Source of the DNA: Candidatus Poseidoniaceae archaeon
Lineage (GTDB): Archaea; Thermoplasmatota; Poseidoniia; Poseidoniales; Poseidoniaceae
Direction of reading: 5' to 3'
DNA: 59,770 nt
Assembly: GCA_949373095.1 (NCBI GenBank)
Contig: CASIBY010000020.1
Span: 1-59,770 of the forward strand
The notes under the pieces were generated by a model. That model was not told the DNA's origin. It did no database searches and saw only the letters and a program-made list of their open reading frames with translations. Position 1 is the stretch's first letter, and each line of letters begins with the position of its first letter. This document shows, piece by piece, positions 1 through 59,770 of the stretch. Both the position numbers and the translations under genes were made by a program.

Positions 1-1
1 G

Positions 2-286
2 TCCAGATATGCTGCATTTGTCATCTATCATGAACTTCTACATGCCATTGGGAATCGCTCACATAATCGGGACTTTCGTACAATGGAATCATTATGGCCG
101 GATGTCAATGCTTCAAAACAAGGTCTTGATTTCACAAATAAGATGCGACTTCAGCGTGCATCATGGCTCTGGGTTTGCCCAGAATGTGCTATGGAATACC
201 CGCGTCAGCGCCAAAGTGGGGGGAAATATCAATGCCGAAAGTGCCGATGTCTTCTCATTGACCGCTCCTTAAAGGACATTAAATGA
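2..286 (+). CDS. SprT-like zinc metalloprotease, C-terminal part (5' end cut by window)
   Basis: The frame is open from the window edge, so the N-terminus lies upstream. The visible 95 residues start with a zinc-protease helix, YHELLHAIGN (HExxH), followed by HNRDF with a likely third ligand. A zinc ribbon follows: CPEC, then basic residues, then CRKC near the end. HExxH plus a terminal Cys4 ribbon is the layout of SprT/Spartan-like proteins, which in eukaryotes cut DNA-protein crosslinks. The archaeal substrate is inferred only. The stop is at 284-286, just before the next gene. An ATG at 83 lies inside the conserved domain and is not the true start. Confidence 0.8.
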   Translation, partial: SRYAAFVIYHELLHAIGNRSHNRDFRTMESLWPDVNASKQGLDFTNKMRLQRASWLWVCPECAMEYPRQRQSGGKYQCRKCRCLLIDRSLKDIK

Positions 287-292
287 TAAACA

Positions 293-2368
293 ATGGCGCA
301 TCAGGGAACAGTGGGGATGAGTATGAAGAATCGTAAGGCACTCCTCCTTTCGAGCCTTTTTTTGTTATCGCTCATGATTCCCATTTTCACGTTCTCAGCA
401 CAAGCTGGAATTACCTCCCTCGAAGGGGGCGGGGCGATGTACCTATCTTGTCAGTCGGAAAATGATTGTACGCTCACGCCTGTTTCTATGGGCGAGGGCA
501 AACTCTCCGGGCAAAGTTTTGCATCAACCCTTCAACCAGAAACAATTTCCTTTGAGTTTGATGCGGCCCCCGCTCAACAGCACCTTGCCATCCTTCCTGA
601 ACAAATTGAATCGCTCATCGTTGATTTTAGGCACCAAACGGAAACCGGGGGGCTTCTACGTCCTGCTGTTGACTTTCGCCTTATTCTTGGACAGAGCGTG
701 ACTGACTGGTCCTTTGATAGTGAATTTGTGCCGAGTTCGTCTGCATACGAGCCCTATACGCTTGAAGATGAATCCCTGGATTTAGGGGCCAAAAGAGTTC
801 TCTGGAAGGATGCTCAAATACGTTTGATCATGGTTGTAACCCTTGACCGACCTGGGACTTGGGAATTGAACTTACGGGGTCCATCCAAAATTGAAATTGA
901 AATTCCATGGTCGGTAGATGCAGATGCAGCCAATGTAGACGAACCTTCGTCAACCACTCAACCCATTGCATCAAGTTTTGATACTGGTCATCGAGGAGCG
1001 TTGGTAAGTGACGACTGGGATTGCTGGTCGTTCCCTATTGAAGAGCATGAAGTGATGACTCTCATCGTAGATTGGGAAGCAGTTCCAATTGAGCTTGAGC
1101 AGCCTCACGAAGTTCCCAATTTGGTGACTGAATCGGGGCGCTTATCGCCCCAGCCAGAAGTTGTAACCGAACTTGTTGATGATGATTTGAGAATCATCTA
1201 CCGGTGGCGAAATCTCCCCGTCAATGATTACAACTTATGTTTTAGAGGCGCTCCAGACCGCTTCCAAGAGTATTCTTGGGCGGGTCTGTTTGGATACGAA
1301 AGTTCAGGTCCAGTTGTCTCTGGAGATTTCTCATCTGAGTCATTATACCCCTCTGGGACTGTCCTCCTTGGAGATGAATCAGAATCTTATGCTTTGAAAG
1401 AACAAGGTGTCTCTGTGCTACTCCTTTCAATCGTCATGCTTGGAGTGTTTCTGCTCGTTGGTTTTCGACCAACTACCTCGTATTCTCTTAGATTTGGAAT
1501 ATTCTTACCGGGCGTGATTTTCCTCTTCATAGGAGGTGTCCTCCATCCCTTATGGTCCATTGCTGACGAAGTACAATACGAAGACGAAATAACCATCGAT
1601 GACCTCATTGAGATGCGTCTCCAACAGCTATGGGATGTTTCCGCAGACGGGGTTCCAGACCAAACTCTAGTCGAGCACACGGGAGCAACATGGGGAATGT
1701 TAGCCGGAGAACGTCTTCAACTTCGTTTGTCAATAGAACGTGCTGTCCCTCTTCAGGACAACCGATGGCAACTGATTGTTCCGGAATTCGAGGAACTGCG
1801 CCTGGATGAATTGATATTTGCTCAAGTAGCAAAAGGTGGGCAACAAACGGGGATTCAGGGAGTGCAAGACGACCATTCTGTGCGTTTTGTTCTCCTCGCA
1901 GGACGCTCTCTCGTCCTTGACCTACTCATGCTGGAAGCCCTACTTGTGGTTGATGAACTTCCGTCATCTTCTGTATTCCATATTGACACAGTCATGGTTG
2001 AAACGCGGTCTGCAGGTTCATTTAACACTCCAGTTTGGTCAACACGCCCCGTTAGTATTTCGGAAAAGACTTGGATTGGACTTCAAGGGACTTTATTTCC
2101 TCAACAAATTACCATCAGCCTCTGTGATTGTGACTTAGATCTCCTCGACGTGAATTTTCAACCATCTCGTGGATTTGATTTGAATTACATTCCAGAAGAG
2201 AACTGGGGTTTGCAAAATGCCGATGGAATACTACCTTACGGTTCAGCGTTGATGTGGCTCGGGATGTTGCTTGGTATTGTAGCCTCTACTGCTGAATTAC
2301 GACGCTATCAAAAAGCACAAACTATGGCCCAATCGTTCCACCCCCTCAGGGAAAACCAGTGGGCCTGA
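293..2368 (+). CDS. Large secreted/membrane protein of unknown function
   Basis: I do not recognise this 691-residue protein. The N-terminus has a basic stretch (MKNRK) and a long hydrophobic run ending near SAQAG, a likely signal peptide. ATGs at 317 or 323 would place it at the very N-terminus and may be the true start. A long acidic, beta-rich region (about 40-370) follows, then two adjacent hydrophobic segments (about 375-420), a second soluble region (about 425-650) and a last hydrophobic helix near 657-675. Two extracytoplasmic modules around a membrane hairpin is the simplest reading. It lies 6 bases after the SprT-like gene and converges on the TerB-like gene. Confidence 0.6.
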   Translation: MAHQGTVGMSMKNRKALLLSSLFLLSLMIPIFTFSAQAGITSLEGGGAMYLSCQSENDCTLTPVSMGEGKLSGQSFASTLQPETISFEFDAAPAQQHLAILPEQIESLIVDFRHQTETGGLLRPAVDFRLILGQSVTDWSFDSEFVPSSSAYEPYTLEDESLDLGAKRVLWKDAQIRLIMVVTLDRPGTWELNLRGPSKIEIEIPWSVDADAANVDEPSSTTQPIASSFDTGHRGALVSDDWDCWSFPIEEHEVMTLIVDWEAVPIELEQPHEVPNLVTESGRLSPQPEVVTELVDDDLRIIYRWRNLPVNDYNLCFRGAPDRFQEYSWAGLFGYESSGPVVSGDFSSESLYPSGTVLLGDESESYALKEQGVSVLLLSIVMLGVFLLVGFRPTTSYSLRFGIFLPGVIFLFIGGVLHPLWSIADEVQYEDEITIDDLIEMRLQQLWDVSADGVPDQTLVEHTGATWGMLAGERLQLRLSIERAVPLQDNRWQLIVPEFEELRLDELIFAQVAKGGQQTGIQGVQDDHSVRFVLLAGRSLVLDLLMLEALLVVDELPSSSVFHIDTVMVETRSAGSFNTPVWSTRPVSISEKTWIGLQGTLFPQQITISLCDCDLDLLDVNFQPSRGFDLNYIPEENWGLQNADGILPYGSALMWLGMLLGIVASTAELRRYQKAQTMAQSFHPLRENQWA

Positions 2369-2369
2369 T

Positions 2370-2999
2370 TCACTTCTTTTCAGCCTTGTCAAGTTGGTCA
2401 GAAACAGCCTTGGTAACTTCATCAGGCTTCATCTTTGCAGCTTGTGCTGCCTTGTCAATAGATTTCGCTTCTTCATCGGTGATTTCACCATCAGCGGCTG
2501 CCGATTTAATCGCTGCCTTGACACTCATCTCTGCTGCTTCCTCATCGGTGATGCCCAATGCTTCTTGGAAGGATTTCAATTCCTTCATTTCGGCCTCGGA
2601 GATAACGCCGTCATCCCAAGCAGAATCGTATGCGTGGACCAAAAATTCACGGTATGCTTCTTGATTAAGAAGCACGTCTCGAATAAGTCCGGTATCAATA
2701 CCAGTGTCTGAATTTGCCATTTCAAGCAAGGCAATGGAACGGCGAACTTCCTTTACAGCCATATCCTTGAGTCCGTGACCTGCCCATACTGCCCCCGCTG
2801 CAATGACTGCTGCGGCGAACCATCGCATGACGTCAGGATTGACCAAATCACCGGGTTGAACCAGGTGGAAAATTCCGAGTACTGCCATCGCAGCACCGCA
2901 CATAACTTCTACCCAATCGTTGAGATCTGGTTCATCATCAAAGATGGACAATCGCTCTTCTACCATGGCCTCCATGTCGTCGCTCATGTGGGTGGACAC
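2370..2999 (-). CDS. TerB-like membrane protein
   Basis: This is a 209-residue protein. An acidic N-terminal tail (about 1-30) is followed by two hydrophobic segments (about 32-50 and 60-80) and a cytoplasmic helical domain. The helical part has two related halves, WDDGVISEAEMKEL and AADGEITDEEAKSI. This repeated DG-[IV]-[ST]-x-x-E pattern is typical of TerB/DjlA-like acidic helical domains, which may bind metal and are linked to membrane stress complexes. The last 20 residues are rich in Lys, Asp and Ala. It converges on the preceding membrane gene with a 1-base gap. The family call rests on pattern only and the function is unknown. Confidence 0.55.
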   Translation of the reverse strand: MSTHMSDDMEAMVEERLSIFDDEPDLNDWVEVMCGAAMAVLGIFHLVQPGDLVNPDVMRWFAAAVIAAGAVWAGHGLKDMAVKEVRRSIALLEMANSDTGIDTGLIRDVLLNQEAYREFLVHAYDSAWDDGVISEAEMKELKSFQEALGITDEEAAEMSVKAAIKSAAADGEITDEEAKSIDKAAQAAKMKPDEVTKAVSDQLDKAEKK

Positions 3000-3076
3000 C
3001 TGCAGGTGGGACTTAGGTATGTCGGAAGTTCTCCGAAGCCGTTGTCCTTTTGGACTGTTGGCGTTGGTAGGGTACT

Positions 3077-5686
3077 ATGGAGGGCCCAATTGCTGATGTT
3101 AGCGCCCTTGGAATGCCGACAAAATTTTCGGACTTTCTCATAAATGAATGGGGCATTACCAACCTTCACCCTCCCCAAGCCGAGGCAGCTCCTAGCATCT
3201 TATCCGGGAGGAATACTCTTGTGGCGATCCCTACTGCTTCAGGAAAGTCGCTACTTGCTTACATGGCCATGGTGCAGCGCTTGAGCGAAGGACACAAACA
3301 ATCCAAAGCGATTTACATTGTCCCTTTGAAGGCCTTGGCTATGGAAAAGTTCGAGGATCTTTCTCAAATTGCTAAGGCTATGGATTTGAAAATAGGACTC
3401 GGCATTGGAGACGCTACTGCGGAAGCCAAAAACATTGATGATTGCAATATTCTGGTCTGCACTTCCGAAAAATTGGATTCACTACTTAGGCACAAAGCCG
3501 AACTCGTGACGAACCTCACATGCGTTGTAGCCGATGAATTTCACCTCATGAACGATTCAACCCGCGGGCCTACTTTAGAAATCAACCTGACACGGCTCCG
3601 ACATATACGTCCCGACGCCCAACTCATCGCTCTGTCTGCAACCGTCGGGAATTGTCAAGCCCTTGCTGATTGGTTAGATGCGGATTTGGTACAATCCGAC
3701 TGGCGGCCTGTCGCCCTTGAATATGCTACCTTCCATGATTTCCATGTGGAACCAAGAAAAATCCAATCATCCAATACCGACCATGACCCCTCTCAGTTGA
3801 GTACTCCACGTACGCTCGAGGGGCTGAAAAGTCACCCAGTATGGAGTGTTGTCAGCGATGGCTTGGATACTAAGAGCCAGGTTCTCATGTTCGTCGGAAC
3901 ACGAAGAAGTGCCCAATCAGAAGCAAAAAACCTAGCTAAAAGAGTCAAAAAGCGATTATTAAAAGAAGACCCTGAACGGCTCAAAAGACTCCAAGAAGTG
4001 GCTGACCGTTTGGAAGGAAGAAGCCAATCTAGCCTTGCAGAACAGTTGGTTCATTCGATGTCTGGTGGGGTTGGTTTTCATCATGCAGGATTGACCTCAG
4101 GCCAAAGGAAAGAAGTTGAAAAAGCCTTCAAATCTGGGCTTCTTGTTGCCTTGACAGCAACCCCAACACTCGCTGCGGGAGTCAACCTCCCCGCCCGTCG
4201 TGTACTCGTCCGTGACCTCAAACGCTGGGACGACGGCATGAGTCGTCCGCTTCCAGTCATGGAAGTTCGGCAGATGCTTGGGAGAGCAGGGCGACCAAAA
4301 TACGACACCCGTGGAGAGGCTTGGGTATATTGCAAAGGTACAGACGGTTGGGAAGTAGCAGATTCGGTTTCAGACCGTTATTTCTTCGGGCCGATTGAAG
4401 ACATCACGTCAAAACTTGCAAATGAACCAGCAATGCGGATGCATTTGCTAGCTAGCATTGCCACTGGCGGCCTGCTTCACAAAGGTTCGATTGAACATTT
4501 CTTTTCATCAACCTTCCTTGGTTCCACCATGGCACCATCACAACTCCGTGAGCGAATTAATACCATGCTTGATTGGTTGGTTGAGGAACGCTTCGTTAGG
4601 AAGGTGGGAATTGACGAACATTTCACTGCCCACTGGTTAAACAGAGATGTCAATTCGGAGGGCGAAGAGGTTTGGGATGATTCACTTCCAGCATGGGCAA
4701 CACCCGCACAGGAAACCGTAGGCGTAGGATGGAGTCCAGGTCCCGTTTCATCTCAAAAATCTCCTGCTCATCGCTCCGCTCACCTTAATCCCTCGCTTGG
4801 CTTCGCTCCTGCAACATCTTTGGGTAATACTGGAGGTTGGGTTCAACCTTCAGCCGAAGAGCCTCACAACATGAAATATCAAGCCACACAAATGGGTGAA
4901 AGGATTACACAACTCTACCTTGACCCCCTTTCAGCCTCAATTTTGAGAACTGGATTACGTCGTGCAGTACGACGTTCTGTGCGTGCAGACCGGCCAGTTA
5001 CTGATTTCGGATTGCTGCATTTGGCTGTAGCTACTCCTGATTTCAATTCACTTTGGGCAAAGACGGCCGACATGGAAGCCAACTCTCCGGTGTGGTTGAA
5101 GGCGAATTCTGCGGAAGACGAATTGTTGGTTGACCCAGGTTATGCAGAGGCTATGCTGAGCAATATCAAGAGTGCATGGATGGTTGAAGAGTGGACAGAG
5201 GAAGCAACAATTCGAGATCTTGAAAGCCGACTTGATGTTTCACCAGGAGACGTTCATCATAGGGTAGACCTCATGGGGTGGCTTCTTGCAGGAGCTCAGC
5301 ATGTTTTGATGGCTGATGATGTCTTTTCGGACGAACACATGCACATCATTTCAGATATCGTTCAGCAAATCAGCATTCTTCAGCAAAGGGTTCGGCATGG
5401 GTGTAAAACTGACCTGCTGCAACTTGTCAACATTCGTCACGTAGGACGTCAGCGAGCACGTGAAATGGCCTCTTTGGGATTGCGCCAACCCAATGATGTT
5501 GCAACCATGTCGTTGAAAACCAAGAACTCCCTTCTCAGTTTGCGGGGATGGGGTCCAATGCTTCTAGAGAAAATTATCAATGAAGTTGAACGGGTTTTAC
5601 GAAAAGCTTCTTCAGATTCTAATCAACAATCAGCCGTCAGAGAAGATGATGTGCCTCTTGAAGGCGAACGCTTTGAGGATGGTTGA
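3077..5686 (+). CDS. hel308: Hel308-type SF2 DNA helicase
   Basis: At 869 residues this is a Ski2-like 3'-5' DNA helicase of the Hel308/Hjm group, which acts on stalled forks in archaea. Visible motifs are Walker A IPTASGKS (about 51-58), DEFH (about 154-157), LSATVGN (motif III) and QMLGRAGRP (motif VI, about 398-406). After a winged-helix region there is a ratchet domain, and the C-terminus carries a helix-hairpin-helix-like stretch around NIRHVGRQRAREM and LRGWGPMLLEKI. Residues about 545-600 look like a low-complexity insertion. The stop overlaps the possible TTG start of the Cgi121 gene; hel308-cgi121 neighbourhood is common in euryarchaea. Confidence 0.92.
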   Translation: MEGPIADVSALGMPTKFSDFLINEWGITNLHPPQAEAAPSILSGRNTLVAIPTASGKSLLAYMAMVQRLSEGHKQSKAIYIVPLKALAMEKFEDLSQIAKAMDLKIGLGIGDATAEAKNIDDCNILVCTSEKLDSLLRHKAELVTNLTCVVADEFHLMNDSTRGPTLEINLTRLRHIRPDAQLIALSATVGNCQALADWLDADLVQSDWRPVALEYATFHDFHVEPRKIQSSNTDHDPSQLSTPRTLEGLKSHPVWSVVSDGLDTKSQVLMFVGTRRSAQSEAKNLAKRVKKRLLKEDPERLKRLQEVADRLEGRSQSSLAEQLVHSMSGGVGFHHAGLTSGQRKEVEKAFKSGLLVALTATPTLAAGVNLPARRVLVRDLKRWDDGMSRPLPVMEVRQMLGRAGRPKYDTRGEAWVYCKGTDGWEVADSVSDRYFFGPIEDITSKLANEPAMRMHLLASIATGGLLHKGSIEHFFSSTFLGSTMAPSQLRERINTMLDWLVEERFVRKVGIDEHFTAHWLNRDVNSEGEEVWDDSLPAWATPAQETVGVGWSPGPVSSQKSPAHRSAHLNPSLGFAPATSLGNTGGWVQPSAEEPHNMKYQATQMGERITQLYLDPLSASILRTGLRRAVRRSVRADRPVTDFGLLHLAVATPDFNSLWAKTADMEANSPVWLKANSAEDELLVDPGYAEAMLSNIKSAWMVEEWTEEATIRDLESRLDVSPGDVHHRVDLMGWLLAGAQHVLMADDVFSDEHMHIISDIVQQISILQQRVRHGCKTDLLQLVNIRHVGRQRAREMASLGLRQPNDVATMSLKTKNSLLSLRGWGPMLLEKIINEVERVLRKASSDSNQQSAVREDDVPLEGERFEDG

Positions 5687-6282
5687 AATCCAAGAAGCCT
5701 CTGCGCTGTAGCATGGAACTTCCTCCGTTCCCTTGTTTGGCCGTACATCTTGATGAGGCCACTCATTCTTCTGGCGTTATTGACGTGTTTCTCAAAGAGC
5801 GCCCCTCTTCCCGATGGGTCTTACTTGGCGCTCATGCAGTTCAGACAAATACTCAATTGTGGACTGCTTGGATCAAAACCACTCGAAATGAGTTGAGAGG
5901 CAGTAGTGTGGCGCGCAGTATTGATGCTGAATTTATGCGCTATCTTGCAGGCACACATCACGTATCCGAAGCATTTGCTCGTGCAGGCTATCAAGAGGGT
6001 TCGGAAGATGCTTGGATCCTCTATCTTCCACAGGCTGAATCATCTCGTAATTCGTTGGGTCACCTTCATCCGTTCCTTCCTGAAAGTGTTGCAATTCCAG
6101 AAGGCCTCAGTGACCTGCTGAGTCAATTGAAATGGAAATCACGTAAATCCCTAATGACTCTATCTATAGAGGGTTCGGAGATGTTGGGTGCGGATGTAGA
6201 TTCTGTGGAAATGGATAAGCTTGAGGAGCGGCTTATTGCCCATATCTCGATGGCTGATGACCAAAGTGCTTCTCACCGATAA
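5683..6282 (+). CDS. cgi121: KEOPS complex subunit Cgi121
   Basis: This 199-residue protein contains DAEFMRYLAGTHHVSEAF, which matches the conserved core of Cgi121. Cgi121 binds Bud32 and presents tRNA to the KEOPS complex, which makes t6A at position 37. The longest reading starts at TTG 5683, overlapping the hel308 stop. The ATG at 5713 (MELPPF) is an equally good start and gives 189 residues. The C-terminal 50 residues, after the Cgi121 core, are acidic and less conserved in appearance. Its place directly after hel308 supports the call. Confidence 0.82.
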   Translation: MKSKKPLRCSMELPPFPCLAVHLDEATHSSGVIDVFLKERPSSRWVLLGAHAVQTNTQLWTAWIKTTRNELRGSSVARSIDAEFMRYLAGTHHVSEAFARAGYQEGSEDAWILYLPQAESSRNSLGHLHPFLPESVAIPEGLSDLLSQLKWKSRKSLMTLSIEGSEMLGADVDSVEMDKLEERLIAHISMADDQSASHR

Positions 6283-6302
6283 GGGGAGGGTTCAAAGGCT
6301 AC

Positions 6303-7763
6303 TTGTTTTCATGGCGTAGCATGGTAATGGCTGCAAACCAAGGCGAAGCCCATGTCCCTTCTACGGGACGCTATCTTGACCAAGAAAAAGTGCGCAATGC
6401 GCTTGATTCAGCCACAACACATGGTGCCTCATATGCTGAAGTGCGGTTGGTTTCCTTTACACAATCTTCTGTAGCAATGCGAGACGGCGTGCTTGAACGT
6501 GCAATTCCAGGTCAAGAATTGGGCCTTACGCTCAGAATTCTTGCCGACGGAGCGTGGGGGGTTCATTCAACTACTGATATTGCTTCACTTCCCGAACAAA
6601 TTGAATCTACCACCCGCCTCGCTAAGGCAGTCGCATCCCGCAGGGCCGAGGGAGAAAAGCCGATTGGTCTTGCCGACATACCCGTATTTGTGGACGAGCA
6701 CCATTGGATCTCAGAACTTGATGTGCGCCACACTGAGTTAGATACAAAGATGGATTTGATGAATGATTTTTACAAGGGTGCAAGTCAACATAAGCATGTA
6801 GTTTCAGTTACCACTGGTTGGAGTGACGAGCACATACACACCGAACTCATGACCTCAGAAGGGATGGATAGAGCCTGGTCCTTTCAACGCTCGCTTGTTC
6901 ACGGTATGGTTACGGCCAGAGATGACTCAGAAGTTGTCTCATACCGAACTCGAACTGGAGGTCAGGGCGGACTGGAACTCATCCAGGGCGTCGACTTGAC
7001 CGCATTGGGCGAACAGGCTCAAAATGCAGCACTACGCCTCCTAAAAGCAGAGCGGGCGCCTTCGGGAAAAATGCCACTCATCGCTGATAACGACTTGACT
7101 GGCGTTTACATCCATGAAGCCCTTGGTCATCCGTGCGAGGCGGATTTGGTCGCTGCTGGTGATTCCTGTCTCGCAGGAAAACTGGGCGAAAAAATTGGAA
7201 ACGATATTGTGACCGTAGTTGATGATCCAACGCTCATGGGCGGATATGGAGCCTATCCAATTGATGACGAGGGAGTCAACACAAGGGAGAAAGTCCTCAT
7301 CAAGGACGGAGTACTTACAGAATATCTCAATCATCGTGAGACAGCTCACCACTTTGGTTTGGAGCCAAACGGCGGTGCTCGGGCTCAAGACGGCTTACAT
7401 CACCCACTTGTCAGGATGTCGAACACCATGATTCTAGGTGGTTCACATGCAGATTTAGACGAACTGATGGAGGATGTTGAGTACGGTATCTATGCTTGTG
7501 GCACTCGTGGCGGACAGGTTGACACAGGACGTGGTTCGTTCCAGTTTGCTGCACAAGAGGCGTGGCTTATTGAAAACGGCGAACTAACTCGCCCTCTGAA
7601 GGATGTAAGTGTTAGCGGCATGACTCTTGAAATTCTCAAGAATGTTGACGGACTCACTCGTGATGCATCGTTGGCGACTCCCGGGTTCTGCGGAAAAGGC
7701 CAGACGGTTCCAGTTGGTGATGGCGGCCCAGTCATGCGAATTCGCGAGGCACTGGTGGGATGA
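6303..7763 (+). CDS. tldD: TldD family zinc metalloprotease subunit
   Basis: At 486 residues this is full-length TldD. It carries the metal site HEALGH (about 271-276 on this numbering) within YIHEALGHPCEAD, and a typical GGQVDTGRGSFQF stretch near the C-terminus. TldD and TldE form a heterodimeric protease that cuts unfolded or modified peptides; TldD supplies the zinc site. A GGGGAGGG-like ribosome site near 6284 favours the TTG start at 6303, but ATG 6321 (MVMAANQ) is also possible. The stop overlaps the tldE start as ATGA, so the two subunits are translationally coupled. Confidence 0.92.
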   Translation: MFSWRSMVMAANQGEAHVPSTGRYLDQEKVRNALDSATTHGASYAEVRLVSFTQSSVAMRDGVLERAIPGQELGLTLRILADGAWGVHSTTDIASLPEQIESTTRLAKAVASRRAEGEKPIGLADIPVFVDEHHWISELDVRHTELDTKMDLMNDFYKGASQHKHVVSVTTGWSDEHIHTELMTSEGMDRAWSFQRSLVHGMVTARDDSEVVSYRTRTGGQGGLELIQGVDLTALGEQAQNAALRLLKAERAPSGKMPLIADNDLTGVYIHEALGHPCEADLVAAGDSCLAGKLGEKIGNDIVTVVDDPTLMGGYGAYPIDDEGVNTREKVLIKDGVLTEYLNHRETAHHFGLEPNGGARAQDGLHHPLVRMSNTMILGGSHADLDELMEDVEYGIYACGTRGGQVDTGRGSFQFAAQEAWLIENGELTRPLKDVSVSGMTLEILKNVDGLTRDASLATPGFCGKGQTVPVGDGGPVMRIREALVG

Positions 7764-9169
7764 TCATGCTACCAGATGGTGCAGAAGACAGATTGCTTGC
7801 TAACGCTCAACAAATCGTTGATGCTTGCTCTTCCATAGGCGTTCAACAATGGGACCTCGTAGGATTCCAATCCTACGGCCATGAACTTGACATCGAAGCC
7901 GGGAAAATCACCATGGCTGGTGGCGGCGGTGAGGGTGGATTTGGAATTCGAGTAGTTGAAGATGGTCGATTTGGATTCGCTCATCTAGTCGATGTTTCTG
8001 GTGCTGAACGAGCAGTTCAACAAGCGTTGAGTATCGCTCGCAAATCACCTTCGATTGCAAATTTTGTTCTTCCAAGTGAACAAGCCGCCACAAAGGTGGG
8101 AGGGATGTGCGATACAAACATCCTCAATCTTGGCCCTGAAGACTTGCTTGAGCAGGCTGATGCATTACTAAACGCGGTGAAAAGTGCTGATGAGCGTGCT
8201 ATAGTGACTGGAGGAGGCGTAGGAGTTTCTGCGACAGCATCTTGTCTTCTCAACAGTGAAGGAATCCTAGATAGTGGATTGACGACATCCCACGGCCTTG
8301 GAGTTCAAGTCACCATTGACAACGATGGAAAGATGACCAGCTCTTACCAAGGTGATTCCTCGAGGGCAAAGATGGTTGATGTTCCTGATTGTATTGAACT
8401 TGCTGTGGATTGGGCTCTACGGACTCAGAATCCTATTGAAGTTGACCCTGGGGCCTCCGATGCTCCGGTTTTGATGACGAGTGAAGGGTTCTCTCCTCTG
8501 TTCTCCATGGTTGTTCCACCGGCTATGATGGGTGAAAAGTTGGTTCGAAAGGAATCCTTCTGGACAGGGAAAATGAATCAGAATGTCATGGCCGAAGACC
8601 TCTCAATCGTCGACAATGGCCTTCTTGAAGGTGGTTTTTCTTCGGGTTCACGTGACGGTGAAGGAGTTCCAAAGCGGAAGCAAAGTTTGGTTGAATCCGG
8701 GCGATTAGTGAACATGCTTTGGTCAACTCGGGATGCAGCCCAGCAAGTCGCAGAAGGACGTATTGATGTAGCACAATCTACCGGTTCAGCCGTAAGTAGA
8801 GGTCATCAATCACCTCCATCCACCGGAGCCTCTGAACTCATGATGACATCCTCAAAAGGGAGTCAAACATTTGATCAGATGCTTGATCAAATGGGCGATG
8901 GATATGTTGTAAACGGTGTCATGGGCGCTCATACTGCTAATCCAACAAGCGGCGATTTTTCAGTCACTACGAGCAGTATTTTACGTGTTGTTGGCGGGGA
9001 AATTATGGGTCCGCTTAAGCAAGCAGGGCTCTCGGGAAATCTTGCAAAGGCTCTAGCAGGGAACGTTATCCTCGGAGATGACGTTCGCAGACAAGGCTCT
9101 TATTCATCAGGCAGCATGCATTTGCCCGATGTGTTGTTAATGGAAGGCCTACGCATTAACCCTGCATAA
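7760..9169 (+). CDS. tldE: TldE/PmbA family protein, partner of TldD
   Basis: This 469-residue protein has the TldE/PmbA fold features: an N-terminal domain with GKITMAGGGGEGGFGIRV, and a C-terminal part with GSRDGEGVPKRKQSLVESG and MGAHTANPTSGDFSVTTSS. It lacks HExxxH, as expected for the non-catalytic subunit. It starts at ATG 7760, overlapping the tldD stop by 4 bases. The second Met (7766) is an alternative start. The stop is at 9167-9169, followed by a 165-base gap before RPA. Confidence 0.9.
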   Translation: MIMLPDGAEDRLLANAQQIVDACSSIGVQQWDLVGFQSYGHELDIEAGKITMAGGGGEGGFGIRVVEDGRFGFAHLVDVSGAERAVQQALSIARKSPSIANFVLPSEQAATKVGGMCDTNILNLGPEDLLEQADALLNAVKSADERAIVTGGGVGVSATASCLLNSEGILDSGLTTSHGLGVQVTIDNDGKMTSSYQGDSSRAKMVDVPDCIELAVDWALRTQNPIEVDPGASDAPVLMTSEGFSPLFSMVVPPAMMGEKLVRKESFWTGKMNQNVMAEDLSIVDNGLLEGGFSSGSRDGEGVPKRKQSLVESGRLVNMLWSTRDAAQQVAEGRIDVAQSTGSAVSRGHQSPPSTGASELMMTSSKGSQTFDQMLDQMGDGYVVNGVMGAHTANPTSGDFSVTTSSILRVVGGEIMGPLKQAGLSGNLAKALAGNVILGDDVRRQGSYSSGSMHLPDVLLMEGLRINPA

Positions 9170-9334
9170 GTCAATATCAGACAAAATCAAAAGCCATTCT
9201 TTATGGCCTGTCGTCGTTGGTGTACCAGTCCATGGAGGTAAAGGGAGTGTTATATCTGAACCAAACCGCACGAAAGCCCGCAGCCTGTTCTCCGTACAGG
9301 TGTCGAACAACAATGTCTTACGGAGGGTCGTTTG

Positions 9335-11020
9335 ATGTCTGAAGAAAAGTATGCAGACTATGTGCAAGCGGTCATAAAAGAATGTCCAGATGCCGAACCA
9401 GCAGAGGTTGCCTCTGCTTTCGCAAAATACGAGGATGAATTTTACATTCCACCCCAAGACGCAATGCGTTCAGTGCTTCGTAGATTCAAGAGCGGAACAG
9501 GTCCTGCAGCTACAAGTAAGGCCACTCGCCAAGAACGGGAAACCAAAAAAGTCGCTACTCTCGCAGAATTGAGTGGTGATGATCGGGATATCGAAATCGA
9601 AGTCGCCGTCATGACGCACAACATTCGAGACCAACTTATTCGTGGAGAAGAGAAGCAAATTGCATTTGGATTCCTTGAAGATAACCCTTGGGAAGAAGGA
9701 GGAACAAAAACTCGCTGGGATTACAAAGATTGGGGACCTCATGCCAACCTCGCAGCAGGGAGCATCGTTCGTATTGAAGGTGCGAGCGTTAACGAATACA
9801 ATGGTAAAATGTCTCTCAATATCAATCAGTCTACAGGTATTGTCGTCCTCAAAGAAGGGGTTGCTACAACCGTTTCAACCAATGACCCCATTGAGATTAG
9901 CAGTGTCCCTTCAGACGGCTATATCTGCGTTGTTGGAAGAGTTCTCACATCCCGTCCAGATCAAATTCACCGAAAGGACGGGTCCGGTTCAATTGAGGTC
10001 GTCCGTGGCCGAATTGCCGACGGAACAGGTACGATTGGTTTTCTCTCATGGGAGCCTTTCGACCACGAAGTTGGATCATTGCTCAAGATTGATGGCGCAC
10101 AAGTTCGGAGTTTCCGAGATACGCCAGAATTGAATTTCGGACGAACAACTCGTATCGAAGTATATCACGATGCTAACTTCTCGGATTTGGATACGCTGTC
10201 AAACAGCACCTCTCTTTCCATCTCACAGTTCCGTGATGGCTCAAGGGATGTAGATGCAATCGTCCAAATTACCGAATGGAATAAACGAAGCTTCACTCGT
10301 GATGGCGAAGAGAAGTTCCTTTGGTCAGGACAAATAGCAGACCCTTCCGGACGCTGTCGAATGAGCGCTTGGCAGGAACTGCCTATCGCAGAAGGAGATT
10401 TACCGGTAACGGTTCGAATCAAAGGCGTTCGAATTAGAGCATGGCAAGGTATACCAGATGTGACAGTGGACAACGCAGACCAGGTGGAAATCTTGGCCAG
10501 TCCTCCGTGGGATGAAGGCATTGACCTTAGCAATCACTCGGTTGAAGTATCGCTCACAGAGATGGTCAGTGGCCCAAGCCGAGTTGGCATTGAAACCACA
10601 GGACTTATTGTCAGTGTTCGGGACGACTCAGGATTGATTCGTCGCTGCACAGAATGTCGCCGTGTGCTCAGAGATGGGGCATGTGCAGACCACGGTCCTA
10701 ACGAAGGAAACGAGGATGTACGTCTACGACTTGTTGTGGACCATGATGGTTCCACGGCAGCAGTCCTCGTCAACAAGGAAGCTACTCTTTCTGCTCTGGG
10801 AATGACCTATGAAGCGCTTCAAGGGTCCGTCAAAGAACACGGAGATGCAGGCTTTGTTCAACAAGTCAGAGAACTTCTGCTCGGAAGAACAGTAGTTGTC
10901 TCCGGACGAAGTATTGTCGATGAACAAGGTGCAATGTTGCTTTGTGATCACTTGGAAGCACCTGCTTCTGATTCACAACTTAGAGCAACTGAGTTGCGAG
11001 CCCTGTGGGGGTGGGCTTGA
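9335..11020 (+). CDS. rpa: Replication protein A (single-stranded DNA-binding, multi-OB-fold)
   Basis: This is a 561-residue euryarchaeal RPA. An N-terminal helical domain (about 1-60) is followed by OB-fold regions, including APHANLAAGS-like and GRIADGTGTIGFLSWEPF strands, and a Cys-rich zinc-finger region (CTECRRVLRDGACADHG, around residue 435). RPA coats single-stranded DNA in replication and repair. The chosen start is ATG 9335, which has GGAGGG at 9322-9327; a TTG one codon earlier is less likely. The stop TGA overlaps the ATG of the partner gene (TGATG). Upstream, 9284-9300 holds a small inverted repeat (CCTGT, 7-base loop, ACAGG) of unknown use. Confidence 0.88.
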   Translation: MSEEKYADYVQAVIKECPDAEPAEVASAFAKYEDEFYIPPQDAMRSVLRRFKSGTGPAATSKATRQERETKKVATLAELSGDDRDIEIEVAVMTHNIRDQLIRGEEKQIAFGFLEDNPWEEGGTKTRWDYKDWGPHANLAAGSIVRIEGASVNEYNGKMSLNINQSTGIVVLKEGVATTVSTNDPIEISSVPSDGYICVVGRVLTSRPDQIHRKDGSGSIEVVRGRIADGTGTIGFLSWEPFDHEVGSLLKIDGAQVRSFRDTPELNFGRTTRIEVYHDANFSDLDTLSNSTSLSISQFRDGSRDVDAIVQITEWNKRSFTRDGEEKFLWSGQIADPSGRCRMSAWQELPIAEGDLPVTVRIKGVRIRAWQGIPDVTVDNADQVEILASPPWDEGIDLSNHSVEVSLTEMVSGPSRVGIETTGLIVSVRDDSGLIRRCTECRRVLRDGACADHGPNEGNEDVRLRLVVDHDGSTAAVLVNKEATLSALGMTYEALQGSVKEHGDAGFVQQVRELLLGRTVVVSGRSIVDEQGAMLLCDHLEAPASDSQLRATELRALWGWA

Positions 11021-11952
11021 TGCAACGACAACGTATCGTACGTCAGCCAGCATTCCTCATGCTCGCTTCGGAATTCGGAACAGCTACATTGAATGAGAAA
11101 GGTTCGGGAGAATTTGACCCCTCTTTCGTAATTACAAAATTAGGTTCAAAAGCAAACAGAGTCGTGGTTTGCGGACTTTTGGAGCGACTCGAAATCCGAG
11201 AAACCAGCAATGGCGCAACACTCTATCAAGGTCAGCTTAGGGATCCAACAGGCTTGCATTACTTCTCCGTTGGAGATTATAATTCTGAAACCATGCGAGA
11301 AATGTCCAGCCAGTGGGCTGGCCGCACCGAAGAGGGAGAACCAATCCTTCTCATGATGACGGCAAAAACGCGATGGTACCAGACCGATGAAGGTGCTGTC
11401 TACACCTCGCTACGACCAGAAGAGGCATGTGAAGTAACTCGGGATGTTTATGCGAACTGGCTTTTAGATGCATGTGAGGTTACAATGGCCCGCATGAAGG
11501 CATATACCGCCTCTTTGGAACTTGAGGCCACCATGGATGCCTACGAACGAAGTGACCTTCCAAGTGGGATGAAGACGGGACTTTTGGCTGCTAGAAATCA
11601 TTACGATGAAGTTGACCTTGAACCCTTCAATCTCAATCTAATGCAAGCATTAGATATTGCCGAAGGACGAATGGCTGCGGCTACAACTCCACCGCCAATG
11701 GTCCGTCTCCCTGACGGTGACGAGCCCGCCGCAGAAACCGGTGACGGTGAACTTCGAAGTTTTATCCTTCATGTAGTTCAGCACTTTGATCAAGGCGATG
11801 GAGTCGATTTCAATACGATTCTGAAGAATGCAGCAGCACGGGGGTACGTTCGTGAACAAGCAGAAGCCATGCTCGATGAATTGGCGGATAGTGGCGATGT
11901 TGACGAGCCTCGTTTCGGATGGTTTAGAGCACTCAAGGCCAAAGAAGAATAA
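11020..11952 (+). CDS. RPA-associated protein (OB-fold plus winged helix)
   Basis: This 310-residue protein matches the archaeal RPA-associated family encoded next to RPA (COG3390 type). It opens with RQPAFLMLASEF, followed by an OB-like region (FVITKLGSKANRVVVCGLLE and YQGQLRDPTGLHYF). A helical linker leads to a C-terminal winged-helix region (about 240-305) with FILHVVQHFDQGDGVDF and AEAMLDELADSGDV. The ATG at 11020 overlaps the RPA stop by one base; an in-frame GTG at 11005 would overlap more. The partners are expected to act together on single-stranded DNA. This is known for the family and inferred here. Confidence 0.85.
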   Translation: MQRQRIVRQPAFLMLASEFGTATLNEKGSGEFDPSFVITKLGSKANRVVVCGLLERLEIRETSNGATLYQGQLRDPTGLHYFSVGDYNSETMREMSSQWAGRTEEGEPILLMMTAKTRWYQTDEGAVYTSLRPEEACEVTRDVYANWLLDACEVTMARMKAYTASLELEATMDAYERSDLPSGMKTGLLAARNHYDEVDLEPFNLNLMQALDIAEGRMAAATTPPPMVRLPDGDEPAAETGDGELRSFILHVVQHFDQGDGVDFNTILKNAAARGYVREQAEAMLDELADSGDVDEPRFGWFRALKAKEE

Positions 11953-12003
11953 TCCAACACATTCAAGTCCTTCTTGTGATGTGGTAAATTTAGGGGCCAC
12001 TAC

Positions 12004-12357
12004 ATGCCAGGAATTGATTTCTTTATCCGTCCGGCAACAGGTACAGCAAGCTCGGATTGGTTGCGTATACCAAATGCTGACATCAAAGTCCGCATGACCC
12101 GCAGATTGACTCGGACGGTAATCCGTGGTCAAGAGGGTGATGACCTCCACGACGAAGGTTCTGAATCCACCGTTTACACTGTTCGCGGCGAACTTTCACT
12201 TGATGAATACAAATCTGTTATCACCATGTTTCGAACAGGCCAGCCTTACATTCACGACCCGTTTGAAGAGCGTGATGTCAAGGTCATTTTCGCAGCAATG
12301 GAATACGACAGTTCGAATGAACATTTTATGTTTGAATTGTTGGAAGATGTAATTTGA
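12004..12357 (+). CDS. Small beta-rich protein of unknown function heading the pilus-like operon
   Basis: I do not recognise this 117-residue protein. It has no signal peptide or membrane segment. The pattern is beta-rich: YTVRGELSLDEYKSVITMF, then GQPYIHDPFEERDVKVIF, then a final strand FMFELLEDV. A strand, a 'GxL' turn, a short helix, a 'G-x-P' stretch, then two strands resembles small beta domains of phage tail and baseplate hub proteins. That likeness is by eye and weak. It is 51 bases after the RPA partner gene and 10 bases before the first GspF-half gene, so it is probably cotranscribed with the pilus-like machine. Confidence 0.6.
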   Translation: MPGIDFFIRPATGTASSDWLRIPNADIKVRMTRRLTRTVIRGQEGDDLHDEGSESTVYTVRGELSLDEYKSVITMFRTGQPYIHDPFEERDVKVIFAAMEYDSSNEHFMFELLEDVI

Positions 12358-12367
12358 GGGATTTCAT

Positions 12368-12949
12368 ATGCGTAATCTAGAGGAGAAACGTGAACTTCTC
12401 TATGTCATTCGTACCTTGGACGTGTTGATGTCGTCAGGAGTTGGTCTTGAGGCTGCACTTCACACAATTGGAAAAGGTGGATACGGCATCATCTCTGAAG
12501 ATTTTTCGGAGATGATGAAGCGTTTGCTAAAGGGAAGCGGAGGCGGTATTGACAAGGAACTCAAATCCTTGATGAAGAAAGCTGAATCAAAAGGATACAA
12601 GCGTCTTTTGAACACATTGTACACTAACGTTACTCAAAATACTGATTTGGTTGAAACTCTGAAAAAGCAGGGTGCTCGGATGGAAGAGGAACGCACCGAA
12701 GAAGTTGAAAAATACATCGAAGAACTCGGGGGCGTTCCAGAAACTCTCCTTTCCATCGGAATGATTGGACCGATTATTCTCGCCATCGTAGGACTTGTAC
12801 CTCAATTGATGTCTGGTGATTTAGGGGCATTTATGTCCTTGCCACCTGCGTCCACCATCAATGTCGTAGTAAACATTGGATTGTTTATGACTCTTGTAGG
12901 AATGTCACTTATTGGATTAAAAGCCCATACTAAGGACCCAGGATTGTGA
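12368..12949 (+). CDS. TadB/GspF-half membrane protein, type IV pilus-like assembly
   Basis: This 193-residue protein has a cytoplasmic helical domain (about 1-115), with LDVLMSSGVGLEAALHTI and a following charged coiled region. Two hydrophobic helices follow (about 130-150 and 163-183). This is one GspF-type unit: helical bundle plus membrane helices. The next gene holds the second unit, as in TadB/TadC, whereas archaellar ArlJ fuses them. It likely forms the inner-membrane platform for the ATPase encoded two genes downstream. GspF-like identity rests on layout and the neighbouring ATPase. Confidence 0.7.
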   Translation: MRNLEEKRELLYVIRTLDVLMSSGVGLEAALHTIGKGGYGIISEDFSEMMKRLLKGSGGGIDKELKSLMKKAESKGYKRLLNTLYTNVTQNTDLVETLKKQGARMEEERTEEVEKYIEELGGVPETLLSIGMIGPIILAIVGLVPQLMSGDLGAFMSLPPASTINVVVNIGLFMTLVGMSLIGLKAHTKDPGL

Positions 12950-12950
12950 G

Positions 12951-13691
12951 GTGGATCGAATGTTGTTTGGATTTCTAGAATCATTTAACGATGCCCCCCT
13001 TCTCTTGTACCTTGGTGTGTTCTCTATCGCCTGCATTGGCGGCGGAATTCCTCCCATGATCGAACGTCGAAGGCGCAGAGCAATTGAAAATGAATTGCCC
13101 GGCTTCCTCGAAGCACTTTCTGATTCCGTTGGGGCTGGCCGTGGCCTACAAGAAGCCATGATGGAGCAATCAAACAGTAATGACAGCCCCCTAGCGGCCT
13201 TGCTTTCAGAAACTCTGAAAGAAAGTCACGCATCATCCTTTGAAGCAAGTCTTTCTTCCTTTGCAGCAAAAACTCGTTCCAGCCAAGTTCAGCGAGTCAT
13301 GGTTCTGATTGAAACAGCTATTCAACAGGATTCTTCTCTGAGAGATATTCTCAATGACCTGAGCCGTGATTATGAACGATTGAACGATTTGATGAACAAC
13401 AGAGAAAATGAACTTCAAGGAAGAGGAATCCTCATCATCCTCTTTGTAAGCGTCGGCTTACCTGTACTTATTGCTTTTATTGTGGGATTGTTTGCACCTG
13501 CGAGCAAAGGGTTCCAAATCTCTGGTTTTAACCAAACCTTCAGTTACTTTTTCGCTGCAGCATCCGCAATTGGCCTGGGTGTTTCAGGACGTATGATGGG
13601 TCGTCTCAAAGATACACTTTGGTGGCTCCCTCTTTGGATGACCATTTCCATGGGCCTCTACCTAGGGGCAGTAAAAGCAGTTGGAGGTTGA
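12951..13691 (+). CDS. TadC/GspF-half membrane protein, type IV pilus-like assembly
   Basis: This 246-residue protein starts 1 base after the preceding stop. It has a membrane helix at about 15-32, a basic patch (ERRRRRAIENELPGFL), then the GspF helical domain with LEALSDSVGAGRGLQEAM, and three C-terminal hydrophobic helices (about 158-180, 190-205, 222-240). The pattern ELPGFLEALSDSVGAGRGL is typical of TadC/GspF proteins. The encoded start reads GTG GAT CGA ATG; ATG 12960 is an alternative. It is the likely partner of the previous gene in the platform complex. Confidence 0.8.
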   Translation: MDRMLFGFLESFNDAPLLLYLGVFSIACIGGGIPPMIERRRRRAIENELPGFLEALSDSVGAGRGLQEAMMEQSNSNDSPLAALLSETLKESHASSFEASLSSFAAKTRSSQVQRVMVLIETAIQQDSSLRDILNDLSRDYERLNDLMNNRENELQGRGILIILFVSVGLPVLIAFIVGLFAPASKGFQISGFNQTFSYFFAAASAIGLGVSGRMMGRLKDTLWWLPLWMTISMGLYLGAVKAVGG

Positions 13692-13694
13692 ATA

Positions 13695-14936
13695 ATGTCA
13701 GAACAAATTTTGGAACAATACGGAAGAGTCACCATTTACACAGAAGCCAATCACCCTTCCCCTATTTACCACGTCGAGGGAGACATCGAAGCAAACCCAT
13801 ATGGGGATTTAGCAGCTTTGTTTGAAGACGACTCGCTTGAAGAAGTGATGTACAACGGAGGGACTCAGTGCGTTAAGGTCGCTCATCGTGAACATGGAAT
13901 GTGTCGAACAAATATCTGGATTGACGATGATTCTGGTATTCAAATTTCAAAGAATATAGCATCCTACACGAATGTTCCTCTTGGGGACGGCCCAGGTCTT
14001 GTTCCTATCTTTGATGGTCGTCTCCCTGACGGTTCCCGTGTAAACGGAACGATACCTCCAGTTTCTCCTGACGGTCCAACACTGACCATCCGTAAGTTCA
14101 AGGAAGATCCGTTGACAATGATTGATTTAGTCAATTTCGGGACAGTCAATTCCCGTCTTGCTGCAATGATGTGGGTATGGATTGAAGGGTTAGACAGTCG
14201 GCCTGCTAACTTCGTTATCGCTGGCGGTACCGGTTCAGGTAAGACCACCACACTCAACTGTCTTGGAATGTATATCCCCTGGTCACGTCGACTTCTGACG
14301 GTAGAAGATACTGCTGAATTGCAAGTATACCACGATCACTGGTTGCGAATGGAGACTCGTAGGGAGCGTCCTGACGGGACTCAAGAAGTAGACATGAACG
14401 ACTGCCTCAAATCCAGCCTTCGTATGCGTCCTGACCGAATCATTGTCGGGGAAGTACGAGGTCCTGAATGTGCAACTTTGCTGACTGCAATGAATACTGG
14501 TCACGATGGTTCATTCGGTTCTTTGCACGCAAATACGGCTCAAGAAACCGTAACTCGTATGATTAATCCTCCAATGAGCGTGCCACCGATTATGCTTAGC
14601 GGTCTTGACCTCATCATCATTCAAGCACGTCTTCACGTCAATGGCCGAACGGCAAGAAAGATCACAGAAGTTGCTGAAGTAGCAGGAATGGAAGGGGACA
14701 AGCCACGTTTGAATGCTATCTGGAAGTACAACGCAGCAACAGACCAAATTGAAGAAACGGGGATCCCTTCAAAATTGAGAGAGACCATATGTAACGCAGC
14801 AGGTGTGACGCCTGATGTCTTTGAACGACATGTGCGACAACGTCAAGCAATCATTGAAGATTTGGTGGAGCGCGGTATTTCTGATATCCAAACCGTAACA
14901 TCGGTTGTTCAGAACTTCTATGCCTCGCAGCACTGA
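13695..14936 (+). CDS. Type II/IV secretion ATPase (CpaF/TadA/ArlI family)
   Basis: This 413-residue hexameric ATPase powers pilus assembly or secretion. Walker A is GGTGSGKTTTLN (about 176-187). The Asp box (LTVEDTAELQ) and the Walker B/His-box region (PDRIIVGEVRGPE then GSFGSLHANTA) are all intact. The pre-Walker stretch PTLTIRKFKEDPLTMIDLVNFGT is typical of the CpaF/ArlI branch. It follows the two membrane-platform genes by 3 bases. Pilin genes are not in this operon; a class III pilin lies 5 kb downstream. Whether the machine makes a pilus, archaellum or secretion system is not shown. Confidence 0.9.
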   Translation: MSEQILEQYGRVTIYTEANHPSPIYHVEGDIEANPYGDLAALFEDDSLEEVMYNGGTQCVKVAHREHGMCRTNIWIDDDSGIQISKNIASYTNVPLGDGPGLVPIFDGRLPDGSRVNGTIPPVSPDGPTLTIRKFKEDPLTMIDLVNFGTVNSRLAAMMWVWIEGLDSRPANFVIAGGTGSGKTTTLNCLGMYIPWSRRLLTVEDTAELQVYHDHWLRMETRRERPDGTQEVDMNDCLKSSLRMRPDRIIVGEVRGPECATLLTAMNTGHDGSFGSLHANTAQETVTRMINPPMSVPPIMLSGLDLIIIQARLHVNGRTARKITEVAEVAGMEGDKPRLNAIWKYNAATDQIEETGIPSKLRETICNAAGVTPDVFERHVRQRQAIIEDLVERGISDIQTVTSVVQNFYASQH

Positions 14937-14938
14937 TT

Positions 14939-16684
14939 TTATCCACGAAGGCGTTCAAGAAGTTCGTCGACTCGGTCGATTTTACCACGGACACGCGTAA
15001 TGCTTTCAGAAGCATCAATGACAGATTCTGCAACTTCGTCTTCAACATCCACAAGATGGTCGTCTGTTGTCTTGAAACTCTGGGCGAGTGCCTTGAGTTC
15101 TGTTACGATGGCGTCGACTTCAGTTTCAGTAACCAATACTCCTGGGGCGATACGAGGGATGTCTGATGGTGAAAGATATCCGAGTTCTGCACCGATGATG
15201 CCGGCGCATGCAAGGATTCTTGGGCGAAGGTCTACCGTGTTTACTTCGTATCCTTTTGATTCCAAAAAGCGAATGACAAGAGCTTGCTGTGGTTCCTCGA
15301 ACCCGTGTTCGCTGGATTCAAGTATTGTTTGGACGAGTTCTTCAAACGATATGATGTTCTTCTCAAGCCGTGCGAGTGTTGAGCGCTCACTGTCCATGAG
15401 GTGAACAGCACCGTGGTGGAGAATTCGCATCATTCGCTGACGGCGTAGCACTACGGGGTCATGTAGGGCTTGTGTTTCGGCGATCTCAATATGGAGGTCA
15501 AACAATGCATGTAGCCGTCCAGAAACACTTGGAATGCGAAGGTCAAGGCCCATGGTTCGAGCCTCAGACTCAAAGGCCATCCGTGCCTTGATTGCATCTC
15601 CTTGATGCATGGCGAGCAAGTTCTCGAGGTGGTCACGTAGAGTGCTACGAGATTGTTCAAATCGTCGCAGAGCTTCTCGTTCACTCCACGATTGAGGCAG
15701 GGCATGGATTGCATTGGATTCCTGTTGCATTTGATAGTCTAGTTCCATGACGGTGTTTGCTATAGATTGATTCACAGGAGTCAAATCTGTGGCGAAACCA
15801 TGGTCCGAAAGGGCGTCAATGAATGCGCTCAAGTCCGCTTGGTTGGTGGTAGAACTGACCATGAGGAAATCACGAGCGAGTGCATGGATTTCCGCCATAC
15901 GTCCTCGCAGTTCAATCAGCGCAGTTTCTACTTCCAGGCTGTGGGTTTCTTCCAGGTTTGTTTCTTGAATCATTGGTGGTGTGGCCGGTTCGTCAGGAAT
16001 TCTTGTAGTTCTTAGTGCCTCATCTATGGTTGCAGAAACCGTTGATTGAGAACTTGTATGGCCCATGGATGAAATATCCTCTCGCAATGCGGTTTCTTGC
16101 TCAAATGACCAACCTGCTTCATGGTCTTCGACAAATTGTTCCACTGTTTCGGAAACATCAACGGGTTCAGGCTGTTCCAAACCATGCTCTTCAAATGGTA
16201 TTTCAGGTATGTTGATTTTGTCTCTCGGTCTTCGTAGACTTTTCTTGACTTTACCCCAGGCATTCTCTTGGGAGGCCAATACTCCAGCAACGCGGACGAG
16301 CAATGACTGCTTGTTGCCTGATAGTTTCAGATTGAGTTCCTTGCAGAGTGCGTGCAATTCATCTCTGCTCATCATGTCCAAGTTATCGGTTGTGAGTTGC
16401 TTGGGGTCGTGATAAAGGTGGAGGTACATGCGTTGCCGTCGTGCTTTGATTGAGCCAGATTTCTTGATGCCAAATACGCCTAAGAGTTCTCCGAGTTCGG
16501 AGTTAGGGATTTCTTTGATTCCATCCTGGGAAAGGTCCCAATGTCCTAGAACAACGTTTTGAATCAATCTTGAACGCAAAGCCTCAACTGAACCTGCTTT
16601 TGATAAATTATGCTCGTGTGCAAGCGCCTTCAAATCGTCCAAACGGGCTTGATAAAGTCCGCCTAGAAGTTCTGACTTGTCCAT
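14939..16684 (-). CDS. SAP-like repeat protein of unknown function
   Basis: This 581-residue soluble protein is not a family I can name. The N-terminal 130 residues contain three SAP-like helix-turn-helix units: LDDLKALAHEHNLSKAGSVE, LGELLGVFGIKKSGSIKAR and RDELHALCKELNLKLSGNKQ. SAP units commonly bind DNA. A polar, acidic linker (about 145-270) leads to a long helical, coiled-coil-prone region (about 270-460). A C-terminal domain (about 460-530) contains VIRFLESKGYEVNTVDLRPR, resembling a winged-helix or restriction-type element. The stop is 2 bases from the secretion ATPase stop (convergent). A chromatin or nucleoid role is only a guess. Confidence 0.6.
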   Translation of the reverse strand: MDKSELLGGLYQARLDDLKALAHEHNLSKAGSVEALRSRLIQNVVLGHWDLSQDGIKEIPNSELGELLGVFGIKKSGSIKARRQRMYLHLYHDPKQLTTDNLDMMSRDELHALCKELNLKLSGNKQSLLVRVAGVLASQENAWGKVKKSLRRPRDKINIPEIPFEEHGLEQPEPVDVSETVEQFVEDHEAGWSFEQETALREDISSMGHTSSQSTVSATIDEALRTTRIPDEPATPPMIQETNLEETHSLEVETALIELRGRMAEIHALARDFLMVSSTTNQADLSAFIDALSDHGFATDLTPVNQSIANTVMELDYQMQQESNAIHALPQSWSEREALRRFEQSRSTLRDHLENLLAMHQGDAIKARMAFESEARTMGLDLRIPSVSGRLHALFDLHIEIAETQALHDPVVLRRQRMMRILHHGAVHLMDSERSTLARLEKNIISFEELVQTILESSEHGFEEPQQALVIRFLESKGYEVNTVDLRPRILACAGIIGAELGYLSPSDIPRIAPGVLVTETEVDAIVTELKALAQSFKTTDDHLVDVEDEVAESVIDASESITRVRGKIDRVDELLERLRG

Positions 16685-16793
16685 TCCGCTCTCACCTACA
16701 TCGGCTTTTGCCGCATTGAAAGCATATATGTCTTCTCTGTAAAGCGCAGGCGTGCAAGGTCATTATGGGGGCAAATCAATACGGCCGTAACCC

Positions 16794-17894
16794 TCAAGAT
16801 TCGTCGTAATCCATCATCCTAAGGCTTGGCTCAGAAAATTCAGGAGGCATTCCTGGTACGTAGCGTTTGAGTTCTTCATGGTCAGTACTCATCATGGTTA
16901 CCAGATTCAAAAATTCACGCAAGAGGTTGACCATACCGATGTGACTGTTTTCTGGAAGAACCACTCGCTCACAAGCAGCGGTTATGCTTCCAGAGGGATT
17001 GAGGGTTTCAATCATTAATTCAACACGAGGCCCACCTTTCACTGCTTTCCCGTAAGGGTTCAACATTGATTCTTGTGTGGCCTCGTCACCTGTTCGTGTT
17101 GCCTCTCTCAATATTGTGGAAATTTTTCGTTGTTCAACATGCACGCCAACCCGGTCATGAAGCACTGGGTCTAGACTCTCCATGATCGCATTTTCAAGGC
17201 GATATGCGAGAAATGCACTTGGATCAAGCATGGATGATATGTTGGCTCCAACGAACCCCTTTCTTGCAACAAGGAGGGTAAATCCATGAAGTGGGGGAGG
17301 AATAAATCGTTCTCTATTTTGGTCGCTATCATTCCTCTGTAGGCCAAGTGTATGTCGTCGAGACTTGAAACGATAGCCAGAATGTATGCTACGTGGGACG
17401 ATGAATCCCTGAATCTTATCTTCAATTCTGAGTTGCTCAAACCAAGGCCACTTATCGTCTTCGTCGAGTTGAGCATATTCTTCTGCCATTCCCAGGTGTT
17501 CCGCCATGTCTTTGCATGTGAATATCGTCAAATCATAACGAAGTCTAAGCATTTGACGGTGGAGAAGTTCCGAATCACAGACCAATATTGAACGGCTTGG
17601 AAGGTACTCTGGTTTGTCGTCAGATACTAAGACCCAAGTGGGCTCTTTTCGGGAGAGAAGTCCAACGATGTTAAGCCCTTCAGTGTCATAGTTTTCCCAA
17701 TCAAATGCGCTCATTCCTAGAACGTCGCCGGTCCCATCTTTTAGGCAATTAATGGCGACTTCCATGTGAGGGAGTTGTTTCATTATGAGGTCCTGTTTCT
17801 TCCCGTGAGTTTCAACGGCTCGTTCAACATGTTGCCGCACACCATCATGCTTTGATGGGGTTGTGAGAACAACGAGTCGCTCACTGTTTTCCAT
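16794..17894 (-). CDS. HemC (hydroxymethylbilane synthase)-like protein, probably non-catalytic
   Basis: This 366-residue protein can be aligned by eye with HemC. Shared blocks include EVAINCLKDGTGDVLGMSAF against the VHSMKD region, GLNIVGLLSRKEPTWVLVS against GLGLVTICEREDPRDAFVS, and LPSRSILVCDSELLHRQMLR against LPAGSIVGTSSLRRQCQL. The essential Asp block and the Cys that carries the dipyrromethane cofactor are not visible. The C-terminus adds a helical tail rich in acidic residues. It therefore looks like a two-lobe binding fold used for something else. No other heme gene is nearby. It is divergent from the GGPP synthase gene. Confidence 0.5.
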   Translation of the reverse strand: MENSERLVVLTTPSKHDGVRQHVERAVETHGKKQDLIMKQLPHMEVAINCLKDGTGDVLGMSAFDWENYDTEGLNIVGLLSRKEPTWVLVSDDKPEYLPSRSILVCDSELLHRQMLRLRYDLTIFTCKDMAEHLGMAEEYAQLDEDDKWPWFEQLRIEDKIQGFIVPRSIHSGYRFKSRRHTLGLQRNDSDQNRERFIPPPLHGFTLLVARKGFVGANISSMLDPSAFLAYRLENAIMESLDPVLHDRVGVHVEQRKISTILREATRTGDEATQESMLNPYGKAVKGGPRVELMIETLNPSGSITAACERVVLPENSHIGMVNLLREFLNLVTMMSTDHEELKRYVPGMPPEFSEPSLRMMDYDES

Positions 17895-17975
17895 TCAATT
17901 ACCTCGGTGAGGACGGGTCCTCGCAGGTCATGGGCGGTGACGATTGGTTAAGAAGCCCACCGGTGTGGAACAAAT

Positions 17976-18959
17976 GTGCGAACAGATGTAGCGGGTCTCG
18001 CAGATTCGCTTGAAGACATGCGTCAAGAGGTTGAGGCAGGACTTTCTTCCCTCATTCAAAAGGAGCTCAACTCCGGTGCTGGAGAAGTCGCTCGAGTAGC
18101 AGGACAAGTCTTACTTGCGGGTGGAAAGCGCTTGCGCCCGCTCTTGATTCTCCTTGCTCATCGTCTTGCAGGCGGTGCCGATGACGGTGAAGTGATGCCT
18201 CTAGCACTCGCCTTTGAACTCATACACACTGCAACACTCGTTCATGACGATATCAACGATGAGGCAAACGAACGAAGAGGGAAGCCAACCATTCATGCTC
18301 GAGCAGGGCAGGCAAAAGCAGTTATTGCAGGAGATTGGCTATTTGTTCAGGGGTTCGGCCTGGGAGGTAGGTACAATGAATCCATTGTCACACTCATGGC
18401 TCGTTGCTGTGCAAACATCGCAGTATCCGAGTTCCATCAACTTGACCACGTGTTGAATCTTGCAACAACACCCGAAGATTACCTAAGCATCGTGCGTGGA
18501 AAAACAGCAGGTCCCTTCGCTGCTGGCTGCCAAGCAGCAGGTCTCGTTGCGGGTCTCTCTGATGAAGATTCGAAGGCTCTTGAGCGCTTTGGGATGCAAC
18601 TTGGAATCGCCTTCCAACTGGTAGACGACCTTCTTGATCTACGTGGTGATGAGCGCATGGGCAAGCCCCGTGGAGCCGATGTTTACGAGGGGAAAATGAC
18701 ACTTCCGTTGATTCATGCTCTAACGCTTTCACATGGCCGACATCGTGAACGACTTGCAGAAATGATTGAATCTTTTGAGGATTCTAATTTTGATGAGTTG
18801 ATGCAACTTCTTGAACGCTCAAGTAGTTTAGATTACGCAGAGATTTTGGTTAGAACTCATCTTGAGCGGGCTCAATCCGAACTTGACCGCTTTCCTCAAA
18901 GCGAAGCGAAGGAGATGATGCTTCTCATTACACAACTTGTTATGCAACGGCACGCGTGA
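17976..18959 (+). CDS. idsA: Polyprenyl diphosphate synthase (likely GGPP synthase)
   Basis: At 327 residues this is a trans-isoprenyl diphosphate synthase. The first Asp-rich motif is HDDINDEANERRG (DDxxD, about 90-94) and the second is LVDDLLDLRGDERMGKPRGAD (about 216-220). GGKRLRPLL precedes them as usual. It condenses C5 units to build the C20 chain for archaeal ether lipids and carotenoids. The start is GTG 17976 (VRTDVAG). Residue packing before DDIND would set chain length but cannot be read with certainty. The next gene is geranylgeranyl reductase, 9 bases away, so C20 lipid synthesis and saturation are cotranscribed. Confidence 0.88.
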   Translation: MRTDVAGLADSLEDMRQEVEAGLSSLIQKELNSGAGEVARVAGQVLLAGGKRLRPLLILLAHRLAGGADDGEVMPLALAFELIHTATLVHDDINDEANERRGKPTIHARAGQAKAVIAGDWLFVQGFGLGGRYNESIVTLMARCCANIAVSEFHQLDHVLNLATTPEDYLSIVRGKTAGPFAAGCQAAGLVAGLSDEDSKALERFGMQLGIAFQLVDDLLDLRGDERMGKPRGADVYEGKMTLPLIHALTLSHGRHRERLAEMIESFEDSNFDELMQLLERSSSLDYAEILVRTHLERAQSELDRFPQSEAKEMMLLITQLVMQRHA

Positions 18960-18968
18960 GGCTTTACG

Positions 18969-20114
18969 ATGAGGGTTAAGGAAATCGAGCACCGTCAAGT
19001 CATCATCATCGGAGCGGGTCCAGCCGGTGCTGCTTGTGCTCAACGACTTGCAGAAAAAGGCCTTGACGTTCTGATTCTAGAACGACGTTCCATTGTTGGT
19101 AATCCGGCACAATGTGGAGAATGTATCCCTAATTGGGGAGAAGTCATTGGGACCTTCAAAAACTTGGACGACCATCAATGGCTCAAGGATTATTTTGATT
19201 TCCCTGAACGGCTTCGTCTCCATCGGCTTGACAACATGCGAGTATTTCTCCCCTCAGGAAAATCATTCAATTTCGAACTGGATGCTTTCGCAGGACACCG
19301 TTTGCAATTTGATGGGTATCTCGCTGATAAAGCCGTGGCGGCAGGGGCTGAGGTGCGTATTTCAACTGCGCTGAAAAACATCCAGCACCAGAGAAAAGCG
19401 AATCGCGATGTCTTGGTGACTGACCAAGGGCGCTTTTCCTGCGATTTCCTCATCGACGCCTCAGGGAGTCTTGCACATGTCGGGAGACTGCGACACGGTC
19501 AAGATAAGGCCGTTCGACCAGATGACCAAGTTCCTACTGTTTACGCCCAGGTCAGGGGTAATGTTCCCGAAACATTCGATGTCTTCTTGGGTTCAGTAGC
19601 TCCATCAGGATATGCGTGGATTATCCCCAAAGGCCCAAACTTTGCAAATGTAGGACTTGGTGTACGGGCGGGCAAACTGAAAGGTTCTCTCAAAGACCAC
19701 CTCAAAACATTTTGCGATGATTTGGGTCTTGAAATTCTCTCCATAGGTGGGGGATGGATTCCTATGGGGGGTCCAGTTCAACGGATGGTAGAGGGGACCA
19801 CACTTGCAATTGGCGACGCCGCAGGTTTGGTTATGCCAAGCAATGGGGGCGGTATTTCTCAAGCCATAATTTCAGGATGCTTTGCTGCGGAAACCATCGT
19901 AAGTCATCTCGAGGACGGAACTCCTCTAGATGTGTACGAGCAGCGTGTTCGGGCATCAATGGGGAAAGCACTCAAAAATTCACTCCGTAGCAAGAATATG
20001 GGATACGCCTTCATGCGAGGAGATTTTGCCACCGAGGTTATTCTGCGATGCCTCGGGCCAATTGGCGGGATACGAAGGGCAATGGAATGCGAGAAATCAC
20101 TTTGGGTATTCTAA
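18969..20114 (+). CDS. Geranylgeranyl reductase (digeranylgeranylglycerophospholipid reductase) family flavoprotein
   Basis: This 381-residue FAD protein has the dinucleotide-binding start VIIIGAGPAGAACAQRL (about 10-27). ERRSIVGNPAQCGECIPNW follows, and later GTTLAIGDAAGLVMPSNGGG, the FAD-ribityl GD motif of the GGR group. The family saturates geranylgeranyl chains of archaeal membrane lipids. It follows the GGPP synthase closely, which supports that role over other menaquinone or chlorophyll relatives. The usual C-terminal features are present and length is normal. Confidence 0.87.
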   Translation: MRVKEIEHRQVIIIGAGPAGAACAQRLAEKGLDVLILERRSIVGNPAQCGECIPNWGEVIGTFKNLDDHQWLKDYFDFPERLRLHRLDNMRVFLPSGKSFNFELDAFAGHRLQFDGYLADKAVAAGAEVRISTALKNIQHQRKANRDVLVTDQGRFSCDFLIDASGSLAHVGRLRHGQDKAVRPDDQVPTVYAQVRGNVPETFDVFLGSVAPSGYAWIIPKGPNFANVGLGVRAGKLKGSLKDHLKTFCDDLGLEILSIGGGWIPMGGPVQRMVEGTTLAIGDAAGLVMPSNGGGISQAIISGCFAAETIVSHLEDGTPLDVYEQRVRASMGKALKNSLRSKNMGYAFMRGDFATEVILRCLGPIGGIRRAMECEKSLWVF

Positions 20115-20185
20115 GTCAATAGAAACCTTGCTTGCAGCCTTATTGCAATCGGTTGGTTCAAGTGATTTGGACTCCACGTCTGTTT

Positions 20186-20677
20186 ATGCGAGCAAGCATT
20201 CGGCGCGACGACGAGGCAGTGAGCCCTGTTATTGCAACGGTTCTTTTGCTCGCCATTACCGTCATGCTTTCCAGCATGGTATTCGTTTTGATGCAGGGTG
20301 CTCTTAGCACTGTTGAAAAGAGCGCACCACAAGCCACAGTTAGTGTAAGAGCTTTGGATAACGGTTTCCACGTTATTCGCATCACAAGTTTAGACCAATC
20401 TGTAGATCCTGCTCGTTTGCAGTTTGACCTTCTTCCGGCAAACTTGACTCAGGATTCTCCGCTTCGAGGTCAGGTCAATGATGCGGATGTTTACGGTGTT
20501 GTAGGTTCGGATGTTTCCTTCCACGACCGAGACGCTGGTTACTCTGTAACTCAGGGTGATTATTTCGTTATTGATTCTCAATCGATTGGTTCCACTGATG
20601 GAACCTGGTCCTTCCGGCTCATTGAAGAAGCAGCAGGAGCAGTCATTATTGATGTGCGACTTCCTGCAATGGCCTAA
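20186..20677 (+). CDS. Archaeal type IV pilin
   Basis: From ATG 20186 this gives 163 residues (MRASIRRDDEAVSPVIATVL). The basic leader followed by DDEAVSPVIATVLLLAITV is the archaeal class III pilin signal. Cleavage by the prepilin peptidase is expected just before or within DDEAVSP, and the hydrophobic helix (about 12-32) packs into the fibre. The remaining part is beta-rich. A longer reading from 20132 adds an unlikely 18-residue extension. It may be the substrate of the Tad-like machine at 12.4-14.9 kb. That link is inferred from distance and class only. Confidence 0.85.
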   Translation: MRASIRRDDEAVSPVIATVLLLAITVMLSSMVFVLMQGALSTVEKSAPQATVSVRALDNGFHVIRITSLDQSVDPARLQFDLLPANLTQDSPLRGQVNDADVYGVVGSDVSFHDRDAGYSVTQGDYFVIDSQSIGSTDGTWSFRLIEEAAGAVIIDVRLPAMA

Positions 20678-21685
20678 TTAGCCCCCAATGAAGGACATCT
20701 CGACCTTTTTTGTCGAATCAGTATGCTCACTTCGTTCTTCGGAATAACGGTCAGACCTTTTGGCCCAAATGCTTTGTATTGCGTTTGAGATTTCATCCGA
20801 TGTCGCATTCATTCTCAGCATTGACTTCAAATCGTTTCCTTTTGATGCGAACAAGCATGTGTAAATGGAACCGTTCGCAGATAATCGGGCTCTTGTACAA
20901 TCTCCGCAAAATGGAGCAGTAACCGATTCAATGCATCCAATCTCGTATCCGTGGGGAAGGGTAAATCGCTTTGCAACCTCTCCTCTATTTGCAGGTGGAA
21001 CCGGAGTCAGTTTACCGTGCTTTGATTCAATGGTCCTCCGAATCTCTTGACCGCTCACCACATCCTTCAAATTCCAGGCGTTTGTATTTCCCACATCCAT
21101 GAATTCAATAAACCGCAACGGGATTTCAAGTTCTTGAAATTGCTTGAGAAGAGGAAGAATTTGGTCCTCGTTGAGATTCTTCTTGACCACTGTATTCACT
21201 TTCACGCCCAAACCGACATGTTTTGCTTCAACAATTCCTTCAATAACATCTTCTGGAGACCATTGAGTGCTGTCCGCCATGGCCTGAAATACATCAGGGT
21301 CAATGGCGTCAATACTCACAGTGACTCTGTTTAAGCCAGCCTCGTGAAGGGCTCTTGCGTTTTGTTTCAACAATGCTCCGTTTGTAGTCAGTGCAATGTC
21401 GATAGTCTCGCTCAAGTCACGTAGTTGGGTGATGAGGGCGACGAGATTCTTGCGCAGGAGAGGCTCCCCCCCAGTCAATCGGATCTTTTGGAGTCCGAGA
21501 GGAAGAATACTTGCAACAACAGCAGTAATCTCCTCATAGGAGAGTAATTCCTCACGAGGTAGGAATGAGTGTTCGCTGTTAAAGTGCTCACGGGGCATGC
21601 AGTAGGTGCACCTGAAATTGCACCGGTCTGTCACTGATATGCGAAGGTCGCGAAGGGGTCGGCCCCGTGCATCCTTCAGCGACAT
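20678..21685 (-). CDS. moaA: GTP 3',8-cyclase MoaA
   Basis: This 335-residue radical SAM enzyme makes the first step of molybdopterin synthesis from GTP. The N-terminal cluster motif is CNFRCTYC (Cys22, Cys26, Cys29). The C-terminal cluster is carried by CIESVTAPFCGDC and a later Cys in IYTCLFA. The protein ends in SFIGG; the terminal Gly-Gly is the known MoaA tail that enters the active site. I chose ATG 21685 (MSLKDARGRPLRDLRISVTD), which fits the family start; the longer start at 21727 adds 14 atypical residues. No other moa gene is in the window. Confidence 0.93.
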   Translation of the reverse strand: MSLKDARGRPLRDLRISVTDRCNFRCTYCMPREHFNSEHSFLPREELLSYEEITAVVASILPLGLQKIRLTGGEPLLRKNLVALITQLRDLSETIDIALTTNGALLKQNARALHEAGLNRVTVSIDAIDPDVFQAMADSTQWSPEDVIEGIVEAKHVGLGVKVNTVVKKNLNEDQILPLLKQFQELEIPLRFIEFMDVGNTNAWNLKDVVSGQEIRRTIESKHGKLTPVPPANRGEVAKRFTLPHGYEIGCIESVTAPFCGDCTRARLSANGSIYTCLFASKGNDLKSMLRMNATSDEISNAIQSIWAKRSDRYSEERSEHTDSTKKVEMSFIGG

Positions 21686-21759
21686 AAGTTGCCCACCACG
21701 TACGAGGTTCTTGAATCTGTATTGCAAGGGTTCATGGCGGGAAAGCGAGCCAACATTTC

Positions 21760-23184
21760 ATGGGCGGGGCATGGGTAAAGCGCTGGTCTCCGGAAGGGAA
21801 AGGGCATTCCCGTAGCCTTGTCGGGGCACTGCGGGTCCATCCGGTTCAATCCCTGAACAGCCTAGATTGGACTTTGCCTCCATCTAAGAGCCATGCAATT
21901 CGCTTGATGGCCTTAAGTGCCCAAGCAGAACAAACGGTCACCTTGACCGGGATGACAAATGCCGGAGATGATGCGATTTCAATGCGAAGATGTTTGTCTC
22001 AAATGGGAGTTCAATTTGAGGATTTAGATGTTAATGGAAACATCCTACCCAGCACTCAAAATGCGGACTTTCTACCACATGAATTAGCCACAGCATGGCG
22101 GATTCACGGAGTGGGCCCCAATGGTTTCAAGCACCCAGTAAGCGTTCTGCACGCCGGTAACTCGGGGACAGCTCTTCGAATCTTGATGGCACTCTCGACT
22201 CGTTTCAACCGACCTGTGATGTTGGATGGTGATTCTTCTTTGAGAGCCCGACCACATGATTCTATGACCAATACGATGGCTGAATTAGGCGTCTCTTGCT
22301 CCTTTGGTCACCTCGAAGAAGGACTGCCCTTACTTGCGGAAGGTCCGTGGACACAAACTGAATCCATGACTATAGACGTCAGTACATCAAGCCAACCTGC
22401 AACCTCTTGGATGCTTGCCTCACCCGCATCTCCTGTTCCAATTGAAGTGGTGTATCAAGGCGATCCAGTTTCCAAACGCCATGCGCAACTCACCCTTCGC
22501 CTTTGCAAGGAATTTGGAGCTCCTTTTGGAGATGATTTGCCCGAGCGTTTTGAGCCCTGGATACCTCAACCCCGGCATAAAGAAATAACCGTTCCCAAGG
22601 ATATGTCACTAGCATCATTTGGCTTCCTTGCTGCAAAGGTACTCAATATCCCAATAATATTTGACGAAATGCCATCTCATGAGGAGGGCTTGGGGCACGA
22701 AATCCTCCTTGAGCGGGCGGATACGCTTGGATTTACTCTTGATGGGAACACGATTCAATCAAACATAGAAGGTCAAAACGTCAGACTCGACCTTTGCGAT
22801 AGTAACGATTTGATTACTCCCGTTGCGGCTATGATGGCTCTTGGAGCTGGTGGCCAAATTGTTGGAGCCGCACACGCAGCCTTCAAAGAGAGCAATAGGA
22901 TTAACAAAACCCTTGAACTTCTCCAACAATTTGGATTGAAATGTACAACGCAAGACGATGGGCTCGATGTCCCTGGAAACCAAACGCTTTCCACTCCTCA
23001 ATCTCTTGTACTAACCCATGATGACCACAGGTTGCAAATGACGGCCCTTGTCCTGGCATTGGGTTGTAATGGCCCGGTTTCGATTCAAGGAGATACACTC
23101 CATGGCGTTGCTGACCCTCAAGCAGTAGCCCGCTTTGTGGATGCTGGCGTATCCATTGAATCCTTTCTTTACCAACCTCAATAA
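21760..23184 (+). CDS. aroA: 3-phosphoshikimate 1-carboxyvinyltransferase (EPSP synthase)
   Basis: This 474-residue enzyme joins shikimate-3-phosphate and PEP in the shikimate pathway. Typical blocks are LPPSKSHAIRLMALSAQAEQ near the N-terminus, HAGNSGTALRILMAL, DGDSSLRARPHDSMTNTM and, near the C-terminus, LTHDDHRLQMTALVLALG. The first 30 residues from ATG 21760 look atypical, so translation may start at a nearer non-ATG codon. It is divergent from moaA. Its stop is directly followed by the end of mutL (convergent). Confidence 0.92.
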   Translation: MGGAWVKRWSPEGKGHSRSLVGALRVHPVQSLNSLDWTLPPSKSHAIRLMALSAQAEQTVTLTGMTNAGDDAISMRRCLSQMGVQFEDLDVNGNILPSTQNADFLPHELATAWRIHGVGPNGFKHPVSVLHAGNSGTALRILMALSTRFNRPVMLDGDSSLRARPHDSMTNTMAELGVSCSFGHLEEGLPLLAEGPWTQTESMTIDVSTSSQPATSWMLASPASPVPIEVVYQGDPVSKRHAQLTLRLCKEFGAPFGDDLPERFEPWIPQPRHKEITVPKDMSLASFGFLAAKVLNIPIIFDEMPSHEEGLGHEILLERADTLGFTLDGNTIQSNIEGQNVRLDLCDSNDLITPVAAMMALGAGGQIVGAAHAAFKESNRINKTLELLQQFGLKCTTQDDGLDVPGNQTLSTPQSLVLTHDDHRLQMTALVLALGCNGPVSIQGDTLHGVADPQAVARFVDAGVSIESFLYQPQ

Positions 23185-25203
23185 TTAGCCATGCCGGCCA
23201 AAATGATGGTCTAACGAATCAATGGGGATCCGAAGGGAAGTTGGTCTACCGTGGACACAAGCCCACGGGTTTGGAATTCTACGCATGTCTTCTAACAAGC
23301 GCCTCATTTCGGGGAGAGTGAGCGATTGGTTGGCCTTTACGGCGCCTCGGCAAGCGTTCATGAATGCGATGTGGTCTTTTTTGGCTTCAATGGTGGCTAA
23401 AGGCCCCTCGTCGCCCGAGATGTCCTGTAATACATCTAGGAAGAAGGAGCGAATTTGTTCCCCTTCAATCAATTGAGGTGATGCTTTTAGATGCCATTTA
23501 TCATCAGAGCGTTCAAGATGGAATCCCAACTCATGCAGACGCGCTTGATTCGCATCAACCACGGCGGATTGACGTGCATCAAGGTTCAAATTCAAAGCCT
23601 CAAGACGAGATTGCGGTTCCCACAACTGCCCCGAGTTCCGTAAACGCTCGAACCTAATACGCTCATGGAGGGCATGCTGGTCGATCAACAAGAGTTCATC
23701 TTCGGCTTGAACCAAGATGTATGAATTAGCGAATTGAGCAAGAGGTTCCATGGGGGGAAGGTCGTTCAATACGCCTTCAAGGGGAGCCTCTGTACTGGGT
23801 GAATGTTGAACTCCCATGCCTGCATGACGATGCAATGTGCGTTCTGCTGATGATAGGGCTGGCGCAATCGGTTTTCCTTCACTGGTTGGTAGAAGCGTTT
23901 GGCCGAGCGGGGAATGGGATACAGGACGAGCCTTCTCTTTTGCCGGTGCATCTTCAGCCATCTCTCCAGTCAACGCCAATTGTTGACCTGCTGCAATGGC
24001 CCATGCAGGAGGAGCACTTCGTAACGTGGGCGTTGGAACAGGGGCGTTATCAGTGAGTCCAGCTGCTTGCTGTATAGCATCATCGGATTTGAGGACCTCC
24101 TTCTTTGGGGCTAGGTAAGTTTCCACCAACTTAACATTTGGTCCACCGGAGAGGCCTCGTAATTCGGGTATTCCTCCAGTTGCGTCGGGTTGAGTTGGGA
24201 TTGATTCTAATGAATGAGCAATACAGCGCTCAAGCCGCTCAAGAACTCGCCAAGAATGGCGAAGTCGGACTTCCCGTTTAGTGGGGTGAACATTCACGTC
24301 CACTTCTCCGGGGGGACAGGTGAGGTTGAGTACCGCTAAGGGGTGTCTTCCCTGCATGAGTCGAGTTTTGTATCCTCTGCGAACTGCCTGTAAAAACGGA
24401 CCTGCAGCAACAGGTCTACCGTTGATAAGGACATGGATATCATCGCCTTTTCCACGGGTAATGTCTGGCGTACTGATCCATCCTGACCATCGCTCTTGAC
24501 CAGGGGCGTTTTGATCTTCATTTGGTTGTTTCAGCGGTAACATTTCGTTAGCTTGGCTGCCAAGAATGTCATACAAGCGGTCCATCATATCCTCTGTGGA
24601 TGGTACATTGAGTAGGCTTCTGGTTTCACTCTTGAGGTGAAAGGCAGTCTCGGGGTGTGCAAGTGCATGGCTGACCACAACGTCAACAATTCGAGAGGTT
24701 TCAGTCTCAGCCCTTCGTTGGAATGCCAGCCTTGCCGGTGTGTTTTGGAACAGATGCTCAACACTTATTCTCGTTCCAGCCCCCATTCCAATCGGTTCAA
24801 GTCCTGATTTGATTCCGTCTTCCATAACGATTGTAGCGCCTTCCATGGTGGGAGGTTTACTGGAAATCTCCAATCTGGCGACCATGCCAATACTTGCAAG
24901 TGCCTCACCTCTGAATCCAAGTGAATTTATTTCAGCTAAATCTTTCTTTGATTGCAACTTTGAGGTCGCATGTCTGTCAAGGGCCTTTGGAAGGTCCTCA
25001 GGATGAATTCCAGAGCCGTTATCCTCTACAATAAGACGGTCAAAACCACCTCGTTCAACGGTAATTGTTATCTCTGTAGAATGAGCATCAAGACTGTTTT
25101 CAATCAATTCCTTGACCACTTGGGCAGGCCGTTCTACAACCTCGCCTGCAGCAATATGGCCGATGGTCGTATCGTCCAGTTGTATAATGCGACTTGGTTT
25201 CAT
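23185..25203 (-). CDS. mutL: DNA mismatch repair protein MutL (endonuclease type)
   Basis: This 672-residue MutL has the GHKL ATPase motifs ELIENSLDAHS, DNGSGIHPEDL and GFRGEALASIG at the N-terminus. A Pro/Ala-rich linker (about 380-465) precedes the C-terminal dimer domain. That domain carries DQHALHERIRFERL, which fits the endonuclease motif DQHA-x2-E-x4-E. ACRGAVKAN and CVHGRPT complete the metal site. So this MutL should nick DNA itself and not need MutH. Its ATG overlaps the mutS stop by 4 bases. MutSL in archaea is thought to come from bacteria. Confidence 0.93.
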   Translation of the reverse strand: MKPSRIIQLDDTTIGHIAAGEVVERPAQVVKELIENSLDAHSTEITITVERGGFDRLIVEDNGSGIHPEDLPKALDRHATSKLQSKKDLAEINSLGFRGEALASIGMVARLEISSKPPTMEGATIVMEDGIKSGLEPIGMGAGTRISVEHLFQNTPARLAFQRRAETETSRIVDVVVSHALAHPETAFHLKSETRSLLNVPSTEDMMDRLYDILGSQANEMLPLKQPNEDQNAPGQERWSGWISTPDITRGKGDDIHVLINGRPVAAGPFLQAVRRGYKTRLMQGRHPLAVLNLTCPPGEVDVNVHPTKREVRLRHSWRVLERLERCIAHSLESIPTQPDATGGIPELRGLSGGPNVKLVETYLAPKKEVLKSDDAIQQAAGLTDNAPVPTPTLRSAPPAWAIAAGQQLALTGEMAEDAPAKEKARPVSHSPLGQTLLPTSEGKPIAPALSSAERTLHRHAGMGVQHSPSTEAPLEGVLNDLPPMEPLAQFANSYILVQAEDELLLIDQHALHERIRFERLRNSGQLWEPQSRLEALNLNLDARQSAVVDANQARLHELGFHLERSDDKWHLKASPQLIEGEQIRSFFLDVLQDISGDEGPLATIEAKKDHIAFMNACRGAVKANQSLTLPEMRRLLEDMRRIPNPWACVHGRPTSLRIPIDSLDHHFGRHG

Positions 25204-26942
25204 GATGCGTCCTCCATCGTAGATTTCAGGCTGTAGAGTGCTTCTAGCGCTTGCCTTGGTGACAATTCATCAATATTGGTAGAGTTCAACATGTTGAGAA
25301 TGGTTTCAATGTATTCTGGAAGTGGCTTTTGCTCAGCAGGCTCTGAGGTTGAAATTGCCGCTGCAGCGAAATAACCCATCAAACTTGCTTGTCCGTGGTC
25401 TCTTGATTGCGGAGTCCCCTGTTCCCCAGCTTTTGCTCCTTGGGCTTGTTGTTCCAAAAAAGCAAGCAGGTCTGTGGCCCGCTCTACCACATTTCTTGGT
25501 AAGCCTGCGAGCGCTGCAACCTGAACTCCATATGATTCATCGCAAGGGCCGTCTGCAACAGTATGGAGGAATTTGAGGCCCCCATCGGTACTTGCTACCT
25601 GCACATGGACATTGTTGAGTCCGTTCACCTGGCCTTCAAGGCCGATGAGCTGATGATAATGAGTGGCGAAAAGTGTCCTTGAACCAACACGCTCACAGAG
25701 GTCTTCAGTAACTGACCAAGCGATGGAAAGTCCATCAAATGTGGAGGTGCCCCGGCCAATTTCATCGAGAAGAATCAAGGATTTTTCTGTGGCGCGCTTG
25801 AGGATATGAGCCACTTCAATCATTTCCATCATGAAGGTTGAGCGGCCTCTTTTGAGGTCGTCACTCGCTCCCACACGGGTGAATACTCTGTCGACCAGAC
25901 CGATTCTTGCTTTCTTTGCAGGGACGAAACACCCTGATTGGGCGAGGATAGTTGTGAGTGCTGCAGTTCGAAGGTAGGTCGATTTCCCTCCCATATTTGG
26001 TCCAGTGATCAGCAAGAACTTTCGTTTTGAATCCATTTTGAAATCGTTGGGAACAAATCCAGATTGGGTTTCAAGCACGGGATGTCGAGCACCTTCAAGC
26101 TTCAATGTGGTTTGCTCAACCATTTCGGGGCGGGTCCATCCTCGCTCTCTACTCACTGATGCAAAGCATTGCAATACGTCGATTGAAGCAACTTTCCGAG
26201 CGATTTCTGCCAGTGCGGGTGCGTGCTGGATGCAATATGTTCTGAGTTCCAGGAATTTCCTATATTCAAGTTCTTTAAGTTTTGAATCAGCACCCAGAAG
26301 TAGATCATCTCGTTCTATCAGTTCTTCAGTCGTATATCGGGAGCCATTTGTCATCTGCTGCTTACGACGCCACTCAGCTGGCACCTTTTCTTCATTAGAT
26401 TTCGTGACCTCGATAAACCAGCCAATTTGTCGGTTCATTCTAACTTTTAGAGATGGAATTTCAAGTTGATTTCGTAAATCGGATTCAAGTTGGGTGAACC
26501 ATGCTTTTCCTTGTGATGTGACCTCTCTCAAACGGTCAATTTCTTCATCAACTCCCTCCCTCAAAAGAGACCCGTCTCTCAATCCAAGTGGTAATTCGTC
26601 CCTGAGTGTGCCACGAATTAGAGTCGCCATTTCAGACAAATGGTCCAAATCTGCACTGAGGTGTTTTAGCAGTGGGTCATCAGCATCTTGACACCATTGC
26701 ATCACCGCAGGCATTCGCTCAAGAGCCAGGGCGGTAGCGAGTACATCTCTTGCATTGCTTCTGCTGTATGATAATTGAGTTGAAAGTCGCTCCATATCAC
26801 GCATACCATTCAGAGATTGTCTCAAACCGTCAAGCCTTCGGGCTGAACGGGACAGTGAGGCAACGGCTTGATGACGAGCATCAATGGCACTTAATGAGGC
26901 AAGAGGATGGAGAATCCAAGTTTTTAGCAGTCTTCTTCCCAT
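25200..26942 (-). CDS. mutS: MutS, C-terminal part (core, clamp and ATPase domains); 3' half of frameshifted mutS
   Basis: The 580-residue reading begins at an internal Met (MGRRLLKTWILHPL) that matches the MutS core domain rather than a real start. It contains core and clamp helices, then the ABC ATPase: Walker A GPNMGGKSTYLR, DLKRGRSTFMMEM, Walker B LILLDEIGRGTSTFDG and the ATHYHQL switch. The C-terminus has a helix-turn-helix-like dimer region. Between this ORF and the upstream one, codons in the right frame continue through LELTSTLAGEYDGSLL and RCRTA. The break is thus a single-base loss near 27017-27022, not missing domains. The stop overlaps mutL. Confidence 0.85.
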   Translation of the reverse strand: MGRRLLKTWILHPLASLSAIDARHQAVASLSRSARRLDGLRQSLNGMRDMERLSTQLSYSRSNARDVLATALALERMPAVMQWCQDADDPLLKHLSADLDHLSEMATLIRGTLRDELPLGLRDGSLLREGVDEEIDRLREVTSQGKAWFTQLESDLRNQLEIPSLKVRMNRQIGWFIEVTKSNEEKVPAEWRRKQQMTNGSRYTTEELIERDDLLLGADSKLKELEYRKFLELRTYCIQHAPALAEIARKVASIDVLQCFASVSRERGWTRPEMVEQTTLKLEGARHPVLETQSGFVPNDFKMDSKRKFLLITGPNMGGKSTYLRTAALTTILAQSGCFVPAKKARIGLVDRVFTRVGASDDLKRGRSTFMMEMIEVAHILKRATEKSLILLDEIGRGTSTFDGLSIAWSVTEDLCERVGSRTLFATHYHQLIGLEGQVNGLNNVHVQVASTDGGLKFLHTVADGPCDESYGVQVAALAGLPRNVVERATDLLAFLEQQAQGAKAGEQGTPQSRDHGQASLMGYFAAAAISTSEPAEQKPLPEYIETILNMLNSTNIDELSPRQALEALYSLKSTMEDAS

Positions 26943-27013
26943 TGCAGTTCTGCATCTATTTAGGGTCGAGAGTAAACTTCCGTCATATTCTCCGGCGAGG
27001 GTTGATGTGAGTT

Positions 27014-27856
27014 CTAGATTCTTAGTGTGGTTTGGTCAAGCAGTAGATGGCCCTTTTCTTCTACGATTTCCACATCTCGAATTGGAACCTCATCTTGGAT
27101 GTGAACCGTGGCGAGATAGTCAGCGGCCAGCCCTGTTGCAGCAAGGGCCATCGGGGCGTGGTCCATGTCTAAATGGCCAAGGTCCGCTACATTGAGCATC
27201 TTAGTCAACCGTTCTTTACTTCGTTGCTTTGAACTCTTGTGCTGGCTTACCATGACGCCTTGTAAGTTTAGGAAAATCCTACCCAATTCGGGATGCTCAG
27301 CATCTTTTGGAGGGAGCACCCATTCGGTTGGATTCCAGCGTTGCAGTTCGTCCATTAAACGGACGAAGCGATCAGCCCCTTCGTGGCTACTCGCCCATGC
27401 TTGCCCGGTAGATGCATCAAGGATGCAAAGGCCAACGGTATTGTTGTCAAGTACAGTTGCTGCAAGTAGGGAACGTTCTTCGCTCTCAAGAAGCCCTTCT
27501 TCATACAAACTTCCTGGGGTAAAGACTCGCGTTACAACACGTTCAAGGAGTTTGGCTCCTTCTCGCAAGTTTTCTTCTTGTTCAGCAACGGTTACCTTGT
27601 GCCCCGCACGCAGCATGGTACGAAGGTGGTCTTCTAGTCCGTGCCAAGGAAACCCAGCCATAGGAATTGGGTTTTCAGAATTCTTGTCCCGAGATGTTAA
27701 TGCAAGTCCCAATACTTCTGCCGCAACTACTGCATCTTCATGGAAAAGTTCGTAAAAATCACCCATGCGGAAGAATAGAATGGTGTCAGGGTGCTCTTCT
27801 TTGATGTCAAAGAATTGGTCCATCATCCCTCTTTTTGTCATGCCATCCACCTCCAT
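27014..27856 (-). CDS. mutS: MutS, N-terminal part (mismatch-binding and connector domains); 5' half of frameshifted mutS
   Basis: The 280-residue piece has the MutS mismatch-recognition domain with FFRMGDFYELFHEDA. The Phe-Tyr-Glu is the wedge motif of MutS1. The connector domain follows, and the piece stops at LLLDQTTLRI. In intact MutS that stretch continues as 'R-N-L-E'. Here the minus strand reads AGAATCTAG, giving a stop at 27014-27016; one extra A would restore the frame. ATG 27841 (MTKRGMMDQFF) is an alternative start. With both halves joined the protein would be about 880 residues, normal for MutS. Confidence 0.85.
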   Translation of the reverse strand: MEVDGMTKRGMMDQFFDIKEEHPDTILFFRMGDFYELFHEDAVVAAEVLGLALTSRDKNSENPIPMAGFPWHGLEDHLRTMLRAGHKVTVAEQEENLREGAKLLERVVTRVFTPGSLYEEGLLESEERSLLAATVLDNNTVGLCILDASTGQAWASSHEGADRFVRLMDELQRWNPTEWVLPPKDAEHPELGRIFLNLQGVMVSQHKSSKQRSKERLTKMLNVADLGHLDMDHAPMALAATGLAADYLATVHIQDEVPIRDVEIVEEKGHLLLDQTTLRI

Positions 27857-27963
27857 TCCTTACGCTAGATGCGGAGGAAGTTGACGAGGGCACATGAAGG
27901 TTCTCGCCTTGGTTTGAGAAAACGGTGCATTTTAGCAACTTCATTGAAAGCAAGTCGATCCAA

Positions 27964-29178
27964 TCAAAATTCACGCATTTTGTTGAATGCTGACAAAGCC
28001 ATCATAGCCATCAGGAATGTGCCTGCAAGAATAAAGAGAAGGTTCAAGAAACCTCTCCCGTTCTCTATAGAACCGTTTGCTTGGATATCAATCGACCACT
28101 GGGCTGGCTCTCCCGCGGCGTTCATGCCATGGAAGTGTACGAAGTCTCCTTGGGTGCCTGCAACGCTCGCCGAGATCGGAATAGATTTGCTCAAAAGATG
28201 CGTTCTCAATTCACCATCGGTCCACTGGGCTATGACTGAACTTCCAGCCTCACCGATGAACCAGACCGACCCTTCTTGGTCAGCCACAGCAATGGCGCAT
28301 GGAGCATCAACTTCCAAATAATCCCCTTGTGCGTTTACGTGGATGCTGAAGTGTGTTCCACCGATAACGATTCCATCTGAAACAGATTGAATGGAGTGGA
28401 AGAGGCTATTTGGGAAGGTTTTGACTCGTTCCATGACGGGTGTTTGATTTCCTCCATCCCAAGTAATCCATCCAATGGCGGGGGTTGGTTCGGGGCTGGC
28501 AGGGCTTGAACCGTCTGCACCAGATGTTGTAGTATGAGTTCCAATTCCAATCCAATGTCCAGGGGAGCGAGCTTCAATATGCTGCCACTGAATTCCAGAT
28601 GCCATCGACATAGGCGCAGTAGGGTTGAGTCCAACTGTGCCTCTGAATGATGTTCCTTGACTTTCTTTAGTGAGTAAAAGGAGGTTGTCACTGTCATCTT
28701 CCGCCGCATCATAAATTGCGAATGAACCGTTTTCATCAGAATATACATATGTGGTTTGGACTCTTGGAGTTAATTCAACGAGTTCATTATTCTCAATTGA
28801 AAGCATTAGGTGTCCGTCTTGCATCGTCTTGAGGAATGACACATTTCGGCCTTCGTCAATGTCATCGGGGTTGTAGATTGCAGTCAAGGAATTGTCACTT
28901 GGGTGCTCAGTGAACATGTGGTAGCCCGCATTTGGAGCATATACCAAGGCTGTGTATGAATCGTTGGTGTTGGAATATTCAATATCCATTACCAATCCAC
29001 CGGCATGCTCTGCTGTGATCGGTGTGAGTTGGTCCCCCACAAAGTGTTCGGTGCCCCCGATAGCTAAAGCGCCTAAAAGGATGAATACAAAAAAGACCCC
29101 GAAAGCGAGCCATTGGTGTTCGGACTCTTCCTCTAAGAGTGCCTTCAACCTGCTCGCCATACTTGCCGGTAGGGCCAT
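27964..29178 (-). CDS. Membrane-anchored extracytoplasmic protein of unknown function
   Basis: From ATG 29178 this is 404 residues; a longer reading to 29403 runs through a region facing L10e and is unlikely. A short basic and acidic start (MASRLKALLEEESEHQ) precedes a membrane helix (WLAFGVFFVFILLGALAIGG). About 330 residues of beta-rich repeats follow, with WITWDGG and VWFIGEAG, and a C-terminal helix (FLNLLFILAGTFLMAMMAL). This layout, a possible beta-propeller held by helices at both ends, recurs at 48.4 kb. No enzyme motif is visible. It is divergent from rpl10e and lies 107 bases upstream of mutS on the same strand. Confidence 0.6.
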   Translation of the reverse strand: MALPASMASRLKALLEEESEHQWLAFGVFFVFILLGALAIGGTEHFVGDQLTPITAEHAGGLVMDIEYSNTNDSYTALVYAPNAGYHMFTEHPSDNSLTAIYNPDDIDEGRNVSFLKTMQDGHLMLSIENNELVELTPRVQTTYVYSDENGSFAIYDAAEDDSDNLLLLTKESQGTSFRGTVGLNPTAPMSMASGIQWQHIEARSPGHWIGIGTHTTTSGADGSSPASPEPTPAIGWITWDGGNQTPVMERVKTFPNSLFHSIQSVSDGIVIGGTHFSIHVNAQGDYLEVDAPCAIAVADQEGSVWFIGEAGSSVIAQWTDGELRTHLLSKSIPISASVAGTQGDFVHFHGMNAAGEPAQWSIDIQANGSIENGRGFLNLLFILAGTFLMAMMALSAFNKMREF

Positions 29179-29298
29179 CAGTCCATGAAGGCTTTTATCC
29201 AATAGGTGGGGATGAAACTCGTCATTGCGTGTCAGAACATCCAATGCGGAGATATCATAAGGGGAGCATCGGTCGCAGGCATGCTTGGAGGCATATGT

Positions 29299-29838
29299 AT
29301 GGCACGGAAACCAGCAGTAATGTATCGCCGATTGAAAGGTCCCGCTTATACTCGTCGTAAGTACATCGGCGGTGTCCCTAACAACCGTATTCATCAATAT
29401 CACGTTGGAAACCGTGTTGCTGCTGAAACTGGGCAGTTCCCAGTCGTCATCGAACTACGTTCGGATAATGACGTTCAAATCCGTCACACTGCTCTTGAAG
29501 CAGCCCGTGTTGTGTCCAACTCCACCATCCGTAAGGAAGCAGGAACTCAAGGATACTCTCTCCGAATCCACACTTTCCCTCACCACATCCTGCGTGAAAA
29601 CAAGCAGGCAACCGGGGCAGGGGCAGACCGTGTTTCTCAAGGAATGCGTTGCGCTTTCGGTAAGAATGTAGGAACTGCAGCTCGTGTCAAGCGTGGACAA
29701 CGTGTGATTTCGATTCAAGTTCACCCTGAACACTATCTCGCAGCTCGTGATGCACTTCGAAAGGCGAGCATGAAGTTCCCTACGCCTTGCACCGTCCGCC
29801 TTATCCGTGGACATGAGCACCTAAAGGGTCTCATTTGA
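29299..29838 (+). CDS. rpl10e: 50S ribosomal protein L10e (L16 family)
   Basis: This 179-residue protein starts MARKPAVMYRRLKGPAYTRR and includes GGVPNNRIHQY and FGKNVGTAARVKRGQ, all typical of archaeal L10e (bacterial L16). It binds 23S rRNA near the tRNA sites. I chose ATG 29299 because the preceding 31 in-frame residues are atypical and GGAGG lies at 29288-29292. It is transcribed away from the membrane protein at 28-29 kb and is followed 95 bases later by ABCE1, another translation gene. Confidence 0.95.
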   Translation: MARKPAVMYRRLKGPAYTRRKYIGGVPNNRIHQYHVGNRVAAETGQFPVVIELRSDNDVQIRHTALEAARVVSNSTIRKEAGTQGYSLRIHTFPHHILRENKQATGAGADRVSQGMRCAFGKNVGTAARVKRGQRVISIQVHPEHYLAARDALRKASMKFPTPCTVRLIRGHEHLKGLI

Positions 29839-29933
29839 AGCCGTAACCAATCGCTGAAAGCGAGCGGCATGGCTGCTTTTTCAACGGTCATTCAAAATAC
29901 GTTAGCCAAAAAGCAAAGCATAGGAGGGATGAG

Positions 29934-31712
29934 GTGCGAGTCGCAGTTTTGAAGGAAGACAATTGTCAACCAAAGAAGTGCAACGACGAGTGCCACGATT
30001 TTTGCCCTCCAGTTCGTAACGGACAAGAGTGTATCATTCTTGACGACAAAACTGGAAAGCCTCACATTTCTGAAAGCCTTTGTATCGGCTGTGGAATCTG
30101 TATCAATAAGTGCCCACATGATGCGTTGATCATCGAAAATCTACCGAGTGAACTCGAATCCGATATGATTCACCGATTCTCAATGAATGGATTTCGCTTG
30201 TTTCGCCTACCAACACCTTCCAAAGAAAGCGTTGTTGGAATTCTCGGGCCAAACGGGATGGGTAAGTCCACTGCAATCAATGCACTTTCTGGAAGGACCA
30301 TTCCGAATTTAGGGGATTGGATGGACACTGAGCCGGAATGGGACTCGGTGATTGAATCTCTGCCCCGCGGCGAGTTACGTGATTTCTTTATCGCTGTTCA
30401 AGCAGATAAAATTCGTGTTGCAGTCAAACCCCAGAACGTAGATCGTCTGCCAAAACGAGTCAAAGGAACCGTCCGTGAATTGTTGATGAAAGTTGATGAA
30501 CGCAATATTATGGTTGAAACTACCGAGGATTTGGGAATTGACCACCTCCTTGACCGGACCATCCAGCAATTATCTGGTGGTGAATTACAACGGATGGCGA
30601 TCTGTGCCACCATACTCAGAGATGTTGACGTATACTTCTTTGATGAGCCTTCATCTTATCTGGATATTCACGAGAGAATGCGAATCGTTCGGATCATTCA
30701 AAAACTCGCTGAAACAAAGCGAGTCATCGTTATTGAACACGATTTAGCGGTTCTCGATGTTCTTGCTGACCTGGTTCACATTGTGTATGGGAAAAAGGGA
30801 GCATTTGGAATCTTTACTCCTGCTCGCTCAACTCGTCAAGCCATCAATTCCTATCTTGATGGCTTCCTACCCGGAGAAAACGTGCGAATTCGAGATAAAC
30901 CCATCAAGTTCTTGCGTCATCGTGATCGAAGTGCAGAAATCGGAACTCCAGTTGTAAGTTGGGGTGGCCTTGAGAAAACACTTGGTGAGTTTAAACTTAC
31001 ATCGGGAGATGGCGCAGTTCATCGCTCAGAAGTTGTCGGTGTTGTTGGGCCAAACGGTACGGGTAAAACCACGATGATCAAACTTCTCGCAGGAGAACAT
31101 GAATACGACGGAGGCTGGGTTACGGCTGACGCAAAGATTTCATACAAACCTCAGCATATCGACGTAGATATTGACGGCTCAGTTCAACTTTGGCTTGATA
31201 GTGAACTCGGCCCACGATGGCGCAGTGGTGAGTTCAATGTGAACGTGATTCGCGCCTTAGGAGTTGACCAATTACTGCCGAAGCGCGTCAAGAAACTATC
31301 TGGTGGGGAACGCCAAGCTGTTTCCATCGCTATTTGCTTGGGAAGAGATGCAGACCTCTATCTCTTGGATGAACCCTCAGCACATTTGGACGCAAATGCT
31401 AGGATGGAGGCTGCTAAAGCTATCCGTAGAACCATGGAAGCGAATGAAAAGTCAGCCTTTGTCATCGATCACGATGTCTATTTCATTGACATCGTATCAG
31501 ATTCTCTCTTGGTCTTTGAAGGCGAAGGAGGTGTCCAAGGAAAGGCAACTGGACCCTTTAACCTAAGAGAAGGAATGAATCGCTTTTTGTCAAGTGTGAA
31601 TGTAACCTTCCGCAGAGATCATGATTCTCGACGACCACGAATCAACAAGCGTGAGAGCAGAAAGGATCGTGAACAACGTAACGTTGGTGATTACTATTCT
31701 TACGATGCGTGA
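29934..31712 (+). CDS. abce1: ABCE1/Rli1 ribosome recycling ATPase
   Basis: At 592 residues this is full-length ABCE1. The N-terminal iron-sulfur domain has CQPKKCNDECHDFCP and CIGCGICINKCP (two 4Fe-4S clusters). Two ATPase domains follow: Walker A GPNGMGKST with signature LSGGELQRM and FDEPSSYLD, then GPNGTGKTT with LSGGERQAV and LDEPSAHLD. It splits ribosomes after termination and links to initiation. Translation starts at GTG 29934, with GGAGGG at 29923-29928. It is followed by the two Fe-S nucleases, 42 bases downstream. Confidence 0.96.
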   Translation: MRVAVLKEDNCQPKKCNDECHDFCPPVRNGQECIILDDKTGKPHISESLCIGCGICINKCPHDALIIENLPSELESDMIHRFSMNGFRLFRLPTPSKESVVGILGPNGMGKSTAINALSGRTIPNLGDWMDTEPEWDSVIESLPRGELRDFFIAVQADKIRVAVKPQNVDRLPKRVKGTVRELLMKVDERNIMVETTEDLGIDHLLDRTIQQLSGGELQRMAICATILRDVDVYFFDEPSSYLDIHERMRIVRIIQKLAETKRVIVIEHDLAVLDVLADLVHIVYGKKGAFGIFTPARSTRQAINSYLDGFLPGENVRIRDKPIKFLRHRDRSAEIGTPVVSWGGLEKTLGEFKLTSGDGAVHRSEVVGVVGPNGTGKTTMIKLLAGEHEYDGGWVTADAKISYKPQHIDVDIDGSVQLWLDSELGPRWRSGEFNVNVIRALGVDQLLPKRVKKLSGGERQAVSIAICLGRDADLYLLDEPSAHLDANARMEAAKAIRRTMEANEKSAFVIDHDVYFIDIVSDSLLVFEGEGGVQGKATGPFNLREGMNRFLSSVNVTFRRDHDSRRPRINKRESRKDREQRNVGDYYSYDA

Positions 31713-31754
31713 TGGGAAAGCACAGTTCATGACCAAGTTACCCGAGGGGTTGTC

Positions 31755-33497
31755 ATGCCGGTAGGTCAGCCTCCACTTGGTGGTCCTCTCGGCCGCTCAA
31801 GAAATCGGCTCTCTGCAAGTTCTCTCACCACTTACCTTCGTTGTGAAAAGCAATGGTTTTTGGCTTATCAAGTGGGGTTGCACGGGCCGCTTCGCCCATC
31901 ACAAGTGGCGGGAATAGTGCTTGAGGATGCTTTGAGTGAATTGTTTATGATGCATCCACCTCAACTCAATTCGGAACAAGAACTTCTTGATTGGGTAGAA
32001 CCTCATATTGTGACTCAGGCAAAGAAAGCCCATGATGTTGGGCGAAGCGATTGGGATGAAAGTTTGTGGAGGGAAGATGGGGCATCATGGGATGATGTCG
32101 CCGTTGAAACATTCATAGACAGGATTCGTGGTGGTTTTCTGCTGTTTTTAGAAGAAGTGAGCCGATGTTTCGAGGAAAACGGAGGCCCTTACCTTGAAAC
32201 AAGAAGAAGCGGTTCTCAACCCTTTTCAGTACCCGAGCCGTCATGGGGGACAATTCCAGTTTTCCCCCGTTCAGAAAAAGTACCCGACATGGATTTGAGG
32301 CAATGGGAAATTGAACAATCTCCAACATGGTCCAGCAAAGGTGAGCCAGTGACCTGGAACGAGGCATGGGAATGTGCTCGGCCGTGGGTCAAAGACCCCC
32401 GTGTGCACCAGCCTCAACGCCTCTACAGTCCTGATGGTTGGGCTTCTGGTGAATTGGACCTCGTGCTGCGTTGGGACGGTACAATACGCATTATTGACAT
32501 CAAATCCGGCTCTTCAGAATCTTCCTTTGCAGCGTCTCTTGAGCATCAGTTGCGTTTCTATTCTTGGCTCTGGTCGCAAACACATGATGGGCAGCGGGTT
32601 GACGGTATGGAGGGGTGGTATCTTTCTGGCCCTGAGAGGGTTCAGTATGCACCTCCTGGTGAATCAGAGATAGAAACTCTAACTGCCTTCTACAAGGAAC
32701 AACATCAGGCCATGCAAAGCCTTGCTGAAGGCGTTGTAGCCTTCCCTTCATCACCCAAATCCGCATGTTCAGGGGAGGCCGCTGGTTGCTTTTGGTGCCA
32801 GGTTTCTCGAAGTGAATCATCCGAATGGAACCTTCACGAATCCCTTCAATGGATTTCAGAACTCTCCTCGCCATCTATCTCCTCACCCTATGCTCCGTTG
32901 TCCAGCATTCAAGGAAGAGTTTCAGTCAAAGGAACACTCTCAGGCGCATGGGGGCCGTTACCGAATCATTTCTCTGAACCAGTTCTTGGTGCAGTTCTGG
33001 TGGGGGGGACTCAGCACATTGCGCTCGAGGAAAGTGAGCCTGGTTCATTTCCAACTCTTCACCAAATTGAACAAAACAATGTTCTCGTACACAATGCTCT
33101 ACCTGGGGTTTGGAGAGATCAACCTAGGCTCTATGTCGATAAGGGAACTGAAATTATCCCAATTGAGGATGTTGGAGACGGCGATTCAATTGAGGTGACT
33201 CGCCTTGGTTTGTTGCGCACACGAGCTAATGTCAAAGGATATGTTTTGTCCATTCGAAGACGGAGTGGTCGTAGAATTGATGGGAAACCTTGGAGCATGG
33301 TGGCCTTCATGCTTTGGGACGGCACTCATGTGGCGGAAGTTGTCGCCTTTGGGAACAGCATTAATCAGCGAATTTTGAATTTGAAACCGGGTTCATTAGT
33401 GGCCATGACTGGCGTAGAAATCGGGTGGCGTTCGGGTTTGCTTCAATTACGAATTGATTCCCGGAAAACTCGAATGGAACCAACGTTTTTGCGATGA
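31755..33497 (+). CDS. Fe-S PD-(D/E)XK (RecB/Cas4-like) nuclease with C-terminal OB-fold, paralog 1
   Basis: This 580-residue protein opens with LSASSLTTYLRCEKQWFL, the N-terminal helix and first cluster Cys of Cas4/AddB/Dna2-like nucleases. The active site is GELDLVLRWDGTIRIIDIKSG (D...DxK), with QLRFYSW as the following Q-x3-Y motif. Three further Cys (CSGEAAGCFWC, about 335-348) complete a likely 4Fe-4S site. The C-terminus (about 470-575) is beta-rich, with ANVKGYVLSIRRRSGRRIDG and AEVVAFGNSI, and looks like an OB-fold. No helicase domain is present. The next gene is a clear paralog. It may process single-stranded DNA; that is inferred. Confidence 0.78.
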   Translation: MPVGQPPLGGPLGRSRNRLSASSLTTYLRCEKQWFLAYQVGLHGPLRPSQVAGIVLEDALSELFMMHPPQLNSEQELLDWVEPHIVTQAKKAHDVGRSDWDESLWREDGASWDDVAVETFIDRIRGGFLLFLEEVSRCFEENGGPYLETRRSGSQPFSVPEPSWGTIPVFPRSEKVPDMDLRQWEIEQSPTWSSKGEPVTWNEAWECARPWVKDPRVHQPQRLYSPDGWASGELDLVLRWDGTIRIIDIKSGSSESSFAASLEHQLRFYSWLWSQTHDGQRVDGMEGWYLSGPERVQYAPPGESEIETLTAFYKEQHQAMQSLAEGVVAFPSSPKSACSGEAAGCFWCQVSRSESSEWNLHESLQWISELSSPSISSPYAPLSSIQGRVSVKGTLSGAWGPLPNHFSEPVLGAVLVGGTQHIALEESEPGSFPTLHQIEQNNVLVHNALPGVWRDQPRLYVDKGTEIIPIEDVGDGDSIEVTRLGLLRTRANVKGYVLSIRRRSGRRIDGKPWSMVAFMLWDGTHVAEVVAFGNSINQRILNLKPGSLVAMTGVEIGWRSGLLQLRIDSRKTRMEPTFLR

Positions 33498-33552
33498 AGA
33501 GGCAGGGAGCCTTGCGTGAGAATTGAAAAGGGGTGGGCTCAGGTTTACCTCT

Positions 33553-35406
33553 ATGCCCGTCCAACTCGCAGACGCAACTACTGACACAGTTGGACCCTAT
33601 TCTCGGCTCTCGGCAAGTCAGGTGAACACCTACAAAGCCTGTCCACGTTTATGGTATTATGAGAAAGTCTTGCGATTTCGTATGCCACAGATTCCAGTTC
33701 TCTTTGTAGGCCGTGCTGTTGAAGAAGCCGTCTGTAGAGTCTTGAGGGAATCTCCAGCACTAATTCATGCATCGGCCCCTTCAGACGCTCACGACCCCTC
33801 TCCTCTTGATGAGGATGGCATTCCAGACCGTAACACGGCAAGCGGATGGCCTTCACAGATGCTCCTGCCGCTGGAAGAAAGTGATATCCCTGCCTCAAAA
33901 GAGGAATTGCTTGAATGGGCTATGGCCCGATGTGAACGACATCTCCCCGTCGCTCTTGAACGGGTCCGACTCGACTGGGAAGGAGACGATAGAAAAGCAG
34001 GTGATTGGAAGAGCGTTGACACGAACCGATGTCTTGAGATGACCAAAGCAGGGCTTCGTTTCCATATCGATGAAGTTGAACGTTGCTTTACAGAAAAAGG
34101 AGGCCCCAGCCTCCAGTCTTGGCGTGACGGAGAACGACCACAATGGCCGGCACCAGACGGTTTTGCCTTTGACTCATTTTCTACCGGACATCCATTCGCT
34201 GCCTCAGGTGACCCAAGCTGGTTGGAATCATGGGAGGTCTCTCGGCCTTGGTTTGTTGACCCAGATGCTGCTAAATTTTCCATGAATGCCATACACCCAG
34301 AACATTGGTTTCAGGGAGAATACGACCTTGTCTACAATTGGGATGGGGCAATAACCATTGTTGATTTGAAAGCCAGCCTTGGAGCGAACGACCGTTCGGG
34401 AGATTATGTTCGCCAACTCCGCATGTACGCAATGCTTTGGTACATCACTCATGGTCGCTCTGAAACCGTTACTTCTCTCCAAATTTGGTATTTGGGTCAT
34501 CCCTCAATCAAGCATATTGATGTCCCATCTCTCGAAGAATTGCGAGAGATGGAGGGTGAACTCCAAGAAATGTGGGTGAGTCTGAAGCAGGAACAACCAA
34601 CGCGGGATGAATGTCCGCCAGAGCCTGCATCAATGCGAGGTTTTGCGCCGGGTGGTAAACCAAAAGACCCACCTAAAATGGTCCGCTGTGATCGTTGTGA
34701 TTGGAAAGAAGTATGCCCTGCAGGAGGGGGTTCAGATGAAGCACCGCTTCCCGAGTCTCTTCAATTACCTGGATTTTCAGGAATGACACGTATTGACGAA
34801 ATAGGATCGCTAAATCCCCGTGCAAGTATTCGAGGAGAACTCTTCAGTGTGAGTGTCCCTACTGGTGGAAAGCCACCTAAAATTGTCGTTCAGCAAGGAC
34901 ATTATTTTGCAAACGTCAATATTATTTCCCACGAACATCGTGATGGTGGTAATACTTGGCCTGAGGGTCTGAAAAAGGGAGATGAAGTTCTCGTAGAAGA
35001 TGCTATATTCTCTACAAATTGGAAGGGAGAAATCGTTCTGAAAATCGACCCGTTTGCTCGTGTCGTACTGGATGATTCTCCACATGAAGATTCTCACGAC
35101 CTCATGGCTTACAACGCACGAAGAAATGTAGGCGGGAGAATCGTCTACACCTACGAAAAGAGTGGAATGAGTCGTAATGGAAAGACTTGGCGTCGTCGGG
35201 GTTTGATGTTGATGGACCATACCGGGGCCATGAAGGTTGAAGGTTGGTTTGACGATTGGAATAATCAATTTGGGATGGTTGAAGTAGGCGATATCGTGGT
35301 TATTGCTAACCTTGGTCTTGATGCTTGGGCTACAGAGGTCCGTGGAGATTATTCGAAACAATCCCGGCTTCAAATCATTGAGCGAGTTGAACGCTCAACC
35401 TCCTGA
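33553..35406 (+). CDS. Fe-S PD-(D/E)XK (RecB/Cas4-like) nuclease with OB-folds, paralog 2
   Basis: From ATG 33553 this is 617 residues, paralogous to the preceding gene. It begins YSRLSASQVNTYKACPRLWY (first cluster Cys). The nuclease site is GEYDLVYNWDGAITIVDLKAS and the Q-x3-Y motif is QLRMYAML. The cluster is completed by CDRCDWKEVC (C-x2-C-x5-C), which fits the Dna2/AddB/Cas4 pattern better than the first copy does. Two C-terminal OB-like regions follow (about 430-520 and 530-610), the second with RNGKTWRRRGLMLMDHTG. Its end overlaps the convergent GG-protein gene by 12 bases. Confidence 0.8.
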   Translation: MPVQLADATTDTVGPYSRLSASQVNTYKACPRLWYYEKVLRFRMPQIPVLFVGRAVEEAVCRVLRESPALIHASAPSDAHDPSPLDEDGIPDRNTASGWPSQMLLPLEESDIPASKEELLEWAMARCERHLPVALERVRLDWEGDDRKAGDWKSVDTNRCLEMTKAGLRFHIDEVERCFTEKGGPSLQSWRDGERPQWPAPDGFAFDSFSTGHPFAASGDPSWLESWEVSRPWFVDPDAAKFSMNAIHPEHWFQGEYDLVYNWDGAITIVDLKASLGANDRSGDYVRQLRMYAMLWYITHGRSETVTSLQIWYLGHPSIKHIDVPSLEELREMEGELQEMWVSLKQEQPTRDECPPEPASMRGFAPGGKPKDPPKMVRCDRCDWKEVCPAGGGSDEAPLPESLQLPGFSGMTRIDEIGSLNPRASIRGELFSVSVPTGGKPPKIVVQQGHYFANVNIISHEHRDGGNTWPEGLKKGDEVLVEDAIFSTNWKGEIVLKIDPFARVVLDDSPHEDSHDLMAYNARRNVGGRIVYTYEKSGMSRNGKTWRRRGLMLMDHTGAMKVEGWFDDWNNQFGMVEVGDIVVIANLGLDAWATEVRGDYSKQSRLQIIERVERSTS

Positions 35407-35616
35407 TGAGATGGTTGTGACAAGCAATTCAATGTCTTGATTTAACCGAGTGGAGTGGGGTAGAATTGTACCCTCATAACTCACAATGACCATGGAGGGG
35501 AGGATTTCTGAAGCAAGTAATGCTTCGCGAACTGTTGTTCCTGGTGCAAACGAACTTGAAATTTCGAAGTCCCTTCCGTGAAACCGTACTTCCATGATGC
35601 GGCTAGGCATCATCAT
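35395..35616 (-). CDS. Ubiquitin-like small modifier / sulfur carrier (SAMP/MoaD/ThiS-like)
   Basis: From ATG 35616 this is about 73 residues (ATGs at 35610 and 35595 are also possible). The sequence shows the beta-grasp pattern: TTVREALLASEI for the helix, then MVIVSYEGTILPHSTRL, then DIELLVTTISSGG. The protein ends in Gly-Gly, as needed for adenylation and conjugation or thiocarboxylate formation. Archaeal relatives (SAMPs) act both in sulfur transfer and in protein modification. MoaA is also in the window but 14 kb away. The upstream part of the long reading overlaps tRNA-Ser and is not coding. Confidence 0.75.
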   Translation of the reverse strand: MMMPSRIMEVRFHGRDFEISSSFAPGTTVREALLASEILPSMVIVSYEGTILPHSTRLNQDIELLVTTISSGG

Positions 35617-35650
35617 GCTTATGACGGTCGCGCTAAAGCCCTGTGATAGA

Positions 35651-35733
35651 GCCGAGGTCGCATAGCCCGGTATTGCGGTGGATTCGAAATCCACTGTCCC
35701 TTGGACGCGGGGGTTCAAATCCCTCTCTCGGCG
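35651..35733 (+). tRNA. tRNA-Ser (anticodon CGA)
   Basis: The 83-base region folds as a class II tRNA. The acceptor stem is GCCGAGG with TCTCGGC (one G-U), then discriminator G at 35733. The D stem is short (GCA/TGC). The anticodon stem GTGGA/TCCAC encloses TTCGAAA, giving anticodon CGA. A long variable arm (TGTCCCTTGGACG) and a T arm (GGGGG/CCCTC around TTCAAAT) follow. The long variable arm and G73 both fit serine. CCA is not encoded. No intron is seen. A TTATGA element about 32 bases upstream could be the promoter. Confidence 0.92.
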
Positions 35734-35772
35734 CTCTTAATTGGAATGATTGACTTTTTTGATGAGGTCAAA

Positions 35773-36528
35773 TCACATATAGAACGCATCATGGGACGAC
35801 GACATTTCTGATACTAAATCCATTTTTTTCTTTGGTGCAATCTCTTCTAAACGACGCTTAAGCCATTCGTTTCCTTCAAGAGGAAGGTTCAATCCAAGGG
35901 AGAACCATCGGTCAAGATGTTCAATCATTCGTTGAGATGCCAGGATGTCTCCGCTTGCACCTACTGTGGTGGTGATGGCGCAACTCGTGTTTAATCCGAA
36001 CAGGGGCCCCAACGACGCAATCAATGCAGCAACCCCAATAGCTCCTGCCTTTGGTTCATCTCTACGTACATCGACTCCCATTGATTCCATTTCTATCCGA
36101 TGGCTGGCAGAACTTGCGATCATGAATGTATCTTTACGTTCTGGTGAGTCTGCCATGCCAGCGAGAACAATCACATTACTGACGCCCTGCTCTTGGAAAA
36201 ACAACATCAATTCTTCGGCCATCTGGCTTTGTGCACTTGAGTCGTTGGGTTGTGATGGGCCAGTTAGCGTTAGCAAACTTGAACCGCTCAGAGTTTGCAC
36301 CCTTGAAAGTGTTAGGTGAGGTGGAGAAAGCAAACCATTCTCATCCAATTTTGCAAGAGGAGGGAGGCCCGATGGATGGAGTCGAGCAATCACTTCGGTC
36401 GGGTTCAGTTTCCACAAACTTTCAATCGCAACCTTGCCGATGTTGCCAACTCCAGGGAAGGCAAGCAACATCACTTCGTCAGTGCCGATTGAAGATGAGC
36501 CGTTTCTCCATTCAATTCTCAGTGTCAT
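35773..36528 (-). CDS. PAC2 family protein (proteasome assembly chaperone-like)
   Basis: This 251-residue protein has the PAC2 fold features: VMLLAFPGVGNIGKVAIESL near the N-terminus, LPPLAKLDENGLLSPPHLTL, ELMLFFQEQGVSNVIVLAGM and a central Gly-Ala stretch (AGAIGVAALIASLGPLFGLN). Eukaryotic relatives help assemble 20S proteasomes, whereas the archaeal role is still uncertain. It is the last gene of the L44e-S27e-aIF2-alpha-Nop10 operon, a common archaeal arrangement, with about 90 bases between nop10 and this start. Confidence 0.85.
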   Translation of the reverse strand: MTLRIEWRNGSSSIGTDEVMLLAFPGVGNIGKVAIESLWKLNPTEVIARLHPSGLPPLAKLDENGLLSPPHLTLSRVQTLSGSSLLTLTGPSQPNDSSAQSQMAEELMLFFQEQGVSNVIVLAGMADSPERKDTFMIASSASHRIEMESMGVDVRRDEPKAGAIGVAALIASLGPLFGLNTSCAITTTVGASGDILASQRMIEHLDRWFSLGLNLPLEGNEWLKRRLEEIAPKKKMDLVSEMSSSHDAFYM

Positions 36529-36618
36529 GAACTCGCGAACGAGTCAATGCGCGCTATAATGTTTGAGTAATGGGAGGCGGCTGAGAATGGGGTTTGGAGG
36601 CTCGGCTCCGTTGCCGCA

Positions 36619-36858
36619 TCACTCTTCTTCTTCAGCAGCAGTGTCAATCATGACCTTCAACGAAGGAAGGGTCGGAAGTTTCTCGCTCCATTCAGCCTCT
36701 TCAACACCGTTCATCTTGCGGCGTAGAGACGCCCTATGGTCTTCAGGAGACCACTTCAATGGGGCAGCAGCCTGAGCTCGCTCGCCACATTGAGGGCAAG
36801 TTGTACTAAGGCCAAAGGCTTGGCAGGTTAGGCACTGTTGTAGGATTTGACGGACCAT
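36619..36858 (-). CDS. nop10: H/ACA RNP protein Nop10
   Basis: From ATG 36858 this is 79 residues. It starts MVRQILQQCLTCQAFGLST and carries the zinc site CLTC...CPQC, then PLKWSPEDHRASLRRKMNG, the classic Nop10 tail. Nop10 holds Cbf5 in the H/ACA complex that makes pseudouridines in rRNA. The protein is longer than most archaeal Nop10 (about 55-60) because of an acidic 20-residue tail ending in EEEE. The start lies 5 bases after the aIF2-alpha stop. The longer reading to 36939 overlaps aIF2-alpha and is rejected. Confidence 0.9.
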   Translation of the reverse strand: MVRQILQQCLTCQAFGLSTTCPQCGERAQAAAPLKWSPEDHRASLRRKMNGVEEAEWSEKLPTLPSLKVMIDTAAEEEE

Positions 36859-36863
36859 GTTTT

Positions 36864-37652
36864 TCACTCTCGTTGTGCGTTGGCTTCTCCACCTGCAGCC
36901 ACCATGTGGTCGATGACCGAGCGGGTAGCTTGGTCCCATAGGGTTTCTGCAATTTTGAAATCTGGTGCTCTGAGTTCAAGGCGATAAGATGGTGCTCCGT
37001 CATAGAAGCACTTGACTTCGGTTTCTTCTTCGGTATTGGACAATGATTCAGCAGAAAGTAGTGCTTCCCGAATCACTGAAACACCTTGTGTGTTGTTGAT
37101 GTTCAGCGTTAAAATGCCACGTAGTTCCACGAAGGCAGGAATGATGTTTTCAATGGCTATCTCAATGAAAGGAGCGATCCAATCGCCTTCGAATCCAGCG
37201 TTTGTCAGTCCTTTTTCTTGCATGGCTGCTTCTTCAAAGGCAGCATAAAGTGTACCAAAGGCATCAATCAGTTCGTGGCCTTGCTCCTGGATTTGTTCTG
37301 GTGCCCATGAGACCTTTTCGCCAAGAACTTTGAGAAGTTGGTGTGCTCTTTGCTCGTTCTTCCACTCTTGAAGGCGAGCACGTCGTCGCTCTTCTGATAC
37401 GGATTTGAGAGAAAGTTCCAATGAACTTCCATCTTTCCGAGTTCGCATTACTTTGCAAATCAATCGCTGGCCTTCACGAACAAATCCTCGTATGTTTTTG
37501 ACCCATCCGCTTGCGATTTCCCCAATGAAAATGAATCCTTCAATTCCGGGAAATTCGTCAAGGTCGACATAAGCGCCGTTTTGTTTCACATTCTTGACAG
37601 TAGCAACAACAAGCTCCCCTTCATCGGGGGGTGCGACGGGATTGGTACTCAT
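36864..37652 (-). CDS. aif2a: Translation initiation factor aIF2 subunit alpha
   Basis: From ATG 37652 this is 262 residues. An S1-type OB domain (about 8-85, GELVVATVKNVKQNGAYVDL) precedes a helical domain and a C-terminal alpha/beta domain that binds aIF2-gamma. Together with beta and gamma it brings Met-tRNA to the ribosome. ATG 37652 is preferred over TTG 37688, which would overlap rps27e by 20 bases. A hairpin that includes the AGGAGG ribosome site sits between the rps27e stop and this start. It lies in the archaeal translation operon. Confidence 0.93.
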   Translation of the reverse strand: MSTNPVAPPDEGELVVATVKNVKQNGAYVDLDEFPGIEGFIFIGEIASGWVKNIRGFVREGQRLICKVMRTRKDGSSLELSLKSVSEERRRARLQEWKNEQRAHQLLKVLGEKVSWAPEQIQEQGHELIDAFGTLYAAFEEAAMQEKGLTNAGFEGDWIAPFIEIAIENIIPAFVELRGILTLNINNTQGVSVIREALLSAESLSNTEEETEVKCFYDGAPSYRLELRAPDFKIAETLWDQATRSVIDHMVAAGGEANAQRE

Positions 37653-37669
37653 AGGAGGCTCAGCCTCCT
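37653..37669 (-). promoter_or_regulatory. Hairpin masking the aIF2-alpha ribosome-binding site
   Basis: On the minus strand a perfect 7-bp stem AGGAGGC/GCCTCCT closes on a 3-base TGA loop and ends right at the ATG. The 5' arm is the only good Shine-Dalgarno match, so the stem would hide it. The last base of the rps27e stop codon is the first base of the stem. A ribosome ending on rps27e would open the hairpin, which would couple the two genes. Structure is seen; regulation is inferred. Confidence 0.6.
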
Positions 37670-37839
37670 CATTCAAGCGCTTCAACAACGTTACATCCGA
37701 CCAACTCGGCCTTTCCGCCAGAGGGTTTGGTCAAGGTTGCACTGCAAACATCGCATGCGATTGCAGTGGTTGCGCGGGAAAATATCGTAGATTCGTTACC
37801 GCAGTCACGGCAACTCACTTTTAGGAAACTGTTTGTCAT
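37669..37839 (-). CDS. rps27e: 30S ribosomal protein S27e
   Basis: This small gene of 56 residues reads MTNSFLKVSCRDCGNESTIF and then CDVCSATLTKPSGGKAEL. The two CxxC pairs form the S27e zinc ribbon, and the C-terminal GGKAEL is conserved. It lies 10 bases after rpl44e and directly before the aIF2-alpha hairpin, the standard archaeal order. I found it by direct translation because it is short. Confidence 0.94.
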   Translation of the reverse strand: MTNSFLKVSCRDCGNESTIFSRATTAIACDVCSATLTKPSGGKAELVGCNVVEALE

Positions 37840-37849
37840 CTTTCACACC

Positions 37850-38134
37850 TCACTTGTCAACCAATTCGAATTTCTTAGCACGCTTGCACGGGGCATAGTG
37901 TGCTTTGCCGGTTTCAGTACACCGGTAGAGAATATTAACTCGCTTGGTTGGCTTTTCACGACCGTCAGGCTTTGGACGTGGGAAACCCCGGTATCCTGCC
38001 ATGACACGACGGAAACGGCGTTGACCCCAGCGAAGTTCGGAGGCGCGTCGCTTCTTAACGCGCTCAACGGTGTGCATGGTATGCTTGCCAGCAGAAGGAC
38101 TGTAGCGCTTGACTTGTCGGGGTCGCTTTACCAT
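37850..38134 (-). CDS. rpl44e: 50S ribosomal protein L44e
   Basis: This is a 94-residue protein starting MVKRPRQVKRYSPSAGKHTM and ending KKFELVDK. Length and basic character fit L44e. The usual first CxxC (in 'YCPYCNKHT') is replaced by YSPSAGKHT, and the second region reads CTETGKAHYAPC, so the normal four-Cys zinc site is not kept. ATG 38134 is chosen over the codon three residues upstream. It is the first gene of the operon with rps27e, aIF2-alpha, nop10 and PAC2, and has a TATA-like element upstream. Confidence 0.9.
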   Translation of the reverse strand: MVKRPRQVKRYSPSAGKHTMHTVERVKKRRASELRWGQRRFRRVMAGYRGFPRPKPDGREKPTKRVNILYRCTETGKAHYAPCKRAKKFELVDK

Positions 38135-38170
38135 ATGTAACACCTAAGCAGTCAGCCCACAGAGGTCGGG

Positions 38171-38179
38171 TATTTATGG
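38171..38179 (-). promoter_or_regulatory. TATA-like element for the rpl44e operon
   Basis: The minus strand reads CCATAAATA here, about 40 bases before the rpl44e ATG. With the usual archaeal spacing the transcript would start near 38148, giving a leader of about 14 bases. It faces the element at 38231 across a short divergent intergenic region. By sequence only. Confidence 0.45.
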
Positions 38180-38230
38180 CTGCCGACATCGTTTCTGTGA
38201 ATAATCGGCTCACTGCGTAAATGCTCAAGG

Positions 38231-38243
38231 GATTATTCATAAG
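38231..38243 (+). promoter_or_regulatory. TATA-like element for the membrane-protein pair, probable leaderless start
   Basis: GATTATTCATAAG is centred about 28 bases before the ATG at 38265. That is the normal TATA-to-start distance in archaea, so transcription would begin at or next to the start codon. No Shine-Dalgarno sequence is seen before this gene, which agrees with a leaderless transcript. Confidence 0.45.
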
Positions 38244-38264
38244 GTTTTTCACACTGGGTGCAGC

Positions 38265-39062
38265 ATGGAAGAGACAGTACTGGCCTTCTTTTTCTTCTGG
38301 GCACCGGGACTAATCGCCGTCATGGGGGCTTTGATGTTCCTCTTTACGAAGTCAAGTACAACCAGTCGCGCTGGAAAATTTTTTGTTGGAGCCGGTCTTA
38401 TTGCAATCTTGTTAACGCCATGGACAATCCCGTTTTCCCCGTCGAGTAGTTTTGGTCATTTTATTGGGAGCATTGTCGGGCCGACTGCGCTTATTGCTGT
38501 CGGCATCTACAACCTTTCTTTTTCGGGTAACGTCCCTGTCGGGCGTCTCTCTGCATCCGAGCGTCGGAGTGGAATAATCATGATTATGCTCGGCGTTATT
38601 TGGTTTGAGGGGATGCATTGGTGGATACTGACGCCAACCTACCCAAACGAGGTGAACGGGTATTGGTTCATTTTCTGGAGTACAATGCTCCTCGTGTCAA
38701 GTGGATTAGCAGCAGGGGCAATTATGTTGACTCGCCAAGTGGGAGTTAACCGTATCCAAGAGCAACGATTGCTCACTGTAGTTTTGATGATGATAGTAAT
38801 TTTGGTTCTCCTGGGCTTTGCGTTTGATGGACCCCGTGTTCATGCCGAACAATTTGCCCATGAGATTTGGCTCGCCGGTGCAGATGTATTTGGCATGTTA
38901 GTGGGATTTAGTTTAGCCATTCTCATGTTCGCCTTTGTGATTGCATTCTACGAATCTCAACTTCCAGAACCTTCCCGTTTGCCTGCGCCAACGAAGGATG
39001 AACTTACTCAAGCGGCGGGAATTATAGCTGCTCACACAGATGGGGGTTCCTTGGATGAGTGA
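38265..39062 (+). CDS. Polytopic membrane protein of unknown function
   Basis: This 265-residue protein has about seven hydrophobic helices (about 5-27, 38-57, 65-85, 103-122, 132-155, 168-188, 205-230). Loops are short, and the soluble C-terminal tail (about 235-265) is acidic. WFEGMHWWILTP between helices 4 and 5 is the most striking loop. I see no transporter or enzyme signature. The stop overlaps the start of the next membrane gene, so the two are probably a coupled pair. A TATA-like site lies 28 bases upstream. Confidence 0.6.
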   Translation: MEETVLAFFFFWAPGLIAVMGALMFLFTKSSTTSRAGKFFVGAGLIAILLTPWTIPFSPSSSFGHFIGSIVGPTALIAVGIYNLSFSGNVPVGRLSASERRSGIIMIMLGVIWFEGMHWWILTPTYPNEVNGYWFIFWSTMLLVSSGLAAGAIMLTRQVGVNRIQEQRLLTVVLMMIVILVLLGFAFDGPRVHAEQFAHEIWLAGADVFGMLVGFSLAILMFAFVIAFYESQLPEPSRLPAPTKDELTQAAGIIAAHTDGGSLDE

Positions 39063-39519
39063 TCATCAACCTCGTGCCAGCCCTGTAGTCTTAGGGGCTA
39101 GCTTCCTGTTCTTCCCGTTGGTTCTTTGCGGTCTTGCTCTTGCACTTTACGGTCATGTTACCAATGGTGCCTTCGTACGTTTTGCGAACTCTCTTCTCAC
39201 ATCGTACACGATTGCATCGTTTGTACTGCTCTTTTCCCTCTTCGTTTACGGAGATAAGCGGAAGCGACCAGTTGCACCCTTAATTGGTATGTTTACAGCG
39301 GCCCTTGTCGGGGTCATGGTTTCATTCATGTTTCTTTCTCAAGGTGATTTGCTCATGGAGGCTAACGGGTCCATTCGTGCACAGGCTCTCTCTAATGTCA
39401 TCCGGTTCTCGACGACGCTTATTGCTGTCTTTATCAGCACCCTTTTGGTCGGTGGTATTTCCTTCGCTTCCCTCATGAACAGCCCTACTAAGCAGCATAT
39501 TTTCAGTGAAGAAGAGTAA
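39055..39519 (+). CDS. Small four-helix membrane protein of unknown function
   Basis: From ATG 39055 this is 154 residues (MSDHQPRASP). Four hydrophobic helices are visible (about 12-35, 48-65, 75-95, 112-135) with a short acidic C-terminus. It overlaps the stop of the previous membrane gene by 8 bases (ATGAGTGA), so the two are likely translated together and may form one complex. The longer reading from 39040 adds five residues. No family was recognised. Confidence 0.6.
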   Translation: MSDHQPRASPVVLGASFLFFPLVLCGLALALYGHVTNGAFVRFANSLLTSYTIASFVLLFSLFVYGDKRKRPVAPLIGMFTAALVGVMVSFMFLSQGDLLMEANGSIRAQALSNVIRFSTTLIAVFISTLLVGGISFASLMNSPTKQHIFSEEE

Positions 39520-39590
39520 TTCATTCACCGGAGGCTCTGCCGTTGATTTCATAAGGAAGAGGTCGGTGGACTGCTCCACAGGGTGGTTAA

Positions 39591-39770
39591 ATGTCTAAGG
39601 GTACACCGTCAATGGGAAAGCGTCAGAAGACCACTCACCTACGTTGCCGCCGCTGTGGTCGCAACGCATACCACAAGCAAAAGAAGGTCTGTTCTTCATG
39701 TGGATACGGCGAAACCGCACGAATCCGCAAATTCAACTGGTCCAAGAAATCACACCGTCCTAAGGCTTGA
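39591..39770 (+). CDS. rpl37e: 50S ribosomal protein L37e
   Basis: This short gene of 59 residues reads [20 protein letters not shown] and later [23 protein letters not shown] with [11 protein letters not shown] forms the L37e zinc finger. Many archaeal genomes place it near LSm genes; here purF follows after 62 bases. I found it by direct translation, since it is below usual size limits. Overlapping longer frames in this stretch are shadows. Confidence 0.94.
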
Positions 39771-39832
39771 TTCTTGCGAATCAATCGCAACGATAAGAAG
39801 CAGGCATGGCTTAGTAGCGATGAGGCGACACT

Positions 39833-41374
39833 ATGTGCGGTATAATCGGTCTGGTTGGTCGGCAAGGATTTCATGTCAACCAATTACTGTATGACGGCCT
39901 AACAGTACTACAACATCGCGGACAAGATGCCGCCGGAATTGTTACTGATTACGAAAGCAATTTCCGCCTTCGAAAGTCCAACGGATTGGTTTCCGACATT
40001 TTCTTCAAACGCCACATGGTGAGGCTTCAAGGCAATGTTGGAATCGGCCATGTAAGGTATCCTACAGCGGGGTCATCATCTCGGGCAGAAGCCCAACCAT
40101 TCTATGTCAATTCACCTTACGGCATTGCTCTTGCACACAACGGGAATTTGACCAATGCCGAAGAATTAGCAGTCATGCTGCGTGACGAATACATGCGACA
40201 CATCAACACAACAAGCGATTCTGAATTGTTGTTGAACATGCTAGCCGTTGAAATCGGTCATCGGTCTCGTGCGCTCAAAATTGAAGGTAATTCTCACATC
40301 AACATTGAAACCATTTTTGGGGCAGTATCTGCTCTTCACGAACACGTACGAGGGGGTTATGCATGCATCTCCGTCATATCTGGTTACGGAGTGTTGGCAT
40401 TCCGTGACCCTAACGGTATTCGTCCGCTTGTATTTGGGAAGCGAGAAGTCGAAGGCGAAGAAGAGTACATGGTGGCGAGTGAATCTGTTGCCTTGACGGC
40501 TCTTGGATTCGAAGTGATTCGTGATGTTGCTCCCGGAGAGGCAATTTTCATCAGTTCTTCAGGTCACCTTTTCACCCGTCAATGCGCTCCAAAGCGTTCT
40601 TATTCGCCTTGTATCTTTGAATTCGTTTATTTTGCTCGGCCAGATTCTGTCATTGACGGAATTTCGGTATATCAGGCTCGGCTGAATCAGGGACAACGAC
40701 TCGCAGAACGTCTTCTTGAAGAGTGGCCAGACCATGACATCGACGCTGTGATTCCCATTCCTGACTCTGGAAGAATTGCAGCCTTACAAATGGCCAATGC
40801 ATTGGACCTACCTTACCGGGAAGGTTTTGTCAAGAATCGTTACGTAGGGAGGACATTTATCATGCCGGGTCAAGCTTTGCGTGAAAAGTCAGTACGTCGT
40901 AAATTGAACGCAATTGAGCACGAATTCAAAGGGAAAAACGTTCTCCTCGTTGACGATTCAATTGTTCGCGGGACCACGAGTGCTCAAATCATTGAAATGG
41001 CTCGTGAAGTTGGTGCAGCCAAAGTCTACTTCGCTTCAGCAGCTCCGCCAGTTCGGCATCCAAACGTCTACGGTATCGACATGCCAGCAGTGAATGAATT
41101 CATTGCTGACGGAAAAACTGTATCGGAGATTGGCGAAGTAATCGGTGCAGATCGCTTGTTTTACCAAACTTTGGAAGACCTAGTGGATGTTACCTGGAAC
41201 GACGAGGCTGGAATTGACCGCTTCGATTCAAGTTGTTTTGACGGTAATTATGTCACCGGTGACATTGACAAAGCATATCTCGATCGACTTGATGTTGCCC
41301 GCAATGATGCTGCCAAAAATCAGTCACATGAAGATGATGCCGTTATTGATCTTCATAACGATGAAGGAAACTGA
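39833..41374 (+). CDS. purF: Amidophosphoribosyltransferase PurF
   Basis: At 513 residues this is the glutamine-dependent enzyme for the first committed step of purine synthesis. Met is followed directly by the catalytic Cys ([12 protein letters not shown]), so there is no propeptide. [22 protein letters not shown] and AHNGNLTN are typical of the glutaminase half. The phosphoribosyl half has [16 protein letters not shown] and the PRPP loop [13 protein letters not shown]. The C-terminal 45 residues are acidic and look added. Confidence 0.95.
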
Positions 41375-41434
41375 GACCTTTCAAGTGCTCAACTTGGGCG
41401 AGGCCTTTTTCTACGGTGCAGTTTAGCGTTATGT

Positions 41435-43078
41435 ATGGTCTTCACACGTGGCGCCTACCGGTTGGTTGAATCCGAAGGGAAGGTGAGCCATCTGATGTTT
41501 GATGAAGCGACCGCTCACCTAACTTGGGTTGAGGGCACGAGACGGGTACATCTCGCCATGCTTGACGATAATGACGAATGTCAGGTGACCTCGGCGTTTG
41601 AGCACTCAAATGATGTATCTTCTCTCCAGTTTCACCGTAATCAATTGGTGATTGGCGATGAAATTGAAGGCCTTGTGTTCTACGATTTGGAAGGCAGTGT
41701 TCTAACTCGCAAAACCATAGATGCTGGGGTCGTGCAGTGTGTTCCTTGGGGTCAATCCTTGGTAGTTTTGGACGGTCTTGGGCAACTTCTTTCTGTAAAA
41801 GATGAGGACACGGTATCATCCTTGTCCTCAAAATTTGGATTTGAGGACATCATCAAGATGGACGCTTCGAGTGACAGCATCTACATTGCACAGCAAAACG
41901 GAGCAGTGCACTGTCTTGACGAGGATGCTATTCTTTGGTCAAGACCTATGCGAGGGACCATTGGAGAACGAATTACGGGTATGGGGTTGACTCAGCAGGG
42001 TAACTTTTTCTTGACCCGGGAAGGACATGCACTGGTTGCAGGTGATGAAGAAGCCATTGAACTTGAATTATGGTCGAAGGGTCAACTTATTCTTCGTGAA
42101 GAGTTACGTATGCGATTACTTACATCCTGCGCTGGAGAGGTAGGTTCCTATCTTGGGTTTGATAATGGGGAGGTTCACCATCTCCAAGAAGACGGTACGA
42201 TGGCACTCATAATGGAAACCCAACATCCCATCTTTTCGTTAGTCTACTCTGATGGGACGGTTGCCGCAAGTTCTTGGTTCTTCATTCATGGAATTGACTC
42301 TAACGGTCCAGTCTGGAAGGTAGAGCATCAAGGAATGGCGCAATGGCTTCAGGCTGATAGTCAACGAGGCCGTATTTATTTTGCAGGAGATGATCAAAAT
42401 GATTACACCGACGCAGAACCCATCGGCTGGATTGACCTAAAAGGAGAACTGATTGAAATGGATCCTACTGAATTATCGCTATGGTTTACCGCCACATTCG
42501 AGAATATAGGTTTGAATGCAGAGGAACTCTATAACGGGAATGATGACGATGTTCTTGCTCTTCTTACCGAGACAGAACGGGAATCTATGAACACTCAAGA
42601 AATGAATAATGGGGAGCTAGATCTTCTTCTGAACGCAATGGCTAACGACCTCAGTCCGGCCTCAGAACCTCAATCTTCGTCAATGACTGGTGAATCCGAT
42701 TTGTTAGATGCGCTCAACAATCCAACCGAATCAATGTTGATGCAGGAGGATGAGGATGAATTATTTGAGGCACTTTCATCTCAGCATGATGAAATCCTCA
42801 AGCCACAAGCTTCAGCAGGAGACGACCAACGTTTAAGAGCGGAAGAGGATGGAACTTGTGTGGTGTTATTGAACGGTAACGGAACGTTTGACCCTCATCA
42901 ACAAGTCAAATCATGGTCATGGATTGAAGCCTCAGGGAGAGAAATTGCAACAACCTCGCAGGTCCGATTGAAATTGCCTCTTGGCGTTCATTCCTTTGAG
43001 CTTCGCGTTGTTGACCAGCAAGGTGGGTGGACTTCAGACCGGCTTACAGTTACAGTTTTGGAAGGCTCAACCTCATGA
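41435..43078 (+). CDS. Cytoplasmic beta-propeller-like protein with acidic repeat linker and PKD-like domain
   Basis: This 547-residue protein has no signal peptide. The first 350 residues are beta-rich with propeller-like turns (VHCLDEDAILWSRP and AASSWFFIHGIDSNGPVWK). An acidic linker (about 370-460) repeats a short motif: ELDLLLNAMAND, ESDLLDALNNP, EDELFEALSSQ. The C-terminus (about 465-545) has NGNGTFDPHQQVKSWSW and HSFELRVVDQQGGW, a PKD/Ig-like pattern normally found outside the cell. The stop overlaps the start of the MBL hydrolase (ATGA). Function unknown. Confidence 0.6.
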   Translation: MVFTRGAYRLVESEGKVSHLMFDEATAHLTWVEGTRRVHLAMLDDNDECQVTSAFEHSNDVSSLQFHRNQLVIGDEIEGLVFYDLEGSVLTRKTIDAGVVQCVPWGQSLVVLDGLGQLLSVKDEDTVSSLSSKFGFEDIIKMDASSDSIYIAQQNGAVHCLDEDAILWSRPMRGTIGERITGMGLTQQGNFFLTREGHALVAGDEEAIELELWSKGQLILREELRMRLLTSCAGEVGSYLGFDNGEVHHLQEDGTMALIMETQHPIFSLVYSDGTVAASSWFFIHGIDSNGPVWKVEHQGMAQWLQADSQRGRIYFAGDDQNDYTDAEPIGWIDLKGELIEMDPTELSLWFTATFENIGLNAEELYNGNDDDVLALLTETERESMNTQEMNNGELDLLLNAMANDLSPASEPQSSSMTGESDLLDALNNPTESMLMQEDEDELFEALSSQHDEILKPQASAGDDQRLRAEEDGTCVVLLNGNGTFDPHQQVKSWSWIEASGREIATTSQVRLKLPLGVHSFELRVVDQQGGWTSDRLTVTVLEGSTS

Positions 43079-43869
43079 AGGACCTCCTTCTCCGAGAGTC
43101 TATGGGCCTCACGAATCCTTGGATAGAGAATTTCTTTGTCGGTCCCCTTCAGATGCGTTGTTCTGTTGTAACAGATGCGAAAACAGGAGATACCATCATC
43201 ATTGATGGTGGTGATGAGCCACAACGCCTCATCGACTGGATTGAATCCTTTTCAGGAAGCGGACCAGATTGGTCAACGGGGCCTAGCACATCAGAAGGAG
43301 CCTCAGAGGCTGGCATTCCTAAGCGAAAGGTAGTTGCTTTGGTCAATACACATGCTCATTTTGACCATAGCGGTTTTATCCCAGTCCTCAAGGCTCACTA
43401 CGAAGTGGATTGGTTTTTACATCCTGACGATACGATGCTCCAAACCTTGGCTCAAACCTCTGGGATGCGTTACGGCCTTCAACTACCAGTGCCTGCCGAA
43501 GCAGACGAAGCATTGGTTGCATCACAATGGCATTCATTTGGCTCAATTTCGCTTCAAGTACTCCACACCCCAGGTCATACGCTTGGCGGATGTTGTTTAC
43601 TTGTCGAAGTCAACGGTGCGCCCAATCATGTTTTCGTTGGAGATACGTTGTTTGCTGGTTCAGTCGGCAGAACCGACATCCCACATTCCGGTGGTGATTT
43701 CGACCTCCTTGCCTCCTCAATCCACACACAATTGTGGCCGTTAGATTTAGACACTGTTGTCCATCCGGGGCATGGTCCATTGACAACAATTGGTCAAGAG
43801 CGAGCATCAAATCCCTTTGTTGGGGACCAAGCCGGAAGTGGCGTGTACGGTTTTGGTAAGTACGCTTGA
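43075..43869 (+). CDS. Metallo-beta-lactamase fold hydrolase (glyoxalase II-like)
   Basis: From ATG 43075 this is 264 residues. Metal ligands are visible: NTHAHFDHSG (HxHxDH), HTPGHTLGGCC, VFVGDTLFAGSVGRTD and VVHPGHGP. This is the layout of glyoxalase II and related thioester or persulfide hydrolases; the true substrate is not shown. A short extra loop (about 75-95, SGSGPDWSTGPSTSEG) comes before the first motif. The start overlaps the stop of the propeller protein, so the two are translated together. It converges on etfA. Confidence 0.85.
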   Translation: MKDLLLRESMGLTNPWIENFFVGPLQMRCSVVTDAKTGDTIIIDGGDEPQRLIDWIESFSGSGPDWSTGPSTSEGASEAGIPKRKVVALVNTHAHFDHSGFIPVLKAHYEVDWFLHPDDTMLQTLAQTSGMRYGLQLPVPAEADEALVASQWHSFGSISLQVLHTPGHTLGGCCLLVEVNGAPNHVFVGDTLFAGSVGRTDIPHSGGDFDLLASSIHTQLWPLDLDTVVHPGHGPLTTIGQERASNPFVGDQAGSGVYGFGKYA

Positions 43870-44802
43870 TCAGTCCATCATAGTCTGGAACTGTGCTTGT
43901 AGTACTGGAAGTGCTTCTTCCCACGTTGCGACGATTCCATAATCAGCATGCTTGAAGATTGGTGCATCGGCATCTTTGTTGATGGCGACAATGTAACGAG
44001 AAGAACGCATTCCAGCAAGGTGCTGAATGGCTCCAGATATTCCAACTGCAATGTAGAGGTTGGGGTTAACAGTTTTTCCTGTTTGTCCAACTTGCATGGA
44101 GTGTGGGATTGCCTCCCATGTATCTACTGCAGCACGAGATGCTCCGACTGCTGCGCCGATGGTGTCTGCAACGGCTTCAAGGTGACTGAAGTTGTCAGGT
44201 GAGCCCATTCCACGTCCTCCCGAGATGACAATATTTGCTTCAGAAACATCGAGGCGTTCGGATGCACGAGCCATGAATTCTTGTACTGAGGTCGCTATAT
44301 CTCCCGTTGTGTCAACGACGGAAACGTTCGTTTGCCCGCCTTCCTGCACTGGCGTGAATACGTTGGAGCGAACAGAGATCACACTTTCACTACCGAGTGC
44401 TACGGTTTGCATGGCCTTCCCAGAGTAGACGGGGGATGTCACCTGGTTGCCTTCAATCTTCACTACGTCCTGTACGACAGGGAGGTTACGACGAGCAGCA
44501 ATTCGTGCTGCTAGATCCTTTGACTGAGGTGACGCTCCGGTAACGATGGTTCCCTGAGGCATGATTGCATCCAATGCGGAAGCCCATCCTGCCGCATCGT
44601 AATTTTCAAAGGCAGTGGATTTGGCCGCAACGAGACCGGATATTCCTGACCATGAAGTAGCGCTATCTGCTGCTCCAGCATCCGTGCAGGGCACAATAAG
44701 TGTCGGTTCTGCTCCAAGTGCGCAAGCAGCTGCGATAAGTTCAGCAGTGCTTGGATGGATGGTGTTCTTGTTCATTTCTGCAATTACAATCGTTTCACTC
44801 AT
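43870..44802 (-). CDS. etfA: Electron transfer flavoprotein subunit alpha
   Basis: At 310 residues this is EtfA. The N-terminal half is the usual variable domain. The FAD-binding C-terminal half carries ISGGRGMGSPDNFS, VGQTGKTVNPNLYIAVGISG, and AIQHLAGMRSSRYIVAINKD. ETF accepts electrons from acyl-CoA dehydrogenases. It follows etfB by 9 bases. The glutaryl-CoA dehydrogenase-like gene 5 kb away is a likely electron donor, though not in the same operon. Confidence 0.94.
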   Translation of the reverse strand: MSETIVIAEMNKNTIHPSTAELIAAACALGAEPTLIVPCTDAGAADSATSWSGISGLVAAKSTAFENYDAAGWASALDAIMPQGTIVTGASPQSKDLAARIAARRNLPVVQDVVKIEGNQVTSPVYSGKAMQTVALGSESVISVRSNVFTPVQEGGQTNVSVVDTTGDIATSVQEFMARASERLDVSEANIVISGGRGMGSPDNFSHLEAVADTIGAAVGASRAAVDTWEAIPHSMQVGQTGKTVNPNLYIAVGISGAIQHLAGMRSSRYIVAINKDADAPIFKHADYGIVATWEEALPVLQAQFQTMMD

Positions 44803-44811
44803 GGTATCACT

Positions 44812-45549
44812 TCACAATACGTTGGCCTCGTCCCGTAGCAGTTGTGCTACCTCTGCAGCTGCTTGGCCACCTTGGTAGGATTTCCCTGCGGGTTTTGCGG
44901 GAGGGAGGGATTGACTAACCACGATAACGGTGGAAGGAGGTGCTTCAATTGAACGAACATCTACTGCAGCTTTCTTTGCTTGCATGATGCCCTTAATGTT
45001 CGCCTTTCGAACTTTGAAACTTCCTTTATCGCACGATACAACTGCGGGTAGCGGGACACTGAGGCGCACATTGCCACCATTTCCAGGGGCGGTAACAGAA
45101 AGGCCACCATCGAAACTTGCAGAGATCACATTGGAGGCTGAGGACCAGCCAAGGCGTTCTGCTACACCAGGTCCAGTAGAGCCGGCTCCCGTATCTGCTG
45201 CGGACTTTCCACAGTAGACGACTTCAGCACCGAGGCTAGAAATGGCTTCTTTGAGAACGGTTTGTAGAGCATTGGTGTCCATTGATTCCGATGATTCAAT
45301 TCGAACAATGTTGTCAACTCCCATGGCTTTTGCATCCTTGAGGATTTTTTCTGAAGCGGGCCCTCCTACTGTTAGGGCTGTTACTTCGCCACCAGCGGCT
45401 TCTTTGTGGAGTAGCGCAGTTTCAAGTGCAAATTCATCGTAAGGACTCATGACCATTTTCACAGCCGATAAGTCAACAGTTTGGCCGTTGATGGCTATCT
45501 TCGCGTTGGTATCAGGGACTTGCTTTACAAGGACGACAATGGTTGGCAT
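44812..45549 (-). CDS. etfB: Electron transfer flavoprotein subunit beta
   Basis: From ATG 45549 this is 245 residues, MPTIVVLVKQVPDTNAKIAI. MSPYDEFALETALLHKEA and the later VSCDKGSFKVRKANIKGIMQAK are typical of EtfB. It binds AMP and pairs with EtfA. It is the first gene of the etfBA operon, divergent from the MCM-like gene at 45.7 kb. The 157-base divergent gap holds no clear TATA on either strand. Confidence 0.94.
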   Translation of the reverse strand: MPTIVVLVKQVPDTNAKIAINGQTVDLSAVKMVMSPYDEFALETALLHKEAAGGEVTALTVGGPASEKILKDAKAMGVDNIVRIESSESMDTNALQTVLKEAISSLGAEVVYCGKSAADTGAGSTGPGVAERLGWSSASNVISASFDGGLSVTAPGNGGNVRLSVPLPAVVSCDKGSFKVRKANIKGIMQAKKAAVDVRSIEAPPSTVIVVSQSLPPAKPAGKSYQGGQAAAEVAQLLRDEANVL

Positions 45550-45706
45550 GGGGGTCACTCATCCGAGTACGGATGGATGAACCACCGGCATCCAATTCAT
45601 GAACCTTGTCACCATTGCATATGGGTAAAAGATGGTCTAATTTGTGAGGCGAAGTTTGATGTTAATCCGCCAAGATTATGAACCTTCAACAAAGGGGTAG
45701 AATTCC

Positions 45707-46564
45707 ATGCGAACAGAAGACCCCATTGACCTCGGTGAGAAAGATCAACACGTGCTCGCAGCATGGCGAATCCTATTCGAAAAGGAGTATTCGGCTGAAA
45801 TTAAGGACTTGGAGGGCCTAGAAATGAATGTGTTTGGCTTTGAAGTACAACACGATGTCATGGCAAAGGATAAGTTCCTCAAAACTGAATTCCATCTTAA
45901 CCCAGCGAGGACTCTTTCTCTCGGGGATAAGGTGTTGAAGGAACAATTTGACCAAAATGGGGTTCTCACTCGTCCGGTTGTTAGGGTTGTGAATTTGAGT
46001 GAAAACTATCATCGTACCATGGATGAACTCAGAATGCGAGACCGAGACAAGCTCCTCACTGTAGACGTTAAAATTGCACACGTTTCTCATCCATACGGCT
46101 GGCTCAAGTCTGCGATTTACAAATGCAGGGATTGTGGGACTTCGTCAGTTGTACAACAGCGTAGGGCCAGGGAGCGTGAAAGTCCGAGCGTTTGCCGTAT
46201 TTGTCTTCAAAAATCATTGGACGGTATAGATACAAAGGATATTCCGATAGCACATTTCTATCCCCGGGCCAATTTCCGCATGTTGACTGATGAGTGTTAT
46301 TATGAGGACGTTCAAGATGTTTCAATACGTCAAATTAGTTACAATAAAGATCACCATCTTATCCAGTGTTCGGCTAAATTCGAACTAATTGGCACACTGG
46401 CTGATGACTTGGTAGGAGACGTTGACAGTTCATCCTTCATGCGAGTCAACGGCATTCTCAGGGTACAACCCATTCCAACTCGGAATTTTGCGAAAGACAC
46501 ACGTCGTTTGCTTTCAATAGATGTCATCAGCGTCGAACCCTTGCCGATTATCGACTTCAAGTAA
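45707..46564 (+). CDS. MCM N-terminal-domain-like protein without AAA+ motor
   Basis: This 285-residue protein looks like the N-terminal third of an MCM helicase. A helical A-domain comes first (about 15-100). LLTVDVKIAHVSHPYGWLKS leads to a zinc site CRDC...CRIC (about 140-165), then YYEDVQDVSIRQI, where MCMs have the 'DFQ-x-IKIQE' strand, and IGTLADDLVGDVDSSSFMRV. The OB-fold closes near LSIDVISVEPLP. There is no Walker A or B. The gene ends cleanly at 46564 and is followed by tyrS on the other strand, so this is not an edge effect. Confidence 0.62.
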   Translation: MRTEDPIDLGEKDQHVLAAWRILFEKEYSAEIKDLEGLEMNVFGFEVQHDVMAKDKFLKTEFHLNPARTLSLGDKVLKEQFDQNGVLTRPVVRVVNLSENYHRTMDELRMRDRDKLLTVDVKIAHVSHPYGWLKSAIYKCRDCGTSSVVQQRRARERESPSVCRICLQKSLDGIDTKDIPIAHFYPRANFRMLTDECYYEDVQDVSIRQISYNKDHHLIQCSAKFELIGTLADDLVGDVDSSSFMRVNGILRVQPIPTRNFAKDTRRLLSIDVISVEPLPIIDFK

Positions 46565-46566
46565 GT

Positions 46567-47712
46567 TTATCCTTGCATTAGTTCTGTAACGGTGTTGAGG
46601 GCTTCGGGATTAGCATTAAAATAGGTTTCAACAGATTCCAGCCCTTTTGCAAGTCCATCAGCAACTCCAAATTTCGCATCAAGTGGGTGCAAGGTGCCGT
46701 TGGTAACTGCCTCTTTGAATGCCTCAAGGGTAGTCCATGTACTTGGTTCTCCGAAACGAGGATCAGGAGTCACCACTATTTCTCCGAATTCGGGCAGTAC
46801 AATATATTCTGCAAGTTCGTAAACAGGCGAATTCTGATCTTCAGGATCCAAGTAAGCTTTTCGCATTTTCTTACGGATTCGTTCATGGGTGTCGTGAAGA
46901 AGCAGTGCTCCTGCGGGGTCAGATTTTGACATCTTGTGATCAAAGGACTCCATTCGAGTTCCAGACGCTTTGAGTGATGAAATGATAGGGGTGTGGAGAC
47001 AGGTTGCTTTTTCCCACCCATATTTCGATGCAACATCCCTCATGAACATGTGAGCTTTTCGTTGGTCCATGCCTCCGATTGCAATATCAATGTTCATTTC
47101 GAATATGTCTGCGGCCTGCATGGCTGGATAGTAGAATTTAGAGAGGTCATGGTCTGAAGAGGCTTCGTCCCTACCCATGATGGTAAACGTTTTGCGAACC
47201 ATAGCCAACGTGGCTCCCTTGGAACAACGTAGGACACGAGCCCAGTACTCACTTGATTTCATGACTTCGCTAGCCCACTTGAACTGGAGTTGTCCAGGGC
47301 CTGTTCCTTCCGGAGGGTTTCCGAGGAGCGCTCTGAAGGTCTCTTCCATGTATCGGGCAGTGGTTTGGATTGCATCCATGTCCCCTCCGAATTTGTCGTT
47401 GACCCATGCGTGCCAATCTGCAAGAAAGACCATGACATTTGCATCGGCTTCAAGCATCCTGCGTAATTGAAGCGAGAGAACTTTCCATCCAATATGTGCC
47501 TTACCGCTTGGTTCAAATCCAACGTAGCATTGGATGATACCGTCTCCCGAACTTGAGGTGTCTTCAGTCAAACACTTAACGAGGTGCTCTAATCCAACTA
47601 CTTCGTCGACATGACCAACCATCATTTCGAGCCGTTCTTTCTTATTTGAGGAAAGTTCATTGATGGCTGGAATCCGTTCGATAAAAGCATCTAATAGATT
47701 CTCGGCTACCAT
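46567..47712 (-). CDS. tyrS: Tyrosyl-tRNA synthetase (archaeal type)
   Basis: This 381-residue class I synthetase has YVGFEPSGKAHIGW (HIGH region), VFLADWHAWVNDKFGG, GGMDQRKAHMFMRDVASKYG and the KMSKS loop in DHKMSKSDPAGALLL. These match the short archaeal/eukaryotic TyrRS that lacks the bacterial S4 domain. It attaches Tyr to tRNA-Tyr. It lies downstream of and close to the unknown gene at 47.7-48.3 kb (10 bases), and is convergent with the MCM-like gene (2-base gap). Confidence 0.93.
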   Translation of the reverse strand: MVAENLLDAFIERIPAINELSSNKKERLEMMVGHVDEVVGLEHLVKCLTEDTSSSGDGIIQCYVGFEPSGKAHIGWKVLSLQLRRMLEADANVMVFLADWHAWVNDKFGGDMDAIQTTARYMEETFRALLGNPPEGTGPGQLQFKWASEVMKSSEYWARVLRCSKGATLAMVRKTFTIMGRDEASSDHDLSKFYYPAMQAADIFEMNIDIAIGGMDQRKAHMFMRDVASKYGWEKATCLHTPIISSLKASGTRMESFDHKMSKSDPAGALLLHDTHERIRKKMRKAYLDPEDQNSPVYELAEYIVLPEFGEIVVTPDPRFGEPSTWTTLEAFKEAVTNGTLHPLDAKFGVADGLAKGLESVETYFNANPEALNTVTELMQG

Positions 47713-47722
47713 GGAATCACCC

Positions 47723-48340
47723 TCAGAAGAGGTCGTTCAGTTTCTTGGCCTGGCCTTCTGACGGAGGAGTTCCTGCGTCGATCATACCTTGCAACTTTTC
47801 AATGAGTTCATGGGCCTTGGCTTGGGTTTCGGCTGTAACATCCATTAATTGCATAGATTTGTGAGCCATTTTGATAGCAGATTTAGCCTTTGAGAACTTC
47901 TTTGCTTCTTCCTTGGCCTTGTCTCCGCGTTGTTTTGCGGAGTATCCTGTGGCGTCGTCTAAAAACCCGGACCACCTACGGCGAGATTCCATGGCCATTT
48001 CCCGTCCATTTTCTCCTTCGAGGAATTCACCAAGGGCGCTTCCTTTGAGTTGTTCCACATCAACCGCAAGTTTACCTGCTGGGTCAAAGGACCCTTGAAC
48101 CATCACTAAAAGGCCGTATGAGCCTGTAAAAACGCCATCGGCGTCCACATTTATGTCTTCAAAATATTGGGTTGCGAGTTTTGCCAACCCTGCATTTCCG
48201 CCCATCGTCTTTTGCACGCCTCTTTTAACAGCAAATCGCTCCATGGTCTGGCGAAGCACCCTTTTGACATAAGCATCACCGTTCAACTTGCTGAAATGAG
48301 GGGATAGTAGAGAAGCATACTTCGTCGGAGAGATTTTCAT
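47723..48340 (-). CDS. Conserved-looking protein of unknown function
   Basis: I do not recognise this 205-residue protein. The N-terminal half is mixed alpha/beta with YFEDINVDADGVFTGSYGLL. The C-terminal half is helical and rich in Lys, Ala and Glu (AKEEAKKFSKAKSAIKMAHK), and may form a coiled coil. No membrane segment or signal peptide is seen. It is likely cotranscribed with tyrS (10-base gap) and divergent from the propeller membrane protein. Confidence 0.55.
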   Translation of the reverse strand: MKISPTKYASLLSPHFSKLNGDAYVKRVLRQTMERFAVKRGVQKTMGGNAGLAKLATQYFEDINVDADGVFTGSYGLLVMVQGSFDPAGKLAVDVEQLKGSALGEFLEGENGREMAMESRRRWSGFLDDATGYSAKQRGDKAKEEAKKFSKAKSAIKMAHKSMQLMDVTAETQAKAHELIEKLQGMIDAGTPPSEGQAKKLNDLF

Positions 48341-48362
48341 ACATGGGCTGGTGCATCAAGGT

Positions 48363-49550
48363 ATGGGCGTACGCAAGTTTGCACTCTTCGTTCTTTTTTT
48401 ATTCCTCATTCCAACGGTTTCTGGTGAAGCCGTCACTCGTATTGAGTTAAGCGATGCTGGAGTTTTAGGAGAGACCGATTTGGGAATCAAAGTAGGCGAA
48501 GTTTCTCCTGATGGCTCCTCGGTCCTTATTGCAGGAATTGACGGGTATGCTCGCGTTCTTTCTGCTACAGATGCTGATGATCGTTCTAAGGACATTGAAC
48601 TACTAACCGGGCGTACTTCAACGGTTCAAGATGTTGCATGGCATCCACGGGGCAACACAGCACTTTTGATGGGGGGGGGAGGACTTGCTCTTCGCTACGA
48701 TACTTACGATCATGGAATCACATTTGTCAACGATTCATTTTCGGTATTGGGCTACGACCTTTCTGCTGTTGATTGGCGGTCAGCAGGAGACTATGCCTAC
48801 GTTGGTTCTGAAGACGGAACCCTCTGGAAGTTTGCAGAGCATAGTGGCTTCCAATCCCTCAATTCCACAAGCACAAGTCAAATCACAGACATTTCATGCC
48901 ATCCTAATCCCAACTACAATGTATGCTTCGTATCAAGTCTCGAGGATGGTATTGGAGTTATTGATAGGGACCATAAATTGACTTGGATGTCAGGTACGGT
49001 CACTGAAACTTGGGTCGGTGTTGAATGTTCAGACATTACCCTGAACGAATGCGTTGCGTTTGCTAGCGGACTGCGTAGCAAAGCTCTCCGCATCAATACC
49101 ATCGATGCGAGTCAGTCATATGGGGAACCCACATTGATGTTTGACTTATCCTCCGGAGAACAAATTGATGTAACTGCAGGCCATGGTGGTACAAGCCTGG
49201 TCCATATGGCTCCGTTTTCGCTGATTCGTCATGAACCACAAACCAGCGAAGCATTCACGGTTCTCATGGCGGAAGACGCCGCTATGTGGGATTCTGTTAT
49301 TGCTGGTAGGACAATGAGCGTGATTTGGGAGACGGGTATGAACGAAGGGTTCATTGTAACCGAATTCGGCAATATCGTCGCCTTCTCTCCCCTCTTAGAG
49401 GAAGTTGATGGAAACATAATGACAGTACTCGTGCTTGGGGCTGTTGCAATTTCGGTGCCTGGTGTCATTCTTGGTCTTGTTTACATGAACAGTACTTGGC
49501 TTCAACGCAAGTACAATGAGTGGCGTTTTCCTAAGAAAAAAAGCAAATAA
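48363..49550 (+). CDS. Secreted beta-propeller (WD40-like) protein with C-terminal membrane anchor
   Basis: From ATG 48363 this is 395 residues. A signal peptide is clear (MGVRKFALFVLFLFLIPTVS). The body is propeller-like, with blades such as SVLIAGIDGYARVLSA, VAWHPRGNTALLMGGGGL and VDWRSAGDYAYVGSEDG. The C-terminus has a membrane helix (about 345-368) and a basic tail (NEWRFPKKKSK) that would face the cytoplasm. No enzymatic motif is visible. It resembles in layout, not sequence, the anchored protein at 28-29 kb. A GTG at 48351 would add four residues. Confidence 0.7.
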   Translation: MGVRKFALFVLFLFLIPTVSGEAVTRIELSDAGVLGETDLGIKVGEVSPDGSSVLIAGIDGYARVLSATDADDRSKDIELLTGRTSTVQDVAWHPRGNTALLMGGGGLALRYDTYDHGITFVNDSFSVLGYDLSAVDWRSAGDYAYVGSEDGTLWKFAEHSGFQSLNSTSTSQITDISCHPNPNYNVCFVSSLEDGIGVIDRDHKLTWMSGTVTETWVGVECSDITLNECVAFASGLRSKALRINTIDASQSYGEPTLMFDLSSGEQIDVTAGHGGTSLVHMAPFSLIRHEPQTSEAFTVLMAEDAAMWDSVIAGRTMSVIWETGMNEGFIVTEFGNIVAFSPLLEEVDGNIMTVLVLGAVAISVPGVILGLVYMNSTWLQRKYNEWRFPKKKSK

Positions 49551-49616
49551 TCCTTCCCGGATGAAGGGTTATGTTGATGAAGCACGCGCGTAGCCATGAG
49601 GATGAGGGAGACTGCC

Positions 49617-50792
49617 ATGGAGCCGTTTGAAGGATTAGATTTCTACGATATAGAAAGCCTACTGACCGAAGAAGAAATTATGATTCGGGATTTAGTTCGC
49701 GAATGGGTTGACGAAGAAGTCATTCCGAAAATAGAACAAGCATGCGAAGACGGCGTCTTTCTTGACGAATGGCGAGTTGCCCTCGGAGAAATGGGAGTTC
49801 TCGGTGCTCCGCTCAAAGGCTACGGATGCCCGGGTCTATCTTACATCGCATATGGATTGATTTGCCAGGAACTTGAGCGTGGAGATAGCGGACTACGCTC
49901 TTTTGCCTCTGTTCAAGGATCCCTTGCAATGTACCCAATTTGGGACTTTGGAAGCGAAGAACAGAAAGAGCATTACCTACCAAAGATGGCCTCAGGCGAA
50001 TGGATTGGATGCTTTGGCCTCACTGAACCCGATTACGGATCAAACCCTGGTGACATGATAACCAAGGCAGAAGACAAAGGAGATCATTATCTTCTCAACG
50101 GGGCTAAGATGTGGATTACCAACGGGACCATCGCTGATGTAGCTGTGGTTTGGGCAAAACTTGACGGCGTTATTCGTGGCTTCATCGTTGAGAAGGGTGA
50201 TGAAGGATTCACTGCTCCGGAAATGAAAGGCAAGCACTCTCTGAAAGCAAGTGTAACTAGCGAACTCGTGTTTCAGGATTGTAAGATTCCAAAAGACCGT
50301 ATGCTCCCGGACGTCAAAGGCCTTCGAGGCCCATTCTCATGCTTGAACAACGCTCGCTACGGTATCTCATGGGGTGTTCTAGGCTCCGCAATGGCTTGTT
50401 TCCACAGTTCGAAAACATACGCCCTATCACGAATTCAATTTGATCATCCTATTGCATCTTACCAACTAATTCAAAACAAGTTGGCTTGGATGCTTAGAGA
50501 AATCACAAAAGGACAACTCCTTGCTTACCACCTTGGGAAGAAGAAGGACGACGGAACTTGGTTCCCCGAACAAATCTCTCTGGCTAAAATGAATAACGTT
50601 GACATCGCATTGGAAATTGCACGTGTCTCTCGGGACATCCATGGTGCTAACGGAATCCTTGATGAATATCCAATTATGCGCCACATGGCTAATCTTGAGT
50701 CTGTCAAAACCTATGAAGGAACTCACGACATTCACAATCTAATTATTGGGCGTTATATCACTGGAATTCAAGCATTCACGCGTAACGCTTGA
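49617..50792 (+). CDS. gcdH: Acyl-CoA dehydrogenase, glutaryl-CoA dehydrogenase-like
   Basis: At 391 residues this has the acyl-CoA dehydrogenase fold. CFGLTEPDYGSNPGDM and WITNGTIADVAVVWA bind FAD and substrate. The C-terminal SRDIHGANGILDEYPIMRHM and LESVKTYEGTHDIHNLIIGR include the catalytic Glu and match glutaryl-CoA dehydrogenases. Those enzymes oxidise and decarboxylate glutaryl-CoA to crotonyl-CoA; the exact substrate here is inferred. ATG 49617 is preferred, with GAGGGA at 49604-49609; earlier ATGs are at 49596 and 49602. ETF is encoded at 43.9-45.5 kb. Confidence 0.85.
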   Translation: MEPFEGLDFYDIESLLTEEEIMIRDLVREWVDEEVIPKIEQACEDGVFLDEWRVALGEMGVLGAPLKGYGCPGLSYIAYGLICQELERGDSGLRSFASVQGSLAMYPIWDFGSEEQKEHYLPKMASGEWIGCFGLTEPDYGSNPGDMITKAEDKGDHYLLNGAKMWITNGTIADVAVVWAKLDGVIRGFIVEKGDEGFTAPEMKGKHSLKASVTSELVFQDCKIPKDRMLPDVKGLRGPFSCLNNARYGISWGVLGSAMACFHSSKTYALSRIQFDHPIASYQLIQNKLAWMLREITKGQLLAYHLGKKKDDGTWFPEQISLAKMNNVDIALEIARVSRDIHGANGILDEYPIMRHMANLESVKTYEGTHDIHNLIIGRYITGIQAFTRNA

Positions 50793-50821
50793 TCACGTCA
50801 GCAAACACAATGTTAGTGGCT

Positions 50822-52345
50822 TCAACTTGAACACGAGAGCATTGAACAACCTACGCGATGGCGTGCCCACTCTGGACGCTTTTGAAACCAAGTTGTTTCA
50901 AATTGAGGTTGTTCCGAATAAGGGTCTTTGAGGAGGGTGTGAAGTTCTTCAGCAACCGAGAAGTCACCCTTTTCAGCAGCATCAATCGCGAGTTGCGCCA
51001 TCCAATTCCTCAAGACGTACTTTGGATTATTTTGGAGCATCATTTGATGGTTTGGACTTTGGCCTGTCCGTTCCCACCATCGAAGAAGCCATTCGCCCCA
51101 TGCATCTTTTGGTATGGTCAAAGGGTCGTAGAACGCATCCTCTAACAGTTCAATAGATGGCCGTTCAATGGATGAAAGAAGTCGGAAAAATATTGTCATG
51201 TCCGTTTCAACCGTTTGCAATAATGCATTCAAATCTCGAATGAGGGGCTCATCATCTTCACTCCAGTTTCCAAATCCGAGTTTGTTTGCCCACATTGTGT
51301 TATGCAGTTGTTCAAATTTGACCGTGTAGGCCTCCAATACATTGTGAAGGAGTTCGGGTTCATCCATCAGTGGGACCATTGCTTCGAGAAGCCGTGCAAC
51401 GTTCCATGCTCCAATTTGGGGTTGTTGGCCGTAGCAATATCGACTTCTTCCTGCATCGGTAGTATTTGGCGTCCACCCGGGATTGTAATCTTCCAGCCAA
51501 CCATAAGGGCCGTAATCAATAGTTAATCCGTGTATTGACATGTTATCGGTGTTCATGACTCCGTGGACAAATCCTACTCTCATCCAATGTGAAATCATAA
51601 CGGCTGTTTGTTCAGCAACGTGGGTAAGCCATGAAATGCGAGAAACATCATCATCAGCAGAATGGTTTGGGAAGTGATGTCTCAATGTATGGCTAACAAG
51701 TGCATTCAGGGTTTCATGGTCGCCGTTGGCGGCGTGGATCTGATAACTTCCAAACCGAAGAAAACTAGGTGCTACTCGACAAACAACCGCTCCATCTTCT
51801 GGGGCTGGATTGCCGTTGTAGAGGACATCACGCACGATTTGTTCCCCAGTGGTTACGAGTGAAAGCGCTCGTGTTGTTGGCACGCCCAAATGCTGCATTG
51901 CTTCACTGCAAAGGAATTCACGAAGTGACGATCGAAGGACGGCTTTACCATCAGCAAAACGCGAGTAGGGCGTGTGTCCTGCTCCTTTGAGTTGTAATTC
52001 AACGACTTCATTTTCCAACTGGAGTTCACCTAATGTAATGGCTCTTCCATCTCCAAGTTGATTGGCCCAAGAGCCGAATTGATGCCCTCCATAACGTTGC
52101 GAATAAGGGTCCATCCCATTAGTGACCATTCCCCCTCCAAGAATTCGTCCATCAGGGCGTTCAAGACCTAACTTCAATCCCATTTCTTCCGACCACATTT
52201 GAAGTTCCGGCGAGGTTGGAGGTGAGGGTTTCACTCGTGACCAACATGCATTGGGGACTTGACGTGATTTACCGCCCATTTCGGGGTCACCCGGAGTTTC
52301 TTCAAGAAATCGAGTGAGCCACTTTAGTGATTCAAAGGTGGCCAT
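50822..52345 (-). CDS. selO: SelO/YdiU family protein adenylyltransferase
   Basis: At 507 residues this is a full-length SelO pseudokinase. It has MDPYSQRYGGHQFGSWANQL, GDGRAITLGELQLENEVVEL, LQLKGAGHTPYSRFADGKAV, and VMNTDNMSIHGLTIDYGPYG. SelO transfers AMP from ATP to Ser, Thr or Tyr of proteins in redox regulation. The protein ends MLSCSS, the usual Cys-containing tail in which eukaryotes place selenocysteine; here it is Cys. It is convergent with the acyl-CoA dehydrogenase gene. SelO is mostly bacterial and eukaryotic, so acquisition by transfer is plausible. Confidence 0.92.
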   Translation of the reverse strand: MATFESLKWLTRFLEETPGDPEMGGKSRQVPNACWSRVKPSPPTSPELQMWSEEMGLKLGLERPDGRILGGGMVTNGMDPYSQRYGGHQFGSWANQLGDGRAITLGELQLENEVVELQLKGAGHTPYSRFADGKAVLRSSLREFLCSEAMQHLGVPTTRALSLVTTGEQIVRDVLYNGNPAPEDGAVVCRVAPSFLRFGSYQIHAANGDHETLNALVSHTLRHHFPNHSADDDVSRISWLTHVAEQTAVMISHWMRVGFVHGVMNTDNMSIHGLTIDYGPYGWLEDYNPGWTPNTTDAGRSRYCYGQQPQIGAWNVARLLEAMVPLMDEPELLHNVLEAYTVKFEQLHNTMWANKLGFGNWSEDDEPLIRDLNALLQTVETDMTIFFRLLSSIERPSIELLEDAFYDPLTIPKDAWGEWLLRWWERTGQSPNHQMMLQNNPKYVLRNWMAQLAIDAAEKGDFSVAEELHTLLKDPYSEQPQFETTWFQKRPEWARHRVGCSMLSCSS

Positions 52346-52399
52346 GTGACGAGCATGATGGCCGGTGTTTTGAACGTGTGGTTCGACTCAGTTCGTTCT

Positions 52400-53698
52400 T
52401 CAAACTGAAGGCAAAATTCCGACACGGGCGAGTGCGCCCCAAACGGGGTTCAAGAATGCAGGGAGGAAACGATGGCGGAGATATACTGCAGCGGCAAGGG
52501 ATATCTTCTGTACTTTGTTGAGTTTGACTCGCTTGGTGAACACGTCACCCTGTTGCTTCTCAATTTGTCTGAGAATCTTGTCATAGAATGCAATCATGGC
52601 AGCGGGTGAATATCGTGACCTTCGGGGGAGGAGGGGCAACAATTGTCGTGCTTCTTCCAAGTATGTTCTTGCTCGTGCAGCATAACTTCGAACATAAGGC
52701 TCCCAATGTTTGTTGAGAACAATCTTTCCATCGAGTTCAGCCTCTGTCATCCCGTTGCGTTCCAATTCATTTAACGGAAGGTAGACCCGGTCCCGTTGAA
52801 TATCTTCTCCGACATCTCGCAGTACGTTTGTGAGTTGCATGAAAATACCCCATGATTCTGCAAATTTCTTTGCTCTTGGGTCTTCATAACCATAGATTTC
52901 AATACACATAAGGCCGACAACGGAGGCTACTCTGTAGCAATAAACGTAGAGCTCATCAAAATTCCTGTACCGGTTGTTGTAAAGGTCGTCTTCCATGCCG
53001 GAAATCAAATCATCAAAAACTTCCCTGGTGATGCTGTAACGGTCAACTGTGTCCTTTAGAGCGAGGAATACTGGGTCCGTAGAATAGACCTCGTTATAGC
53101 AGGTCGAGAGTTTCTTCCGGAAGAAGAATAACTGTGTGATTTTGTTAAGGTATGCATCTTGGTCAAGAATTGTACCTCGGTTTTGCAACGCTTCAAGTTC
53201 CGCCCGGTAGGACATTGCTTCAGGATCTGATTTGCCTTGGCTTCCTGGGAATCGGTCAGCCCAATCGCCGTCAGCGATGTCGTCCGCACGACGGCAGAAT
53301 GCGTAGATGGCGCACATGGACATTCGTTGGACGTCTGGGAGATATTTGAAGGAGTGATAGAAGTTTCCAGCCTCCTTCATCGTCAGTTCTTCGCAGTATT
53401 CGTAGGCGAGTTTGAGAAGTTCTGCAGGCGGGCGCTCTGACCAAATCGGAGCGTCCAGATGTTCAAACGGATCAACGAGTTCGTTCTTCTCACTAACTAT
53501 TCCAATGTAAGAAGCTCCTTCACGCAGTGCTTCCATTGCGGTCAAGCTCACTGCTTTTACGGCGTCACGGGCTAAAGTGACACCGGCACGCAAGCGCTCG
53601 AGGGTGCTTGGATGCTGAACTTCTTCCTCACCGCTTCGGGTTGAAGCGTTCCCCTTGAGGGGGAAAAGGAGGTCGAGCGGTTTCCGTCGTTCCAGCAT
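52400..53698 (-). CDS. crtB: Squalene/phytoene synthase family protein with N-terminal extension
   Basis: This 432-residue enzyme has GNFYHSFKYLPDVQRMSMCA, then YAFCRRADDIADG (first Asp-rich motif), and TNVLRDVGEDIQRDRVYLP (second). It joins two prenyl diphosphates head to head. Phytoene (C40) or squalene (C30) cannot be told apart by eye. About 95 residues precede the catalytic core (the usual family start is near AYEYCEEL); this part is polar with one amphipathic stretch and has no known domain. ATG 53698 is the ORF start, but an internal Met near residue 55 is possible. Confidence 0.82.
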   Translation of the reverse strand: MLERRKPLDLLFPLKGNASTRSGEEEVQHPSTLERLRAGVTLARDAVKAVSLTAMEALREGASYIGIVSEKNELVDPFEHLDAPIWSERPPAELLKLAYEYCEELTMKEAGNFYHSFKYLPDVQRMSMCAIYAFCRRADDIADGDWADRFPGSQGKSDPEAMSYRAELEALQNRGTILDQDAYLNKITQLFFFRKKLSTCYNEVYSTDPVFLALKDTVDRYSITREVFDDLISGMEDDLYNNRYRNFDELYVYCYRVASVVGLMCIEIYGYEDPRAKKFAESWGIFMQLTNVLRDVGEDIQRDRVYLPLNELERNGMTEAELDGKIVLNKHWEPYVRSYAARARTYLEEARQLLPLLPRRSRYSPAAMIAFYDKILRQIEKQQGDVFTKRVKLNKVQKISLAAAVYLRHRFLPAFLNPVWGALARVGILPSV

Positions 53699-53800
53699 GC
53701 TAACCGTTGCTCCCTCGCGCCGCTTGTTTATGAGACCTCCTCTTTGAGGTGCAAATCTCGCCGCAGTTATCTACTTGTGTAAGTACTTCTTTACTTTAGC

Positions 53801-53816
53801 GATATTATTCTATAGA
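53801..53816 (-). promoter_or_regulatory. AT-rich element upstream of crtB
   Basis: On the minus strand a TATAGAATAATATC stretch sits in the 121-base gap between the second synthase and crtB. It is much more AT-rich than its surroundings and could be a TATA box, giving a leader of roughly 80 bases. An ACCTC/GAGGT inverted repeat lies between it and the start. Suggestion only. Confidence 0.3.
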
Positions 53817-53819
53817 ACA

Positions 53820-54245
53820 CTACTTATCTTTATTTTTCTCAAGAAGCCGACGGACGCCCCCTGGGATGAAAAGTGCGCGAAGTAATTTCCGAGCATATGT
53901 TTTCATTTCATCCCGAGTTACTTTGATTCGTTCCTCCGAATTAAGAATATTTCCCGTTCTGAGAAGGGTGACCGTTCTTTGACCGATTAATACCGGGAGC
54001 ATCGTAGACGCCTTGAGACGAAATTGCTTTTCTGGTATCATGCGAATATAATCTGTTGCGGCCTCAAGGTGTTCATTGGTTAAGTCAAGATATGAGTCAT
54101 AAATCGGGCGAAACGATTCGAGGTTGGTTTCATCCATGAGATCTTCTGGTTTGAGGCCATGTTCTTTCAATACTTCAGACGGGATATAGCAACGCCCAAA
54201 TCGAAGGTCTTCAGGTATGTCTCGTAGGATGTTAATCATTTGCAA
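53820..54245 (-). CDS. Squalene/phytoene synthase-like protein, C-terminal part of a frameshifted gene
   Basis: The 141-residue frame starts at an internal Met. It has MINILRDIPEDLRFGRCYIP, the second Asp-rich motif of the family, then helices to the end (RALFIPGGVRRLLEKNKDK). In this frame the coding continues upstream as EKGVRFGKALQ, back to the run of six C (minus strand) at 54295-54300. This piece and the next were one gene of about 340 residues. See the other half for details. Confidence 0.75.
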   Translation of the reverse strand: MQMINILRDIPEDLRFGRCYIPSEVLKEHGLKPEDLMDETNLESFRPIYDSYLDLTNEHLEAATDYIRMIPEKQFRLKASTMLPVLIGQRTVTLLRTGNILNSEERIKVTRDEMKTYARKLLRALFIPGGVRRLLEKNKDK

Positions 54246-54249
54246 TGCC

Positions 54250-54837
54250 TTACCAAATCGAACTCCCTTTTCGTGGAATATTTTCTCTTCTTCTGGGGGG
54301 CAGATTCATGAGGTGAGCAAGGGACATCTCTGTCCAAAATACGCCGACACAACCGGCGACCCTAAAGGTATAATCGTCCAATTCTGAGTCAGTGCTAAGT
54401 GAGGAAATACTTCCTCCTTCTTTGGCAATCCCAAAGCGTTGGAGGTCCAAGATTTGTCCCCCTACGATGACGTCTAAACATGATAGGATTCGCTGTTGAT
54501 CCCCTTCATCATAATCCTTGAGTCCTTCAACCACATCGTCAACATTCCGAAGTAGTTCAGCTTCGTGTTCGTTTGCCTGTATGCTCGCTAGTTCTAAGAA
54601 ATCAGGCAGTGTTGTGGAACGGCCTTGAGCGACCTCATTGTAAGCGCCAAGGGTGTTGAGAAGTACTTCAGTTTCACCGTGTTTTGAGTCAGCGATGGTG
54701 TCCGCCACCCGTGCAAGGAGGTATAACAAACCGATTTGACCCCGAACCTTCTTTGGTAGGTATTTTAGCGTCGGATAAAACGACCGAGAGGTTGTCTCCA
54801 GCAAATTGTCAATTTTCGGATTGGTCAAGACTGCCAT
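54250..54837 (-). CDS. Squalene/phytoene synthase-like protein, N-terminal part of a frameshifted gene
   Basis: The 195-residue frame starts MAVLTNPKIDNLLETTSRSF, typical of squalene synthases. LLYLLARVADTIADSKHG holds the first Asp-rich motif. It loses the frame at LMNLPPRRRENIP; dropping one C from the six-C run gives LPPEEEKIFHEKGVRFGKA, which joins the next piece. The type is closer to bacterial squalene synthase than the crtB-like neighbour. The pair may act together, as HpnC/HpnD do, but no HpnE-like gene is in the window. Confidence 0.75.
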   Translation of the reverse strand: MAVLTNPKIDNLLETTSRSFYPTLKYLPKKVRGQIGLLYLLARVADTIADSKHGETEVLLNTLGAYNEVAQGRSTTLPDFLELASIQANEHEAELLRNVDDVVEGLKDYDEGDQQRILSCLDVIVGGQILDLQRFGIAKEGGSISSLSTDSELDDYTFRVAGCVGVFWTEMSLAHLMNLPPRRRENIPRKGSSIW

Positions 54838-54936
54838 TTGGTCCCCTCTCTTGAACGCAGCCTGCTCATGTGAATGAACGTATGTGTCTGAAAATTAATG
54901 TGCGTCATTGTGAAAGGCCAAAGGAACGATACAAAG

Positions 54937-56523
54937 ATGGGAGATTTGTCGGAATCCTTTAGGATGGGTCGCCCAAGCGTCGGCCTAGGAGGGGAATGTG
55001 TGAATTGCGGCTCATGTGCAGTGGTCATCCCTGATGACAGTATGTTTTGTCCTGAATGCGGCTCACGGCAAGACAATTCGATGGCTGGTGGATTCAATCC
55101 TCCTGCTCCTCAAAATTTACCACCGTTCCCACCTCAGCGTTCTTTTGACCCAGTATCGGGACAGGAACAGAGAATGCAACAAGAAAACAACTTGAATCAA
55201 ATGGGGCATATTCCTCAAGATACGCTACAAGGAATGGCACAAGGAATCCAGCAAAATCAGAACCTTCCCCCTGGAGTTTACCCTAATCAGCCGCAACAAG
55301 GTGGCTTCCCTCCAACCCAATTTCCTCCTCAACAACAGCAGCCTCCACAACGATCCAATGTAGCACCTGTCTCAGACATGCCGATATTACCCCGTGGTCC
55401 GTCCATTGCAAGTGGAGCTGCCCCAGCCAATAACGGCAATGTTTCCCCGATGAATCCGGGAGGGACAAAAATTGCTCAAAATCCAGCCGCATCACCAACT
55501 GATGCTATGGTAAACCGTCTTGCTGAGGCAGAGCGGGCAGTTAAGGATGAACGAAGAAGCCAATGGCTCTCAATGAATCAATCTCCAGCATCAAGCGTTC
55601 TCGCTAACCTTGGAGGCGGAGAACTTCCTTCCCACCTCCGGGTCGGCAACGATGCGAACAACCCAGCGGCAGAAATCATGGCTGGAGCTCTTGGCCAAAC
55701 ATCCAATGATGCTCCCAACGATGCCCTCCTTCGCCGCATCTCTGAAGTGGCCATCCGCCGAGTTGCTCGAAAGCGAGGTGTTGCAGTTGAAGCACCTCAA
55801 ACCAAACTAAACGGTGACGTCTTTGAAGTAAACGTGACTTATGTTGACGATGGACGAGTTCTTGATACACCAGAGGATTTGGCTCAAGCCTTTGAACATG
55901 CTATTCAAACAGAACTTGCACTCAAGGGCTATGATCTGGCCTGTGCTGTATCCATGTTCCGCTCTAAAGACGGTAAGACAGAGAAACTCGGAGCAGAACC
56001 AGAGGAAGATATGTTCGCCTGTGAGATTTGTGACGGCCTCGTGAAAGACAGCGATCCAACATGTCCACATTGTGGCGCAGTATTCGAAGAAGAAGAGGAA
56101 GAAGAGCCAGAAGCACGGGCGCCTCCTGCTCGGGGCGGTCCACCCGGTCCAAAGAAGAGCGGCGGTCCACCCGGTCCAAAGAAGAGCGGCGGTCCACCCG
56201 GTCCAAAGAAGAGCGGCGGTCCACCCGGTCCAAAGAAGAGCGGCGGTCCACCCGGTCCAAAGAAGAGCGGCGGTCCACCCGGTCCAAAGAAGAGCGGCGG
56301 TCCACCCGGTCCAAAGAAGAGCGGCGGTCCACCCGGTCCAAAGAAGAGCGGCGGTCCACCCGGTCCAAAGAAGAGCGGCGGTCCACCTGGTCCAAAGAAG
56401 AGCGGCGGTCCACCCGGTCCAAAGAAGAGCGGCGGTCCACCCGGTCCAAAGAAGAGCGGCGGTCCCCCCGGCGGTCCAAAACGTGGGCCTCCTGGCGGTC
56501 CAAAACGTGGTCCTTCTCGCTGA
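54937..56523 (+). CDS. Double zinc-ribbon protein with low-complexity linker and Gly-Pro-Lys repeat tail
   Basis: From ATG 54937 this is 528 residues (ATG 54898 adds 13). An N-terminal zinc ribbon, CVNCGSC with CPECGSRQ, leads to a long Pro/Gln/Asn-rich stretch (about 60-190). A predicted folded domain follows (about 235-345; LLRRISEVAIRRVARKRG and FEVNVTYVDDGRVLDTPEDL). A second ribbon (CEICDGLVKDSDPTCPHCG) and an acidic run (EEEEEE) precede twelve copies of GGPPGPKKS and a GGPKRGPP tail. The basic tail suggests nucleic-acid or rRNA contact. It sits 12 bases before the broken helicase. Function unknown. Confidence 0.65.
   Translation: MGDLSESFRMGRPSVGLGGECVNCGSCAVVIPDDSMFCPECGSRQDNSMAGGFNPPAPQNLPPFPPQRSFDPVSGQEQRMQQENNLNQMGHIPQDTLQGMAQGIQQNQNLPPGVYPNQPQQGGFPPTQFPPQQQQPPQRSNVAPVSDMPILPRGPSIASGAAPANNGNVSPMNPGGTKIAQNPAASPTDAMVNRLAEAERAVKDERRSQWLSMNQSPASSVLANLGGGELPSHLRVGNDANNPAAEIMAGALGQTSNDAPNDALLRRISEVAIRRVARKRGVAVEAPQTKLNGDVFEVNVTYVDDGRVLDTPEDLAQAFEHAIQTELALKGYDLACAVSMFRSKDGKTEKLGAEPEEDMFACEICDGLVKDSDPTCPHCGAVFEEEEEEEPEARAPPARGGPPGPKKSGGPPGPKKSGGPPGPKKSGGPPGPKKSGGPPGPKKSGGPPGPKKSGGPPGPKKSGGPPGPKKSGGPPGPKKSGGPPGPKKSGGPPGPKKSGGPPGPKKSGGPPGGPKRGPPGGPKRGPSR
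56134..56457 (+). repeat. Twelve tandem 27-bp repeats (GGPPGPKKS coding)
   Basis: The unit GGCGGTCCACCCGGTCCAAA plus GAAGAGC is repeated 12 times without gaps, ending at a diverged GGTCCCCCCGGC copy. Copies are identical apart from one silent change (CCT for CCC near 56391), which points to recent expansion or homogenisation. Because 27 is a multiple of three with no stop in any frame, long spurious frames appear on both strands. Confidence 0.95.
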
Positions 56524-57051
56524 AGGTGAGCCAAAATGGCGAACTCAGAGTTTGGCGGCATCGGATTTTCAGGGAAGCTCCGGCCATCGCAAACCGCTGC
56601 GTCAGAGATCATCAAAAAGCAACTTGCTGCTGGCGAAAAGCAACTTCACATTGTGGCCCCTCCCGGTTCGGGAAAAACGATACTCGGCCTCTATGTCTGG
56701 GCTGACCTCGTACGTCTGCCCCACCCTCGTTCTTTCGCCGAATTCTGCAATTCAAGCCCAATGGGTGGCCCGTACGTCTCTGTTTGATTTGGATGGGAGG
56801 GAGGAAGAGGTCGGGCTGTCCTCTCAAGAATCCTGGACTGCTAACATCCCTTACCTACCAGTCGCTGACAATGGTTCGCACCAAGGGTGACGACTTGGAA
56901 GAGGCAGCAACGCAACTGTGGATCGAGAAGTTACTCGAAATGGGTGAAGCCATCGACACAGCATCTGGACAAGCATGGATTGAGGACCTGAGCGCCAAGA
57001 ACACATCCTATTATGAAAAGCAAATGAAAGGGTTTCGCAAGAAAGCAAGAG

Positions 57052-57492
57052 ATGTCGATGTCGGAAGTCAGCGGTAGCATGTCATGGCTCAATGCGAACT
57101 CAATCAAAGCCATAGAACGACTAAAAGAAGCGAAGATAGGACTCATCATTCTTGACGAATGCCACCATCTGACCGAGCATTGGGGTAAGGTATTGGTTGA
57201 ACTCAAAGATGCGTTTGAGGACCCAGTTATCCTCGGCCTGACTGCAACTCCACCTAATCCTGATGCTGTAGAAGATGCTCAACATTATTCAGACCTTCTT
57301 GGTGATGTTGATTATGAAGTCCCAACACCTGCACTTGTACGTGATTCAAACTTAGCTCCGTACCAGGACTTGTGTTACTTCGTACGACCTTCTGCGAAGG
57401 AATTGGCTTACATTAGCGAAGCCGATGGTTCGTTTTTATCCGTTGTTGAAGAGATCTCCCAAGTCCGCACGAGGATACATCTCGAGCCCTAG
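57052..57492 (+). CDS. Helicase fragment with DECH box
   Basis: This is the longest intact piece of the N-terminal motor. It holds IGLIILDECHHLTEHWGKV (motif II) and VILGLTATPPNPDAVEDA (motif III), followed by YEVPTPALVRDSNLAPYQD. The frame breaks at LEP just before a stop at 57490-57492, after which the same frame resumes with sensible sequence. The start shown is internal. Part of the broken gene 56536-59337. Confidence 0.6.
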   Translation: MSMSEVSGSMSWLNANSIKAIERLKEAKIGLIILDECHHLTEHWGKVLVELKDAFEDPVILGLTATPPNPDAVEDAQHYSDLLGDVDYEVPTPALVRDSNLAPYQDLCYFVRPSAKELAYISEADGSFLSVVEEISQVRTRIHLEP

Positions 57493-58117
57493 CCGTTCCC
57501 CGATTGGCTGTTTTCAAATCTTGAATCCAAAACCATACCCGGACGAGGGGAACTCTCATGGAGGGAATTTGACAAAACCCTTCCCGATTTTTCCCAAGCA
57601 GCCCGTGCTTACCTTCCTCGCATCGGGCGCAAGTTTGCCCAAAGGTGTTCCGAGGGTAGCGGTGGGAGTTAACGACTTTAACGAAGCCTCACCGGATGAT
57701 CGTACTTTTACGGCCTCTTGTTGGACCGCTACGTACGGTTTGGACTACGCCGCTCCGAACATGAAGGCAGACCATCGAACTGGCAGAAGACGTGACTGAC
57801 CGGCTTCGCTTGCTTGGATACCAGATCACAGAAAGTGGAGCACGGCCATGCGCATCCCCAGTCAGTCGGATTCTCGCTTACGCCGCGGAAAAAACCTCAG
57901 CACTTTCAGAGATTTTGAAGGTAGAGTCCGAATCAATGGGATCGGAACTTTACGTTGTGTCGTCGTGACAGACTTTGAGAAGACATCTTCTACGGCCCTC
58001 GTTGAAGGGATTCATGATGATGAGGCCGGCGGCGCCATTGGCGTATTCAAGGCCCTTGTAGACTGCGAAGTGGGAGACCAACTTGGACCCTGATTTTGAT
58101 GACTGGGCAGCACCCTC

Positions 58118-58618
58118 TTGATCGACGACGATGCAAGTGAACGCTTTCTCGCTAAAGCCCGTGAATGGGTCCATGAACGAGAACTTCGGATTGAATTTCT
58201 GGATGAACCACTCGGACGTTTTCATCACATCCATGGTACTGGAGCGGACTGGGCCCCTCGGTATTATTCAACCATGGTTACCGAATTCTTCCAAGAGGGC
58301 TTCACAAAGTGTTTGATTGGAACCCGTGGGTTATTGGGAGAAGGGTGGGATGCATCACGAATCAATGTCCTCATTGACCTTACAACGGTAACCACAAGCA
58401 TGAGCATCAATCAATTGCGTGGGAGATCTCTGCGCCTTGATAATACATGGCCAAACAAAGTAGCAAACAATTGGGATGTTATTTGCTTGGCTGAAGAATT
58501 CATCAAGGGGTTTGATGATTACGACCGGTTCCGAAAGAAGCACACCAATCTCTTTGGCGTTTGTGACGATGGTTCTATAGAGAAAGGCGTTGGGTCATGT
58601 CCACGCCGCTTTTACTGA
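58118..58618 (+). CDS. Helicase fragment with motifs V and VI
   Basis: This piece contains LLIDDDASERFLAKAREW-like sequence, then CLIGTRGLLGEGWDASRINV (motif V) and SMSINQLRGRSLRLDNTWP (motif VI), and WDVICLAEEFIKGFDDYDRF. The next frame continues with GHVHAAFTELQPEGINEG, so the stop at 58616 is due to a frame break near 58590. Part of the broken gene 56536-59337. Confidence 0.6.
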   Translation: MIDDDASERFLAKAREWVHERELRIEFLDEPLGRFHHIHGTGADWAPRYYSTMVTEFFQEGFTKCLIGTRGLLGEGWDASRINVLIDLTTVTTSMSINQLRGRSLRLDNTWPNKVANNWDVICLAEEFIKGFDDYDRFRKKHTNLFGVCDDGSIEKGVGSCPRRFY

Positions 58619-58671
58619 ACTCCAACCCGAGGGAATCAACGAAGGAATGGCCGTTCTGAACCAGGAAATGC

Positions 58672-59337
58672 TTGAACGATCCCGCCGCCGCCCAGAGACT
58701 CGGGACGATGTGGGGCATAGGTGAGCCCTTTTCAGCAGAATCCCGGAAGTCGTTGGAATTCAAGCCGGGCTCATCAGGAGATGGCGGTGGACTTGGGTTC
58801 CAATTCGGAAAGCATGCTGACCCGTGGACTGACGCTTCATTGAACCGTTCCATTATCACCGCCGTAGCCAATGCTATGTGGGACGCAGGACTGCTCCCTC
58901 GTGGAAGTAAACTCGGCGGAGGTGAACGGGGCGGAGGCTGGTATCGCTACTTCATTGAAGGATGTACACAGGAGGAATCCGATATGTTCGCTCAAGCCCT
59001 GAGTGAGGTCTTTGGAGGATTGGAAGATGCACGATACATCATTGGTCGCAGTTCAGTATTCTTTGATGAGACGTTCCTGTCAAAACTCCTTCCCGAAATG
59101 TTGGCCAAGTACCTCCGAAAGGGGCGCAATGAACTCGTCATGTATCACAGAGTGCCCTCATGCCTCGCAGGAAAGAAACAACATGCAAAGTGGTTTGAGG
59201 CGCAATGGAACGCACATGTAAGTCCTGGGCATGCTGTTTACGTCCACAGTGATGAGGGGAAGCAATTGCTTCAGCAGGCAAGGGATGGAGACCTCGTCTC
59301 TCATCATTCCCTTCATCTGAAAGATGTCTATCTCTGA
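58672..59337 (+). CDS. Helicase C-terminal domain fragment
   Basis: The 221-residue piece is the accessory C-terminus of the broken helicase. It is cytoplasmic and alpha/beta, with LNRSIITAVANAMWDAGLLP, GGERGGGWYRYFIEGCTQEE and ELVMYHRVPSCLAGKKQHAK. No catalytic motif was recognised. The start shown is internal; the first dozen residues may be in the wrong frame. The stop is one base from the convergent sucD end. Confidence 0.6.
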   Translation: MNDPAAAQRLGTMWGIGEPFSAESRKSLEFKPGSSGDGGGLGFQFGKHADPWTDASLNRSIITAVANAMWDAGLLPRGSKLGGGERGGGWYRYFIEGCTQEESDMFAQALSEVFGGLEDARYIIGRSSVFFDETFLSKLLPEMLAKYLRKGRNELVMYHRVPSCLAGKKQHAKWFEAQWNAHVSPGHAVYVHSDEGKQLLQQARDGDLVSHHSLHLKDVYL

Positions 59338-59338
59338 C

Positions 59339-59770
59339 TCAGCGTAGTCCGGCTGCCTTGAGGGATTCAAGGAGGACTGCTCCAAGTTCGGATGGGTCCT
59401 TTGCACAAGCGATTCCAGCTGCTTCGAACGCTTCGAATTTCTCTTCTGCGGTTCCTTTTCCACCCGAGATGATCGCCCCGGCATGGCCCATTCTCTTGCC
59501 CGGAGGGGCCGTTGCACCCGCGACGAACCCAACGATGGGTTTCGTGACGTTTTCAGCGGCCCATGCTGCTGCTTCTTGCTCGGCATTCCCACCGATTTCG
59601 CCAATCATGACGATCGCAGCAGTCTGCGGGTCCGCTTGGAATGCAGCGAGGCATTCGATGAACCCAGTACCGTTGACCGGGTCTCCGCCGATTCCGACAC
59701 ATGTGGATTGCCCTTCATCGATGCTCATGGTTTGAGCCACCGCTTCGTAGGTTAACGTTCCAGATTTGGA
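59339..59770 (-). CDS. sucD: Succinyl-CoA synthetase subunit alpha, C-terminal part (cut by window)
   Basis: The frame is open to the window edge; the first residues are [34 protein letters not shown], then [20 protein letters not shown] and [20 protein letters not shown] are typical of SucD. The active-site His is in the [10 protein letters not shown] segment. The enzyme makes ATP or GTP from succinyl-CoA in the TCA cycle. A GTG at 59740 lies in the conserved core and is not the start. The N-terminal half and probably sucC lie outside. Confidence 0.93.

Follow-up and report, generated by a model that had tools for sequence, protein, structure and literature searches.

What do two neighbouring nucleases with predicted OB folds in their own chains do in a marine archaeon? 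The window, a 59,770-nucleotide stretch of contig CASIBY010000020.1 from a Candidatus Poseidoniaceae archaeon, encodes two such proteins in adjacent genes, gene A (31755..33497, + strand; an open reading frame of 580 residues) and gene B (33553..35406, + strand; 617 residues from ATG, or 627 residues from an alternative TTG start at 33523). An earlier note, made from the letters of this DNA, had correctly placed the pair at 31755-35406 and had suggested an enzyme that does not obviously match a named system. Indeed, no library used here names their architecture as a whole, in which a PDDEXK_1 domain and Fe–S-type cysteines are followed by two predicted C-terminal OB folds. We also recognized no description of such proteins in the PMC literature on proteins of this kind or on repair in these archaea, a scope outside which most subscription journals lie; the OB-fold mentions in the available part of an Argonaute survey (PMC6299218) concern other proteins.

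Nuclease core and cysteine set

Both proteins match the Pfam model PDDEXK_1 above its cut-off of 22 bits (A, 1.5e-17, 64.8 bits; B, 3.3e-14, 53.9 bits). With scores over this curated cut-off and intact catalytic residues, A and B are members of the PD-(D/E)XK superfamily, as the earlier note had it. The core of A (residues 201-325; 32355..32729, + strand) carries E233, D235, D248, K250, Q265 and Y269, which are conserved in 90/90 rows, and the core of B (residues 221-348; 34213..34596, + strand) carries E256, D258, D271, K273, Q288 and Y292, which are conserved throughout 111 rows except for an undetermined letter in loci L128 and L140. The Q-x3-Y motif described before is formed by Q265-Y269 in A and Q288-Y292 in B.

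Four cysteines, one N-terminal and three C-terminal, had been proposed for each protein, and they are present. In A these are C30 (31842..31844, + strand; C in 88 of 90 distinct rows, G in 2) and C338, C345 and C348 (32766..32798, + strand), which are spaced C-x6-C-x2-C here as against C-x2-C-x5-C in other A rows. C345 is retained in 87, C348 in 88 and C338 in 74 of the 90 rows, and two rows have none of the cluster cysteines. In B the set consists of C30 (33640..33642, + strand; C in 110 of 111 distinct rows, a gap in 1) and of C379, C382 and C388 (34687..34716, + strand), spaced C-x2-C-x5-C and conserved in 111, 111 and 110 of 111 rows, respectively. The residues, one before the core and three after it, are laid out as for an Fe–S cluster of the AddB/Cas4 type, and the cluster itself is predicted. 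The catalytic residues are kept in both proteins; the cluster ligands drift or vanish in A and are nearly invariant in B. Neither protein matches the Pfam NurA model. No helicase match was found in A or B, consistent with the earlier claim, and their predicted models hold nuclease and OB parts only.

Predicted tandem OB folds

In the structures predicted for the two proteins (mean pLDDT 86.8 for A and 84.1 for B), each chain contains two successive beta units. The OB-like C-termini suspected earlier are thus borne out in prediction, but there are two folds in each, and the region first indicated for A (residues 450-580) covers mainly the second. The first predicted OB fold of A spans residues ~376-470 (32880..33164, + strand; model strands 389-469) and the second residues ~484-575 (33204..33479, + strand; model strands 490-567), the latter with a match to the Pfam tRNA_anti-codon OB model that is below cut-off (0.027). 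In B, the first predicted fold spans residues ~415-510 (34795..35082, + strand; model strands 423-506) and the second, RPA-like fold residues ~518-612 (35104..35388, + strand; model strands 523-610).

The best Foldseek match in the PDB for both models is 4gop_C (A, 4.3e-8; B, 3.5e-8), a chain of an RPA heterotrimer that we take to be the large subunit, and the matches of the tandem folds include RPA, Teb1 and POT1, all three seen for the first fold of A, and P. abyssi RPA. HIN-domain structures also rank high for both models, and the viral matches of the B model comprise a LEF-3/SSB-type set and a PD-(D/E)XK/RecB exonuclease set. By sequence profile, B matches archaeal RPA (Replication factor A 8aa9) at 7.2e-4 over residues 522-586, the end of A matches RPA weakly (0.046), and the RPA model NF005554 weakly matches within B of three second-family genomes (5.4e-5 to 8.4e-4). 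The predicted OB folds therefore resemble RPA by structure in both proteins and by profile in B. In the Foldseek alignments listed, whole-query TM-scores are 0.10-0.17 and the rmsd exceeds 10 Å, so that the orientation of the OB pair differs from that in the matched structures. We considered and rejected an origin of the folds in the RPA-like protein encoded in the window, because hhalign comparisons with it gave no significant result (probability 3.1 and 0.1%). Besides ssDNA, the ligands of OB folds can be RNA, protein or dsDNA.

The two proteins differ in where they are constrained. Over 56 loci, near-invariant OB columns number 35/187 in A versus 2/191 in B, and the Fe–S region is better conserved in B than in A; when the count is restricted to 45 loci of the main first-family clade, the two proteins differ less in their OB columns (54/187 versus 24/191). 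The OB folds of A are more constrained than those of B.

Distribution and linkage

A and B are full-length paralogs, and their tree fits one old duplication. In our phylum sample B was found in 78/81 genomes of Poseidoniales (Marine Group II) and in 0/211 others. The search outside the phylum was a peptide-pattern scan of genome contigs together with plasmid, phage and viral searches, and distant relatives elsewhere are possible. The scan matched 90 stretches, of which 79 distinct loci were kept, with archaeal titles except for L129; this locus, titled Rhodobiaceae and apparently misbinned, contains A as well as B.

Wherever both genes are full length they are linked, on one strand in 83/83 loci and with a median gap of 33 bases (78 measured). 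A lack of linkage, which would have counted against the original observation, was thus not seen. In many relatives, however, just one of the two genes is present, and the pair does not always co-occur in Marine Group II, a question that the earlier note had posed. A is absent in 7/11 genera of the second family, 20 loci fetched from that family hold B but no A, and both genomes tested of one genus (85 and 80% complete) have A without detected B. Neither gene was found in the same-genus genomes G045 and G155, most likely because sequence is missing there, as ABCE1 could not be found in them either; no B match was found in four second-family genomes (G067, G093, G118 and G137), the ABCE1 check having covered G045 and G155 only.

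The earlier note had proposed a heterodimeric enzyme for ends or flaps. In its strict form, A and B would be an obligate heterodimer (or alternate oligomer) on DNA ends or flaps, in which one subunit cuts and the other holds. The close, same-strand arrangement argues for it, as does the complementary constraint on the OB folds of A and the Fe–S region of B, but it is weakened by the single-gene lineages, and the OB contrast shrinks within the main first-family clade. Moreover, a comparison of distance matrices for 46 loci, a thinned set of the 51 that hold all five genes (controls ABCE1, PAC2 and eIF2alpha), gave no signal specific to A and B, their partial rate correlation of 0.48 being similar to those of A with PAC2 (0.44) and of B with eIF2alpha (0.47). 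We regard obligate pairing as possible but rather unlikely.

Genomic neighbourhood

As first reported, the genes follow ABCE1 (29934..31712, + strand), which lies upstream of A on the same strand; at other loci the gap between ABCE1 and A has a median of 17 bases (range 5-166, n=63). The A–B loci are operon-like, between ABCE1 and PAC2/eIF2alpha, and the immediate neighbours are translation genes (ABCE1, L10e, Nop10 and eIF2alpha). This company, together with the weak match of A to an anticodon-binding OB model, would suit an action on RNA or R-loops coupled to translation, in ribosome recycling or the handling of rRNA or tRNA. We consider such a role improbable, because the libraries point to DNA-metabolism nucleases as relatives, most top OB matches in Foldseek are ssDNA or DNA binders, and at the 20 A-less second-family loci the stretch fetched does not contain ABCE1, a radical SAM gene preceding B instead in the four read in detail. 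According to part of one study, this type of cluster adjoins PCNA, PriS and GINS15 genes in other archaea (PMC2643942). Directly beside A and B there is neither a helicase nor a defence context; Hel308-like, RPA-like, MutS and MutL genes are present in the same 60 kb.

NurA was found in 0/39 order genomes, and an AddA-like gene in 38/39 order genomes and 0/21 third-family genomes. This distribution is much like that of B, as would be expected if A and B were accessory subunits of the AddAB-like helicase-nuclease, but in the window's genome the AddA-like gene (contig C18) is unlinked to A–B (contig C20); such a role seems to us very improbable. The earlier statement that there is no RecBCD partner therefore holds locally but not for the genome, and in a genome already equipped with an AddA-like gene resection may not be the role of A and B. 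The idea of HerA as a partner was set aside, PF01935 being too general (it matches 14/14 controls); its matches in the order are mainly open frames of 526-969 residues.

A defence nuclease, of the solo-Cas4 kind or as a phage-defence element, would fit the weak matches to Cas4 and DruK models but is most improbable given the occurrence in 78/81 order genomes at a conserved housekeeping place, the lack of confirmed relatives in plasmids, phages and viral contigs (one scan gave 15 pattern matches, 0 confirmed) and of any CRISPR-like array in the window, where the earlier note had seen no CRISPR partner. PADLOC models match 3/10 neighbours tested. These are ABCE1 (mad3, 5.9e-52), the Hel308-like helicase and a purF-like protein, the last weakly, and we take the matches to reflect ATPase, helicase and phosphoribosyltransferase domains held in common.

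Proposed function

The paralogy, domains, intact catalytic residues, distribution and linkage of A and B were computed directly, and on these counts the original observation holds and is stronger than first stated; its interpretation is partly supported. A and B look like everyday genome maintenance rather than virus defence, and the analogy with EXO5 and Dna2 makes end or flap processing plausible. The reading to which we would give an even chance is that they are paralogous, probably active housekeeping nucleases of genome maintenance in Poseidoniales, acting on ssDNA ends or flaps in the manner of EXO5 or Dna2 and with a built-in RPA part.

For such an enzyme we infer the ssDNA substrate, polarity, pathway, Fe–S occupancy and threading as follows. 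A free ssDNA end would be threaded through the nuclease channel, which would be capped by the Fe–S cluster together with a helical insert that separates motifs I and II. The two C-terminal OB folds would hold the same strand and set the side of its entry, and so play in cis the part that RPA plays in trans for EXO5. B may be the general enzyme, retained throughout the order, and A a specialized copy with its weight shifted to the OB part. At forks, likely substrates would be 5' flaps or overhangs; another would be ssDNA that the AddAB-like helicase-nuclease leaves behind.

A more elaborate version, which we think unlikely, is a self-contained two-gene machine in which B cuts and A is turning from an Fe–S nuclease into an ssDNA-holding partner, the functions of nuclease and RPA being fused in each chain and split between the paralogs, in a lineage where no NurA is detected. 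The equally unlikely course of A would be that its cluster ligands changed their spacing before they disappeared in one genus, with its OB folds strongly constrained.

The preferred reading, of maintenance nucleases with RPA-like folds in their own chains, would make the direction rule of EXO5 and RPA testable by domain deletion. The A branch also offers a natural series, in which the ligand spacing is lost and then the cluster site is gone with the catalytic residues kept, that tests the purpose of the Fe–S cluster. Finally, a widespread group of marine archaea for which the search gave no NurA gains a candidate enzyme.

Comparison with known systems

The OB pair of the RPA large subunit and archaeal RPA share with A and B the tandem OB folds and give the best Foldseek matches; RPA is not known to have a nuclease. 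The nuclease domains of AddB and RecB are likewise of the PDDEXK_1 type, and AddB has the same cysteine layout, but these proteins have a helicase or helicase-like region and A and B do not; AddAB-like genes are present in these genomes as genes of their own. Cas4 and solo-Cas4 are nucleases with an Fe–S module, Cas4 having the one-plus-three cysteine layout, and the Cas4 model matches B at 29.8 bits and A at 12.3 bits, both below the cut-off of 65. The word 'OB-fold' is absent from the main text of a survey of the Cas4 family (PMC5704561), whereas A and B have predicted OB folds. As described in part of PMC8710748, Dna2 resembles A and B in combining an EXO5-like PD-(D/E)XK nuclease with an OB fold, but in Dna2 this fold lies at the N-terminus and the protein includes a fused SF1 helicase, whereas A and B have paired C-terminal folds and no helicase. 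The same part of that source presents human EXO5 as an Fe–S PD-(D/E)XK ssDNA exonuclease on which RPA imposes the 5'-3' direction (PMC8710748). Like A and B, EXO5 is a stand-alone PD-(D/E)XK nuclease that lacks a helicase and has cluster cysteines in its N- and C-terminal parts; in contrast to its single nuclease domain, the archaeal system has two predicted OB folds per chain and two paralogs.

Paralogous nucleases with predicted OB folds

Genes A (31755-33497, plus strand, 580 aa) and B (33553-35406, plus strand, 617 aa) stand head to tail downstream of ABCE1, A first, as the earlier note had placed them. Both match Pfam PDDEXK_1 above its cut-off, and a profile of 37 A sequences aligns with one of 38 B sequences over 539 columns (probability 100, E 9.4e-66). 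The two are therefore full-length paralogs, OB part included, which upholds their description as paralogs. Searching the window's genome with A at E 0.001 recovered A and B and no further relative. The PDDEXK_1 model matches at nine places of this genome, some of them in other proteins. Far from A-B, on contig C1, a 399-aa protein (L208; 1479-2681, minus strand) matches the PDDEXK_1 and Cas4 models and has, by eye, hydrophobic stretches mid-protein.

In the AlphaFold2 models, both confident (A, pLDDT 86.8 and pTM 0.86; B, pLDDT 84.1 and pTM 0.81), the secondary structure shows a helical N-terminus followed by a long helical insert, the nuclease core, a cysteine region and two successive C-terminal beta units with strands in OB order, so that the OB-like C-termini of the earlier note are recovered in the predicted structures of both proteins. 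The top Foldseek match in the PDB is an RPA chain, 4gop_C, for both models (A, 4.3e-8; B, 3.5e-8), and further matches within the first 50 include HIN domains, Teb1, POT1, human RPA and P. abyssi RPA; the r.m.s.d. exceeds 10 Å in all alignments listed, and therefore the folds agree, not their relative orientation. By sequence, the B profile matches archaeal RPA (8aa9, 7.2e-4, residues 522-586) and the A profile does so weakly (0.046). Among the best 50 of 981 viral models matched by B are the ssDNA-binding LEF-3 and SSB proteins, as well as PD-(D/E)XK or RecB exonucleases; within these 50, A0A8S5VVQ1 and A0A8S5RDL0 align over 459 and 499 columns. Assignment of the nuclease and OB parts is computational.

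Conservation of residues and regions

Residue counts cover 90 distinct rows for A and 111 for B, after merging of identical rows and exclusion of frames that were no longer than 480 aa or scored no more than 250 bits. The catalytic set of A (E57, E233, D235, D248, K250, Q265 and Y269) is kept in 90/90 rows and the matching set of B in 108/111, the exceptions being L107, cut at its N-terminus, and L128 and L140, each with an undetermined letter. The cluster cysteines of B are nearly constant (C30 and C388, 110/111 each; C379 and C382, 111/111 each); those of A are kept in 88/90 (C30), 74/90 (C338), 87/90 (C345) and 88/90 (C348). Their spacing, read in 26 A rows, is C-x6-C-x2-C in the window and its nearer kin, C-x2-C-x5-C in ten rows (L139 and L141-L149), and C-x-C-x2-C in L158, L159 and L161; L163, L164 and L165 show x5 and x4 variants. 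Two rows from one genus, g9 (L160 and L162), have lost all four and retain the catalytic residues. A fifth cysteine lies in the helical insert, within a motif common to both proteins of the window, R-C-F-x-E-x-G-G-P (A C138, 32166-32168, kept in 90/90; B C178, 34084-34086, kept in 110/111).

Regional constraint was compared at 56 loci, a thinned set of the 77 that carry both genes. For A, mean pairwise identity is 0.57 in the core, 0.53 and 0.59 for the OB folds and 0.26 for the Fe-S region, the last figure being lowered by the scoring of gaps as differences; in B it is 0.60 for the core, 0.47 for the Fe-S region and 0.34 and 0.40 for the OB folds. Near-invariant OB columns number 35/187 in A and 2/191 in B. 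The contrast is smaller within the main first-family clade (45 loci), with 54/187 and 24/191 such columns and OB identities of 0.60 and 0.65 for A and 0.41 and 0.52 for B. The two copies thus seem to be under constraint in different regions.

Distribution and history

The B profile was run against 292 genomes sampled across the phylum and matched 78 of them, all inside the order Poseidoniales: 78/81 genomes there and 0/211 elsewhere, where 194 of the matchless genomes are taken as outside the order because the rows were sorted by kinship. Protein A was searched over 145 genomes of the class, presence being called by score and place; among the matches listed, it occurs in 69/70 genomes of the first family (Poseidoniaceae), 11/54 of the second (4/11 genera), which we take to be Thalassarchaeaceae, and 0/21 of the third, presumably Marine Group III. 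Its place between ABCE1 and B was confirmed in 9/11 A-bearing second-family genomes. In both genomes tested of g9 (85 and 80% complete), A is present and B was not detected; a DnaQ-like exonuclease frame lies 3' of A (Pfam on L160). The pair does not always co-occur: A is missing from most second-family genera, and no B was detected in g9.

A midpoint-rooted tree of 68 rows (L173 omitted as an identical row) places A (27) and B (41) on two sides of one branch (support 100/100), with both families in each half. This fits a single duplication older than the family split, followed by loss of A in 7/11 second-family genera. The inner branching of the halves is similar, not identical: L139 falls beside L158 and L159 in the A half (99/94) but beside L146-L149 in the B half (100/99), and neither half gathers the first family into a single group.

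Gene neighbourhood and repair background

A peptide-pattern scan found both genes at 77/79 loci, the other two starting at a contig edge. The predicted linkage in relatives held wherever both genes are full length, on one strand in 83/83 loci (some being the same contig fetched twice). One contig titled Rhodobiaceae bacterium (L129) bears an archaeal A-B pair and so is probably misbinned. Median gaps are 33 bases from A to B (range 16-112, n = 78) and 17 from ABCE1 to A (5-166, n = 63); PAC2 is oriented opposite to B in 11/14 A-bearing loci where it was found. At 20 second-family loci with B and without A, the fetched stretches hold ABCE1 in 0/20 and PAC2 with eIF2alpha in 14/20. A radical SAM frame lies upstream of B in the four A-less loci detailed (L152, L154, L156 and L171; Pfam on L154), preceded in three by a frame that is pdxT-like by eye.

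The window also encodes a helicase (3077-5686, plus strand; Pfam DEAD, archaeal helicase domain 4 and HTH_61), presumably Hel308-like from its domain content, and an RPA-like ssDNA-binding protein (9332-11020, plus strand; 5.8e-63, below the model's cut-off) about 20.7 kb upstream of A; an RPA-like gene lies 20-22 kb from A in five further genomes (G002, G004, G006, G039 and G058). MutL and MutS are encoded in the same 60 kb. MutS (25203-27859, minus strand) is here two overlapping frames of 281 and 611 aa, and a single frame of 877-886 aa in 4/4 relatives examined; the split reflects either faulty assembly or a recent disruption of the gene. At 56134-56471, a tandem array of near-identical 27-base units (about 12.5 copies, 99% matches) encodes the 9-residue repeat GGPPGPKKS at the end of a protein (54898-56523) bearing CxxC pairs. 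In archaea, the L44E-S27E-aIF2alpha-Nop10 cluster is reported to adjoin PCNA, PriS and GINS15 genes (Berthon and others, PMC2643942).

DNA ends are resected by AddAB in bacteria and NurA-HerA in archaea (PMC9960219). NurA was found in 0/39 genomes of the order, 1/21 of the third family and 7/14 control genomes. The earlier note saw no RecBCD partner, which is right at the locus but not beyond it: an AddA-like gene occurs in 38/39 order genomes sampled (0/21 in the third family), so resection need not rest mainly on the A-B pair. A second-family AddAB-like pair of neighbouring genes (L209) comprises 3307-8040 (1576 aa, UvrD parts and a PDDEXK_1 end) and 8226-11834 (1201 aa, PDDEXK_1).

Proposed function and comparison with known systems

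The suggested A-B heterodimer is possible, though not needed, because each gene stands alone somewhere; the correlation of A and B rates gave it no specific support. The components of A and B are already known. Their combination is a PD-(D/E)XK core with cysteines of the Fe-S type, followed at the C-terminus by two predicted RPA-like OB folds, without a helicase, in an old tandem pair; as the earlier note anticipated, no Pfam, NCBIfam, PHROGs or PADLOC family matches it as a whole, and a word search of the main text of a Cas4 family survey (PMC5704561) did not return the term OB-fold. Substrate, direction, cluster occupancy and pathway are inferred. EXO5 resects open-ended ssDNA 5' to 3', with the direction enforced by RPA, and a channel near its Fe-S region receives the strand; in Dna2, an N-terminal OB fold packs on the nuclease domain and interacts with RPA1 (PMC8710748). 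From this comparison we read A and B as candidate nucleases of ssDNA ends or flaps that carry an RPA-like part of their own.
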